64,000 nucleotides of DNA from Acholoe squamosa (Eukaryota > Annelida > Polychaeta > Phyllodocida > Polynoidae), in NCBI GenBank assembly GCA_949317995.1, contig OX439048.1, forward strand, positions 22,635,495 through 22,699,494, read 5' to 3'. The notes under the pieces are model-generated. The model did no database searches and was not told where the DNA came from. It worked only from the letters and a program-made list of their open reading frames with translations. Of this stretch, positions 1 to 64,000 are shown piece after piece. Made by a program: the position numbers and the translations under genes. The first letter of the stretch is position 1. Each line of letters opens with the position of its first letter.

Positions 1-947
1 CAGACAGAGCACACAAGACTATGGCTATTACTAGGGGATTGATTGATCAAAGAACATTATTTAAAGTCCTACATAAGATGCTGCATGTGAAAGTGAACAG
101 CAGCTCAGGGGAAAGAGGGGGTGATACACAGAAGGCAGCTGGATGTCTAACCCTATGCTAGTGTGTGTATATTTACCATGAAGCCTAACCTTACACTAGT
201 GTAGGTACACACTTAGTGATATTATGAAGCCAACAACCAATCTAATATTAGTTGTCATGATGCATCAATGCAGTACCAACATACATTTTAAGCCTAATAG
301 CACTGCATGGGGGTGCATTATGCTGAACTTTAGGGATACATCAACCAGTATAAGGCCTGTGTGGTCTATGAATTCATATAGCCTGAGTAAGTATCATGCC
401 AGGGCTTTAACATCATGACAACCAAAGCTGTAAATGTGAGTTAATAGCTTTTTAAGAGTTTTAATCATCTAAAAGGGTGTTTAGGGCATTTGATTAATCA
501 TTAAAATTTCAGGTAATTTCTGTAAGGGTCACTTTCATCACTGGTAATAGCAATGTGGGAGGAGAGATGGCACTCTTTTCCAGTGAAGCAGTGAGGCAAT
601 ATACAAAGTACCCCTTAAATACCCCCGAAAAAAAAAGAAAAAAGAATATTTAAATGAATTAAAGTGTGATTTAAAAAAGAAAGCATTTATGTTCCTATTG
701 TAATTTAGTATATCCCATTTACAAAGAGTAGGTAGCTTGCCTATCATGAAAGACACTTCTCATGGTATTATTTTATACACATTTTGAATAATAATAAAAT
801 TGATGTTTCTATATGAACAGAGAATAGGAAGCTGCCTATATGGTTGATCTTGTCTGGGCAGATTCCTATTGTGCCTGTGCCTTCATCATTGTTACTTGCC
901 TGAACTATGAAATACTGACTCTGAATTTCCTATTTACTCATGAAAAG
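1..947. other. Intron or upstream sequence, no gene seen
   Basis: This AT-rich stretch lies before the first recognisable exon of the R3HDM-like gene and is probably intronic, because the R3H part of that protein must lie to the left of the window. Short open frames here have no recognisable content. A loosely repeated motif (AAGCCTAA..., TGCATCAATGCA...) is present around 180-390, but it is too diverged to name. Confidence 0.5.
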
Positions 948-1169
948 ACGGAAAGTTCAGGAGAGATGGCACAACAGTTTTCTCAAATGACCTTGACGCC
1001 CCAGTCATCAACAGAACTCGAGCCACCCCAGCAACAACAACAACAACAACAACAACAACCAATGTACCTGATACCTGGTCAACAGTCATCGGGACAACCG
1101 AGCCTTGGCCCTGTCCCACAACCGCAGCAAATGCAACCGCAACAATTATGTATGCAGCAGCCACAGCAG
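948..1169 (+). CDS. R3HDM/ARPP21-like gene, internal exon (Q-rich)
   Basis: This is an internal coding exon of a gene that I assign to the R3H-domain family (R3HDM1/R3HDM2/ARPP21, fly encore). These proteins bind single-stranded nucleic acid through R3H and SUZ domains and are cytoplasmic RNA regulators. The segment reads through MAQQFSQMTL and then into a glutamine- and proline-rich tract with ten consecutive CAA/CAG codons at about 1030-1058. It ends at a clean donor (CAG|GTAGGG) at a codon boundary, and the next exon opens in the same phase. The left edge is uncertain: acceptor AGs lie at 946-947 and 959-960, both in usable frames. The R3H and SUZ domains are not in the window. The family call rests mostly on the last exon. 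Confidence 0.6.
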
Positions 1170-1363
1170 GTAGGGGCTGGATAGTATTGCTCTATTGATG
1201 GGATAATGATTTTGTCAGGTCTTTATTTATAATCTTAAATCAATTCTTTTCTTTTTGCTATGGGTAATGGGGGTGAAAATGGAGGAGCTAAGGCTATTTG
1301 ACACAGACTTATCTCCTCAAATAGTTATATTGCTGATATTTGGATAAAACATTTATTGTTATA

Positions 1364-2367
1364 TACCGTAATCTCCTGCGTAGAAGGCGCGTCTTCTATG
1401 CCAAACAAAATGCTGCTGGGTCTTATACGCGGGAGGTAAATTGCCTTGAGTTTGGGGTGCGCCTTATACGCGGGTTTTTCCAACATCTCATTTGGGAAAA
1501 TGCGCCGATGACAGCTTGAACTCATAGCGCCAGCACCGCGGCAGACCGGGAGGTGTCGACGCGCTTGCCGGGGATAAGGCCCACCATGCGCCGATGACAG
1601 CTTGAACTCATATAGCCAGCAATTCGGCAGCCCGGTCGGTGTAGATTTGCTCGGTGGGTTTGACACCGACCGTCACACCGTGTGTCGATGACAGCTTGAA
1701 CTCATATAGCCAGCACCGCGGCAGACCGGGAGGTGTCGACGGGCGCTCGGCGGGTTTGACGCCGACCGTGTGCCGCTGACAGCTTGAACTCATATAGCCA
1801 GCAATTCGGCAGCCCGGTCGGTGTAGATTTGCTCGGCGGGTTTGACACCGACCGTGTGCCGATGACAGCTTGAACTCATATAGCCAGCACCGCGGCAGAC
1901 CGGGAGGTGTCGACGGGCGCCCGGCGGCTTCAAGCCGACCGTGTGCCGATGACAGCTTGAACTCATAGAGCCTGCACCGCGGCAGACCGGTCGCTGTAGA
2001 TTTGCTCGGCGGGTTTGACGCCGACCGTGTGCCGATGACAGCTTGAACTCATATAGCCAGCACCGCGGCAGACCAGGAGGTGTCGACGGGCGCTCGGCGG
2101 CTTCAAGCCGACCGTGTGCCGATGACAGCTTGAACTCATAGAGCCTGCACCGCGGCAGACCGGTCACTGTAGAATAGGGGGTGGGGAGGGGGGGGCGCCT
2201 TCTACGCGAAATAGCCCCCCTGTGGGTTGGGGGGGCGCCTTATATGCGGGTTTTTCCGGAAATCGATCCAGAAGAGGTACGTGCGCCTTCTACGTGAAAA
2301 GGCCTTCTCTGAGTTGGGGGGGGCGCCTTCTACGCGAGCTGCGCCTTCTACGCGGGAGATTACGGTA
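1364..2367. mobile_element. MITE with TACCGTA terminal inverted repeats
   Basis: The two ends are near-perfect inverted repeats of about 27 bp. The left end begins TACCGTAATCTCC and runs to AAGGCGC. The right end is its complement with one mismatch, ending GGAGATTACGGTA. If TA is the target duplication, the element proper begins at CCGTAAT. Inside each end are repeated GCGCCTTCTACGCG and GCGCCTTATACGCG motifs, and the middle is filled by a GC-rich satellite. There is no transposase frame, so the element is non-autonomous. It lies in an intron of the R3HDM-like gene. A related MITE is present at 61909-62136. Confidence 0.8.
1500..2165. repeat. ~88-bp tandem satellite inside the MITE
   Basis: The motif GATGACAGCTTGAACTCATA recurs eight times at spacings of roughly 80-96 bp. 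Units alternate between a version with CACCGCGGCAGACCGGGAGG and one with AATTCGGCAGCCCGGTCGG. The GC content is far above that of the flanking intron. Open frames across it in both directions are repeat artefacts. Confidence 0.85.
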
Positions 2368-3049
2368 GATCACAATTAGGAAATTTTGTTCAGGAAGACC
2401 TGCCAATTTGACAAGAAAACAATATGAAAGTTAATATGATAATTCAGTAAGAGTCATTATTGTGAACACAGCTATGTCATGTATCATTCAAACAGACTGG
2501 GTCAGACATAGAAAAACATATGTGACAGGTTGTATGCAATTTGTTATATTGTGGTAGCTTTTTGATTGCATGTTTTGGATATTACAACAAGGCCAGAAAA
2601 ATATAACCTTCAATGGTTCTTGTATTGCAAACGAGTGTTTGAAGTTCTCTTAAAGTTCAAGTTCTAAATGTAATGCTGGATAGGCAGATTGATAGACCAT
2701 CAAACATTATGAAAGTCTAGTATGCATGGATGGAAGTCTTCAGGATTTTCCCTGATTTCAGGGATTTTCAAGTTCCGAAGACCAATACTTTCCTGTATAA
2801 AACCTATATTTTAGGGGCTTAAATTGACCATTTCAGGGATTTCTGAGCTCAGTCACTTTCATCTCTGAGTATGGCAGAGCAAGGTGGCATTGCATTGTCA
2901 ATTTGATAAGTAACATGTAGAACTCCTTTCTGTAGCATAAATGGATTAGCCTCAATATGTTTGCCTGGAACATATCCTCCTATGTCATGTAGTGATGCTG
3001 GATTGTCAATAGAATTTTGTGCATCTAATAAAACAAGTCAATTTTCCAG
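2368..3049. other. Intron remainder
   Basis: AT-rich intron between the MITE and the acceptor at 3049 (CAATTTTCCAG). I see no further gene or repeat. Confidence 0.6.
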
Positions 3050-3778
3050 GTACAGTACTACACCAGTCCACCAGCCTCAACACCCCAAGTACAAATCGTC
3101 TACCCCAACATGACGTACAACACACCACAAGGCACACTCCACTCACAGAGCTCGATCGAAAGTCAGCAGCCCGGCCAACCTCCACCGCCGCCCTCTGCAG
3201 GCCAGTACAGTGGACAATATGTACAGGGATATAATACACAACGGACAGCATTGCCTGCGCAGAGCTCGGTGGGGGGGTCGGCCTACCCCATGATACAGGG
3301 TTACCCTTCCATGGGTCCATCAGGAGATGGAAGTTACCAGACTGGTCCCCCAGCCACCTTCCAACAAGGTGTAGCTGGACCCACTACATACCAAACTGAA
3401 CTTAGCTCACTGGGCACGGCTTCGGCCGCCCCCCAGGGGCACTACTCACAATACCCCTCGGTTAGCTGTGCCCCTGGGGCCAGTCAGCCAGGCTTCGGCC
3501 AACCACAAACTCCTGGGTCTGTATATTACAGTTCCACCTCCCCATGCACCAATGGTGCAGCGAGCGCCATGTCCTCGTCCACCTTCCCTAGCATGGGGCA
3601 GAGTCAAGGGTCGTACCGACCACGGACGCCGCCTGGCCAGAGCACCACAGGAAACATTGGAGGCGTAGGACCGTCAGTTAGTGTGAACGGTGTTGGGGTT
3701 ATGGGAGTTACAGCTTCAGGGCAGTACCTCTCATATCCTTCTGGCACTGCCCCATACCCACAACCTGTGCAGCAACAA

Positions 3779-3811
<33 letters not shown>

Positions 3812-4211
3812 CAACAACAGCAGCAACAGCAACAACGACCTCAACCTGCACCGGTCGTACCTTTCCAATCCATGCCCCACGCTCACAGCCCTCCGCAACC
3901 TCCTTTTCCTGTTGTCAGGCCCAATATGCAAATGAGTATGCAAATGCAGACAAGGACAACTCCGCCTCCCCTGCCTGGGGGTCAGTATCCTCATGTTGCT
4001 ATGGTCCCTGGCTCCTCTCAACAAGTGAAAATATATGGTGTTGATCAGCGGCCACCCAAGTCGGTGGAGCTGTATAACCCCGAGATGAACAAGGAAAATA
4101 GCACCCTATCGTTACAGGCCCCGCTGGTCGTGGCCATGCCTAAAGGGGGTGCCCCTGTCAGTTTGCGTTCTGCAGTTCCGCCCTACAGAGCACCCACCCC
4201 TATGTGCCCAG
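3050..4211 (+). CDS. R3HDM/ARPP21-like gene, large P/Q/S/G-rich exon
   Basis: This is the largest exon of the R3HDM-like gene, about 387 codons, open from the acceptor at 3049 to the donor CAG|GTAAGC at 4212. The encoded low-complexity region is rich in Pro, Gln, Ser, Gly and Tyr, with SQY/GQY and PPPPP clusters, as in the disordered C-terminal half of R3HDM1/2 and ARPP21. That half is thought to mediate RNP assembly. It contains a 22-residue pure glutamine tract. The start at codon phase 0 matches the end of the preceding exon, and the end in phase 1 matches the next exon. No folded domain is recognisable in this exon. The long frame without stops, the splice signals and the phase agreement make it a firm coding call. 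The family name depends on the 3' exon. Confidence 0.8.
3770..3835 (+). repeat. CAG/CAA polyglutamine tract
   Basis: Twenty-two consecutive glutamine codons mix CAG and CAA in the frame of the surrounding exon. The interspersed CAA codons would tend to stabilise the tract compared with a pure CAG run. The complementary strand reads as polyleucine, which is an artefact. Confidence 0.95.
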
Positions 4212-5228
4212 GTAAGCTTCTTACAAAATCATATGTAATGAAAATGTAAAAGCTTTGTTAAAAGAACCTGTCAGTAGTCACTTTGCTTGGTCATTTTATC
4301 CAATATACATGGGATATTGTCAGGTACCTTGTATTAACTTAATAAGTCTTAAATTAAGTCTTGTTGATACATATTTTAGAGGAACTATGTGAAATTGTTG
4401 AGCAGATAATTATATAGTATGTTACTGTTTCTATGACTAAGGTGTTTCCATTACAGCTCTAATATATCACTCTGATATCTAAAACTGTGTGATGATCTGA
4501 ATGAGAATAAAATTTTACAGAAGCAGATAACTAATTATATTCTCAACACTTTAACATGGATACATTTCACCATGAATAATCTTTCAAGGGTGGCATGATG
4601 TCTCCAAAATTCATCTTCATTTCTCAGTGTGGTGCAACCTAACACCTTTAGGAGTGCACCGGCCCTATGCTTGGTGCATCCTAACACCTTAAGGAATGCA
4701 TCATCCCCATAGAGTCGGCATAATGCATGGATGCCCACAAATTTAAGGGCTGATGGTTATTTTTGTGTGAATCAATGGCAGGAAAAGAAGTAGTGAGGGA
4801 GAGCAAGGGCAAGAAATAAAGATGTTTTAAGACCAAATCCAAGACTAAACAGAATAGTGTCACTTGATATTTGACAGAAATATGTATGTACAAAATGAAT
4901 ACTTCCCCCCCCCCCACAACCCATCTGTAGTACTTGGTTTCAGCTATGTAGTTTATATTGCAGTAATGATATAGTGACTCATAAAACTATGTGGTACACA
5001 TAAGCATGTATCTATGTGATAGTCTTAAGTATCTGAATTTACAGTTTAGTATGGCAAGCGCGGTTAGAATTAGATAAAAGGGGAACGTCATAGATTTTTG
5101 TCTGACAGAAACGGGGGGGGGGGTGTTTACTAGAGGAATAACTTTTTATGGTGTCTGAGCAAAAATTCTCCTAATAGCCCTGTATAGTCTGTAAATTTAA
5201 CAGAGAAATGTCTACTTCTTATTGGCAG
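4212..5228. other. Intron with C- and G-tracts
   Basis: Intron of the R3HDM-like gene. At 4610-4710 a short motif of the form GGTGCAACCTAACACC is roughly duplicated. A ten-base C tract lies near 4905 and a ten-base G tract near 5114. No coding content is recognised. Confidence 0.5.
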
Positions 5229-5319
5229 CGGATGTACGGTTACAGCTCACAACCCAACCCTTACAACAACCATTTGCACGCCCACAATTACAACCACTAT
5301 TTCAGACTCGACCAACGAG
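5229..5319 (+). CDS. R3HDM/ARPP21-like gene, 91-nt exon
   Basis: This short exon is bounded by the acceptor TTATTGGCAG and the donor ACGAG|GTAAGT. Taking one base from the preceding exon gives an open Gln/Pro/Leu-rich reading (QLTTQPLQQP and onward) with no stop, in keeping with the composition of the previous exon. The other two frames would be inconsistent with the donor phase upstream. It ends leaving two bases, which fits the next exon. Confidence 0.6.
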
Positions 5320-5599
5320 GTAAGTGTAAAATTGCGGGAGCATATTGCAGGCATATTGCCTCAAGGATGCTTTTGAGACGCACACAATTCTGGTGAGTAA
5401 TCGCCTTCTATAAAAAGAAATATAGCCCATTGTTTGTTTAATATGTGTACATGTCAAAGGGAAGGAATGAAATTTTTAGATACAATATGTTTCAAATAGA
5501 GCTATTTAGTGAGAAAATGCATGCAAACTCCTCAGGTATTTTTCCCAGTTTTTCTAAGGTCTAAAAAGATGTATATTGATCAATAACTGCACCTTTCAG

Positions 5600-5727
5600 A
5601 ATGCCTGCTGTAACTACCCAGTCCACATCCAGCAAGACACAGAAAGGCCGCAAATTGTGGACGCGGGGGAGCAAGGAGTCCTCTTCAGCACACAGTTCAA
5701 CAGAAAGTACTGACCATTGTGAATCGT
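5600..5727 (+). CDS. R3HDM/ARPP21-like gene, Ser/Thr-rich exon
   Basis: The acceptor TGCACCTTTCAG is followed by an open stretch rich in Ser, Thr and Lys (TTQSTSSKTQKGRK). Two donors are possible, at 5707 (GTACTG) and at 5728 (GTATGT). Both leave one base over, which is exactly the phase needed by the terminal exon at 9982. Without splicing the frame stops after about 50 codons. The 5728 donor is preferred on consensus grounds. Confidence 0.5.
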
Positions 5728-6238
5728 GTATGTGTTCCGCTTTGGTGGCTTAACTGTTTATCATTGCATTTTATTTCTTGTTGAAATATTTTCAAGTAAA
5801 ACACATTCTTCTTGTATACAAATATGACTATGTTTGCACAAGTATTTGTGGCACAGTGTTGAACTTAGTATACTCCTGATTGGTCCCAGAACATTGCACT
5901 TTATCCTGAGAAATATGTTGTTATTGAAATGTTTTCTTCAATTGTTTTCTCACTTTTTAGAGCCATGTTAATTGGGGTATTGGATTATAACATAAGTGAT
6001 AACTCTGGCACACTACATTTAAGAATACAGAACTTCTTTTGAATATAAATGCAACCACTTGCAATAACTTGAATAAAATCTCCCTTGTTGTGCACACTCT
6101 GCAGGCCACTATCATATCTCAAAAAGGGTGAAGTGATTGGTTAATAAGATATACAAGAAATGGTTAACATACAGTGATGAGCAGATATAGGTGACATTAA
6201 AAGGAAATCAACACCGTCATGGTTCACACAATGTCATA

Positions 6239-6375
6239 CAGAATATCGTAATGCCCTAGATAAGGCGCAGCTGTTAGGTGAGGTTGGGCCCCTTGTGCGC
6301 CTTTTAAGGTCTGTAAGATATTGGGGTGTGCCTTATTGACATGTTGGGGCGGCATTTCATACATGGGGCTCACCT
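6239..6375. repeat. Decayed GCGCCTTAT-type MITE fragment
   Basis: Repeated motifs such as ATAAGGCGCA, GTGCGCCTT and GGTGTGCCTTAT resemble the subterminal repeats of the element at 1364-2367. Terminal inverted repeats are no longer clear. Confidence 0.35.
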
Positions 6376-8391
6376 TATAGAAAAGAAAATTGTTTGCTAA
6401 ATCGTCGGTGATCTAACAATCATTTTCTCCTCCCATTTTTTCTACTCCATTGACTATTGCTCCCATAACAAGCAAGCATTTCCAATGGGCTTCTCATAGT
6501 GATAGAGATAGATAAGTACAATACAAATGATTTAATTTGGTTGATTAAAGAAAAACATTAAGGATACAGGGTTGTTGGGATTGAAACAAAAAATTTAGAT
6601 AAAATTAATTTAACTTAAAATGGAAAACTTATGTATCATCCTGTAATATGATATATTTTTACAAATTTCAAAGTTAAAGTTGTACTTGTTTCTTAATATA
6701 AATGAAAACATATTTCACCAAAGAAAAGTCCTGGTTTGAATTGAGATATTTCTTCTTTTTTTTTCAAGAAATTACTAGAGGACAAAACTATGAATATTCC
6801 ATAAGAACTGGCTAAGATTCGAATGAAAAAAAAAAGACAGATGGATTTTTGAGTATGGATTGTTGGTTGAGTTATTTCGTCATTTAATTTATTATAAATA
6901 AGGAAAATGGACAACAGTGTGTTATTTTGTGTGCTGGCATCTTTTATTATAGTGTGTGACCTTACACCTACCATGTTAATGTTAGCTTGCATGCCATTAT
7001 TTACCAACTTTGTAGTATGTTGTATGTTATACGATGGCTCAGTTTTATGATGCATTCATTTTGTACTAATGTTGCTCTATTAGCACAAAGTGTATATGTG
7101 TATTTTAATGAAGTAGTGAAAGCTACCTCAAAACAAAAATTGTCAGCAAAATGATAATTTTTAAATTAGGCTCTAATCACTATTTCCCCCAACAAAACCT
7201 GATTGCTATTAGTATAACTTAACTGTTGTCAGTATTGGAAACAGTAATATGGCTGTAATCAAAGTAAAAATACAATATTGCCTCTGTAAATATTTCGGAA
7301 CGATTCAAAGAAATGAAAACAAAAAATGCAATCGGTCTTGTCAGGGCTGCTTACTTTTTTTTAGTTCATCTGCTCTTAAAGCAATTTCATATTATGGTTG
7401 AAATGAAAATGAGGCTGTAAATATGAAAGTGAGGCTCTTCCTTCTGACCGTGTCCCCGTTTTCCTTAGTGCCATCCGCCGTCTGGTTGCCCTACCCACCG
7501 CGGTGAGTCCAAGTACTCTCCATTTCCGATATGTATCTTCTGTTATTGTTTTGGTTTAACTGTTTTACCCCACCTCAAAAGGGTATTTGAAAATATGCTG
7601 TCCCAAAAAACAAGATAACAAAAATGTTCCTATTTTTGATTTAAGATAATTTGAACAGAAAAAAAAAAGATTAAAGGGGAAGCAATTTCTGGCATTTCTT
7701 ATTCCCTTCCTGCCTCTTTCTAAGTATCAATTAATTGTTGATTTCCTGACTGGTGTATCCTAATCTTAAGGATCTTCTTTCTCTGTTGGTGACTGTGTAA
7801 TATTAACAACCCCTACTCCCTACTCCTGTCAAGGTGGGGAATCCCTGGGTAATTGGTAACTAGGGATTCTTGAGCTTCAAACAGAAATGCCTTTCTCCAA
7901 CCTTTCATTTTCCTAAGAATTACTCATCTTTTTTTTTTTCTTTTCTTTTTGGCCCAGGGTATCCCCTGGGCTATTGGAGCCGGGTTTTCAGTCAGATCCA
8001 CAAATTTGTAATCACCAACTTTAGGGTGTAATCATTCAGTGATATACTGTTAGTTTACACATTTTTCAAAAGCCAAAGGAAAGTTTCAAATCTCATCTAT
8101 CAGACAACATTTTTTCCTTTATGGTGAGTGATGTCTTTCTCTACCAAAAAAACTGCTGTACTTACGTCATGTTTTTGGGAGCTATACTGACTACAAGTTT
8201 TTTAACCATTGGGTCTATGGGTCAGATAGATTTTGGCAATGAAATTAGCACATGGAGTCCTATGGGTAATCACCAAGTGAGACACTTTTTTTTCAGCAGG
8301 CAATGTTAACAGTGTCCAAGCTATACACATAACACATTGGGGACTGAGCAATAAACTAAGCATGCTAAGGATAAAGTTTTCTGTGGGGGCT

Positions 8392-8517
8392 AGGTGTCCA
8401 GGGGGCCAGGTGTCCAGGGGCTAGGTCTCCAGGGGGGCCAGGTGTCCGGGGGCCAAGTGTCCAGGGGGCCAGGTGTCCAGGGGCCAGCACACAAGGGGGC
8501 CAGCAGTCCAAGGGGTT
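8392..8517. repeat. G-rich minisatellite, ~17-bp unit
   Basis: Seven or eight imperfect copies of a CCAGGTGTCCAGGGGG-like unit occur in tandem on the + strand. The G runs could form quadruplexes, but this is not shown by sequence alone. Confidence 0.85.
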
Positions 8518-9981
8518 TAGTAAGAGAAGATTATGCCAGACTGGTGTCAGTACATGTATAGATAATAGTCTCTATTTGTAAGTAATTAGTCAATATTTCG
8601 CAAGTGCTGATTCCTGTGACCCTACAGGGTTGATAGAGGGTTTTATGGTACCTACCCTGAGCCCTCTGTGCTTCAATGCACAACGCCCAATTTTTATATT
8701 GAGGGGGTAGTAGACCCTGGGCCATATGTGATATATATCACACATTAAATCTTTTTATAAGGCAAGTGTATATTAGTTTGGAACATTTTAATATTGATTG
8801 AGAGATAAGGGAATTGGCATTTCTGTTGTTGAGAATCAAATGGATTTAAAATTTTCAGCTAAGAAATAGGCTGTTGTTTAGATGTGCCTGGCTGGCAGAA
8901 TTAGAAAAAAGTTTATTGATATTTTTCCCAAAAAGAAAGTATGAGGCATGTTGTTATCTCCCCAAGGTAGAATTTGTCCATAAATGATAGTCCTTATGAG
9001 GGGATATCCCATGTGTTAGTGTATAAATGTAGTTTAGGTTTTTATCCGATGAGAATCACCTCATATATCCTGTACATATTTAAACATACTTGCCCTCACT
9101 GTAGAGGGAATCTTTAGCATGGTTCTTCAGTTGTATCATTGTCTTTCCCCATGAAGATGTTTTTTATTTCTTTTTGTGTCAATTTGTAAGACAAAATGAC
9201 TTTACCATCTTTCTAAATGCATACTCATCTTTCATCAAGACTTTCCTGCACATTTTCCATCTCAGAGAAAAAATACTTCTTGTGATGTATACTGTCAGAC
9301 TGCATGCTCATGATGAATACCTTCAGCATTACAACTTACAGCGGGAATATTAAGAAAACAAATAGGTCCTGTTAAAAAAGAGTCTAGTTATTAAAATATT
9401 CTGTTCAGCCAAATTAACCCATGAAGGGTAGCGTAATGCCAAACAGTGTTGATAAAGTCTTTAACAGTTGGTATGGTGCACCCCGCAGTGCTGGCAACTG
9501 ACTTACCAGAATTACAAAGATGCACCATAACAAATGAACCTAACTTAAAACATAGAACATCATATCATGCTTAAGTTAACAGAAACAGTACCTGGCCAGA
9601 TTACATATTGTATTTGGCGTAGTCGCGCATTTGCGCTTGATAAGCACATACTCACCCACCCTGAGGTTAATTCTAGCCTCAAAATAACCCAAGCCCTTCC
9701 AATTTGTCTGTAGATTTTGAATATCAGACTGTGCTTATTATAGTTTATACAGTATGTTCCTCTGGTTTGGGTAAGGGAAACTATTCTTTACCTTTTCACA
9801 TGTGCTGCCATACATCTAGTCCCCTCCCAACTCTTATCTTAGATAGGTATTGTATTTCATGAATGAGACCATCAAAGTACATTGCCATTCGCAAATATAT
9901 ATGTTTAGTTGCAATCAATTCCAGCATTTACAGCTGTTCTTATTAAGACCAGTAAAGTGAGAACCATCTTTCATGTTGCAG

Positions 9982-10244
9982 TGACCTGCGGTTCGGCCGG
10001 GGCGGCAGTTTTGGAGGTCACGGGCCTCCCCATGGGGCTTTCTCCTTCCGACCTTGAAGGGACCTGTGAAGATCTTATCAAGCTCGGGGCACGCCTCAGC
10101 AGCAGTGCAAGTGGCAATAACCAGTGGAACGAGCCAGTAGTCTTTGCGGTATTCGATAGTACCAGTGCAATGCAGCGTGCTCTCCAAAGTCACAAGACAA
10201 CAAAATATCGCCTACGGGAGTCCACACAGGAACCCCCCAGTTGA
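9982..10244 (+). CDS. R3HDM/ARPP21-like gene, terminal exon with RRM-like domain
   Basis: This last coding exon begins after the acceptor TTCATGTTGCAG and ends at TGA (10242-10244). It encodes VLEVTGLPMGLSPSDLEG, then a Leu/Gly segment and VFAVFDSTSAMQRAL, and closes shortly after KYRLRES. This beta-alpha-beta...beta-alpha layout resembles the small RRM-like module that closes R3HDM1, R3HDM2 and ARPP21, where I recall a VLEV.DLP segment in the same place. It is the main basis for the family assignment. The exon opens at the second base of a codon, matching the one base left by the exon at 5600. The protein would be cytoplasmic and RNA-associated by family analogy. The paralogue (R3HDM or ARPP21) cannot be decided here. 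Confidence 0.75.
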
Positions 10245-10921
10245 AAAAGACCTATTTTTATAGGGAATTTTACATATTTTATTTAACAAACACATAGACA
10301 AGAACAGGAGGGAATACAAATGAGAGGAGGGCATTGGACTAGAAATGGCTGGTGATGATGGGTATGAGGATATGGAACAGTGTACAGGACACAAACAGCA
10401 GCTGTTTGTGCAGCTGGAAGGGAAGAGGTACAGAAGGACCTCTGTATCACAGCCCTCACACTATTAATAGGTCACTTGTGCTGGATCAGGAGGGCCATTG
10501 ATGACCCGTTAACAACGTAAAGTTTTCATCGTTTTCATGGAAACTAGAAGTTGCAAGAAATCAATGATGAAGAAAAAGAGAAATAGTTTCTCGACTGATG
10601 TTGTGCAGACATTTTGTATTGCAGTTTCTACAAATTTAGGGAGAGGGATGGATGTGGGAAATTCAATAAGACGCGTTGTGAAATCATAAAGATATTACCT
10701 GAAAACAAAAGGGGTCATCAATTAAGAGAGAGGTTACAAACCATGTTTAACTTAATCCACCAAACATCATAGTTCGTGGGGAGAAAAAACGAAAGTTAAC
10801 AACGGTTTATGGTATGTTTCGTTGTTAATGTTGAGTTTTGTAACGTACTTGTGCTGTGAACAAAAAAAAAAATCATTGTCAGTTGCTGGTTCTTGGTTGC
10901 CTTCTCTTTTTTTGTATGTAG
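10245..10921 (+). other. Probable 3' UTR of the R3HDM-like gene
   Basis: Non-coding sequence after the stop codon. I see no AATAAA in this stretch that I can call with confidence, so the poly(A) site is not assigned. Confidence 0.4.
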
Positions 10922-13504
10922 ACTGTAGGTATGCTGATATTTTCTTAATAATAATAGATGTCATGGCAACAAAGGGTTTGTCGATTAGCGAGATAACTGA
11001 AATGGTGCGACTGCCAGGTATGGTTCTGGAATGTGGATATGGAAAGCATAATTGGTTGTATAGTTCTAGGTTACAGATACCTCCTACCCTCCATTGTCAA
11101 CTAATGAAGTCATTGCAGGATTGCATCAAGTCACAATTTCGAGTTCACATCCGTCTTCAAACCTTGGCATGAGTGCAAGGAGCATCCCACTGTGTTACTT
11201 TAGCTTCCATATGTCATCCAATGTTATTGCTTTTAATGCTGTTCATCAGTTTATTCACTGCCGTTTTCATCATTTCATGCAACTCAAATTGCTCTCACAT
11301 CCACATCCCAGAGCGCAGTGTTGTTGTTAAAGGATACAATAGGCAGAGGAGGGCCATAGTGAGATGGATATTGAAAGATAAGGAAGGTTTTATCTACCAA
11401 CAAGTTCTAGTGTGGTGTGTGTCAGATAGCCAGCTTCCTTTGTAAGTACAATGCTTCTATTGGGACAGTAGAAAGTGTTACCTCCTGCATTATATCAGTC
11501 TGGTTCTTATTACTCTTTCTTCCAGGATTAGGAAATTGTTCAAATATGTACATACGAGTGATGATACGAAGCGGTTACTGTTACGTATGAAGGTAATGTT
11601 TCCTGGCAAAATGTAGACAAGAAAATCCACCTAAACCAATCTGTTTTATTTTATGACTGTCACTAACATGAACTTTCAAAAAAGATTTGTTACGAAGTTG
11701 TTATCGATATCTGATGTAATGATAAGAGTCTTCACAAATCTATTTTGCTTATGTGAAAGTTGAAAGAAAAGCCCACACACACCCAGTAATTAAATATGCT
11801 AGTCGTTGTATGCTAAGAGATGAGAGGCAGCCAAACCAAAGTTATGTTCTATAGTTTTGTGTGACCAACTTGGAAAAACACACCTGAAGTAAGACCCATT
11901 TGGAGAAAAAAAAACAGTTATATATCTATATCCAGTTTTGACTTCTTTTTCAGACTACTCAATTTGAAATGAAAGACACAGAAAAAAAAATGTTTAATAA
12001 TCCTGTAAAAAAATTACATTTGCATTTTTCATGAAAGGAATTTTGTGGATGACTCTTCCATCGGATGATGTAACCATATCATATGACCAGTGATAACCAA
12101 TCATACACAATGTATCATACAGAACCAACTAGTAACATGCTTTCTATGGGATCAGTATTACCCCTGAAAGCAGTTGGTGAGATCTCAGACTCTGTGTACA
12201 GTCAGGTTAATAGGCTAAGGCATGTTTCTCATAACTCTTAGATACATACAGGGTGTGTTTCCTCAGTGCTGCCATTGTAGAGAATTTGTAAAAACTATGG
12301 AAACTCACCAAATGAAATAAGTTAGTTTGTTTTATTATGTTGCTTCTATACAGTCTTAATTCCTGTAGCATGTTCTGTGATGATCTCTAGTTGTGTGGCT
12401 AGTCTTTTTCAATTTTCTTTGAAGTTTGAGAGGTAAATGGTTTGATAAGGAGGAAGGAATATAGTAAAATAAGATAGCCAAGTTGACATCAACTCTTTTT
12501 GGGAACCATGTCTCAGCTGAGCCAGAAAAGGAATGCAGTCAAATTTCTCACCCTTTATGGATGGCATGGTGCTCCAAGGCTTCATGTTCGCTTGTCATCT
12601 TAATGCGCCCATACAGTACCAGCAAATAACTCGCGGGTACTGTATTGGTTTAAGAATGTATCAACACATGGATTTGATAGCACTGTATTTAGGCATCTTG
12701 CCTCGGATGGCATTGTGCTTCAAGGCATCATGCTGCCCTTAAAGGGATCCTCATCAAAGTACTAAAAAGGAATGTGTAAAGCTATTTTTTCTCCATACTA
12801 TTCTCATTGATTTCTCTCTGTAATTCTTGGGGAGCGGGTTAAAGTGGATATCATACAATAAACGCGCGTCTTGTTCTTCGACTGTTTACAAAAGGCAGCA
12901 ATGCACCTGTCGCTATGCAACCACTTTGTTTGTCCGCTAAGTGGACAAGTTGCCGCTAGGTGGCAGCAGTTGTGGCACAGGGACGCCGAGTCTAAGGGAG
13001 CCGGACACTCCATGTACCGCTGGGTCTCGTTCAGTCACTCTGAAGCGTCTTTTTGTCGCTATCTATAGTGTGATAGAAAATATGATGAACAATATGGGTT
13101 GTGTTGTAATGCGTTGTGTTTTTTTTTTCTTTCAATTATGTGATACACAAATGAATAATCAGCAATCTAGCGGACAGTGGAGATTTGGATGTGTTGCGAG
13201 CATACATACATGACCTTATGAAACTTATATATGTTAAGCCTATCGAGCGACCCTTCAGTCACCAACAGTTACATTGGTTAAGCTTCTGCTGTAGTGAGTA
13301 CTTACCTCACTAGGTGGTGTTTTGTTCTACTTAATTATAATTAGATAAAGAAGAGAGAAATGTGTTATATTTCTGATGAAAGTATAAGTTATTTCATCTA
13401 ATTCTAATGGTGCAAGTGACCAAAGTTAAAGATTCTCTCTAGATCCTATTTCGTTGTTTTCTTCCTATCTGCAGATACTGATTGGAGAATTCAAATGTAC
13501 CTAA
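10922..13504 (+). CDS. Putative small multi-exon gene, product unknown
   Basis: Four short open segments can be joined with matching phases: 10922-11017 (strong acceptor, donor CCAG|GTATGG), 11312-11441 (acceptor ACATCCCAG, donor GTAAGT), 11526-11592 (acceptor CTTTCTTCCAG, donor AAG|GTAATG) and 13475-13504 (acceptor CTATCTGCAG, stop TAA at 13502). The middle part reads VVVKGYNRQRRAIVRWILK and then IYQQVLVWCV, which looks like folded protein rather than random translation. Phase agrees at all three junctions, which has about a 1 in 27 chance by accident. No start codon is certain: an ATG lies at 10963, and more exons may lie upstream. I do not recognise the product. It could instead be a decayed gene or a chance assembly. 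Confidence 0.3.
11593..13474. other. Non-coding, possible intron
   Basis: AT-rich sequence with no convincing gene. Around 12560-12740 there are diverged copies of a GGCATxxTGCTxCAAGGCATCATG motif, followed by CCTTAAAGGGATCCTCATC. The latter resembles the TTAAAGGG(G) end of the large element that starts at 14633 and may be a relic of a related MITE. Confidence 0.35.
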
Positions 13505-13629
13505 TGTTTCCGATTGTATTTGAAGTCTGTTCTCTTGGCTTTGTTACAATGATAAATAATTGTAGACATTTTTTTCCTCCTAACATTGGTAACCCCTTTT
13601 CCCCCTCGCACAGCGACATTCAAATGGTA

Positions 13630-14072
13630 TGACCTTGATAACAAGGCTATCTTGACCTTGACACTTTAAAGGTATGACAATAAGCACCTGTGGCATGGAC
13701 GCGGGGAAAGATGAGAGTCGATCAGGCCAACTCTAAACAAGGCTCCATGCAAATTGACCTTGGCCACATGCAAGCTGGCCCATAGAAGCGGACACCATAC
13801 ATATCACATTTTCTTACAGTATTGATATTTTGGCACCAACTAGAGACCATGCTTCCCTCCTCTTCCTCAAGCCTTGAGATGACGAATGAACGAGAATAAT
13901 TCATGAGAACCTCTCCCACCCCGCGTCCCTCAATATATTTCAGACTTGATATACAATTTATGCTTTTAATCGTGACCCCCAATTCTTTGCACTTCATGTC
14001 GACAGGTCGCAGTGATGTTTTAATTGGGTTGACCTTGATGTGACCTCTATGCGCCCTCGGACCTTGACCTTA
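13630..14072. promoter_or_regulatory. Cluster of TGACCTTG nuclear-receptor-type half-sites
   Basis: TGACCTTGA or a close variant occurs at about 13630, 13653, 13755 and 14030. A TGACCT follows at 14041, and ACCTTGACCTT lies at 14061. The complement TCAAGGTCA is the extended half-site used by ERR and NR5A-type receptors. The density is notable, but no promoter or gene is tied to it, so regulatory function is only a possibility. Confidence 0.25.
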
Positions 14073-14636
14073 CATATGCTTTGTAGTTCAGACTGAAAAT
14101 TTACTCACTGCCATGGCTTGGTAGACGTTTCGCTGCTACAAGGGCCCCTGTCGCCTATCATAAAGCAAGCATGTATAGACATTGAATGACACTTAAATAA
14201 AAGGAGCTTCATCCGAGTTGCTGTTTTCTTCAGATTTGTGGGCAATATAACTTTTTCAGTAGTTATATATCTAAGGTTAAAATTTTTGAATATCACTGGT
14301 AAGTTGAACTGGAAAAGAGTTTCATGGAGATGGGCTGTCCACTCATTAAAAAGAATATGGATAAAACTTGTTTGTTCTGTACAAGTTACATCAGCTTTTA
14401 GGTAGCACTCCAAACTTTAAAAGTAAAATAAGCTGTAAGCCGCACCCGGTGCATGAAAATATATAGATTAGAACTGGTCTACAGTATGAACAGATTAGAA
14501 CTGTCATATAGTATGAACACCTGCTTTAAAGTTGCACCCTGAATTAAGGAAGTTTTTCTAAGCTGCAGAAGGCCTAGTCATGACTTATATGTGGGGTTTG
14601 TTGGTTTGTCTAGAAGGAGGACACAGACAACTTTAA

Positions 14637-14905
14637 AGGGATATACTCATCCTCAAAATCCAATGTTAAGGTCTAGGGACTCTATGAGGAGGAGAGGAGC
14701 TGGGAATGCAATGTTACATAATACCAGATGGCCTGGTGTGAGGGCTGACCAAGACTCCACCCTGGAGTAGTGTCAGTCTCCAAGCACCCTTCCCCAACAC
14801 TCCTTATGTATTAGAAGCACAGTATATATGGTTTGAGAGTGTTTTGTATACAAACAAAAAGTGGGAGGGGCAGGAAATCCACAGGTTTAGTATTTTCTAA
14901 CTATT
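14637..14905 (+). repeat. Left terminal inverted repeat of the TTAA element
   Basis: It pairs with the complement of 35155-35423 along its whole length with scattered substitutions and small indels, at roughly 85% identity by eye. Shared landmarks are CTGGGAATGCAATGTT, CTTATGTATTAGAAGCAC, and TGTATACAAACAAAAAGT followed by GGGAGGGGCAGG. Confidence 0.9.
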
Positions 14906-14959
14906 CTGTAAAGAAGATAATGGCAAAGTAGAGGTACACATTACTGTATTTCAATTAGT

Positions 14960-17325
14960 CCCCTGCTACCCATCTGCACGTACTGACGACCCCTTTCATT
15001 CCACCTGCCTATTGCCCTATATGCCTCTCCCTCTTCTGCCTTTCCTCCTTTTCCACCCATCCTCACCTACCAATCCCTTATATTTATCTCTCTCCTACCT
15101 ACATCTTGAATCTGTCCCTTGAATTCCCTATCCCTTTCAATACCTATCTTTCTTCTCCACTACCTTTCCTTCCAATGCATGCTCTGCCTGTGTATCTATC
15201 CGCCTATCTCTCACGTTCTTCTACCTATCCCCTGATAATTATCTTGCTGTCCCTGATGCACATTTTTTCTTTTCTTTTTTTAGTATCTAAGGCTTCATAC
15301 AGGCATACTTTGTCAGTTTTTCGCTAGATATAAGAAAGGATCATTTCGGTCATGAGAAACTGTTGGGAAAAATATGTGTATAAAATTCGAATAAATATTT
15401 TGAAATAAAATCTTTGAAAAAATTGTCATAAAAATTTCGGAAAAAATTGAGAAAAATTCTGAGGTCAACCCCTTTGTTCAGCTGACGGGAAACCTTTTTC
15501 CTTTTGCCTAAACCTTGTATCTGTCCCTCCCTTGCCTACCTCCTGCCTGTCCCTTTACCTGCCTGTCCCTCTCAACCTCCCAAGATAGTTCTCCTACCCC
15601 ACTCCCCTACCTACCTCTTGAATCCATCCCATGTATCTGTCCCTTGAGTTGCCTATCCCTTTCAATACCCATCTTTCCTTTCCACTCTACCTAGCCTGCC
15701 ATGGGTTACTCTGCCTGTTTATCCATCCACCTATCACTCTTCTACCTATCCCCTGCCAATCCTACCCCTGACCTATCCCTCATTCACCTATCACTTCTAC
15801 CCATCACACTCATTCCTATCCCCTGCTTGTCGGGCTTCCCTAGCCCACTTAAAAGGGTCTATATCTCCTCTTTTCTATCCCCTCAGATGTGTGTGGTGCA
15901 CATATGCACGTGCACTGACACATTCTCAGTGAAATTGTGTAATGTCGTTCTTGCCATGAATATGACAGCTGTTGAAATGGCATTAAACATCTATTACTCA
16001 CTCACTCACTCATTCCCTGCTTGTCCCTTCACCTACCAACTGTAGTCTACCTATCCCTCTCAATGCATACCCCTCCTCCAGTCTCTACCTATCCCTTACT
16101 CTCTGGCTCTCAACCTGTCTACCTATCCCTCTCCTACCTATCCCCTGTCAATCCGTCCTCTCCCTACCCCTGACTGACCTATCCCCCATTTGCCTATCCC
16201 TCATCTAACTATCCTTGTATCTGTCCCTCCACTGTCTACCTCCTGCAGGTCCCTTTACCTACCTTTCCTTCTCAATGCCTACCTCTCTCCCCCTACCTAT
16301 CCCTCCCATGTTATATTTCTGCCTATCCAATGAATACAGTCCTCTGCTCCATTCTCTACCTATCTCTTTCGAGCTTACTTTCTGCCTATCCCCCTAGATA
16401 TGCCTCTCCCTCTTCTACCTTTCTCCCATTCTTACCCTCCCCCAGCCCATCCCCACCCTATCCCTCATCTACCCATCCATTATACCAATCATTCCTCTAC
16501 CTACCTCTTGAACCATCCCCTGTCCCTTGAACTACCTATCTTTCCTCTCCACTGAACCTATCCTTCCAATGCTTGCTCTGTCTGCTTATCTATCTGCCTA
16601 TCCCTCTTCTTCTACCCATCCCCTGACAATCCTTCCTCTGGCTACTCCCGACCTATCCCTCATTTACCTATCCCTCTTCTACATATCCCTTGTATATATT
16701 TGTGCCCATCCCCTGCCTACCTCCTACCTGCCCTTTTACCTACCTCTCCCTCTCAAAACCTACTTCTCTCCACTCTCCCTATCCCTCACAATAGAACTAT
16801 CTGCCTATTCCTATCTATACCTGTCCCTGTTCTACCCATCCCCCTACCCACCACTCCCCGACCTGACCCTTCACCTGACTATCCCTCTCAATCTTTACAC
16901 CCATCTTCCTATCTGTCCCATCTCTGACTTCCTCTGTTCTACATATTCTCTCACCCATCTCTCCCTTATCTACCCCCTGTCTGTCCCATTATCCACCTAT
17001 CCATTTTAAATTCTTACCCCTTCACTATACTCTATCACTCCCATGCTTCTTCTCTGACAGTCCATCCATCTGCCTATCCCTCTCCAAATTCTGTCTATGC
17101 CCCTTCTATATCCTCCCCTGCCCCTTCACCTATGTATCCCTCTCTATAGGCCTACCTCTCCCTCTTCTACCTACCCTCCTCCCCATCCCCTTTCTCTTCT
17201 ACCAATCCTTCCCAATCCCTATTGTATCTCTATTTGGCACCCTCTATTCCCTACCTATCCCTCCCATGCTTACCCTCTCCCTATTCACCTGTGGTCGAAA
17301 GTCATAGAAACAGAGCATATCCTAT
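14960..17325 (+). repeat. Degenerate CT-rich satellite arm (left)
   Basis: This is a long run of variations on CTACCTATCCCTC and CCTGCCTATCCC with no fixed period. It is broken near 15270-15500 by a non-repetitive AT-rich stretch and near 15885-16000 by a segment ending ATGGCATTAAACATC, which looks like a small inserted repeat tail. Long open frames rich in Leu, Pro, Ser, Thr and Tyr come from the strand bias of the repeat and are not genes. Confidence 0.9.
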
Positions 17326-17390
17326 TTTTGGCACTTCCGTCAGCCCCTGTTCTTAGATTTTTTATTTTTCCTTGTGTTTTTTTTTGCTTA

Positions 17391-17747
17391 TGTAATGGTT
17401 CGGAGTAAGGTCTCGACTAGTTCGAAGTGAAAACCAGACAAGGTATCTCGGGTTAGTGCAACCGGCACGTATTTATTACGGTATATGTTTTACATCCACC
17501 TCGAAGTGTACTGCTTAGCTATGTGCAAGCTCAGGTAAAGGTGGTCCGACTCCGTTGGCAGGCAGAGTCAGACTAACGCCTTCCCCGGCCCCAGGTAGGG
17601 GCTGGAGCGAGGCGAACAGTGCTGCCATCACCCCGCAGAGACCAGTGGACGAGGAGACCTCTAGTGACTACCGGTGATGGGCCCACCGCTCGAAACGCCC
17701 TCTCGAGGGAGACGCTCACACTATATCACGATCTACGAGCCCCTACA
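17391..17747 (-). repeat. Gypsy-1 3' LTR
   Basis: 357 bp with TG...CA ends on the + strand (TGTAATGGTT to CCCTACA). Preceded by the target duplication CTTA. The inner side has a purine run on the - strand (GGTGGGGGTAG), a candidate polypurine tract at about 17749-17758. Confidence 0.93.
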
Positions 17748-18721
17748 CTACCCCCACCAGAATAAGGAAAGGGGTGTGCAAAAAAAAATAACATAGTTTA
17801 ACAGAGTAACACTTCGTTATTCTAAAGAAATTAGGGCTCGAAGTAATAAACGAGAGTTCGAAGTAGAACGTGATATGTTATTTGTGTGAAGTCTTAATAA
17901 TAGGAGTCGACCACATATAAATATTTTAAGTAAAGTAAACATACATATACACTATGGAATAGGATTAAAGAGAGATAGGTCGAAACAAGTTCGGAAGAAC
18001 ATGTTCGAGACCGTACATAGAGTATTTAAATGTATGTTGAATAACGATATACCATGTGTGTAATTATATGTGATACTAAGTTGCATGACCCGAAAAGAAA
18101 ATTTTTGCTGTTCACATATGAACACTATATACTAGTTTTTTTTTTACACAGTTTACAATAACTGTGGGTTTTTATAACTATAAGAATATACATATATATC
18201 TCTATACCACTACTATCCTCGAAATATGAACACAATTGGTGTGTACCTGAGAATTATTAAATGGCATTACGGTAACAGATCTTGTAGGTTTATAGTACCA
18301 ATTATTTTGTTCTACTGTTCACAAATTGACATATTTTATGAGCTCGAAGTTAGATTATTATAACAGAAACAATATTTCTATGCGTAGGGTAAGAGGACTA
18401 GTGGTTAATTAAATTATATATAGTATGGTTCTAAAGCAGCCCACCGGCGCAGTGGGTCTGCTGTACAATAATAATTAACTTCGGGGTGTCTTCGGGGTCG
18501 TTCACTGCTTGTCTGCAGATCCATTCGGCGAATGATGGACTTGGCGGTGGCAAGCCGCGTCGCTGTGTGGTGTGCCCTGATCAAGATGGGAAGATGTAGA
18601 TACGTCCATTGGGTTCCGTGGGTCTGCATCCGTCCGGGCATCCATCGGGTTCGGGGCACAGTCTCGGTGTTCGAGGATCCCATAAGGTAGGGTCATCAAC
18701 TGTATTTGCCTACATCGAGTG
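17748..18721 (-). other. Gypsy-1 3' non-coding region
   Basis: About 970 bp between the end of the extra ORF and the 3' LTR. It is AT-rich and unlike the GC-rich coding parts of the element. The short frame at 18414-18683 has no recognisable content. Confidence 0.6.
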
Positions 18722-21700
18722 TTACAAGTCTGTCTCCATCACCGTTTCCCCAGAATGGGTTTCCTGATCGGAGTCCAAACTGATCAGGTTATGGACCACT
18801 GGTGTTTGGGCAGGGTTTGTGGCTACCGTGGCTGCTTCGGGGGTAGAGGCTGGCACGTCGGTTTGTCTAGTTGGGGTGACAATTGGGGCAGCAGTGGCGC
18901 CTTCAGACTCCCTCCTGGGTCCGGTTGGGGGCGCGCCAGCACTGGCGGAGGCTCTCGGGGTGGGCATGCTAGTGAATCCGAAGGATTCAATGTCTGCCTC
19001 GAGTTGTCTATTCTCCTGCAACTTGGCCTGGAGCTTTTCGAAGGCACTCTCGGCAGTGCCATCCCAGTCTTTCGTGAAGCACCCGAACACTGCCATGAAT
19101 CGAACGTCCTGATGGTCGTACTGGCTTCTCAGCTCCTGAAGCTGCGACTCATACTTCAGCTTCATGGCCTTGGCCGCGTTTTCTCGTTGAAGCGAGGCTC
19201 GAAGCTGGTCTCTCGCTTGTCCCTGCATGTCTTGTGAGATTCGGGTGATTTCTCGCCGTTGAATCTCATGCAGACATTCAAAAACGCCTTCGGTGACACC
19301 TCAAAGGTAGCCGGTGGCCTGGCTGATATGTCGTTCCTGCCACGCCTGGAAGACGTCGGCCTGAATATCACAGGTTTCCTGTGTCCGGTTTCTGATGTAG
19401 TCATCGGGGTCCTCCAGCTCGAAGTTAGATTTCACTAATTGTAACACATTGGTGGTCTTCATGTTTTGTGCTGGAGGAGTCGGCACGGGAGTCGTGCGAG
19501 TATCAGAACCGCTCTCATAGGCGGAGCTCGAAGTGGCAGTGGCGCTCGGGGATGGGGTAGCGGTGTTGGTTCGTCGAGACGACCCAACTACAGCTCCACT
19601 CTCATCTATGGTCAGGCCTCGGCCCCTACCAACCTCGGGGAGAGGTTGACTGGGGTCTTTCAAGACGAGTTCACGTCCGGGTCGTTTCGGGTCCACGGGT
19701 CGGACCCGCCCTCGAGAAGAGGCGGTAGCAGGAGCAGCAGGGGGACCCATTGACTTTGGTTTCCCTGAAGGTAATAGGGTTTGGGACTCGGGGCCTGGTG
19801 TCTGGGTTTCAGACAGAGTGGGGAACTCGTCTGGTTCGGCCGACTGGGCCTTGAGTCTGGCGAGCAAGGCGTCCTCCTCTGGCGTGCCTTGGTACCGAAT
19901 GGCAGATTCGGTGTGGCCTGCAAACCAGTCAGAATGCGAGAGGGTGTTCCGTCCCTCAAACCAGGTCTGGTGGTTACCTGTCGAGGTCCCTGCTACAGGT
20001 CGATAGGCGCTCGAGCTCATGGGCGAGACGTGCTCAAGGCTCGAGGGGTCTCGGGATGTAGCACCCGCGATCGTGCTAGGATCTGGGGACCTCTTCTTAT
20101 GTTCAGGAGCTGGGGCTGGAGACTGTGACTCCGACCTTGGCCGTTTGGCGTCCCGTCGGGGGTCGCCACCAGGGTGTGGTCGGGGTCTTCCATGACGGTC
20201 GACCGCGTCGGGATCTCTCCTCTGGACTTTGACACGCCAGTGCATTTCGGCAGACATATCAAATCTGTGGGAACGCACGTTCTTGAGGAAGTAGGCGTCC
20301 TGCTTCCCCTCGACCGTGTGGCACAGGTGGTCAGTCCTCATGGTGATGGTCAATCTCTCCTCGGAGGTCATCTGGTCCCACTTCGACATAAGTCGTTCGT
20401 GGAGTTTCAGGGCCTTCAGTCGAGCGTCGCTGGCTTTGAGACCATGGACCTGAGCCAAGTGCTTGGCCATGCGTCCCCGCCTCGTGGTTCTCAGCCCTTG
20501 GCATTTCTTGTTCTCGTTCTTTTCATTGGAACATCGGTACACGGGCCCGTGGTGCATGTGATGCTCCACGAGGTGTCTGAAGAACGAGTCTTAGACTTAG
20601 GCGTCTTACTTGTGTCTCCGAGCGAGGCTACCCACACGCGATAGAATTTCGCGGGGCCAGAGTCCTTCTTTAGGATTTTCATCCATTCCTCGTCATCACT
20701 ATCGCCATCGCGGTTAGTGGCGGGAGGAATCGAATAACTGTCAGTGTGACGCTGACAGTCCATGAAGCACTTCGGGGTATAATCCGGGAAACTGGTTCGG
20801 GCGTTAACCCACTTGTTCAAGCAGGTCTCGTCAGGGGCGTCCCCCAGGGGCTCTTCCAACGAATCGATGTTTTCCAGCAGGTGCCGGCTCATTTCGGCGA
20901 CCTGCCGGTCACGGTCTCCGTTACCCTCTTCCTGGATCTCTTCCTCCTCTGCCGAGGTGCTAGTGACGGGCTCCGGGGCCAGAGGGGTCGTTCTTCAAGA
21001 GGGTCTCGTCCGGGTAGATCTCGAGGGGGATGGGGCGTCATCCTCCCTTGTGGTCTTTCCACTTCGGGTTCGACTCCGCGAGCTTCGAGACGAAGTCGAG
21101 GCTGCGGAGTCGTTGCTCTCTTCTGCTTTCTCCTCCACCACCTTTTTCTTACGGCGGCTCGATTTGGGCTTAGCCTCGGGCTTGTCCGTGGATTCCTTCT
21201 TGGCTTTCTCCACGTCCTTCTTTAGCTTCGACTTGCGCTTCATCAAGTCTTTGTGCTCGCGTTCAATGGCCTCTTGATGGGCATCAAGCTCCTCGAGGCT
21301 CATTTCCTTGGCGGTGTTTACCTTGGTGGAGTAGCTAGCTCCACCCTCAAGGCTCGAGGCAGCTTCGGGGATCTTGCTGGCCACGTCTCCGTCGCGAGCG
21401 GTCTCGTTGGCCATTCTCTGCTCTTCTATCTCGAGCTCGGGGTCCGCCAACAAAGCGTATTCTTCCTCACGAACAGGGGAGTTCTTCTGGGAATCGGACA
21501 TGAACGCGTAGGTGCGTTCTCGGGGTGGTCCTTGTGGGAGGAGGACTTCGCGGGAGTGAATGCTGGGAAGGCGTTCCTCGAATCCAATTAGGCCATACAG
21601 CAGGGGGTACGCTGTCTGTGACCTAATTCGGTCGTCTTCGCAGATGGCGTCAACAACGGCAACTAGGCCATCGCTGATGCACATCGCTTCGGCGAGTCCG

Positions 21701-22165
21701 AAATAGTTTTCGAACCAGATGTCGAAGACGTCAATGACTCCGGTGTCGGTGCATCCACGGCAGATTCTCTTTTGTAGATCATAGGGTATCAGCCGTGGAG
21801 GTTCGCCTTTAAGGCCCAGGTATTTCGGTGGGCAGTACCGATTCTTGCCTGTGGCCGTCCGGATGAATCCTTTGGTCACGTTCACGTATCCAACAGCTGG
21901 TGGTCGGTCAGTGAAAGTCACGGGGACTTCGATGATGACTGAAGGCGTGGTTCGTACTCGGGTGTGGGGTTCTCGGGACAATAAGTTCTGCACCTCTTGG
22001 GATGCTCAGGGTGTCAGGAGTCGTTTCGGGGATGGATGACTCCATTTCAGTGGTGTCCATTAGTTCTACTACTGGACTTCGGGGTGCCTCGTCTTGGGCT
22101 CGAAGTGGAGTCGGGTGTCCGTCGGGGTTGGCCGTTACGGTCCCCATCACCTCCGACTGAGCCAT
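18722..22165 (-). pseudogene. Gypsy-1 accessory ORF (env position), unknown product, broken
   Basis: A reading frame of about 1,140 codons occupies the position between pol and the 3' LTR. It opens with ATG at 22165 and is now broken by frameshifts near 21950-22000 and 20500-20590, and by in-frame TGA codons at 20995-20997 and 19301-19303. Open blocks are 22165-21908, 21993-20995, 20994-20491, 20569-19304 and 19300-18722. The N-terminal third is mixed and possibly globular. Then come a Lys/Glu coiled-coil-like stretch, an Arg/Ser-rich basic tract (SSRSSRSRTRS), a Cys/His cluster (C-x9-C-x14-H-x4-H, near 20460-20535), a long Pro/Ser-rich linker and a final coiled-coil-like segment. I see no signal peptide, membrane segment or furin-like site, so an envelope protein is unlikely. 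I do not recognise the family. A nuclear or nucleic-acid-binding role is conceivable from the basic and Cys/His parts. Confidence 0.6.
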
Positions 22166-22703
22166 ATTTCGGGCTCAGACGGCTCAGGGGGTTGTTCTCC
22201 TTCGTTCAAGGAACAGAAGGAGTCAATGGCAGTCGGAAAGAAAGAACTTTGTCACTATAAGTGGCAGAGAAACAGCGGCACGTCTTACCTTGGTAAGACG
22301 GTTTACGTGCTGTGAGCGATATTAGGGGCACAACAAGTGATGCGGAACCATTGCGCATGCGCCACTGCACTGCGCCGCTCCAACATTTCGCTCTCTAGCG
22401 CCCCCCTTCCCGCTCGTGGCAGGCGTCCGTACTACCCCGGGTAACCAGGGATCGGGGTTGGTTTTCTCCATAGGCCGTCAGTGGACTTACCCCCTCCACT
22501 ACTCATATCGACAGGAGTTCGGCAGAATAACATGTAGCATCATGCGTACACATCAGCCAAGCTGTCTGCCACCCACAGGAACCATGAGTAGGGTGGTAAT
22601 GTCCGGCGTGGTCGTATTTCGAATCGTAATCGAGGTATCTCAACCTCCAAACACATAACAAGACACATAAACAGGACGATACACTCGTTGTGATTTCGGA
22701 ACA
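22166..22703 (-). other. Gypsy-1 spacer between pol and accessory ORF
   Basis: About 540 bp without a convincing frame. If the accessory ORF is expressed from a spliced or internal transcript, its acceptor or promoter would lie here or upstream, but I cannot identify one. Confidence 0.4.
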
Positions 22704-25700
22704 TTAAGTAACAGCAGTCCGCCCGGCAATTCTGGGACTGCGTCTCACCTCTCTTCCCTTGTTGTTCAACTGAGATTCTCGAGAAGGTCCAGTAGAACGT
22801 GCCAACGTTTTCCCCCTACCTCGAGTTCTCCGTTCCGCCGAGACAATTTTCTCACGATTAGATTTTAAATTCGTGTCAGTTTCGACCTTTCGGGGTCGTC
22901 CTTTCTTTGGCTTTTTCTCATTCACCACTTTAGCAGGTCGGCCTCTTCTCCTTTTTGGGGCCGTACCCTTCATTTTCCTCGACAATTTGTTGGTCTTCAT
23001 CAGAATCTTCCTTCTTTTCATTCATCTGTTTGGAAATTTCGTCGCACTCAGAGTTGGCGGCATCTCGTCCCCTCCATCTCCTCAACCTACACACGTTAGA
23101 CTTATTCATATGGCCTGTAGCTAGACTCATAAGCATAACGGTGCTCTCAGATATAATTCGGGTGACCACATGAGGTCCGTCCCAGCTCGAGATCAATTTC
23201 TTGCACCTTAAAGGTTCATGCATCCTAAACACTCGGTCGCCCACGCTGAATTGTCGTGGCTTTAGGTGGGTGTTATACCCAACTTTCTGCCAATTCGCGT
23301 TCTTTAGTAGCTCGTTTCGAACTACTTCATAAGCTCTCTTAAATTGGTCTCGCAGAGATTCCACAAACATCACAGTACAAGGGGCTTCGGGGCTTACCCC
23401 TATAACACCATATACGAGATCGGCGGGCATTATAATGTCCTCCCCAAATACTAACAAATTCGGGGAGCAGTTGGTCGCGGCGTGCACAGTGCTATTATAA
23501 GCATGCACTACGAAGTCACATTGCTCGTCCCAGTCGTCCTGGCGAGAGTTTACCAAGGGTTTAAGGACTTGTATCAATGTTCGATTGAATCTTTCTACCT
23601 GGCCATCAGACTGTGGCCTGTATGGATTGGTTCGAGTTTTACAAATGGCCAAATAGTGGCACATTTCTTGCCACAGGTTGGACTCGAATTCTCGTCCCTG
23701 GTCGCTGTGCATCATTAATGGTGCACCGAGATGTAACACCCATCCCTTCACAAAGGCAATGGCGCAAGTGGCTGCCTTGTGGTCAGGTAAAGGATATACT
23801 CGAGTGTATTTGGTGTAGTAGTCGGTTACTACCATCATGCAAGTATTGCCCCGGGGTGTGGGCTCGATTCCGCTGATGATATCAATAGCTACCCGGGCGA
23901 ATCGAACTCCGAACAGCTCTTGCGCCAGGGGCATCTTTCCCATTCCTGGACCAGGTTTATTCCTGCCGCATTCGGGACAAGTCATCACCCATCTTATGAT
24001 GTCGTTATGCATTCCTGGCCAGTAGTACCTCCTGGCTAGGCGTTCTAAGGTCCTCTTCTTCCCGAAGTGTCCGCTCGTTTTATGCCCGTGGCAATAAAAC
24101 ATAATATCTCGTCTTAGTGACATAGGAATCACTATCTGTAAAACCTTGTCCTTGGTGGGACAGGTTTTCCATCGACACAGTAGACCGTCTCGAATTTCTA
24201 GCTCGGTCCATTGGGCTAGAAATTTGCGGGTATCTCTATCTTCGAGGGACAATGCCGGCCGTTCGGGCTTGGCATTCTTGTTCAGGTAACAAACCACTCT
24301 CTTGATAGCGGGATCATTTTGTTGGAAATGTAGGATGGTCTCTTCTGGCCATTCTATAACATTCTCCATGCTGGCGCTAGGCAACGGCATCGACTGTCTA
24401 GTTCGAACCGTTGCGACCACCGTGTTGTGAGCCCCGCAATCATCACAATCGATTTTCTGGCACTTTCTGATAGGCCTCCAGGAAAGGGCGTCTGCATTGA
24501 TATGCTTCGAGCCCGGTCTATGTTGGATCTGGCTATGCTCCAACCCAAATTCTGACAAGTGTGCCAGCCAACGGCCAATCATACCTTCGGCGTCCTTAAA
24601 ATTAAGTAGCCACCTTAGGGATGAGTGGTCAGTGCGGAGAGTAAAATCGGTACCCCATAGGAAGTGTCGAAACTTTTTAGTATACACCACTACAGCCAGT
24701 AACTCACGTTTGGTGGTGCAATAGTTTCGTTGTGCCCTATTCAGAGTGTTACTAGCAAAGGCGATTGGTACTTTCGACCCCGTCCTGGACCTGCAACAGG
24801 GCTGCACCAATACTATCATTGCTAGCGTCTGTGTCCAGAATGACATGATCATCCGCAGTTGGATATTTCAGTACTGGCGTGTTAGCAAACAAGTGTTTTA
24901 TTTGCTCGAAGGCTATGTCCTGTTCGTCTCCCCATGGGAAACGTTCCTTTGCCCGACCTGGGGTCCAATGTGCCAATATTTGTAAGGGGTAGCTTACTTT
25001 GGAGTAATTCGGCAGGAAGTCTCGATAGTATGAGCAGAAACCCAGGAAGGATCTTACCTCCTTCGCACATATGGGTTTCTGCCATTCGGGCACTGTCTGG
25101 AGTTTTTCAGGGTCGGCTTTTACGCCGTCTGGAGTTATTATTCGGCCGAGATATGTAATAGATGATTTAAATAAATTACATTTCTTTGCTTTTAATTTTA
25201 GCCCATTTGCTAAGATTCTCTTCAAGACTAGTTCGAGGTTGTTCATGCAATCCTCAAAAGTCTTTCCAAATACTATGACATCATCGAGGTACACCAGACA
25301 ACTCTTCCAAAGAAGGTCGCTCAGCATTTCCTCCATCATAGCTTCGAAAGTGGCCGGTGCATTGCACAGCCCAAAAGGTAAAACGTTGTACTGGAATAGG
25401 CCCATGTGGCTCGAGAAGGCTGTCTTCTCCATATCCTAAGGGTCCATCCCGATCTGCCAGTACCCAGATTGGAGGTCGAGGGTACAAAAGTATTTGTTCC
25501 CCCCCAATGAGTCTAAGGTCTCGTCTATCCTGGGTAAGGGATAGGAGTTTTTCTTTGTCAAGTCGTTCAGCTTTCTGTAATCGATGCAAAATCGAATAGA
25601 CCCATCCTTCTTCGTGGTCATGCACACAGGGCTAGACCAAGGGCTCGTGCTCGGCACTTTGACCCCTTTTTCCAGCTGTTTGAGAATTTGTTTCTCCGCC

Positions 25701-26954
25701 TCCACCTTCTTTTTCAGTGGTAACCTCCTATAGGGTATTTTGAAAGGCTTTGAATCACCAGTGTCAATCGTGTGTAGTACCTTGCTAGTGCGATCTACCG
25801 CGCCCCCGGTTTCCCGAAGGCATCGTTGTAGGTGGCAAGCAGGGCTCGAAGTCCCTCTTTTTCTGACTTTTTCCTCAGGGAAGAGTCGTTTACCAACTTC
25901 ATTAGGTCATCTGGTAGTCCCCGAATTGTCCCCGCGGGTAACTCAGTTCGAAATCGGGATTCCGAGATGTGTTCTATCAGGGACATATCACCGATTTTCT
26001 CATTCTTTCTCAGATACACAGGTTTCAAACCCCTGTTCATAATTGGGACTACTGTCCACGATCCACTTCCCACTAGAGTGTCAACTGAATCTAGCTGTAA
26101 GCTAGATAGTGCTTCGAAATTAGGTTCGAAGACAGCGTCCGAGCCTCGAAATGCATGGTTCGAGGAACACAAAACGTCACAAGCCGTCCCTGGCGGAATC
26201 TTTACTGTCTGTACCACGGTGGCTACCGAGGATACATGTCTCAATATGCATGGGATCTCGCAGTTGTAGGGTTGCCTTATCTTCAACATCCCAAATCGGG
26301 GGTCCAATACAGCACCGTACAAACTTGCGAAGTCCAGGCCAATTATCCCATCGTCACTTATCTCGGCTATAGTAGGGCTCATTACATACTCGTAGCCCCC
26401 CATCCCGATCTGTATGAAAGTCTTGCCAAAAGTCTGCATCTGGCTACTGTCGGCCGTGCAAGCATTAACCCCAACTGGTAGCGTTTCATGGTTGCCGGAC
26501 ACCAGACTGAAGAATTTTCTCGAGACACACGAATGGCTGGCACCTGTGTCAATCAAAAATTCCCCAGTCCGCCCCTTCACCGATACAGCAATATACCATC
26601 GTTTCCCCCCCAAAGGTGAGGAGTTCTGGGCGAATCGGAGTTGTTCTTTGGAATCACCGATCTCCCATCCGAAACCCTTCAAGAAGGTTACACACGGATG
26701 ATGCGGGGGAGGTGTGCCGCACTCACTCGCGTCAACTCTTCAACCCAACCTCCCTCTTCTTCGACGTAGGATTTCTCCCTCAGGTCCTGGCATACGTCTG
26801 CCCCTACCCCGTTGAAGCCCCCGGCCTGGGCTGGGGTGAGAGGATCCTTCTCACGTACCAGTCTCCCGGAAGGCATTGATTCCTGTACTAGCTCGGGTTC
26901 GCCAGCGGTGGCTTTTTGGCAGATTTTCGAATCACGGATCACATCCTTTGCCAT
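22704..26954 (-). pseudogene. pol: Gypsy-1 pol (PR-RT-RNaseH-INT, AT-hook tail), broken
   Basis: The polyprotein begins at ATG 26954, 14 nt after the gag stop. In order: an aspartic protease with DTGAS (block 26682-25795), reverse transcriptase with CIDYRKLN (block 25705-25436) and YLDD near 25281-25292 (block 25432-24752), RNase H with TDHSSLRWLL, an integrase zinc-binding region ending CPECGRNK, and an integrase core with D in VAIDII, D in HSDQGREF and E in SDGQVERFNR (block 24852-22930). A C-terminal tail follows with AT-hook-like motifs (RRRGRPAK, KKGRPRK; block 23021-22704). It is disabled by frameshifts near 26690, 25800, 24780 and 22960 and by an in-frame TAG at 25436-25438. Several shifts fall in G or A runs. 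Gypsy-2 encodes a close relative of the PR-RT part. Confidence 0.92.
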
Positions 26955-27581
26955 AGGTGTGACCCTCTTTAGTTTTCCTCCTCTTTTGTCTCTTCGATGT
27001 AATTAACTCGGGACAATACAGGTTTTCGGGCTGTACACTCATGAGCGTAGTGCCCCATTTCTTGGCAACGGTAGCACCGTAGTCTGCTACGATCTACTCT
27101 CCGACGTGCGGGTCTGTTGTACATTGTCTCGGAGAAAGTTTTCATGAAATCCTCCATCATTTTCTTCATGTCTAGAGATTCGGATGTAACAGTAGTTCTC
27201 GGTGGGGACATTACTGGTGTTCGAGCAACGGCCATCTCAGGTGCATGGCTGTCTAAGTTGGGCCTTGGGTCCACCCATTAGCTCGTCGGTTATATATCCG
27301 CCGAGGGATATATTTGCGTTTAACGTCTTTTTTAACCTGTACTGCAGAGATACTGCTGTCTTCCTCCTCGATTTCTATGATCTCGAAGTCGTTATCAGCC
27401 ATCTCAGTGTACGTCGGTTGGTGTATCCCCGACACAGAAGCCGTACTAGTATTAGTACTTGCGCAAACCTTAGTATTTGAGGCATTCAATTTTACCTTTC
27501 CCGCCATGAGGGTCTTTTTCACCATCCAGCATTCAATTCCCTCGAACAGGTCAGTTAATATAGGATTTTGTCCTTTCCAAG

Positions 27582-27833
27582 TGTAGGGGCAGTAAATCCC
27601 CGTACTTGGTGGAGATACCGAGTGGTCCCACCTTGTGAGGGGGATCTCTAGAGAGCTCGGTACCAGGTAATCACTGCCCCCTAGTGTGTGTATCATACCG
27701 ACCCAGGTGTAGTTGGAAGGTAGAGAATGTCAGGCCAGGGGAAGTAGCTCAGGGGTAGAGCTTCCGCTTCGAAGTTGAAGGGTCCCGGGTTCGAGTCCCG
27801 GTTTCTCCATGACATTTTCCGCTGACCACTACA
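27582..27833 (+). repeat. TRIM 5' LTR
   Basis: 252 bp, TGTAGGGGCAG at the start and GACCACTACA at the end. The first ~155 bp is not tRNA-related, then comes the tRNA-like unit, then a short tail TGACATTTTCCGCTGACC. Confidence 0.88.
27738..27809 (+). repeat. tRNA-like unit in TRIM 5' LTR
   Basis: 72 nt that folds as a tRNA: acceptor GGGGAAG with TTTCTCC, D stem GCTC/GAGC, T stem CCGGG/CCCGG with loop TTCGAGT. The A box (TAGCTCAGGGG) and B box (GGTTCGAGTCC) match pol III consensus. The anticodon stem is poorly paired here, and the anticodon by position would be CGA without the long variable arm of tRNA-Ser. The D arm resembles tRNA-Ala. It is therefore a tRNA-derived promoter-like unit, not a functional tRNA gene. 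Confidence 0.8.
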
Positions 27834-27886
27834 TTGGTGGAGAAACCGGCTGCTAGTGGATGGTGGTTGAAGCTGATGGGGAGGAG
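27834..27886 (+). promoter_or_regulatory. TRIM internal region: PBS and PPT
   Basis: The primer-binding site TGGTGGAGAAACCGG starts at 27835. It is complementary to the 3' end of the very tRNA-like unit held in the LTR (CCGGTTTCTCCA) plus CCA. The polypurine tract GATGGGGAGGAG ends at 27886. There is only about 25 nt between the two signals. Confidence 0.85.
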
Positions 27887-28137
27887 TGTAGGGGCAGTAA
27901 ATCCCCTACTTGGTGGAGATACCGAGTGGTCCCACCTTGTGAGGGGGATCTCTAGAGAGCTCGGTACCAGGTAATCACTGCCCCCTAGTGTGTTTATCAT
28001 ACCGATCCAGGTGTAGTTGGAAGGTAGAGAATGTCAGGCCAGGGGAAGTAGCTCAGGGGTAGAGCTTCCGCTTCGAAGTTGGAGGGTCCCGGGTTCGAGT
28101 CCCGGTTTCTCCATGACATTTTCCGCTGACCACTACA
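27887..28137 (+). repeat. TRIM 3' LTR
   Basis: 251 bp, nearly identical to the 5' LTR (one 1-bp indel and about three substitutions). The tRNA-like unit is at 28042-28113, where the anticodon stem pairs better (four of five positions including one G-U) than in the 5' copy. Confidence 0.88.
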
Positions 28138-30237
28138 CAAGCATCTAAAGCTGCTTGTTGCTGGTCCTCGTCTCGAAGTCCGCTCACGAATTGTGGTAGC
28201 AGATCGTTCAGGAAAAATTTATCGGAAGGATTGGTTCCTGGCCGTGCCCTCTGTAACAGGGACTGCAACTCATACCCGTAGGCTCGAAATGATTCTTGTG
28301 GCTTCTGCGTTCGTTTCTTGAAGAGCATGAAAGGGTCTTCACTCACCAAATTGTACAGCAAGATGCTGGCAATCTCAACTAGCTGTTGGAAAGTGCCCCG
28401 TTCGAAGTACACTTCGTTCCACTTTTCGACAGCTATCCGGCTGGGGCTGTGTTTCAGGCATCTGATTAGATGAGGCAAAGCCTCCTCAGGGGTCCATGCA
28501 TTGCACCTCATGTCATCAGTGAAGTTCGAGAACCATTCTTTCCAAGTCTTTACACCTTCGTATATCTTGGGTAGGATGGCCTGTCGCCTAGCCGCGTTAT
28601 TAGTCCGTACCAATTTTTGGCATTGGTTAACACTCCATTCTCGAATGGTCTCCTCACTATGTGCAGTGTTCGAAGTGTTAGCTGATTGATTCAACATGTC
28701 TTCTAACACGCTACTTCGGGACCGGCACCTCGAAGGTCCCCCTGTAGCGCCCCCAGCCCCGGGAGGGGGTGCAGTCGATCCTTGGGTAGTACCCGAAGCA
28801 CTACCCCCTACCGCACCTTGGTTCCCGGTGCCCAAAGGTTCTGACTCATCTACCGAGTTGTCATCATAAGACAGCTCGAAGTGACCTTCTTGTTCATCAG
28901 TAGTACTGTATTCGGTTTCATTGTTCTTGGCAGTAGTGACACTGAATCGTATTCTCCGTTTTTCGGGTTCAGTCGTCCTTGGTTCATGTTTTGGATCATA
29001 GACACCATCATTTCGAACATGAACATCGGCATTATTGTTTACGAAGGGGTCGTATCGATCCGGCTTTTTTAGAGCCTCGGCTGGTGTTGATGTTGCTACC
29101 GGTGAGGGTCCCTTCACGAACGTGGCATCAGTAGGTATCTCGCTTTTAGATAATTCTTGTTGATAAAGAATATCTAACTGTGTTACAGAAGCACTTGTGT
29201 CTGTTTCGAAAGAAGTGTCTTCCCTCACAACCGGGTCTGTTTTATCAATCGGATCATTACTCTCTATTCCCGACACATATGTGTCGAGGGCTATCTTTCG
29301 CTTTGTCAGGCTGGCTATTTCAAGGCATAGCTCTTGTTGCTTCAGGAACAAGTCTTGATTGCTGTCTTTGATGGATTCCATCACATCCTCATTCTTCAAT
29401 ATGCATTGATCCCGAATCTCTAGCAACTTATTTGCTTCGTACTTGTATTGTTCCATCTCTGCCTTTATTTGCTCGGCCTCTTTCTTTAATTCGAGATTCC
29501 TGATGGTGGAGCTAGCTTCCTGTTCCTCCAGGTCAACTTCTTTCCTAAGCTTCTCGTTCTCCCACTCAGCCTTAGCGAGTTCTATATTCCTTTGCATGAC
29601 GTATGCCTGTTGCTCAAGGTCGCGGGTGAATTTCTCTTTCAATTCGGCTTCTTCCTCGAGTTTCTTCATGTCATTCAACATTCGTTCTTTCTCGGTCTGA
29701 TACTGGTGACATTGTTTCTCCAGATTTCTAAGCCTCAGAACTTTATGTTCGGAGTCTTCTATCTTTGGTAGCCCTTGATGTAGGCGAACTCTATTCATGG
29801 CGTCAAAACTCAGCTTAGCTTGCTCGCGCAAGTACTCTGCTGCCGACTCAGTAACTCTCTTCGAACCTCCTATGTCGAATACTGAGATGTCTAGGGATCG
29901 GCGAGGACTCGTTGTTTTTGTTTCTGCTCGAGCTGAGGCTGCTCGTTGAGCGTCAAGGGTCATCATCGTAATCGGTGGCGGTGTCCCTGTGGACTCAGTG
30001 CTTAATCTATAAGTATAGTTCGCGGTTGGAGTGAGCATCTCCTCTGATTCAAGATTTCGAACTACCTTCTCCACTTTGGGTCCGGCTATAGAGGTATATC
30101 CTCTCATCTGTGTTCTGTTAAAGTCATTAGCATGAGCAGTGTCATTCGGTGTGGATCCCGAGATGTTCGATGCTTCATCTCGAGATCCTTCGTGCTCGTG
30201 TTCGGCCTCCAGGGCCGCGCACTAACACCAAGGACTG

Positions 30238-30249
30238 GTCATGGCACCA
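30238..30249 (-). promoter_or_regulatory. Gypsy-1 primer-binding site (tRNA-His-like)
   Basis: On the + strand the 12 bases read GTCATGGCACCA, one base from the end of the 5' LTR. Animal tRNA-His ends GUCACGGCA plus CCA, as I recall it, so 11 of 12 positions agree. Gypsy-2 has the perfect version at the same place. Confidence 0.65.
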
Positions 30250-30250
30250 G

Positions 30251-30607
30251 TGTAATGGTTCGGATTAAGGTCTCGACTAGTTCGAAGTGAAAACCAGATG
30301 AGGTATCTCGGGTTAGTGCAACCGGCATGTATTTATTACGGTATATGTTTTACATCCACCTCGAAGTGTACTGCTTAGCTATGTGCAAGCTCAGGTAAAG
30401 GTGGTCCGACTCTGTTGGCAGGCAGAGCCAGACTTACGCCTTCCCCGGCCCCAGGTAGGGGCTGGAGCGAGGCGAACAGTGCTGCCACCACCCCGCAGAG
30501 ACCAGTGGTCGAGGAGACCTCTAGTGACTACCGGTGATGGGCGCACCGCTCGAAACGCCCTCTCGAGGGAGACGCTCACACTATATCACGATCTACGAGC
30601 CCCTACA
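30251..30607 (-). repeat. Gypsy-1 5' LTR
   Basis: 357 bp, TGTAATGGTT to CCCTACA on the + strand, followed by the target duplication CTTA. It is the same length as the 3' LTR, with about ten substitutions between them. Confidence 0.93.
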
Positions 30608-32500
30608 CTTATATCATGGGGCTCGATGAGTTCTTGATGTTACATATATACGTTTTTGGGGTGGGAAATTCGTATTTTAGCCTTCGGAGCCTCAAAATAG
30701 GCCAAATTTGGTCCAAAATGAGGGCAAAACCCAAAAGGAATATGCAAAAAAATGTTTTTCAGGAAATGGTACCAATTATGTCTTTTTCCATTTATCTTAC
30801 ATATATTTGGTGGTTAGATATTGTATCATGACCACAAATCCCCATACTGGCCACATTTCTTGTATATGCTGGGAGCATTTGAAGTTTGGTGAAGTTGTGT
30901 GTCTTGGCGAGTGATTCAGCCTTATACCTTCCCTCCTAAAAGATTCAAGGTCAATGGCTTCAAAAATACCTTTGAAACATAGAGGAATGTTATATCTAAT
31001 GTAAGTAAAAAAATGGGGGGAATCCATTGATAAACATGGAAATGAGAGGCCCATACCTGATCTCAGCAAGACAACCCATTCTCGGGAAGACATTCTCGGG
31101 AAGACAGAATAAAATGATTTTTCCTCCTCCTGTTCAGGGTTTGAATATTTAACTACTCTAGATATGTCAGTAATTTTCCCCTAACACATACCTAAGTAAC
31201 CAATGTGTAAAATGGTTACTTAGTGCCCATCCTCTGCAACAGCACGGCTTTGAAGGAGATTTCTGTCTGGGCGAGATAGTGTCTTGGTGAGTGATTTTTG
31301 AGTAACATGCCATGTTTAGGGCTTAATATCACATAAATAATTATCATATCATCACAAAAGTTCTTATTAATGGCCAATATGCCGTTATTGTTAAATAATT
31401 CACATACTCTTAATAAATGATTATCGTGATTCTGTTACCATTTCTCTTACCAAAGAAATGAATAATTTTGCCCCTCCTGTATACAGTATATATATTCAAC
31501 TGTTCTAGATATGTCAGAAATTTTCCCCTAACATATGTGATTTTTGAGTAATGTGCCATGTTTAGGGCTTAATTTCTTACATGAATAATTATCATACCGT
31601 CAAAAAAGTCTCAGATCTAGACCATTTTGACCTGTAGATCATGGAAATCAAGTTTTTATTAATGCCAAACGTGCCCTTATTGTATTTAAATCCACATACT
31701 TTTATTAAATGATTATCCGATTACATTCCAATTTCTGTCTTACAAAAGAAATCAATGATTTTGCCCCTCCTGTATATATAGTTGATATATTTAACTGTTC
31801 TAAACAAATCAGTTATTTTCCCCTGACACATACCTAAGTAACCAATGTGTAAAATAGTTATTACCCATCCTCTGCAACCGCAGAGCTTGGAAGTAGATAT
31901 TTTCTTCCTGAATTAGTGTCTTGGCGAGTGATTTCTATGTAGCATGCCATGTTAAATTGAAATTCTTAGATATTTTCAGATTTTTCCCCCCAATAAAGCT
32001 ATATACCCCATGAAAGCACATGTCATGGACATTTTCTCCCTTATAAGTAATAGTTGCTAGGTACCTCTATATCCCCTTTTTGGGGAATGGTAGACAATGA
32101 TTATTTTCTGCCCCCAATTTCAGTTAAAATCCAGTATCTGCCCTGGATGAAAATGCCCCATTGCCAAAGAAAAACCACAGAATATCAGGTCACAACTCTC
32201 TAAACCCAACATTTACACCAAGTTATCTATGAATAATAACATAAAAGTCAATTAGAATTATATCAATGTTCATATGGGAGGCCTTTTTAACCCCATGAAT
32301 CACTCAGGAAGACACTGTTTCCATGGTATATACCTTCGGGGTTTGCCATAGTAATGGTTTGAATATTTAACTAATAATATCTCGTGACAATATACCCAAA
32401 GACCTATACACTATCCACAAAAAAATATTTTTCAGAAACTCCTAGCTTTGATTTCAGACCCCAAAGGGGGGGGGGACCCTGGGGGGGGGGAAGCTCCGTT
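30608..32500. other. Core of the TTAA element, ~300-350-bp internal repeats
   Basis: AT-rich sequence without a gene. A block with TTTAACT.CTCTAGATATGTCAG, TTTTCCCCTAACAC and ACCAATGTGTAAAAT recurs at about 31146, 31494 and 31791, and the phrase GTGTCTTGG(C/T)GAGTGATT recurs near 30900, 31280 and 31916. These are three or four diverged tandem units. No transposase remnant is recognised. Confidence 0.6.
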
Positions 32501-32509
32501 TCTATGACT

Positions 32510-33045
32510 TTTGACCCTGTCTGTTTGCTATCCTCTCTTCTGCCTATCCCTCCAGTGCCTACCTGTCACTTTATATATGTCTCTCCTCTTGCACCTATTC
32601 ATTTTGCCCATCCCTGCCCTACCTTCCTATTGTTTGTTTCTGCACCTGCCTATCCTTCTTGATGCCTATGCCTCTTCTATTGCCCCCTCCTTTATGTCAT
32701 TCACTCGTCTGCCTATCCCCCTATCCATCCCCCACCTACTCATCCCTACCTGTCCTCTCATCTATCTATTCCTGTCAACACCTCTCCTTCCCACTCTACC
32801 TTTCCCTACCATGCTTACCTGTCTATCAATCTGCCTATCCCTCTCTACCTCTTCTTCTACCTATCTCTCTCCTTATACCTACCCCCTCCCAAATGCCTGC
32901 CTTCTCCCTACCAAACCCTTAATCCTCTACCTATCCCTCTTTTACATATCCCTTGTACCCATCCCATCCATTCCTATACCTCTTAACCTATAACTATCCC
33001 TCTTGATGCATACCTCCCCTCCCATTCTCTACCTATCCCTCCCAA
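32510..33045 (+). repeat. Degenerate CT-rich satellite (right arm, inner)
   Basis: Same CCTATCCCTC-type repeat as 14960-17325 and in the same orientation. It meets its complement at about 33050, so the junction forms a very large hairpin. Confidence 0.85.
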
Positions 33046-33051
33046 TTAACC

Positions 33052-35150
33052 ATGGTAGGGATAGGTAGAAAATAGAAGGGTAGGGAGGGAGATGGTAGGT
33101 AAGGGAAAGGAAAGGGTGGGATGGGTAAAAGGAAAGAGGAGAAATGGAATAGATAGAGGAAGGGGTCGAAAAGGGAAAGGCAGGGAAAGTATTGGCTTGG
33201 GGATAGGTGGAAGAATTCACAGGAGAGATAGGTAGAGAATAAAAGCATAGGTAGATAAAGGGATAGGAAGGGGTGGGTAGATGGGAGAAGAAGGATAGGC
33301 AGAGGGAAGGCAGGGGGATACATTGGCAGGGGGGTCGGTAGAAGGAGCGGGATCGGCAGATGGATTGACAGGCAGAGGGAGCATCGGATGGATTAAGGAT
33401 TACCGGGAATGGCAGGGTGTAGGTCTGGGTGTGGTGGGAAGGGGGATAGAACAGGGAAAGGCAGAAAGAGGGATAGGCATTAAGATAACATGGGAGGGAT
33501 AGGTAGGGGAAGAGAGGTAGGCATTGCGAGGGAAAGGTAGAGAAAGTGGCAGGCAGGAGGTAGGCAGTGGAGGGACAGATATAAGGGATAGGTAGATGAG
33601 ACATAGGCAAATGGGGGATAGGTAAATGAATGAAAGGCCAGTCAGGGGTAGGGAGAGGAAGGATTGACAGGGGATAGGTAGAAGGAGAGGGATAGGTAGA
33701 CAGATGGAGAGGCAGAGAGTAAACGAGCATGAAAGGGATAGGTAGAGAATGGAGGAGGGGTATGCATTGAGAGGGATAGGTAGGTGAAGGGACTGGCAGG
33801 GGATAGGAAGGAGTTGGGTTGGTACAAGGGATAGATAAATGAGGGATAGGTCAGGGGTGGTGAATGGAAGGATTGGCAGGGGGGTAGGTAGAAGGAGAGT
33901 GATAGGCAGATGGATAGACAGACAGAGCAAGCATTGGAGGCATAGGTAGAGTGGAGAGGAAAGATAGGAATTGACAAGGATAGGTAGATCAAGGGACAGG
34001 GGATGGATTTAGGACATAGGAAGGGGAGTGATAGATATAACGGATAGGTAACTGAGGGATAGGTTGGGGTATGCAGGGGAGTGGAGAGGGAATAAAGAGG
34101 GATAAGCAAACTGATGGCCAGTCAGACAGTAAGTAAGCGTGAAAGGGATAGGTAGAGAATGGAGGAAAGGTAGACATTAGGAGGGATAGGTAGGTGAAGG
34201 GACAAACAAGGGATAGGAAGGAGTGAGATGGATACAAGGGATAGGTCGAGGGTAGGCAGGGGGATAGGTAGACGAAGGAAAGGGATAGGCAGATGCATAG
34301 ACAGGGTGGGTAAGCATTGGAGGGATAGGTGGAGTGGATATGAAAGATAGGTATAAACAGGGATAGGTAGTTCAAGGGACACTTGATGGATTCAAGAGGT
34401 AGGTAGGAGAGTGACAGATATAAGTGATATGTAGATGAGGGATAGGGTAGGGGTATGCAGAAAAGGGGAGGGGGATAGGTAGAAGAGGGGCAGGCACAGG
34501 GAGGGATTTACAGGTGGAATGAAATGGTATAATAGCTATGTAGATGAGGTAGATCTATAGGATGGATGTTTTCAGGAGAGAAGAGGGGAGGGGCATAGGT
34601 GGAAGAGGGAGAGGCACAGGGAGGGATAGGCAGGTGGAATGAAAGGGTGTAGGTGATATGTAGATGAGGGATAGTGTAGGGGTATGCAGGAGAGGGCAGG
34701 GGACCAGGTAGATATAAGAGGGAGAGGCACAGAGAGGGATAGGCAGTGAAGTGAACGGATATGAGAGATATGTAGATGAGCGATAGGGTGGCGGTATGCA
34801 GGAGAGGGCAGGGGGATAGGTAGAAGAGGTAGAGGCACAGAGACAGGGTTGTAATGAAAGGGTGTAAGGGATATTTAGATGAGGGATAGCATGGCAGTAT
34901 GTAGGAGAGAGGAGGGGAGGGGGATATTAAAGTAGAGGAGGGAGAGGCATAGGGAAGGATGGGCAGGTGGATTGAAAGGGTATAAGCGATATGTAGATGA
35001 GGGATAGGGTGGGGTGTGCTAAAGAGGGGAGGGGGATAGGCAGAAGAGGGTGGGGCATATGGAGTGATAGGCAGGTGAAATGAAAGGGCAATGGATATAG
35101 ATGGGGTTATGAGTAAGGAGGGATAGGCAGAGTGGCTGAAAGATAGCTAC
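33052..35150 (-). repeat. Degenerate GA-rich satellite arm (right)
   Basis: Variations on GGGATAGGTAGA and GAGGGATAGG, the complement of the left arm. The part beyond about 34400 has a longer period of roughly 120 bp (GATGAGGGATAGGGT, GTATGCAGGAGAGG, then GAAGAGG.AGAGGCACAG). The long reading frames on the - strand are composition artefacts. Confidence 0.9.
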
Positions 35151-35154
35151 ACAG

Positions 35155-35423
35155 TAATGACCTTGTGGATTTCCTGCCCCTCCCACTTTTTGTTTGTATA
35201 CAAAACAGTCTCCACCCTCAAACCATATACTGTGCTTCTAATACATAAGGCGTGTTGGGAAGGATGCTTGGAGACAGACACAACTCCAAGATGGGGTCTT
35301 GGTCAGTGCTCCAGGCCCTTACACCAGGACATCTGGTGTTATGAAACATTGCATTCCCAGCCCCTCTCCTCCGCATAGAGTCTCTAGACCTTATCATTGG
35401 ATTTTGAGGATGAGTATACCCCT
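35155..35423 (-). repeat. Right terminal inverted repeat of the TTAA element
   Basis: Inverted partner of 14637-14905. It ends ...TATACCCCT next to TTAA (35424-35427). Confidence 0.9.
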
Positions 35424-35427
35424 TTAA

Positions 35428-38143
35428 TATAAACCATGCTAATTCTCCAAACAGAATGTCATACATGGCAATAGTCGCTGAACAGTGTGCCAAAACACTA
35501 AGTAGTAACTAGACTAATATATGACCAAGTATGCCCTGTACAAAATTTCGGAGCTTTACCTGCACCATGGCTAGAGATAGGGTTTGCTTACCATCCTACA
35601 TGAAGGACTTAGGACTACTGTTCTTTGAACTTTGCGTTCTTTTGGTTGCCATGGAAACCGCAATACCTGTGGGAGTGCCATAAACTGAAAAATAGGCTTA
35701 GATATGGCCATTTATGCCATACAAGAAATTTCAAAGCTTCACCTATAGCAGATCCAGAGATTAGCAGCGTCCTACATATACAACTTTAGGCATCTGTCCC
35801 CTCTGTAACAGTCAAAATCTATACTGGTAGGAAATTTCCTAAGTACATAGTAGGATTTGGGATGTGTGTATTGTCATAAAAGTACCCAGGAAAAGCCATA
35901 TGGAGCATTTTTGAAAGCCTTGGACCTAGAAATATAGGATGCAACATTTTACTTCCATACCTGTCGATTTTACGTAGCATTTAATCAATGTTATGAGACA
36001 GCACAAGTGCGTTTATGATTCAATATTCCACGACCCATGCAGCGGTGAGTGGAATATTGAACCATAAATCCAATGCACACGGCCAGTCCGTCTTGTTTAG
36101 CGAAGCAGGTAGGTGCCCGGATGTAACCTGACATACTTTTGGCTGAAGAACTGGGTCAGCAAGCTGCAATGGTGGGAGCCAAGATGTATCACTATGGAAA
36201 ATCATTGGATTCTTATTTATTTCAAAGAAAATGGAGAAATTAGGCATGGCATGTTCATCTGGGATATCTAAGGAAGTTTCCCTGTTAATAACTCCACCTG
36301 GCACCATTGGATTCTATACTAGCGAGGTGTGTAAACATCAGGTATGTCGGAAAAATTATTCAAATCCTTCATGTACATTGGTTTCTAGTACCGGTCGGCT
36401 TGGTATAGTGGACAGCGAGCTCGTCTCCTGCCACAGCGGCCGGTGATCGATTCCCCATAGAACCCTGAACGGTTTTAACTGGAAATGTATAGAGAGGTTG
36501 ACTTTGTATACTCCTCCAATTTATTAAGATGTCCAGGTTCAAACCAGCGCCTTCTTGAAGATGAAGAAAAGGTCTCAGAATGCGGTCATGGCTTGATAAG
36601 GAACCATGAGTTATAAGAAATAAAGCACTGTCCAAGCCAAAAAAATCGATAGATTAGTGTGGATAGAGACCTCTTCTCAATGTCACATAGGCGTCCTACA
36701 TGTTTACTAGGTTATCTGGGTTAAATGGTTGTGATGTTTTGATTATCCAATATTCAAGACTTATATGTTGTCTCAAAATAGCCCTATCGCTCACTCCCCT
36801 TTTCGAGAAATGAGAACCATGTGAAGTCCCTATGTGCTAAAAGGTCCATATCCCACAAACCCTTTGCTACATAAGGTCTACCTGAGTCTTCTAATTCACA
36901 AATGATACATGTTCTATATTATCATGTGCACTTTTATTATGCCATAAATTGTAACATATGATTGTATTAATGCATGAAAATATGAGGCATTAATACATAT
37001 AACTCCACATTAGCGTCCAAGGTCCACTGACCACCAGCTATGTGAATATACATAAGTTAAAAGACCAAAGCATCCAACCTCATGGTCCACTGACCATGAA
37101 CAATAGTATATATAATTATCTAAGGACATTGCAACCGACCTAATGGTTCACTGACCAAGAACAATGGTGTATATAAGTGTCTAATGACACTACAACTGAC
37201 CGTCACGGGCCGCTGAGCACCGAAGACTGCTGTCACGGGCCACTGAGCACCAAAGACTAACAATAGGCTATAGAGGTAACAGTGTTGTGAACTTCAGGTG
37301 GCTCTCAAACCACCCCACGGCCACCCAAATATGGAAGCAGTTCTGTAATTGCCGGTCCATGATGGATCCAATGGGCTTAATCTGGGTGCTTAACTCCCAT
37401 TATTAACGGAGCTAGGTCTTCCGGAGTGTTTTGAGCTCCAGATGTGCCACAGACGCGCTAATTACAGCTGGATGCCCATCCAGCTGGCATGTGACAGCTG
37501 ACAACCTCCCCTCTGCACATGCGCAGTTACAAAGCTCAAGACACACAAATGATTGAGATACAGGTGTCTGAAGATGTGGTACCAAGCGAAACAATGGGGG
37601 TGCTAGGAGGCTCATGGGGGCGTCCCATGTACCCCCATGGACATGAAAGACAGCACTAATGGACAAAGGCAGTGGCAGATGCCACTGGCTCCAGCTAGTC
37701 TGGGAGAGCAAGCCATGGGTTGGCTACTTATACCCAGCTTTCAGCCTCCAGAGGGCAGTATCCAGAGAACCACCTCAGTGACAACATCTCCAGTCCAGCT
37801 CTCCTGCAAGCCTGCTATGCATCTGCCACAAGAACACTCTGCTGGGTTAGACTATGCCAGACAGGCATAAGACTACACCCCACTTGTGGCCAGAGGCTAT
37901 CTTCTACCATCTATCTACCAGAGGGTAAAGTTACACATTTATATTATCCCTCTAGCAGCAGGCCAGGAGCTAGGTTGTGGGAACCCACCTAGAACTATAT
38001 TGGACAGTGTATTATTATTATTATTACACATAGGAGTGGAGCACTATTTTATACCCATATTATATTTACTATGTGTGTGAATTACCTGTATATTAACACT
38101 TGTACTACTGTTACATAAATACTGCCTAAGCTGAATAAACCAG
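35428..38143. other. Non-coding region with diverged repeats
   Basis: No gene recognised. It holds a hairpin at 36012-36068, a tRNA-like SINE head near 36394-36461, and a set of diverged tandem copies at about 37015-37255 in which GG(T/C)CCACTGACCA or a similar motif recurs every 60-70 bp. A GC-moderate block at 37300-38000 looks like older repeat sequence but shows no ends that I can define. Confidence 0.45.
36394..36461 (+). repeat. tRNA-derived SINE head (degenerate)
   Basis: TGGTATAGTGGACAG fits a pol III A box, and GGTGATCGATTCC, about 35 nt further on, fits a B box with one inserted base. Order and spacing match a tRNA. Flanks and tail are too decayed to define the SINE length. Confidence 0.45.
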
Positions 38144-38191
38144 TGATAACTGGAATAACAAAGATAAGAGCTTGATATTCTTACTCACTAT
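38144..38191. repeat. 48-bp direct repeat, left copy (LINE target duplication)
   Basis: Identical over 48 bp to 46371-46418. It sits directly before the T13 run that marks the LINE poly(A) end, as expected for a target-site duplication, though it is longer than usual. Confidence 0.75.
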
Positions 38192-38203
38192 TTTTTTTTT
38201 TTT

Positions 38204-38536
38204 GGACTAGCTCATTGCGTTAATGAACTGTCAGGTTCATTTATGTAACGCTATAGAGCCGACCATTTTTATTTATATTTCAAACAGATACCAAACAGTT
38301 GAAGTAAATATAGACTCCACATAATCAAACATATGTCATTATGTACAATAACAGTAAGGAAGCAGGCAAGTGTATCAAATCAATTACATAGTATTTGTTG
38401 AGATATATATCGATATGGCACAAGAACAAAATACAATCAAATGATCATCAATGATATAATATTATATGATGATGAAAATATGCTGATCACATAAATAATA
38501 TTTGGTGACTACACCGTCTCCATCAACCTTTGTTCC
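38204..38536 (-). other. LINE 3' UTR
   Basis: AT-rich, 333 bp between the ORF2 stop and the poly(A) run. Near the end the segments ATTGCGTTAATGAAC and GTTCATTTATGTAACG can pair, giving a possible 3' stem-loop of the kind a LINE RT may recognise. Confidence 0.55.
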
Positions 38537-41421
38537 TTAGTTATATCCAACCTTTAGCCTTGATCTGAGATTTTTTAACTTTTTAACCTCATTCTTAAAT
38601 TTAACTTTTGTAGTAGCCCTCTGAACCTCCTCAGATAGTAGGTCCCAGAGGACTACACCCCTGTACCATGGCGATCTTTTGTAATGGCGAGATATACTTC
38701 TTGGCAATTTAAAACATATCTTATTTTGCGATCTTGTATTATATGCATGACCATGATTTATCTGATCTTTGGATTTCTTATACATCAAACTTAAAAGTAA
38801 CATATCAAATCTTTGTTCTAATTTTTCCACTTTACAGATGACATGTAACTCATTAACACTATATTTAACAATATTACATCTAAGGCAAATTCTCAAAGCT
38901 CTATTCTGTAAACGTTGTAATGCCTTTAAACCTTCCTCATTACAACTAGTACTTATAAAAGAGCAATATTCAATAATCGGCCGGATGGTACAACAATATA
39001 TTTTTATGCTTTCTTCTTGTGTGAGATATTTCCTTAATTTAGCAAATCTAAATAATTTATTACAAATGTTTCTTTTAATAAGCTTAATTTGTTTGTCAAA
39101 ACTTAACTTACTGTCTACTGTAACTCCTAGGTAGGGGAAAAAACTTACAGTTTCTACTCTGGTACCATTTATTACAATATCTGTATCTGGACAATTTTTC
39201 AATTTGTGAGCACTACAAAACCACATAAATTTTGTTTTCTTTGGATTAACAGTCAACCTGTTGTGAGATACCCATGTCTTAAAGCGTTCAAGATCCTCAT
39301 TTAACACTCTCATTACATCTTGGGGTGTTTTTGCTGCATAATATAAAACAATGTCATCTGCATACATTTCAATTTTGCACTCGTTCAACTCTTTAATCAC
39401 ATCATCTATGTATAAAACAAACAACAGGGGGCCTAAAACAGACCCTTGTGGGACACCATATTTGATTTCAGATTCTTGAGAGACATTATTGCCATAACTA
39501 GTACTTTGTTTGCGGTTTTTAGATAACTATTAAACCAGAGAAAGTTATTTTTGCTGAAACCCAATTTGCTAATTTTTTCCAGAAGTCTAACATGAATTAC
39601 ACTGTCAAACGCTTTAGTAAAGTCAATAAATAGGGCCCCTGTTATTAAACCATCATTACGATACTCATATAGATCATTAACAAAGTCAAAGGTGGCATCA
39701 CCTGTACCACTACCTTTCTTGTAACCATATTGCTCATCTGAAAAATTATCGTGATCTTTCATGGCACAACTTAAATGATAATACATTATTTTTTCAATAA
39801 TTTTTGAGGGCATTGGCAATAGCGAAATAGGCCTCCAATTCTTAACTTGTGATAAATCTCCGTCTTTGGGTAATGGCTTGACCAATGCAGAAGCCCATTT
39901 GACAGGAAAACCACCACTATCAAAACTTCTCTGAACAAGAAAAGTAAATTGATCTAGCAGGCATATTATTGCACATTGTAGTATATCACCTCTGATCCCC
40001 TCTATTCCGGATGATTTATTTTTATCAATCTCTTTTACTGTATAATAGATATCCCAGGAATTAATCTTTATATTCGATTCAGAGAAAATTCCACCCTGAA
40101 TGATTTCCTCTATACTCACATTATTATCCATATCACACTGTACTTTACCAACAGAGGCCACATGTAAGTCTTTTCCAATATTGCAAAAGTATTGATTAAT
40201 ATATTCACAAGCAGTTTCGGATGGGACCTTAACACCATCTTCATGGTGCTTCATATCTGGATATATCTCAGACCCATTACCCTTAAACATGTTATTAATA
40301 TATTTCCAAAAACTCTTAGGATTTCCTCTACATTCATGTAATTCTTGCATAATACCACCAATTTGATTAGCTTTTATTTTTTTCCTAATTTTTCTCCTGC
40401 AATCTTTAATAGCTTGCTTCTCTTCATCACTTTTATTCACCTTATACAACCTTAACCACCCTTCCCTCTCAAAAACAAGATCCATTACTTCATCATCTAT
40501 CCAACTTTTTCTTGTTTTTTTAACTAATCTCTCAACAAAGGGATGATATTTATCCAGATACTGATTAATAGGTGTTAGGAACATGTCCCACAGCACATCA
40601 CTACTCAAATTTTTATCATAATACAATGTCCAATCACAAGATTGCAGGAAATCTTTGAAATTACTTTCTTTAAAATTCCTATAATCACGGCCCAAATAAG
40701 TTGTTTTAGTATACTTGTAATTCTCACGGCCCTTACAGCCAAATACAGGAATGTGATCAGAAATGAATGCTTCTACCGTACCTGCATCAGTAATGTTAAC
40801 ACAATTTGATAATACATTGTCAATACAAGTACCACTAAAGGGACGAGTAGCCTCATGTACCAGAATTTTCCATCCTAAATCTTTACATAATGACCTAAAA
40901 CTCTCACAGCTTGCATCAGTATCATCAAACATATTTAGATTAATATCACCTAATACCCAAGTCTCATGTCTCCCTTGATTATCATTATATTCAAATCCAG
41001 CTACCTTCTTTAGAAAAGTAAGAAAATTTGGTACATTGGTATTTGGTATTCTATAAATAGATACTATGAGCTGTTCTTTCTCACCCGGTAGACATAGCAT
41101 AATAGCAATACTTTCAAAATCAATCGATTGAATAGTCAAATCATTTACAATACTAATATATCGACATAAACCAGATCTACAACTAAGGCCTACTCCACCA
41201 CAATTCTTACCAATTCGATCATTTCTATACAAAATATGATCAGGTATATTTATAATTCCCTCTGGTGAAGCAGGCTTAAGCCAGGTTTCACATAAACAAA
41301 TTATATCACTACGTTTCAATAACTTGTATATCTCTTCATGTTTGTCTTCAAAACTACGACAATTAATTGAAGAAATCACCAGCCCCTTACTGTTGTTAAA
41401 TTCCTCAATACAAAGTACCAT
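38537..41421 (-). pseudogene. LINE ORF2: AP endonuclease + reverse transcriptase, one frameshift
   Basis: About 960 codons from ATG 41421. The N-terminal endonuclease shows SINCRS, an ETWL motif (CLCETWLKP), GDINLN and SDHIPVFG, matching the metal-binding and catalytic blocks of APE-type LINE endonucleases. The RT follows with NWRPISLLP, FIDFTKAFD and YADD (in MYADDIVLYY). The C-terminal domain ends near LRSRLKVGYN. The protein would nick the target DNA and copy the element RNA at the nick. The frame changes once, between the block ending 39433 and the block starting 39424. The other frame is open back to a T5 run at 39516-39520, so a one-base indel in that homopolymer is the probable cause and could even be a sequencing error. 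Otherwise the ORF is complete. Confidence 0.9.
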
Positions 41422-42536
41422 TTCAAATAATAATGGGATAATAATGATGCCATCTCATTAGGTAATATACAAGGTGAGATACATTAACAACAACAGAAAA
41501 GAAAGCAATGTCCAATACCAGTATCATGATATATACACATGTGAAAAAGCCTCAACAAAAGAACAACAAATAAATGACTAATTACAGAATATACAAATCC
41601 TCTTCCACAAATTATCCTCGTAGAAGGGGTGACTGATTATACCAGCTTACCTATGTCAGCTATGTGGCTAATCAGAGAAAAATCCCCCCCGACTTAGAAA
41701 CTCCTTGGCGACTTAAGATCTTATAACTGGGTATCGCTAGGGTTAATGATATTAAAGGACTGCAACAGTGACACTTAAGATTTTTAACCTAATTTAGAAT
41801 TAAAAAAGAAGAATTTAAGGCATTTTGTCTAATATCATAATTGATCCAAATTTAAAGAAGCAAAAACAATAGACAGGGGAATGTATTGGATTACTATTGA
41901 AACCAACCTGTGGATACATTGATTAAATTCCACTTTATTAAACAGCCAGAATCTCCATAATCACCAATTAGCAAGATAATGTATTTTAACCAAAGCATAG
42001 AAACCATCCTTGAGGTCTATGCACAGAACTCTAACTAGATAAGTACATGTATTATACCAAACTTCTACACACTACTGCAGTGACAGACTTAAAGGTAAAC
42101 ACTCCCTCATATGCATTACTATAAAAAAAAGTCTTGCATACAATGCTCAATGAATAGATAAACTCTTATCCTAACGATTTTAGGGTAAACAGTCCCTTAA
42201 TATATTAGATACTTACGATTACAGGATTAATTAATTAACATACAAGATTGATTGCTTGTCATAGATTAAGAGGTGATACACAGTAATGGCGCGGTTTCTA
42301 CACCTATTACTGATATCGACCTCAACCAATACATAACAATCAAATATATTCTCAGATTCACATTCTATTCTATTTCTATATAGATGCATATGTTATAGAG
42401 AGTATACATTATTGTTTGTAATGACACAGCAACTACACCTATTACATCGGGCCCATCCAGTTCTACAAGAATACAGTACTAAGTCTATGGTGACCCATAA
42501 AGAAAAGGGACTCTGTCGACTTACCACTATTTAACA
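41422..42536 (-). other. LINE inter-ORF region
   Basis: About 1.1 kb with no reading frame, which is long for a LINE. The phrase ACACCTATTAC occurs twice (near 42298 and 42434). I see no recognisable signal for ORF2 translation. Confidence 0.5.
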
Positions 42537-44738
42537 TTACAACACAATCAATGGCTTATTTCTCTCTTTCTCTCTAATCAGGCACCTGGTTGCCATGGTT
42601 ATCTTGCCATGTAGGTTCTGCCCCTTCACTCTACCCTGATCATATGCTTCAGAACTGTATACAAACCCACCACCCCAGATCATATCCCTACAACCTTCCA
42701 CTAGGACGGTTGAGCCTGTTCCTAGAAGTGATTTTCTTGGCCCCTCACATTGATCATAGTTGGCACTAATGAGTGCCTTCATATATTTTTGTGAGACTGT
42801 GTGCCAGTAATGGCCTGGTGGTGCTTTGTAATGCTTACATTTGTTTTTGATTTTCTTGGCACTGGTAATTTTCATGATGTCTGAGGCAAGCCTGTGGTAA
42901 CCTAACTCTCTCAATTTACAATAGAAATAACCCTGCTCCACACTACAGAACTCCATGGTTTGACCAAGGACATCAGCTTTAAATGTGCATGGGTACCAGT
43001 TGCTTAAGAAGCTGTTCTTGCCCCTGTAGATCAGCCCAGCTTTGGTCTGCCTTTGGTGAACTTCAGGATTTTGTTCATCATCTTCACCATCATCATCTTC
43101 ATCGTCAGTACTAATAGATCCTGGAGAGCTCATCCCTATAACCTTATCTTTACTGCCATTTACACCAGAAGCATCAACTGTGGTAGGCTTCTTGAGTGGA
43201 GAGCTCACAGCTTTACTACTAGCAGTATCCAGCTTATGTTCATTCTTCTCAGCCTCTACTTCTTGGCTAGCAGTGACACTTACTGGGTTGTGTTTATGAG
43301 AAGGTTTATTTATGAGATCAGGAAGTGTGAGAGACTCATTGACCTCATGAAGTCTTGTATTTGGGAAGTAGCTACCATCGATAACTATTCCTGACTCAAC
43401 CAGTTTGGGTTTGAACCCCTTTTGTATTGCTAGGCCACATACCCTTCTCTTCTGGTCTCTAATTTCTTTAGGCTCATCGTGCTGCACCCAGACTTGGTCT
43501 TCTTTTACGGGGGTTCTAAGCTTCCACTTGTTGTCTAATACAGATCTTTTAATTCTCATGTTGGAAAGACACACTTTAATCGGTGCCTTCCAACCATTAT
43601 TGGTGCGCTTAATGTCTAAGATGTCATTCCAAGGATCATAGACAACTCCCATGGCAACACATAGACCATCAAATATTTCATATAGGTTTTCACCATACTG
43701 GTAGTGTATACCTTTAATTATGAGATTGCGCTCTAGGGCTGGTTGAGTGTGCTTCACTCCACTCAATTGCTTGACAACACCAGCACACATACTTAATACA
43801 TTACGAGTTTCCTCTTTAGTACTAAGGCTATAGTTGGCTTGACCTAAATCTGATACATTTAGTTGTTTTGCAATTAGGCCATCTATTGTTATTTGCTGTG
43901 CTTTCACCTGTTCTCTCAGAGTATCTATTTCCTCCAGTTTCTCATTTAGGAAGGAATCATCACGAGGGGCCATTTCTTGTAGTTTTTTAGATACCACATC
44001 CTCAACAAGGCTATCTAAGTCAAGCTCATCTAACAGCTGATCTTTCAGTAGGTCAGTGTCAATTGGTTTGTGTGTATTCAGCCTTTGATTAATAGTGTCA
44101 ATATCTGTTCTCAAACCTGCCTGAGTATTAGCACACCTTTGCATGTCCTTATTGACCACCTCTTTGTAGTCATCTAATTGACCACTTAATCCACAAGCAT
44201 ACTCATGATGGCTTTTACAAGTGGACCCAATAGCTTTCATTTCCTCCTGTATTGACTTAATATTCTGTTCATGAGTGTTAATAAGGTTTGTATTACTAGT
44301 TACTTGCTCCTTATGTACTTTTAGGCTAGAACTGAGGTCAGTAATACAATTTCCTAAGTTGGTGTTCATATTAGCAATCATTTGTGCCAATGCCTCAATA
44401 GTATTAACACCTTCTGGATTGCTATTAACCTCAGTGCATACCCTCTCAGTAGAAGGTACTGGTGGGGGTGGGGGTACATAATTACCAACAACATTGGGTC
44501 TGATCACTCCTTGACTTACACCACCCCCAAGCAAATAATCCACTGAATAATTGGTAGGGCTTTTATCCAGACTAATTTTCTTTGGAATCTGACCTTGAGT
44601 TGGACTACCCTTACCTGATGAATCAATAGATCGTGTTCTTTTCCTAGAACTAGGAGTTCCATCCATGTGAAAGCACTTGTTTGGTGTGTCATTTAAATAC
44701 TCCATAGTGATACCACTGACTGTTGGGACTACTTTCAT
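42537..44738 (-). CDS. LINE ORF1 with C-terminal NADAR (YbiA-like) domain
   Basis: Intact frame of 733 codons from the first ATG at 44738. The frame is open further upstream, but without ATG. Domains, numbered from 44789: basic and Pro-rich N-terminus, coiled coil about 120-310, an RRM-like segment about 353-440 (RNLIIKGIHYQYGENLYEIF), an acidic Ser-rich linker 555-580 (STDDEDDDGEDDE), then a NADAR domain 585-747. The NADAR call rests on FLSNWYPCTF, the SVEQGYF helix with its conserved Glu (about 618), TSAKKIK, LLGTGSTVLVEGCRDMIWGGG with the conserved Trp (about 705), and GQNLHGKITMATR. These match E. coli YbiA block by block. NADAR enzymes hydrolyse N-glycosidic bonds of ADP-ribose-type substrates, and some remove ADP-ribose from guanine in DNA. 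The first part fits a nucleic-acid-binding LINE ORF1 protein. The enzyme domain in this position is unusual. All key blocks appear intact, so activity is possible. Confidence 0.88.
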   Translation of the reverse strand: MKVVPTVSGITMEYLNDTPNKCFHMDGTPSSRKRTRSIDSSGKGSPTQGQIPKKISLDKSPTNYSVDYLLGGGVSQGVIRPNVVGNYVPPPPPVPSTERVCTEVNSNPEGVNTIEALAQMIANMNTNLGNCITDLSSSLKVHKEQVTSNTNLINTHEQNIKSIQEEMKAIGSTCKSHHEYACGLSGQLDDYKEVVNKDMQRCANTQAGLRTDIDTINQRLNTHKPIDTDLLKDQLLDELDLDSLVEDVVSKKLQEMAPRDDSFLNEKLEEIDTLREQVKAQQITIDGLIAKQLNVSDLGQANYSLSTKEETRNVLSMCAGVVKQLSGVKHTQPALERNLIIKGIHYQYGENLYEIFDGLCVAMGVVYDPWNDILDIKRTNNGWKAPIKVCLSNMRIKRSVLDNKWKLRTPVKEDQVWVQHDEPKEIRDQKRRVCGLAIQKGFKPKLVESGIVIDGSYFPNTRLHEVNESLTLPDLINKPSHKHNPVSVTASQEVEAEKNEHKLDTASSKAVSSPLKKPTTVDASGVNGSKDKVIGMSSPGSISTDDEDDDGEDDEQNPEVHQRQTKAGLIYRGKNSFLSNWYPCTFKADVLGQTMEFCSVEQGYFYCKLRELGYHRLASDIMKITSAKKIKNKCKHYKAPPGHYWHTVSQKYMKALISANYDQCEGPRKSLLGTGSTVLVEGCRDMIWGGGFVYSSEAYDQGRVKGQNLHGKITMATRCLIREKERNKPLIVL

Positions 44739-44932
44739 TTTGGATTTCAAGTAAAACACACAAAAACCACAGAATAATGAGTAATCCACAGGTGAATCAT
44801 GAAATCCAACAATCCTTAAAGGTTCACAGGTAGCTTATGCTACTCTGAGACAATCCTTGAGGCATACAGTGTCCTTGATATAGTCCAATAATGTCAAAAA
44901 CCCAGCGAGCGGTGATCGGCAATTACATAAAC

Positions 44933-44998
44933 ATAGCCACTAGTCATATGATATTTCTCATATGACAACTTGATCATACACATATCTCTACTATGACA
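44933..44998. repeat. 66-bp repeat B, copy inside LINE 5' region
   Basis: Identical to 46417-46482, which lies outside the LINE just after its right target duplication. It contains the small palindrome GTCATATGA-TATTTC-TCATATGAC. Confidence 0.9.
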
Positions 44999-45141
44999 AA
45001 ATGGTGGAGAACATCCTTTGAAGATCCCAAATTACACAAGCTCTTATCAGTCAAGCTGGCAGTATTACCAGGAGAAACCACACACACAGCAAAACCCACT
45101 CCACCCACCCAGTGACCTTGCCACCATGTTCAAAAGGTCAC

Positions 45142-45350
45142 CAGTGAGGTCTACACATCAGTGAGGTACCCCACACGTCAATGAGGTCTCCCACATGTCA
45201 GTGAGGTCTCCCACATGTCAGTGAGGTCTCCCAAATGTCAGTGAGGTCTCCCACATGTCAGTGAGGTATCCCATACATCAGTGAGGTATCCCATACATCA
45301 GTGAGGTCTTCCACACATCAGTGAGGTCTCAGTGAGGTCACTCAACCATC
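45142..45350. repeat. 20-bp tandem repeat in LINE 5' region
   Basis: About ten copies of GTGAGGTCTCCCACATGTCA with a few substitutions. Tandem arrays in LINE 5' regions can act as promoter units, but nothing here proves it. Confidence 0.88.
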
Positions 45351-45403
45351 AGTGATTCCTACAACTCACCAGCGCTATCATAAGTGGTATCTCATCTAAC
45401 AGT

Positions 45404-45586
45404 ATGAGTGACACCATAATTACTAGTACCACTATGGATGAAATAGCATCAAACCTAAACCAAGTAAAAGGTAAAGTCATGCAGTGTATGGCACACCAGA
45501 GGGTTGCTTATATAGACAGTCTAGATGAGTTAAGAGAGCAACATAGGCAAGAGCTAGAAGAGAAAGACAAGAGAATCTCAACATGA
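45404..45586 (+). CDS. Antisense small ORF-a in LINE 5' region, unknown
   Basis: Sixty codons from ATG 45404 to TGA 45586 on the strand opposite to the LINE ORFs. The C-terminal half (SLDELREQHRQELEEKDKR) is a strong coiled-coil candidate. Its stop overlaps the start of ORF-b as ATGA. No family is recognised. It could be made as a separate peptide, or joined to ORF-b by a -1 frameshift or after a one-base indel. Confidence 0.45.
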   Translation: MSDTIITSTTMDEIASNLNQVKGKVMQCMAHQRVAYIDSLDELREQHRQELEEKDKRIST

Positions 45587-46215
45587 AAATTGCTGAGATA
45601 ATGGGCTCATTGTGGATCAACTGTATAGCAGACACAATTGCAACCACAAGGGAGGGTGATAAGCAGACTACAACCCTAGATGCACCCACCAACATGCAAA
45701 AAACCATCAATGTAGATCCCACAGGCAGATACAGAGGTAAACATTATAACCCTGACTACAAGAAGAAGAAACCTAAAGCCTCTAGAAAGAGCCATGGTAC
45801 AAACACATCTTTGGTTAACTACAGGGACATGGACAAAAGCATAGACAATGTCCCTGACTATAAAACCTGTTGTCTCTGTGGCAAATACAGAGAGTACCCT
45901 AACAGCAGTACTAACACAACCACTGCCACAGACCCCAGGGGCATATACAAAGGCAAGCATTATGACCCTGACTATATACTAAAGAAGAAGCTTGGAGTTT
46001 GTAAAGGTCATGACATCAGCTATACAGGCCAACACGACAACCCCAGCAGTGATACCAACACTACTCAGGCCATTCCCACAGCCAGGCCCAAAGGAACCAG
46101 CACTACCAAGAAAAGAAAAAGCTCCAAATCTGTGGGGGCCACAAGAAAGGTCACAAGGACCAGCAAGGCCACTCCAAAACCTGGATTACATGGCCGATGG
46201 GCAGGTATACTGTGA
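45583..46215 (+). CDS. Antisense ORF-b in LINE 5' region, GKHY.PDY repeats, unknown
   Basis: An intact 210-codon frame on the + strand that starts inside the stop of ORF-a. It is basic, and it contains two copies of a motif about 70 residues apart: GRYRGKHYNPDYKKKK and GIYKGKHYDPDYILKKK. Between them is a Cys cluster (KTCCLCGK). The C-terminus is Lys/Arg/Thr-rich (KKRKSSKS), like a nuclear localisation signal. The internal duplication with conserved residues, in an element whose other ORFs are intact, suggests a real protein. I do not recognise a family. Its placement recalls antisense ORF0 of primate L1, but there is no sequence relation that I can see. Confidence 0.5.
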   Translation: MKIAEIMGSLWINCIADTIATTREGDKQTTTLDAPTNMQKTINVDPTGRYRGKHYNPDYKKKKPKASRKSHGTNTSLVNYRDMDKSIDNVPDYKTCCLCGKYREYPNSSTNTTTATDPRGIYKGKHYDPDYILKKKLGVCKGHDISYTGQHDNPSSDTNTTQAIPTARPKGTSTTKKRKSSKSVGATRKVTRTSKATPKPGLHGRWAGIL

Positions 46216-46370
46216 CTCCCAACAACAACAACATCTACAACAAGTCAACAACTAGAACAATCAAAAACTGTTGCTCACAGAGCAGAGATATTACCCCATT
46301 TCAATCATGGATTATATACCATCAACAGATGCATCGCAAAGGATATGGGTGAGAGTACCAAAATCACTGT

Positions 46371-46418
46371 TGATAACTGGAATAACAAAGATAAGAGCTT
46401 GATATTCTTACTCACTAT
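46371..46418. repeat. 48-bp direct repeat, right copy (LINE target duplication)
   Basis: Identical to 38144-38191. It runs directly into the outer copy of repeat B, sharing two bases with it. Confidence 0.75.
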
Positions 46419-46482
46419 AGCCACTAGTCATATGATATTTCTCATATGACAACTTGATCATACACATATCTCTACTATGACA
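46417..46482. repeat. 66-bp repeat B, copy outside the LINE
   Basis: Identical to 44933-44998. Downstream sequences of the two copies differ. Confidence 0.9.
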
Positions 46483-47500
46483 TTATTGTCTTATGTTTTG
46501 AGAAGACAAACCAAAAGACAATAAGCGCGATAAAAGTAGACTCCTACTATCTTTCACACATACAGTTGAATAAAGCAGCATCACCATGATGGGCCTCAAA
46601 CGTTAGCTTGTAGTTCCCTTATTTACACCAATCTTCTACATTTGTTAACCTTACACTTTCTTTCTAAAGCCAAGTACCATCCCCAATTGGGTTTGTCCTG
46701 GGAAATGTGGGGCTGAACTGGTCTTAGTTTGGGGTGGGCAAAGATATGGGCTCTGGTGGGGCCTTAAATGATAAAGTAATTACCACATGTTTTGAGAATA
46801 TCCCTGCCAATGTGAATCAAACTCTCCTCTCAAAATAAATATATTATTTCTTCTTTTTTTTCATTTGAGATATGCTGAGAAAATACAACTGGGCTCATGA
46901 GAGGCTTGTGATTCTAACGTATTCTAAAAGAGTTGCTTAGATTTCAAATCATACTCGCAACAAATATCAAGTACCAGTAAGTAGTATATGCATGTAAACT
47001 CAGCGCATAGCTTCAGCCACTAACTAGGTCATGACCCACTTGCAGAACGGAAGTGACTCCATTTGACCCAGTTTTAACCACTCAGAGGGCTGGATTTGAC
47101 AGGTAGTGACGTCACGATGTCACGACCTAGTTTTTTTGACCAATCAGAGAGCTGGAATATATATTATGACCTAGTAACATAAATTACATATATCCCCATT
47201 CAACAAAAAAACGTTATTTAACGTCAAAAAACCGTTTTTAATGTTTTAAAATGTTTTACCATGATAAGGAGCCATAGGGAAACGTTCTGAAACGTTTTGC
47301 AACGTTTTTTGTTGACTGGGTTGTGCAATACTTTGGTTTGACCTACTTACAAACAGGAAGTGACCTCACAGAAACATATGAGCTACGTATGAACAGGTAT
47401 TGTGCAATGGTTTATGAAAGCGCACAATATCCATGATGAAACATTGCTTAGAAATTGCACAATAACAAGTGATGAAATAAACAGAGAGAACTGCACAACT
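46483..47500. other. Non-coding region
   Basis: No gene seen. Around 47210-47310 there are several ACGTTTT/AAAACGTT-type motifs in both orientations. Segments such as CATATATCCCCATTC look like older repeat debris. Confidence 0.45.
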
Positions 47501-47544
47501 GTGGGGACCAAATGGGGTCCCCGAGGACCCCATTTGGTCCCCAC
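47501..47544. repeat. Perfect 20-bp inverted repeat with 4-nt loop
   Basis: The arms 47501-47520 (GTGGGGACCAAATGGGGTCC) and 47525-47544 are exact complements around CCGA. It could form a cruciform or a very stable RNA hairpin. No T run follows, so it is not a bacterial-style terminator. Confidence 0.95.
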
Positions 47545-47630
47545 TGGATGGTAACAGCAAGCAGATCTCTGTTTATTTCATATATTAAAACATAATACAA
47601 CTCATTCATTTTCATTACATGGTACTTTTA

Positions 47631-49041
47631 TTAGACACAATATTTACATATGAACCCAGTTTTTCCATAATTACTGGGACGTGCACAGATACAACAGAAG
47701 CATTTGTTGTGTGTAAATTTACTTGCTTGATACCAGCTTTCACATGTGAGATTAGTTTTCCATGTGTTGTGGAAACAATAACTGTTCGGTTTAGCTATGT
47801 TAGCTATAGCATGTTCAAACAAAGCCTGTGCCATGAAGTAAGTTCTTTGTTTTTAGGTCCTGGTAAAAGACTGGATATAAATCCATCCTTAAAGTTTACC
47901 TCAAATGAGAAATGATTTCTCACTCCAGGTATACTTAAGGCATGAAGCTCCAATGTACGGAGCCCTGGAAAGGACATCTGTTTTCTACACATTTATTTCT
48001 AGAGTTTGTTTCCACAAGAAGTATTTTCGTTTCCGCAAGAAGTATTTTCGTTTCCGCAAGAAGTATTTTCATTTCCGCAAGTAGTATTTCTGTTTCCGCA
48101 ACTTTTTTTTTCGTTTCCGCAAGTTATATTTCGTTTCCGCTAATTTTATTTTTCGTTTCCACAACTTATATCTTTGTTTCCACATCATAACATCCACAAT
48201 TGATTGATCATGCACAAAAAAAGCTATTAAGTTGTGCAACCAAAAGTATAAGGTGCGAAAACGAAATTAAAGGTTGCGAAAACGAAAATAAAGGTTGCTA
48301 AAACGAATATGAAACTTGCGAAAACGAAAATAAAACTTGCGAAAACGAAAATATGAACTTGCGAAAACGGAAATAAAACTTGCGGAAACGAAAATAAAAC
48401 TTGCGGAAACGAAAATAAAACTTGCGAAAATGAACTTCAGATAAAAATATGTACAAAACGGATGTCCTCTCCAGGGCTCCATACCAATCTGACCTGTAGA
48501 CATGTGAAACAAATGGTTTTAGCAATAGCAGATACTTTTAGTTTACAGTTACACTGACAAAACACCCCTACAATGGGATTACACTCTTAACTGCTGGATG
48601 GTAACGGCAAGCTTTCTCACACTTCTTAAAGTGTACCTTGTGTAGTGCCTTGGACAGTTAGATTCAGTGTGTAACTGATATACACTGATGCACCAATCTT
48701 GCGTTATTAAGTTTACACTTTTTACTCGACAATAGTGCATGCAGTTCCTGTACGCATTCCAAAAAGCTGAAGAGAAATATTTGTACATTTTAACACTAGT
48801 TAAACAGTGGTCAACAGTGTCTGGTTCAGCTCCTCTAAAATAACCAATGTTTTCTGCAGGTATTATTTCCCAAAAAACAATTTTCTGAACATCCACATGC
48901 AATAGCAGTTACATCGTGGTCAGGTGTTACAGCAGAAGCTTTGCTGTACAGAGCAACACTTTGTAGAACTGGCTGCATGTAATATTCATAAGGCAGAGTT
49001 TCTGTGCTTTGTTCCACTATCATTGCCTCTATACTTTCCAT
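47631..49041 (-). pseudogene. Unrecognised Cys-rich frame, split by a MITE
   Basis: Open blocks on the - strand at 49041-48835, 48902-48579, 47992-47804 and 47834-47631 share a Cys/Tyr/His-rich composition (for example NCMHYCRVKS and NKCFCCICARP). They lie downstream of the polymerase B remnant in the same orientation. The foldback MITE at 47956-48483 separates the first two blocks from the last two, and frameshifts separate the rest. They may be one former ORF of the polymerase-bearing element. I do not recognise it. Confidence 0.35.
47956..48483. mobile_element. Foldback MITE with tandem repeats in both arms
   Basis: The ends TA(C/T)GGAGCCCTGGA and AGGACATC are inverted copies. Each ~210-bp arm is largely a ~20-bp tandem repeat: on the left GTTTCCGCAAGAAGTATTTTC units, on the right the complement CTTGCGAAAACGAAAATAAAA. 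The centre is about 48190-48240. TA at both borders is a possible target duplication. It is non-coding, and the frames inside it are repeat translations. Confidence 0.85.
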
Positions 49042-49520
49042 GTTAAATGGTGACTTAATCTAACCAGATATAAACTGTTACAAACAGTTATCTGGTGAAG
49101 TTGATGCAAAGAATAAACTTTGTAGTTTTTGTCAAATACACCCAAGTTGTTTTCTTTAGCGCTAGATTTTAATTTTTTGTTGTGAACTTGTATAGTTTTC
49201 ACTTTTTTCTAAATTTTTTTTTTTGGGTGATAAAGTTCACTTTTGCTCTAACTTTGTAAAATGATAATAAATATTGATAAATGTTCACTTATTTTTGCAT
49301 AAAATGTTCATTTTTATTGTACTATATGCTACTTTAACACATATTTCTATGGGGGAAAAAGTTGGGTTTTTTACACAAAATGTTTGTTTTTATTGAACAA
49401 AATGTTTAAAAAAATGAACAAAATGTTTAAAAAAAAACTTCTTTATTTAAAAATGTACAACTTTAAGTAAAGTGAGAAAAAGAAAACTAGAGGGAGACAA
49501 ACACAAGCAAAAGCCACTGT
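49042..49520. other. AT-rich spacer
   Basis: Strongly T-rich sequence with repeated AAAATGTT(T/C)A-type words. No gene seen. Confidence 0.5.
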
Positions 49521-51742
49521 TTAAAGGGAGAGGGGTAAGGTGCTTACTCCATCTTCACACACCTCTCTTTTTATATACTGATAACTTAACCCTTGTGTTT
49601 TTTTAGAGTAGGTAGTAACGCTGTGGTTGACTACTTTAAAACCTTTGTTAACTACCATGACAATATTTTCACTGTTCAGCACGTCTTTAAACTTTTCAGA
49701 CGTTAAGGTGTTTTGTTTTTGAATTACACCTTTGCAACTCATTTTAACGGGCATTTTTTCCTCAGTGCCTATGTAACATTTGGAGTTTAAGGCGGTCATT
49801 TCATCACCTTCCCACTCCACTTAAATCAATCCGGGGGTTCTTTTTTCAAACACCAGACGGCTCTGGCAGCAGGGTTGAGGAGCCATAAGTTATCCAATGC
49901 TTTGGTCTGAACGAAGGTTGTTCTGTGGTGAGAATTGTCACAAGATTCAGAGGGCAACCATTTGTGACTTTCTCTGAAGAAAGCCTTACATTTTTCAGGA
50001 ATAATCACATCTTCTAGGTTCTCTGGACTCGATGCAAAGTAGAAGCTGTCGGTGTCCATTTCACACATTTCAAAGTCTTTTTCGCTAGCTCTGGTTACTT
50101 CTTCCATGAAGGGTAAAAAAGTTTTTTTCTGGGGTGTATTCTACAAGGAGGTGGACAGTTGTTACTACCAAACCTTTTTTCAGGTACCACTGTAAGAGAG
50201 GAGTTCCCAACAAAATTCCCTCCGCGTGGTAACTACCTATTAACTGACATTGGGGTTGTTTAAGCTTACCTGTGGCTTCCAGAAAATGTCTCATGTCACC
50301 TACGTCTTTTCTTCCTACTAGGCAGTTTTTACATATAGGTGTCATTTCCCATTGACTTTTTGTTTTTTGACACCAGTCATTTGTTTTTTCTTTCATCCAC
50401 ATACACTCGTACTGTTCCACTACCTCATACCCCAACGTTTTCAAATAGAGGGTAACTAAGGCAGTATTTTTGGCTTTTTCTTCTAGCCATTCTCTTCCTT
50501 GTGGATTTTTTAAGACCGACTTGGTAAGGTGACACATGTGACCATGCAAGTAGCACCCATGAAACTGATATATTTTCTTTTAAGCTGGAACAAATCTGTC
50601 TACCTTTATTTTCCTTGAACCTAAGCTAATCTCCCCATAGTTGTATTGAAGTAAAATGTTTAGGTTGTCTGTTAAAGCTTTGTCACGTAATCATTCTGTG
50701 GCTGAGTAGCTTTTGTTTGTTGACTACACACTGATTGAAAATCATTTTCTTTTCTATGCACAACATAAAACCTGTGCAGTGAGCTTCTCCCATACACTTC
50801 AGGTACAAGCTGTTAGTGTCCACCCCTACTATGTGTCTGCAAACTTTGCTTTGGGTACCGTATTTCTTTTGTCTAATTTGTGTTTTCCCGCTTTTGTGAT
50901 GTCTGTGAAAGATGATAGACGGACCCCCAACTAAGTTGCATCTCAGCAAGGAATGTCATCCTTTTCTTTTTCACCTAAAAGGACATAAGGTGTGGCGTTA
51001 GGAGCAGTGTTGTTGAAGAGAAACTTTAAGGTAAGGGCAGGTAAAGTTAGCCCATCTTTGAACATGTCTACCCCGCATTCTATGAAAGATTTGCGGTGTT
51101 CGTTTATGGCCAAAACAAATGGTTTCATGTCCAAGTTGTTGTAATATATCAAGTAGTCCTTCATAGTTTTCATGTTGTTTTCTAACCAGGCCTTTTGACA
51201 ACTCTCATATTCTTCTTTGGTTAACCCAAGACCTGAGAGAGAGCTGTAAAAGCAGGACCTTGAAGGAAGTTTTGTGTTCTCTAGGTTTCTCACAATGTCC
51301 ATCCACTTGTATCGAAAAAAAACCTTTTTAGCACTACCTTTAAGGAAGGCTTTAGGGTAGTTGGCATAGGAATACCCCGGTGCAAGGTAGTTGAACATGT
51401 CAAGGAAAAGAAGGTGATCGGTGTACACTGCTCTGTATTGATTGCACCTCTTTATGGTGTTCATTTCTGACTTGTCTGTTTCTATGAAAAAGGAATGATC
51501 AAATTAAGATCATACTTGCCAGAGTTGAAACCTAGAACAGGTACTTTATTTATGTAGACAAAAAGAAGATTTTTCACTTTAAGTATATGTGGATCTTTCT
51601 TTTTTTCGCCTTTCTTTTTGGTTGGACAAACTTTGGAAGCTTCAACTTCTAATTCTTTTTCTTTTTCTGCAAGAGAGTCTAGTTCATTCAAAACCTGACT
51701 GAATTTCTTTTTCACAGACTCCCCAATTATTTTTCCCATGTT
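49521..51742 (-). pseudogene. Protein-primed-type DNA polymerase B remnant (Polinton-like)
   Basis: Successive blocks in shifting frames read as one family-B DNA polymerase. From the left end of the protein: an exonuclease motif VLGFNSGKYDLNLI (block 51742-51482), a region with DYLIYYNNLDMKPF (51464-50943), VGVDTNSLYLKCMGE for the first palm motif (50949-50683), GYEVVEQYECMW (50549-50085), the DTDS catalytic motif in CEMDTDSFYF near 50045-50057 (50107-49826), and a C-terminal part with MSCKGVIQKQN (49820-49521). These are hallmarks of protein-primed PolB as found in Polinton/Maverick and related virus-like elements. At least five frame changes make it non-functional. The N-terminus is cut off where it meets Gypsy-2. 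No integrase, capsid or ATPase gene of such an element is seen nearby. Confidence 0.82.
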
Positions 51743-54252
51743 ATCTATGTGCTCCACAATCAGTACAATCCGGATTATCACATTTCCGAATTGGTATTTG
51801 AGACAAAGCATCAGCATTTAAATGCTTAACTCCGGGTCTATGCTGAATCTGGTGATGTTCAAGCCCATATTCAGATAAGTGGGCTAGTCATCGACCTAAC
51901 ATGCCTTCAGCATCTCGGAAGTTCAATAACCATCTTAAAGAGGAATGATCCGTAGGTAAAGTAAAGTTCGTCCCCCATTAAAAAATGTTTGAACTTCTTT
52001 GTATATACAACTACTGCTAACACTTCTCTTTTGGTCGTGCAGTAATTGCGCTGAGTTCTACTCAGTGTGTTGCTGGCAAAGGCAATTGGTACCTCTCTCC
52101 CATTTTGGACTTGCGAGAGAGCTGCGCCAATGCTGTCGTTACTAGCATCCGTATCCAGTATGAAATGATCCGTCTCATTCGGATATTGCAATACGGGAGT
52201 ACTCGTGAACAGATCTTTCAGCTTTTGAAAAGCAGATTCCTGTTCATGCGTCCAAGGAAATTTTTCCTTGGTACTTCCTGGAGTCCAGTTAGCTATTACT
52301 TGTAATGGGTAACTGACTCTAGAATAATTCGGAATAAATTCCCTGTAATAGGAACAGAATCCTAAAAATGATCTCACCTCTTTGGATGTTTTAGGTCTAT
52401 TCCAATTCATTACTGACTTGATTTTATCGGGATCAGCTTTTATTCCTTCATCAGAGATGATGCGGCCCAAATAATTTATGGACTTTCTAAACACATGACA
52501 TTTTTTAGGTTTCAATTTGAGACCATTAGAAATAATATGTTCTAATACCAATCTAAGATTATTAGAACATTCTTCGAATGTTTTTCCCAAGACTATTACA
52601 TCGTCAAGGTATACGAGACATCTTTTCCATAATAAATCACTTAATATAGTTTCCATCATTGCTTCAAATGTAGCGGGTGCATTGCACAGGCCAAACGGCA
52701 TTACATTATATTGGAATAGTCCAATATGACTCGAAAATGCTGTTTTCTCCATATCGGATGGATTCATTCCCACTTGCCAATATCCTGATTGCATGTCAAG
52801 GGTACAAAACCAACTGTTACCTCCTAAGGAGTCGATGGTTTTGTCTATTCTCGGTAATGGATACAAATTCTTTTTCGTTACTCCATTTAACTTCCTGTAG
52901 TCTATGCAAAAGCGTATAGTACCATCTTTTTTTGTTACCATACATACAGGACTACTCCATGGACTATTGGATGGGACTATTACATCCTGATCCAACATCT
53001 TGTTTATTTCCTCTTCAGCTACTCTTTTCTTTGCTAAAGGTAACTGCCTATACGGTATTTTAAAGGGTTCTGCATCTCCAGTATCTATTTTGTGTACTAC
53101 CTTATTTGTCATACCGAGTTTTTCACCAGGTTTGGCAAAGGCAGTTCTATACTGACAGAGCAATTCATAAAAATCTTTCCGATGTTCCGGATTTTCTAAT
53201 GAAGTTTCTTCATACAACTTTAACAAGTCATCCGAAATTTCATCATCTTCTGTTACCTTTCGTAAGTTTAACTTTCTATCCGTTACAGTTTCCGAAAGGG
53301 TCACGTTTCCAAAAACTTGTCCCTTTTTTAGGTAGATAGTAGTGTTTCCAGTATTGGAAACAGGTACTACCGACCAGGATGCATTTGCTACTATAGTGTC
53401 TACAGAAGTTAATCCGATACTTGACAAAGTAACTACATCCGGTTCTATCACTGCAGGCTTATTGCGCATTGCAGGATCACTTCTAACAAGCACATCACAG
53501 GCTACACCCATGGGAATTCGCACAGTGTGTGCAACACTAGCCATACTGCTTACTTGCCTTAGCACGCACCTAACCTTTACAGGATACGGGTATTTCACAC
53601 TCAACACTCCTGATTGTGGTTCTAAAACCACCCCATACAGGGATGCGAAATCCAACCCGAGTATCCCTTCATCTGCTATATCCACAACGGTGGCACTCAT
53701 GACATAGTCATGTATTCCATCCAATTGCAATTTCACACAAGTTCTTCCATACGTTTGCATGGTACTGCCATCGGCCGTTTGAGCATTTCCTCCCGATCTG
53801 AGAGTATCGTGCTCATTCGGAATAAGATCGTAGAACTTCTTGGAGATACAGGAGTGGCTAGCACCCGTATCCATAAGAAACTCGGCAGACCTTCCGTTAA
53901 CAGTGAGGCAAACATACCACCGCCTTCCGTTTAGCACAGAGGGCGTGTCCGTGACGATTGGGACGTCATTGTTCACACCTGGGGTCAATCCACATCCTTT
54001 CAGGTATTCCAGACAAGGATGACCCGGGGGTAGGTGGGCACTACCAACCCTGGCTAAAAAATAGCCACCTACCTCGTTACTGATATCGGGTTTCCTCTGT
54101 GCTCCCTGGGCACCTGTCATATCAGCTTCCCTAACCTTCCGTGTGTCTACAACCACCCCGGTGTTAGGCAAGTTTGCTACTTCATGCGAACTGTCGTTAC
54201 GGATGGTGATATTATGGCAAGATTTGTCACTGGGATCCCCTTCTCTGCCCAT
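51743..54252 (-). pseudogene. pol: Gypsy-2 pol, truncated (PR-RT-RNaseH)
   Basis: An uninterrupted frame runs from ATG 54252 to 51907, 781 codons. Protease DTGAS is at residues 128-132 in the context FLMDTGASHSC. RT follows with SSPVCMVTKKDG, CIDYRKLN and YLDD at about residue 547, then the RNase H beginning (ILDTDASNDSIGAAL). A frameshift near 51970 throws the end out of frame. RNase H sequence continues in another frame to the CDNPDCTDCGAH-like segment at about 51743, where the element ends. The ATG lies 14 nt after the gag stop, exactly as in Gypsy-1. Confidence 0.92.
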
Positions 54253-54266
54253 AGGGGGACCCCTCC

Positions 54267-57164
54267 TTAGTTTTCCTCCGCTATTATACCAGAGACACTT
54301 TCCTGTCTACGAGGGACAGGTTTCTCAGCCATACATTCGGATGCATAGTGTCCTAATTTCTGACATCTGAAACATCTCCTCTGGGATTTATCAACCCGAG
54401 GTCTTTTCAGAGCCTCTGTCAATCCGGCTATCAATGTCTCTACCAAATTCGTTGGAGCAGCCGTGGCTGCTACGGTAGGAGCGACTGTAGCTGTATTACC
54501 TCCTTGATTAGATCCGGAAGCTATTTTATTAGCAACGGACCCTCCTCTTCCTTTCGGATGAACTTTCCTATACCGTTTCTGACGGTAATACTTTCCAGCT
54601 ACCTGGACTGACCCAATATATTCTCCATTTTCATCGGAGACATATTCATCTTCCTGGTCTGCCTCCTGCAAATCAACTGGGGCCAGTTGGGAAGTTTCAT
54701 ATACTTGAGCAGGGGAACCTCCGTATTGCAATGGAGCTGCTCGTACCGGGTTAGGTCCTAGACCCACCAACCTTTTCTTCATATTGTGTCCGTCGATTGA
54801 TATAAAGAGATCACTGAAGGATGTATAATCCTTCCAAGAATCCCAAACTACTTGTTTGTGATCCGGATCCCGCAATCCACTGTAGAATTGTGTAAATAAT
54901 TCTTGCAGATAGCAGTCATCATCATGAGCCCAATTCGAACGTGCCTTGGATAGCAAGTCCTGTAGCTCCAAACCAAAGACTTTATGAGATTCTTTAGGTT
55001 TTTGTGTCCTCTTCTTAAAGCTTACCCATGGATCTTCTCTAACGATCGAACCAAATAGGTACGCGGCACACTCGACCAATTGATCATAGGTGCAGTATAT
55101 TCCATATGCTGCTCTCCATTGGTTGAGGGCTACTTTTCCACCTTTATTCAACCAACAGATCAAGTAAGGCAGAGCTTCTTCTTTTGTCCAACCACTACAG
55201 TTGACTTCATCGACAAAAGCCTGATACCTATCCTTCCATGGATCATTCGAATCATATGGAGGGGTTATCCTTGCCTGTCTACGAGCCGGATTATTACATC
55301 CTCGCAGTCTGTCTGCTTCTCGCATGCTCCAGTTCATGACTTCCATGCCGTCTGCTCACTTCCGGTAGCAGTCAATGCCCAGATTTTGGATACATTGGCT
55401 TCTATCAAAGATGTTTTGCATCCCTGCAGGCATGGAAGTTCTCCTGTTTGGCTTTCTGCCATCTCCTCCCGATCCTGATCCTCCGGATCCGGATCCACCA
55501 GGACCACCTGGGGGATTACCTCCAGGTGGACCATTGTTGGGGTAATTCCCGGACGGACCGTTAGGATACCCACCTCCATAACCAGCATTTCCAGTTGTTC
55601 CAGAAGATGTATACCTGGGATAGGAATTATTTTGATTCCCTCCCTGGTTATACCTATTCCCATAATGGTAGTTACTTCCTCCAGCTGGATTATAGTTATT
55701 ACTATATCCATGAGGAGTTGTTCTTGGTAAATATGTACCCCCTACCACATTGGGTTGTGGAGGATTCAGTCTAGGGAATCGTCCACCATTCGGTGCATTG
55801 TTCTGACCCGAGGGCGGGTTAGGCAATCTTGCACCTGCTGGTGTACTATGTCCGGGTTGAGAAAAATACGAAGGTGACGTAAGTAAATTTCTCACTGGTC
55901 CCGGTGCCTGTGGTTGAGCTACTGGTGAAGTGTTACTTCCACTATCTGTATTAACCTGAGCCCGTCTAGTTTTATGACTCAGATCCGGTATAGGTGGAGC
56001 CGGACCTACAACCGTATCAAGCGCGCAAGCCTGAGGTGTAGGTACATTACTAGTGGATCCTTTGTTAGTTGCCCCTTGTGGACAAGTACTATTCTGGATA
56101 CCTATTCCGCTGGATGCGGAATGATCTGTTTTTTTATAAATTCCGGATACTACATTTTTATCCGCCCCATCAGTAACAAATGGGTTGTATCTGTCGGGCT
56201 TTACATCCTGGGATGTATTTGCCACCATTGTAGATACCACATTTGGATCTATAGTACCTATAGTCAATTGTGCAGCTTTCACATATTTATCTAGGGTCAG
56301 TGCAGTATTCTGCAGTTCCTGAAGCTCATTCGTGAGTTTCTGTCTGTCTTCTTTCAGTTGTTTATTATAGGCTATAATGCCCATCCGGATAGTTTCATTG
56401 TCTTCAGCTTGTTCACTGCACTGAAGTTTCAATTTCTCTAATTCGTTTTGATATTGGCTTATTTCGGATTTGTACTAAGCCTTATCAAGACATAATTGGT
56501 CATTCGTATCTATGTATGTCTGGATACGAGTGTGTCTATTGTCATATTCTTTATTGAATGACTTCCTCATTTTTTGAAGTTTTCTTTCTTCATTTTCTAA
56601 TTCTCTCATATATTCACTTTTTCTGGTTTCGAATTCGTTTCTCATACCGATTAAGTCTTCTTCTAGATGGAGTTTTTCGTTGATTACTTCATCTTTCGCT
56701 TTGACCAAGGTATTCAAATTCTCGTTCAAAGTAACATAGGTGTCGTTTAACAACATGACATCCGGTTGTTTAAATTCTTCACCTTCCGGTACCGCATATG
56801 TTACATCGCCGTCTATGGCGCTGTAATCTAGAATCGGTAGTCCGGGTCTGGGTATACTGTATGGTAATTTTCCAAACGTAACCCTTTTTGGCATGGGTGC
56901 CGGATGTTCTGGATTAGTGCTTCCACCAACTTCGAACATCGAATTACTTAATTCGTCAACAAGTGATTGTTGACTCATCAAATTACTCTTTCTCTGTATG
57001 GATTGTTCCCTCCGTACAGAGTCCGGTATGTTCTCTTCACTATCCATCTTATAGTGAGGTTCGGGATCTCTCCAAGATGCAGCGTCTACATCTTGTGAGT
57101 TCGAATGGGTATGGATCACCAATGATCCATTGCCATTCTCCTGGGCAGTTGATTGCCAACCCAT
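54267..57164 (-). pseudogene. gag: Gypsy-2 gag, two in-frame stops
   Basis: One register of about 965 codons runs from ATG 57164 to TAA 54267, broken by a stop after 56475 and a TGA after 55356. The first third has a long coiled coil (about residues 150-340), then comes a Pro/Asn/Gly/Tyr-rich disordered middle with NYNPAGGSNYHYGNRYNQGG-like composition. The capsid-like region (GLRDPDHKQVVWDSWKD) is homologous to Gypsy-1 gag, and a CCHC zinc knuckle (CFRCQKLGHYASEC) lies at about 54330-54371. Unlike Gypsy-1, no insertion interrupts it, so it is a useful reference for the TRIM insertion site. Confidence 0.88.
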
Positions 57165-57213
57165 GGACTAGCCATTCGGACGTTATAACGTCCGGGCTAT
57201 ACACCAGAATTAA

Positions 57214-57228
57214 CTGGTCACGGCACCA
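57214..57228 (-). promoter_or_regulatory. Gypsy-2 primer-binding site (tRNA-His)
   Basis: The + strand reads CTGGTCACGGCACCA, one base inside the 5' LTR. It agrees over its whole length with the 3' end of insect tRNA-His as I recall it. Confidence 0.7.
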
Positions 57229-57229
57229 A

Positions 57230-57566
57230 TGTAATGGTTTAGTCTTACGGACTTGGTGGTTCGGGCCTTACTAATCGGGAAAGAAGGAGCAAGGCGGTGA
57301 TTCAAGTGTATGCCAACGGATAATTTATTATATGAACACTCACGGCTACCCGGTAGATGGTATAAGTCAGCTAATGGATATAAAGGTTTACATGATCAGA
57401 GGCCAGGAGGGCCTCTGACGTAGCGGCTGAGCCCTGGTCTTTATATATGGACCTAGGTGTTTGTCGTCAGATGTCCCCACAGACCCGGATCGGTGCTGCC
57501 ACCTATCCGGAACCTGAGGAACATCCGACGACTGGACTCACCCGCCACGCCAGATGGTACCCAACA
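57230..57566 (-). repeat. Gypsy-2 5' LTR (probable limits)
   Basis: It starts TGTAATGGTTTAGTC, sharing its first ten bases with the Gypsy-1 LTR, and a CA end consistent with an LTR lies at 57565-57566 (ACCCAACA). With no second LTR the right limit is inferred. Confidence 0.6.
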
Positions 57567-60325
57567 CTATGGTTTGTATTAACGTACCTCTACAGTATCA
57601 ATGAATGAAATCACATTAATATTAAATTAATTCTTCAAATTTAGAATCAAGTGTACAGGGGTATCCCATTGAACCAATGACCTTGTAAGCTACTGTGGGC
57701 AGCATAATTGACCGTTGAAAAAACACCCTAATTCAGGCCAAAGCGTCACATATTCAGTACAGTCCTTCATGGGATAATGTCTTTTTATATGTAATTTGGA
57801 GAATATGAACTGGATTTAATTCCTCTTGAGACCTTTTCATGGATCGGTGATGAGAACATTTTTTTGAGTGATCTTAGTATCAGTTCACATGTAAACAAAT
57901 AATAAAATCATAAATTGTTTACACTGTTTTATTAGTTCTGTGTAGGCATACATTGAACAGTGGTTTGCATACAATACTATAAGTTGCATTGTAATATAGG
58001 TAATACATACACAAGAACAAAATATACTCGGCCACCTACCAGCTATCGAATGCTCTCCCAAAGCATCACTGCTTAATTGTAATAAATGATATGCTTGCAT
58101 ACACTTTTATTTAGAATATGTTCTTGAGGATATATTTGTAACCCATTAGTAAGGATATTTCTGTTATTGTGTACAATTAAGATCTGCTGATATTCAATAT
58201 CTTGAAAAGTAATTAATCAAAGATTAAATGGGGATTAAGTAGGAGGTAGCAAGCTGTAGATAGGAAGGGATCTATATGACATAGTTATAGCCAAACATCA
58301 TAATTCATACTAATCTCAAACTTGATTATATTCCCATTACAATGATCATGTAATGATCTTTCTAACCCTGTTTACAACCACGAGCCACCAACTGATGTAA
58401 ATATGTTTACACATGAGCTATTTCTTGATGGATTATATAGGAAGACGAGTATATATGACATCGCTAAAATGCATATGTATACATCAGAGGTGGGGGGCAT
58501 CCACAAATGACGTCACGCTGGAGGGGAGAGGGGGGGGTCAGGCTCGGCGTGACGGAATTAATCTTAAGTCTTAAATGAAGATATCTTTCACAATTCACAA
58601 AGCAATGCAATGTAAGCCTAACATTAAATGTTCCATACTTTACTCTCTTAAACAGAGGTATTACTGAAATAATAACGTTATCTACTCGTGATTTCAAGTA
58701 GCACAGGGATAACATGGCTCTCAAATAAATATTCTTCTGTTCTTCCAGACCGAGTGAAGATAATAGGCTAACATAGAAATTGACAATATCTCAATATAGC
58801 ATCATAAAGAGTTTGGCCTTAATTAGACAATGCCTTAATAGAAGTCGAAGCAGCCAAGCATCACATTGTGCATACAGTTTGATTTAGGATTTAAGTTCAT
58901 CTGTTATTCAAGTGTAGTGGTCTGCTGTCTCAACATAGGGGGGTGTTAAGGATTATCTAACAAAGTTTTCCATTTTACAAGCTTTACAAGACAAGCGAAT
59001 ATGTTGTTATTTACCATGTATGTTCATTGGAAAAACTCATTTGCGGGGCGAGTTGCACAATAAACTTTCAATACTTGTTCAGATGCTCCAAATGTTAAGG
59101 ATTTTTAGTAGGGAATAATCGGTGAAAAGAACATGGTTATATAGAAAATGGTCCATACTTAATTGCTTCAGAAATTGTATTGGCAAAACTAATAAAAAAA
59201 AATCCTCTAAATGGCAGCAACATATATCCCTCAATATATATCTCTTCTTTATCAGAACAAAATCCTTCCACCGAAGCTAGCCAATAATATGTAATATAAA
59301 TCTAGGTTTACCATTAGCTATTGCTTTCTGATCTGTGTACAAACCATGTACATGTACTAAAGCATAGTAATTCTTAAAGCACACTATATAGTCTGTGTAT
59401 TCAAATTCCGTCAGACAATGCATCACCCACTCTATCATAAGTAAAGCAATAGCAAGAGTGTCAATTCATCCCTTTTCTGTTACAAACGAGATTCTTTCAT
59501 TTCAGTAAGCCATCATTTTTTAGAATTGTTAGTCTCTAAAGCTGCGGTTACACTAGCAGCACCGGCCGAATGGCATCAACCCCATAGAAGCTAACAAGCC
59601 ACAAGGCCGATGCCCGAGTGTAACACCCCCTTAACCAACCTATCCCGCAATTAAGATAGCAACAACTTCTCACACATACATGTGTCGATATTCATGAATA
59701 AATGTCTTTTTTCTTTTACAAATAAAACCATATATAAGCAAGAAACAGCTTGACAGGTTATGAATTTTAGATTTCACAATGCCACATCAGCAATAGATCT
59801 TTCCATTATACACAAACGATTCAACGTTAGTTTTTTTCCTGGCTTTGAAGTCAAGTTTTGAAATTCCTAACAATTGTATAAACATCTCCTCGAGTTAGCA
59901 TACATCCAACATTTTTACTTTTGAAAATAAAACACCAAAAAGAAAACACGTTTTACTCCTGGTTTTGTCATACAATTTCCATCAGCAATAATCATATTAT
60001 GCTTTCACCTTATTACATTGCTTCTTCATGTGTCATTTTGTTCAATGTGGAACATTGTGACTACACATGCTTTTTTTTGAGTGGTAGAAAAAATACAAAC
60101 CCTATTTTTTGCGGACGTTTTCTTTCTGAAAGACCTCTTTCTACAATACTATCACAGTTATATCATTTATAAAGGCCTGTTATTTTGTTGCCCTAGCAAA
60201 GATCTTTCATCACCTTTCCTAATTTTATCTTAAGCTATTCAACCCCATCTGCAAATTCGTTCTAAAGAAGAAAAGGCTTTATAGGGGAGAAGCTATGCAT
60301 GTATTATAACAAAGCAAAGCAGTGG
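57567..60325. other. AT-rich non-coding region
   Basis: No gene recognised. A G-rich patch at 58488-58550 contains GACGTCACGC and GGCGTGACG as a short inverted pair, possibly the relic of a transposon end. Otherwise it is unremarkable. Confidence 0.5.
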
Positions 60326-61508
<1,183 letters not shown>

Positions 61509-61518
61509 AAAATGGCTT

Positions 61519-61519
61519 G

Positions 61520-61590
<71 letters not shown>
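61519..61590. repeat. (TA)n microsatellite, ~70 bp
   Basis: Uninterrupted AT/TA dinucleotides between TTGTAAA and TTTAACAAT. Confidence 0.96.
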
Positions 61591-61591
<1 letters not shown>

Positions 61592-61908
61592 ACAATATCC
61601 ACCTGTGCGTTTAAGCTCTCCCTAGACCTTGTTATTTAGATGAGCGAGGAGTGCGATCAAGGTGAACCAGTGAATGTTGTGACATGGCAAAGAGATTTTT
61701 TTATTTTTCAGGCTCAGTCTGGGTTGGGTGAAGTTACTGGTATGTGTAAAGTGAAGGGTTATTGCTTTGTGCCATATTTACATTTCAGAATATATCACAT
61801 TTATATGTATGGTACACATAGTACCTGAAATGACACATAGTTGAGCAGGTTTGTGATTTGTATTTAGCTTCGTTCAATTATTTCTGAGCGGGAGATTTTC
61901 AGTGTGAC

Positions 61909-62136
61909 TACCGTAAATTCTCTCGTTTAAGCCCTGCGGCTTATACCAGAACCTAAATGAAAATGTGGCTTATAGGATAGGCCCAACGTCGGGATGCGGC
62001 TTATATAAGGGGTTTTGACCCCATGGAACAGTACTAAACTGCCTATTTCAAGCCCCAGATGTGGCTTATAGCCCCCTCCTAAACTCAGGGTGCGGGTTAT
62101 ATGAGGGGTGCGGCTTGTACGAGAGAATTTACAGTA
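61909..62136. mobile_element. Small MITE with TAC(C/T)GTAAATTCTCTCG ends
   Basis: The left end TACCGTAAATTCTCTCG and the right end CGAGAGAATTTACAGTA are inverted repeats with one mismatch, and pairing continues to AAGCC/GGCTT. Subterminal TGCGGCTTATA motifs are repeated. It is 228 bp, and TA is the likely target duplication. The architecture is the same as the element at 1364-2367 but with different internal motifs. Confidence 0.8.
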
Positions 62137-63259
62137 GTAGACTAATGCACGTTCTCAGAATATCAAGCTTGAATTTCAATAACACAAAATGTTGTTCTAA
62201 CACATGATTTTTTCCTTATCTTTAACTTGTATCAAAGAATACACACATGAAGATATGGTCATGAATATACAAAGGTGCGGGGAACAATATGTTGATTTCT
62301 AAATCTCTCATGGTATCTTATGTTCCAAATGCCTTCAGCTCTTTTGTTGAATCAATGCATAAATGAAGTAGAGGAGGGGAACTCAACACTGCAGCTTCCA
62401 TGAGTAATGTCATCCCTACAGGGTCAGATTGATTAAAAATGCAGTGGCCCTAGGTTTCTCCTTGACTTATACTGGATCATCATGAGGGTAAATAAACATA
62501 CAGCCTTGCAGCACATCTTTTCAAAAAAAAAAAAAAACAACACTTATGATCAGGTATTCCCGCTCTTGAACTCCAATTCTGTGCTTGGAGGTGATGTATG
62601 ATAAAGGAACCATAACCCAATGTTGTTTATAAAGCTGAATGATACTGGTTTACAAGCATGCAGGTCACACGAGGAACACTTATTAGGTCAGGCAGCAAGC
62701 AAAACTGGGAGATCCTCGTATTTGCATCTATCATATCCTAGAATTCTATAGCTATTATATTCATCTCAAAAACTCCTTAAGAAACACCCCTACCTTCTAG
62801 AAAACGTGTAAGCCGACTTTAGCTTTATTTAAATAAGGCTAATCTATAAATGACCTGATTAGCTGATCTCCCCACTTTAAGAGAATGCTTAAAGCCAAAA
62901 AAGACAACCTATTATTTTGTGAATATCTTAAAAAATTATCTTCATTATTCAAAGTAGGATTTAGGTATAAACACGAGTCAAAACAATAAAATGGATTTCA
63001 TATACCGGTAGAAATTTTAGATTTTGTTCTAAAAAATTACTTTTCTTTAAAGGAGAAAATGGAAAATCAATCTTCGATATGAAAATGACAAGTAAGAAGA
63101 TCTCTTTGAAAATACAATTTGAACAGAATGTAAGCGATAAATATATCGCTGGTAAGTCGAAAAGAAGGCTTTTATTATGGTATATCGATGCAAACTTGAG
63201 ACATTGCACAATAAGTCTTCAACTAGATACTACCATATAAATGCTACACCTCCAGTGTT
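62137..63259. other. Non-coding region
   Basis: AT-rich; no gene or clear repeat recognised. Confidence 0.5.
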
Positions 63260-63520
63260 CTAGGGCCACACCAAAAAAATAAGTTGGTCTATGGATTTCC
63301 CTCTCCATATTTTCGGAAATGCAATTATTTCGCTCACTTCACTTTCTTCAAGACTTCTCTTTGTGATATTTGGAAATTTTCTTTTTTAAATAAATTTTTT
63401 TTCGCTCGCCTCACTTTTTCAGCAAGGAATACATTGGACATAAAAAAATTCTGCTCGCTCGCACCATTTTTTCAAAACCAAAATCCGTAGACCAACTTAT
63501 TTTTTTTTGGTGTGGCCTAG
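63260..63520. mobile_element. MITE with CTAGG-CCACACC inverted ends
   Basis: About 39 bp at each end are inverted copies: CTAGGGCCACACC, an A run, then TAAGTTGGTCTATGGATTT on the left, and the complement with a few differences ending GGTGTGGCCTAG on the right. The internal CGCTC(A/G)C(T/C)TCACTTT word recurs two or three times. Non-coding. Confidence 0.85.
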
Positions 63521-64000
63521 GTTAGACAAGTTCAATGTACACCCCTCCTTGCAGAGTGCAATGTAAAGAGGGTGGGAAAAGTTGAAAACAAGACTGAATT
63601 TTACAATCTGCAGTTAGGGCATATTTTAGAAGGTTAGATACGACGAACTTCAGCTCAGCAGAGCAAAGTATTTGAAAAACAAAACACCTAAAGCAAGAAA
63701 AAATTCCCAGGTTCAATGTTTTTGATTACTAATAATAATGTATAATAATGAAATCACACAGAACAATATACTCTGTACTATTCCTTTTAAGTGGAAACAG
63801 CCAGTTTTGGTGTAGCATCATTTTAGCCTGTTAGTTCCTACATGAAAAGCGTGGGAAGGTTGATCCTAACCCATCCCTTCCAAAACCTTCAACATGGGAG
63901 CCCAGAGGCATCTGAACCGCCCTCTGGATAAGTTGTTTTTTTCCCCAAAAAACCTTATCTAAGTTTAAATCATGATCTTAGTATTGGGTGTCAAAGAGAT
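63521..64000. other. Non-coding region at the window end
   Basis: No gene recognised. Confidence 0.5.

What the first reader, a model, noticed from the sequence alone, without database searches (positions are those of the whole stretch)
42537..44738. LINE ORF1 protein carrying a NADAR (YbiA-like) ADP-ribose-processing domain
Sequence shows: one intact frame joins a coiled coil, an RRM-like segment, an acidic linker and a C-terminal ~160-residue block that matches YbiA/NADAR motif by motif (SVEQGYF with the key Glu, VEGCRDMIWGGG with the key Trp, GQNLHGKITMATR). Known: NADAR proteins act on ADP-ribose-type N-glycosidic bonds, and some reverse guanine ADP-ribosylation and serve as partners of DarT toxins. 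Inference: the retrotransposon may carry its own enzyme to undo host ADP-ribosylation of its RNA or cDNA, or to process a nucleotide signal used in defence. I know of no standard LINE ORF1 with this domain, but I cannot search.
Basis: partly seen in the sequence, partly recalled or inferred. Interest (0 to 1): 0.9.

Follow-up and report, generated by a model that had tools for sequence, protein, structure and literature searches.

The report
Jumping-gene protein with ADP-ribose enzyme domain
In this animal genome, LINE jumping genes present in near-identical copies have a NADAR domain, a type of enzyme known to strip ADP-ribose from nucleic acid bases, built into the protein that is thought to coat the element's RNA, which suggests that they counter or exploit ADP-ribose chemistry in their host.

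Summary

It is not a one-off: 19 of 66 match rows to this ORF1 in the genome are full length, 12 of them at >=98% identity, the window included. In 18 of the 20 top-scoring NADAR loci, NADAR precedes a same-strand RT match, in very divergent LINE lineages including an L1-group one. Family-A NADAR dN/dS is about 0.1 in the 4 of 6 usable pairs; both catalytic glutamates are kept in 24 of 24 distinct LINE NADARs.

The fusion is already in print, in one sentence, for oyster Tx1 LINEs (PMC12477816). New here: a carrier without a strong L1-type ORF2 match, breadth, apparent ORF1-module exchange, selection and active-site data. Best reading: an ORF1p-borne ADP-ribosyl-guanine hydrolase in the retrotransposon RNP; activity, substrate and host counterpart are inferred.

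The parts
38192..44932 (-). Inferred extent of the LINE insertion (6,741 bp)
   Evidence: Left flank 38144-38191 and right flank 44933-44998 match, end to end with a 2-base overlap, one uninterrupted stretch 46371-46482 of the same window at 100%; inferred from this one site, not checked on other copies
44739..44932 (-). Presumed 5' untranslated region
   Evidence: Between the inferred 5' end and the ATG of ORF1
42537..44738 (-). ORF1, 733 aa plus stop: coiled coil - RRM - CTD - acidic linker - NADAR
   Evidence: Open frame
43764..44414 (-). Coiled-coil region, residues about 109-325
   Evidence: Long helices in the model; low pLDDT over much of it
43344..43742 (-). RRM-CTD of LINE-1 ORF1p type, residues about 333-465
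   Evidence: Model; Foldseek best match 2ykp human LINE-1 ORF1p E 2.1e-06
43029..43301 (-). Acidic/low-complexity linker, residues about 480-570
   Evidence: Seen in the translation
42576..43019 (-). NADAR domain, residues 574-721; Glu601, Lys608, Trp645, Glu681, Asp685, Trp688 at positions of known ADP-ribose contacts
   Evidence: Pfam E 6.2e-21; model and fold search; residue table
41422..42536 (-). 1.1-kb spacer between ORF1 and ORF2 with no long frame and no match to the SGNH-like ORFs found at this place in some related LINEs
   Evidence: Three frames printed; tblastn at E<=0.01, no match
39433..41421 (-). ORF2 5' part: endonuclease (Pfam match just under its cut-off) and first part of the reverse transcriptase
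   Evidence: PF00078 1.8e-13; PF03372 5.4e-05, 23.5 bits against cut-off 24.5
38537..39424 (-). ORF2 3' part: rest of the reverse transcriptase and C-terminus, in another frame (this copy's ORF2 is frame-broken)
   Evidence: PF00078 4.6e-11, profile 129-205; frames
38204..38536 (-). Presumed 3' untranslated region
   Evidence: Between ORF2 stop and A-tract
38191..38203 (-). A-tract (read as T on the + strand) at the 3' end; its last base may belong to the flank
   Evidence: Sequence

Best explanation
A LINE retrotransposon whose ORF1 protein is a LINE-1-type RNA-coating protein (coiled coil, RRM, CTD) with a YbiA-type NADAR domain at its C-terminus. Shown here: the fusion, its presence in other copies and in several LINE lineages of this genome, purifying selection on the NADAR domain of the window's family, and conservation of the catalytic residues. 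Inferred: the domain is an active N-glycosidase that is carried within the element's ribonucleoprotein and removes ADP-ribose from guanine (or a similar base) of the element's RNA or cDNA, so that a host ADP-ribosyltransferase cannot block reverse transcription or mark the RNP for defence.
Against: No activity, expression or substrate was tested. Arg at the R79 position is lost in 24 of 24 LINE NADARs (K in the 4 of family A; D, N or H elsewhere) and Trp at W133 is lost in 7 of 7 group-B sequences, so the pocket has changed in at least some carriers; group C has Arg for K50 (5 of 5), a change that in a bacterial NADAR left in-vitro activity but no rescue of cells (PMC11543638). A relative in the protein database, P0002, has Ser at D130. 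No host guanine ADP-ribosyltransferase was found: the Scabin-like family gave nothing in this genome, but its controls were silent too, so this is uninformative. dS is near saturation in family A, and dN/dS shows constraint, not which function is constrained.
Confidence: 0.42

Rival explanations
1. The NADAR domain is an active enzyme but acts on small molecules: it degrades ADP-ribose-type signals, NAD-derived by-products or damaged nucleotides near the RNP, rather than cleaning the element's own nucleic acid.
For: Proposed for phage NADARs; NADARs also cleave riboflavin-pathway intermediates (PMC9503650, passages). Changed pyrophosphate contacts (R79, R93 positions) would fit a different ligand, though the two standalone genomic NADARs also lack R93.
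Against: Fusion to an RNA-binding-type ORF1p places it on RNA or cDNA, which a small-molecule enzyme would not need.
Confidence: 0.22
2. The NADAR fold has been kept as a binding or assembly domain (for RNA ends, NAD-capped RNA or a host RNP) and catalysis is dispensable.
For: W133 is lost in 7 of 7 group-B sequences. A nematode trans-splicing paper with many mentions of a NADAR domain links an snRNP to the cap-binding complex (PMC9303266; seen only as search listing and start of abstract). SGNH-like units accompany NADAR in several of these LINEs and some lack the usual block-I serine (sequences; motif recalled).
Against: E43 and E125 are invariant in 24 of 24 distinct LINE NADARs, although the five non-A LINE NADARs aligned share only 26-32% identity with the window's domain.
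Confidence: 0.22
3. The fusion is an accident of this copy: a LINE that captured a host NADAR exon, or an artefact joining two genes.
For: Standalone NADAR frames exist in the genome (L031, L032).
Against: 11 other rows at >=98% identity over the whole ORF1, and 6 rows at 56-67%, have the same full length; NADAR precedes a same-strand RT match in 18 of the 20 other loci read; LINE NADARs of groups A, B, D and L028 are separated from the two standalone ones with support 100/98.
Confidence: 0.01
4. LINE NADARs were acquired several times independently instead of once.
For: In the tree the group-C pair lies outside the other LINE NADARs, beside P0003 (86/56); Gypsy elements of Ectocarpus have NADARs of apparently bacterial source (PMC12477816).
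Against: Keeping all 15 LINE rows together is not rejected, p-AU 0.38; the program warns that the C placement joins long branches; C and B share homologous RRM-CTD (E 3e-09) and an ORF1 match running through the NADAR (2.56e-26 for L036-L045, 2.91e-25 for L036-L041).
Confidence: 0.3

Closest known systems
NADAR-like ORF1 of Tx1 LINEs in the Pacific oyster (PMC12477816, one sentence; passages read)
   Same: NADAR domain in a LINE ORF1 protein of an animal
   Different: Those carriers are called Tx1 (L1 group, recalled); the 5' part of the window's ORF2 has only a weak L1 match (182 residues, E 1.8e-04) whereas a group-C ORF2 of the same genome has a strong one (576 residues, 4.1e-74). The passages I read give no copy, selection, active-site or exchange analysis; the supplement with their alignment was not read.
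Ectocarpus Gypsy elements with N-terminal NADAR in Pol (PMC12477816)
   Same: Retroelement with YbiA-type NADAR
   Different: LTR element, Pol-encoded, brown alga; its NADARs are said to retrieve almost only bacterial hits
LINE type II ORF1p (human LINE-1, some CR1/L2; PMC4120745, passages)
   Same: Coiled coil - RRM - CTD; best fold match
   Different: Types I-IV as described there hold RRM, CCHC, PHD or esterase domains and V is unclassified; the words NADAR and DUF1768 do not occur in its main text
SGNH-esterase ORF1p of CR1/RTEX LINEs (PMC3905857, passages)
   Same: Enzyme-type domain on a LINE ORF1p
   Different: Another enzyme family, called there unique among ORF1ps in having an enzymatic function. 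In related LINEs here NADAR and SGNH-like units occur together
Phytophthora nicotianae NADAR (8bau) and E. coli YbiA (2b3w)
   Same: Fold; with 8bau also the catalytic Glu pair, Lys, Asp and two Trp
   Different: Standalone enzymes; the window has Lys and Ser at the R79 and R93 positions and is one residue shorter between E125 and W133
DarT1-NADAR toxin-antitoxin system (BC4488 NADAR subfamily)
   Same: NADAR as eraser of guanine ADP-ribosylation
   Different: Window domain has the YbiA-type Glu, not the BC4488 Asp, and the frames on either side show no ADP-ribosyltransferase match

Membership tests
NADAR (PF08719) | Significant match to the family profile over most of its length | tested here: met
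   6.2e-21, profile positions 9-162 of 163
NADAR (PF08719) | NADAR fold | tested here: met
NADAR (PF08719) | Catalytic and ADP-ribose-binding residues named in PMC11543638 | tested here: met
   6 of 8 identical, one K for R, one S for R; the positions reported as functionally important (E43, K50, E125 equivalents) are present
NADAR (PF08719) | N-glycosidase activity on guanine-ADP-ribose | not testable with these tools
   needs an enzyme assay
YbiA subfamily of NADAR | Glu at the E125 position (Asp in the BC4488/DarT1 subfamily), as stated in PMC11543638 | tested here: met
   Glu681
LINE type II ORF1p | Coiled coil, RRM and CTD with LINE-1 ORF1p fold | tested here: met
   Ten of ten Foldseek matches at E<=0.001 are human LINE-1 ORF1p; the coiled-coil part of the model is weak
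LINE type II ORF1p | Followed by an EN-RT ORF2 on the same strand | tested here: met
   Minus-strand ORF2, RVT_1 split over two frames, EN match just under cut-off; same-strand RT match after NADAR in 18 of 20 other loci
Tx1 / L1-group LINE (published NADAR carriers) | ORF2 closest to L1 ORF2p | tested here: inconclusive
   Window ORF2 (5' part only) matches L1 at 1.8e-04 and R2 at 0.0023, against 4.1e-74 for a group-C ORF2; no Tx1 reference sequence was at hand
CR1 / RTEX-type LINE | RT phylogeny with reference CR1 and RTEX elements | not tested
   No reference sequences at hand; only similarity to group B, 25-27% over about 635 residues, members of which have SGNH-like ORFs
DarT1-NADAR toxin-antitoxin | Partner ADP-ribosyltransferase encoded beside NADAR | tested here: not met
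   Frames on both sides (ORF2 pieces; 45583-46215) have no ART match; 13 of the 19 window frames of 170 aa or more were scanned in all

The most novel reading that the evidence does not exclude
An arms race over guanine ADP-ribosylation: this animal lays ADP-ribose on guanines of foreign or retroelement nucleic acid (as extracts of six edible clams are reported to do to DNA, one through the enzyme CARP-1), and its LINEs answered by fusing a guanine-ADP-ribose eraser to their RNA-coating protein, then passing that ORF1-NADAR module between distantly related LINE lineages.
Probability: 0.12. Interest if true: 0.92.

Novelty: new variant of a known kind. Interest (0 to 1): 0.62.

Why it matters
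If the domain is active, LINE ORF1 proteins have a second enzyme type besides the SGNH esterase, which would point to ADP-ribosylation of nucleic acids as a host barrier to retrotransposition in animals; my one search on that theme showed no description of it. It would give a natural setting for eukaryotic NADARs, whose physiological roles are called poorly understood (abstract of PMC11125620), and a possible reason for the guanine-modifying enzymes of shellfish. It also bears on how ORF1 modules move: what looks like one ORF1-NADAR unit is attached, within one genome, to ORF2s as different as an L1-group one and ones that are not nearest to L1.

Tried and rejected
One-off capture or artefact: rejected by copies and other loci. 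DarT-like operon: no ART match in the neighbouring frames. SGNH-like unit in the window's spacer: none found.

Relatives elsewhere: protein searches with the whole ORF1 (7,993 candidates scored, none at E<=0.001) and with residues 555-733 among proteins of similar whole length (119 candidates, none) found no fused relative. The NADAR piece alone found 2 of 42 candidates, P0002 (52%) and P0003 (32%). Viral contigs: 6 stretches for the window NADAR and 63 for the family-A alignment, none a relative. So no fused relative outside this genome was seen; to my understanding these collections hold few animal genomes.

Host identity: not established. The mollusc haemocyanin family search was empty with silent controls, the Scabin-like one likewise. 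That the animal is a bivalve is a guess from genome size, about 18 large contigs by their numbers, and the oyster precedent.

ORF2 clade: PDB sequence comparison separates group C (L1) and puts D nearer L1, but cannot place A or B (R2 6.8e-14, L1 2.2e-12). L041 and L036 ORF1 bodies have no PDB sequence match at E<=0.01. RRM-CTD of the window against a group-C one is not significant (E 1.2); against a group-B one it is (1e-06).

Literature: NADAR with retrotransposon (mostly author names), NADAR with ORF1 and LINE, NADAR domain with transposable elements, NADAR domain, YbiA with retrotransposon, DUF1768, ORF1 with esterase, CARP-1, LINE-1 with ADP-ribosylation. In these listings only PMC12477816 was seen to report NADAR in a LINE ORF1. 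The paper I recall as having named NADAR (2012) is not held, so I could not check whether it mentions transposons.

Full report

THE ELEMENT. Downstream on the same strand, after a 1.1-kb spacer, are an endonuclease-RT frame (41421-39433) and its continuation in another frame (39424-38537), the RVT_1 match being split over both; this copy's ORF2 is therefore broken while ORF1 is intact. The endonuclease match is just under Pfam's cut-off. A 13-base A-tract lies at 38191-38203. The flanks 38144-38191 and 44933-44998 match end to end an uninterrupted stretch at 46371-46482 of the window, which places the insertion at about 38192-44932 with no long target-site duplication; this is an inference from one site.

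COPIES. The genome held for the window has 1.48 Gb in 63 contigs. A search with the ORF1 protein scored 61 of 2,355 candidates and gave 66 match rows. Nineteen rows are full length (query start at 7 or less, end at 724 or more): 12 at 98% identity or more including the window itself, one at 89%, four at 65-67% and two at 56%; 12 of the 19 have no stop. The other 47 rows are partial, and I cannot tell truncation from frame breaks in them. A NADAR-family search scored 150 of 3,224 candidates, all 150 above the Pfam cut-off and 143 of 150 without stops by my count; these are the best-scoring ones and include none of the 19 full-length rows of the window's family.

OTHER LINE LINEAGES. I read the top 20 of those 150 with flanks. 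Two (L031, L032) are standalone NADAR frames in which none of the window's queries matched; their NADAR is shown by Pfam. In the other 18 the NADAR is followed on the same strand by a match to the RT-bearing part of the window's ORF2. By frames and BLAST I group them so. A, the window's family. B (L034, L036, L038, L042, L043, L044, and by ORF2 similarity L033 and L035): ORF1 with coiled coil-RRM-CTD-NADAR; in the five loci whose middle frames I compared (L034, L036, L038, L042, L044) one or two SGNH-like ORFs follow, that of L044 in two pieces; the five ORF2s compared are 43-69% identical within the group and 25-27% to A. C (L041, L045, and by RT match L037 and L046): coiled coil-RRM-CTD-NADAR followed by an ORF2 that, in the one tested, matches human L1 ORF2p over 576 residues at 4.1e-74 (L045). 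D (L039, L040, L047-L050): coiled coil-NADAR-SGNH-like in one frame with no RRM that I could see by eye, and an ORF2 of up to 1,167 aa, nearest to L1 in the one tested (L047, 1e-26 against 2e-18 for R2). Group B's ORF2 is no nearer to L1 (2.2e-12) than to R2 (6.8e-14; L038). A further locus, L028, has NADAR followed by a frame that by eye resembles the window's endonuclease. The SGNH-like ORFs match Pfam only below the curated cut-off (3.7e-05 at best; three of the five middle frames scanned have no match); they are tied together by BLAST.

MODULE EXCHANGE. ORF2s of A, B, C and D are very different from one another (BLAST), yet ORF1 of B and C align through RRM, CTD and NADAR (2.56e-26, L036-L045; 2.91e-25, L036-L041), and RRM-CTD alone matches at 3e-09. 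The window's RRM-CTD matches B (1e-06) but not C (1.2). The economical reading is that an ORF1-NADAR module was passed between LINE lineages, as horizontal acquisition of whole ORF1s has been proposed between CR1 and L2 (PMC4120745, passages). In a tree of 53 NADARs (15 LINE rows, among which I counted P0002 although its context is unknown; 2 standalone genomic; 19 bacterial, P0003 counted so by me; 17 from viral contigs; 18 of 80 loci and 17 of 80, chosen by hand), 13 of 15 LINE rows (A with P0002, B, D, L028) stand apart from the rest at 100/98 and the two C rows join P0003 at 86/56. The bootstrap had not settled, and the program warns of long branches meeting for A with L028, for D and for C. 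One clade of all 15 is not rejected, p-AU 0.38. References were found by similarity to the standalone type, so close cellular relatives of the LINE type may be missing.

SELECTION AND ACTIVE SITE. NADAR codons of the window, L051, L052 and L053 give dN/dS of 0.103, 0.085, 0.108 and 0.083 for four pairs, with dS 2.4-3.2; window-L051 cannot be estimated (synonymous saturation) and L052-L053 is too close (0.80 on 1% divergence). In group B three of 21 pairs could be estimated (0.232, 0.273, and 0.557 for the close pair L003-L005, both with stops); groups C and D are too young to say much (0.096-0.416; 0.044-1.37 where defined). With the 8bau residue numbers of PMC11543638 (passages), E43, E125, D130 and W89 are kept in 24 of 24 distinct LINE NADARs (A 4, B 7, C 5, D 7, L028; identical rows dropped, P0002 not counted), K50 is K in 18 and R in 6, W133 is kept in 17 of 24 (lost in all 7 of group B), R79 in 0 of 24 (K in the 4 of A) and R93 in 0 of 24; the two standalone NADARs also lack R93, and P0002 has Ser at D130. 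Several of the 24 are nearly identical, so they are not 24 independent observations. The pattern says constrained enzyme with altered phosphate contacts, not a relic.

MECHANISM. NADARs of two subfamilies remove ADP-ribose from guanine in DNA (PMC11543638, passages). NADARs in RNA-virus polyproteins have been read as counter-defence against host ADP-ribosylation of macromolecules (PMC9503650, passages). Guanine-N2 ADP-ribosylating activity was reported in six edible clams, with CARP-1 cloned from one (PMC11209040, passages), and the NADAR paper itself notes that erasure of CARP-1 marks is assumed, not tested. From this I infer, without test, an eraser riding on the LINE RNP. The link to clams is speculative: the host species is not identified here, and a Scabin-like search was empty with silent controls.

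NOVELTY. A 2025 study of Ectocarpus transposons reports a NADAR in Gypsy Pol and notes NADAR-like domains in ORF1 of several oyster Tx1 LINEs, suggesting RNA processing (PMC12477816, passages). The fusion is thus already published in outline. I saw no other report of it in the listings of searches. What I add is a carrier whose ORF2 is not clearly of the L1 group, breadth across LINE lineages in one genome, evidence for near-identical copies and purifying selection, the active-site survey and the SGNH-like companions. I rate it a new variant of a known kind.

Noticed in passing
L036:4470-5267 and 5386-6117 (+); L038:4576-5217 and 3825-4586 (-): Tandem SGNH/GDSL-like ORFs between ORF1-NADAR and ORF2; the block-I region reads SDKRG, TDRRG, GDRLA or the like, so the usual serine seems lost (motif from recall), whereas the SGNH-like tail of group-D ORF1 (L039) reads GNSNARG.
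   Followed up: partly
L031 and L032 (G000:C17:9901769-9902218, C14:682108-682554): Standalone NADAR frames, 184 and 169 bits; the first is up to 59% identical to bacterial (Paenibacillus, Cohnella) NADARs among the 80 loci listed and both lie among bacterial and viral ones in the tree; possible old horizontal transfer.
   Followed up: partly
window 45142-45330: Tandem array of a 20-base unit, 9.6 copies, about 210 bases beyond the inferred 5' end of the LINE.
   Followed up: no
window 45583-46215 (+): 210-aa frame with internal repeats (YRGKHYNPDY-like) and no Pfam match at E<=0.001.
   Followed up: no
window 27580-28137: Two copies of a 254-base segment at 98.4%, each containing a tRNA match (27738-27809, 28042-28113).
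   Followed up: no
window 22930-26682 and 51907-55346 (-): Two Gypsy-like regions: the first with protease, RNase H and integrase matches, the second with protease, RT, RNase H and zinc-knuckle matches, 68% alike in DNA over 1.3 kb.
   Followed up: no
P0002: 184-aa protein with source 'ena' and no name, 52% identical to the window's NADAR and grouping inside family A, with Ser at the D130 position; its own context is unknown.
   Followed up: no
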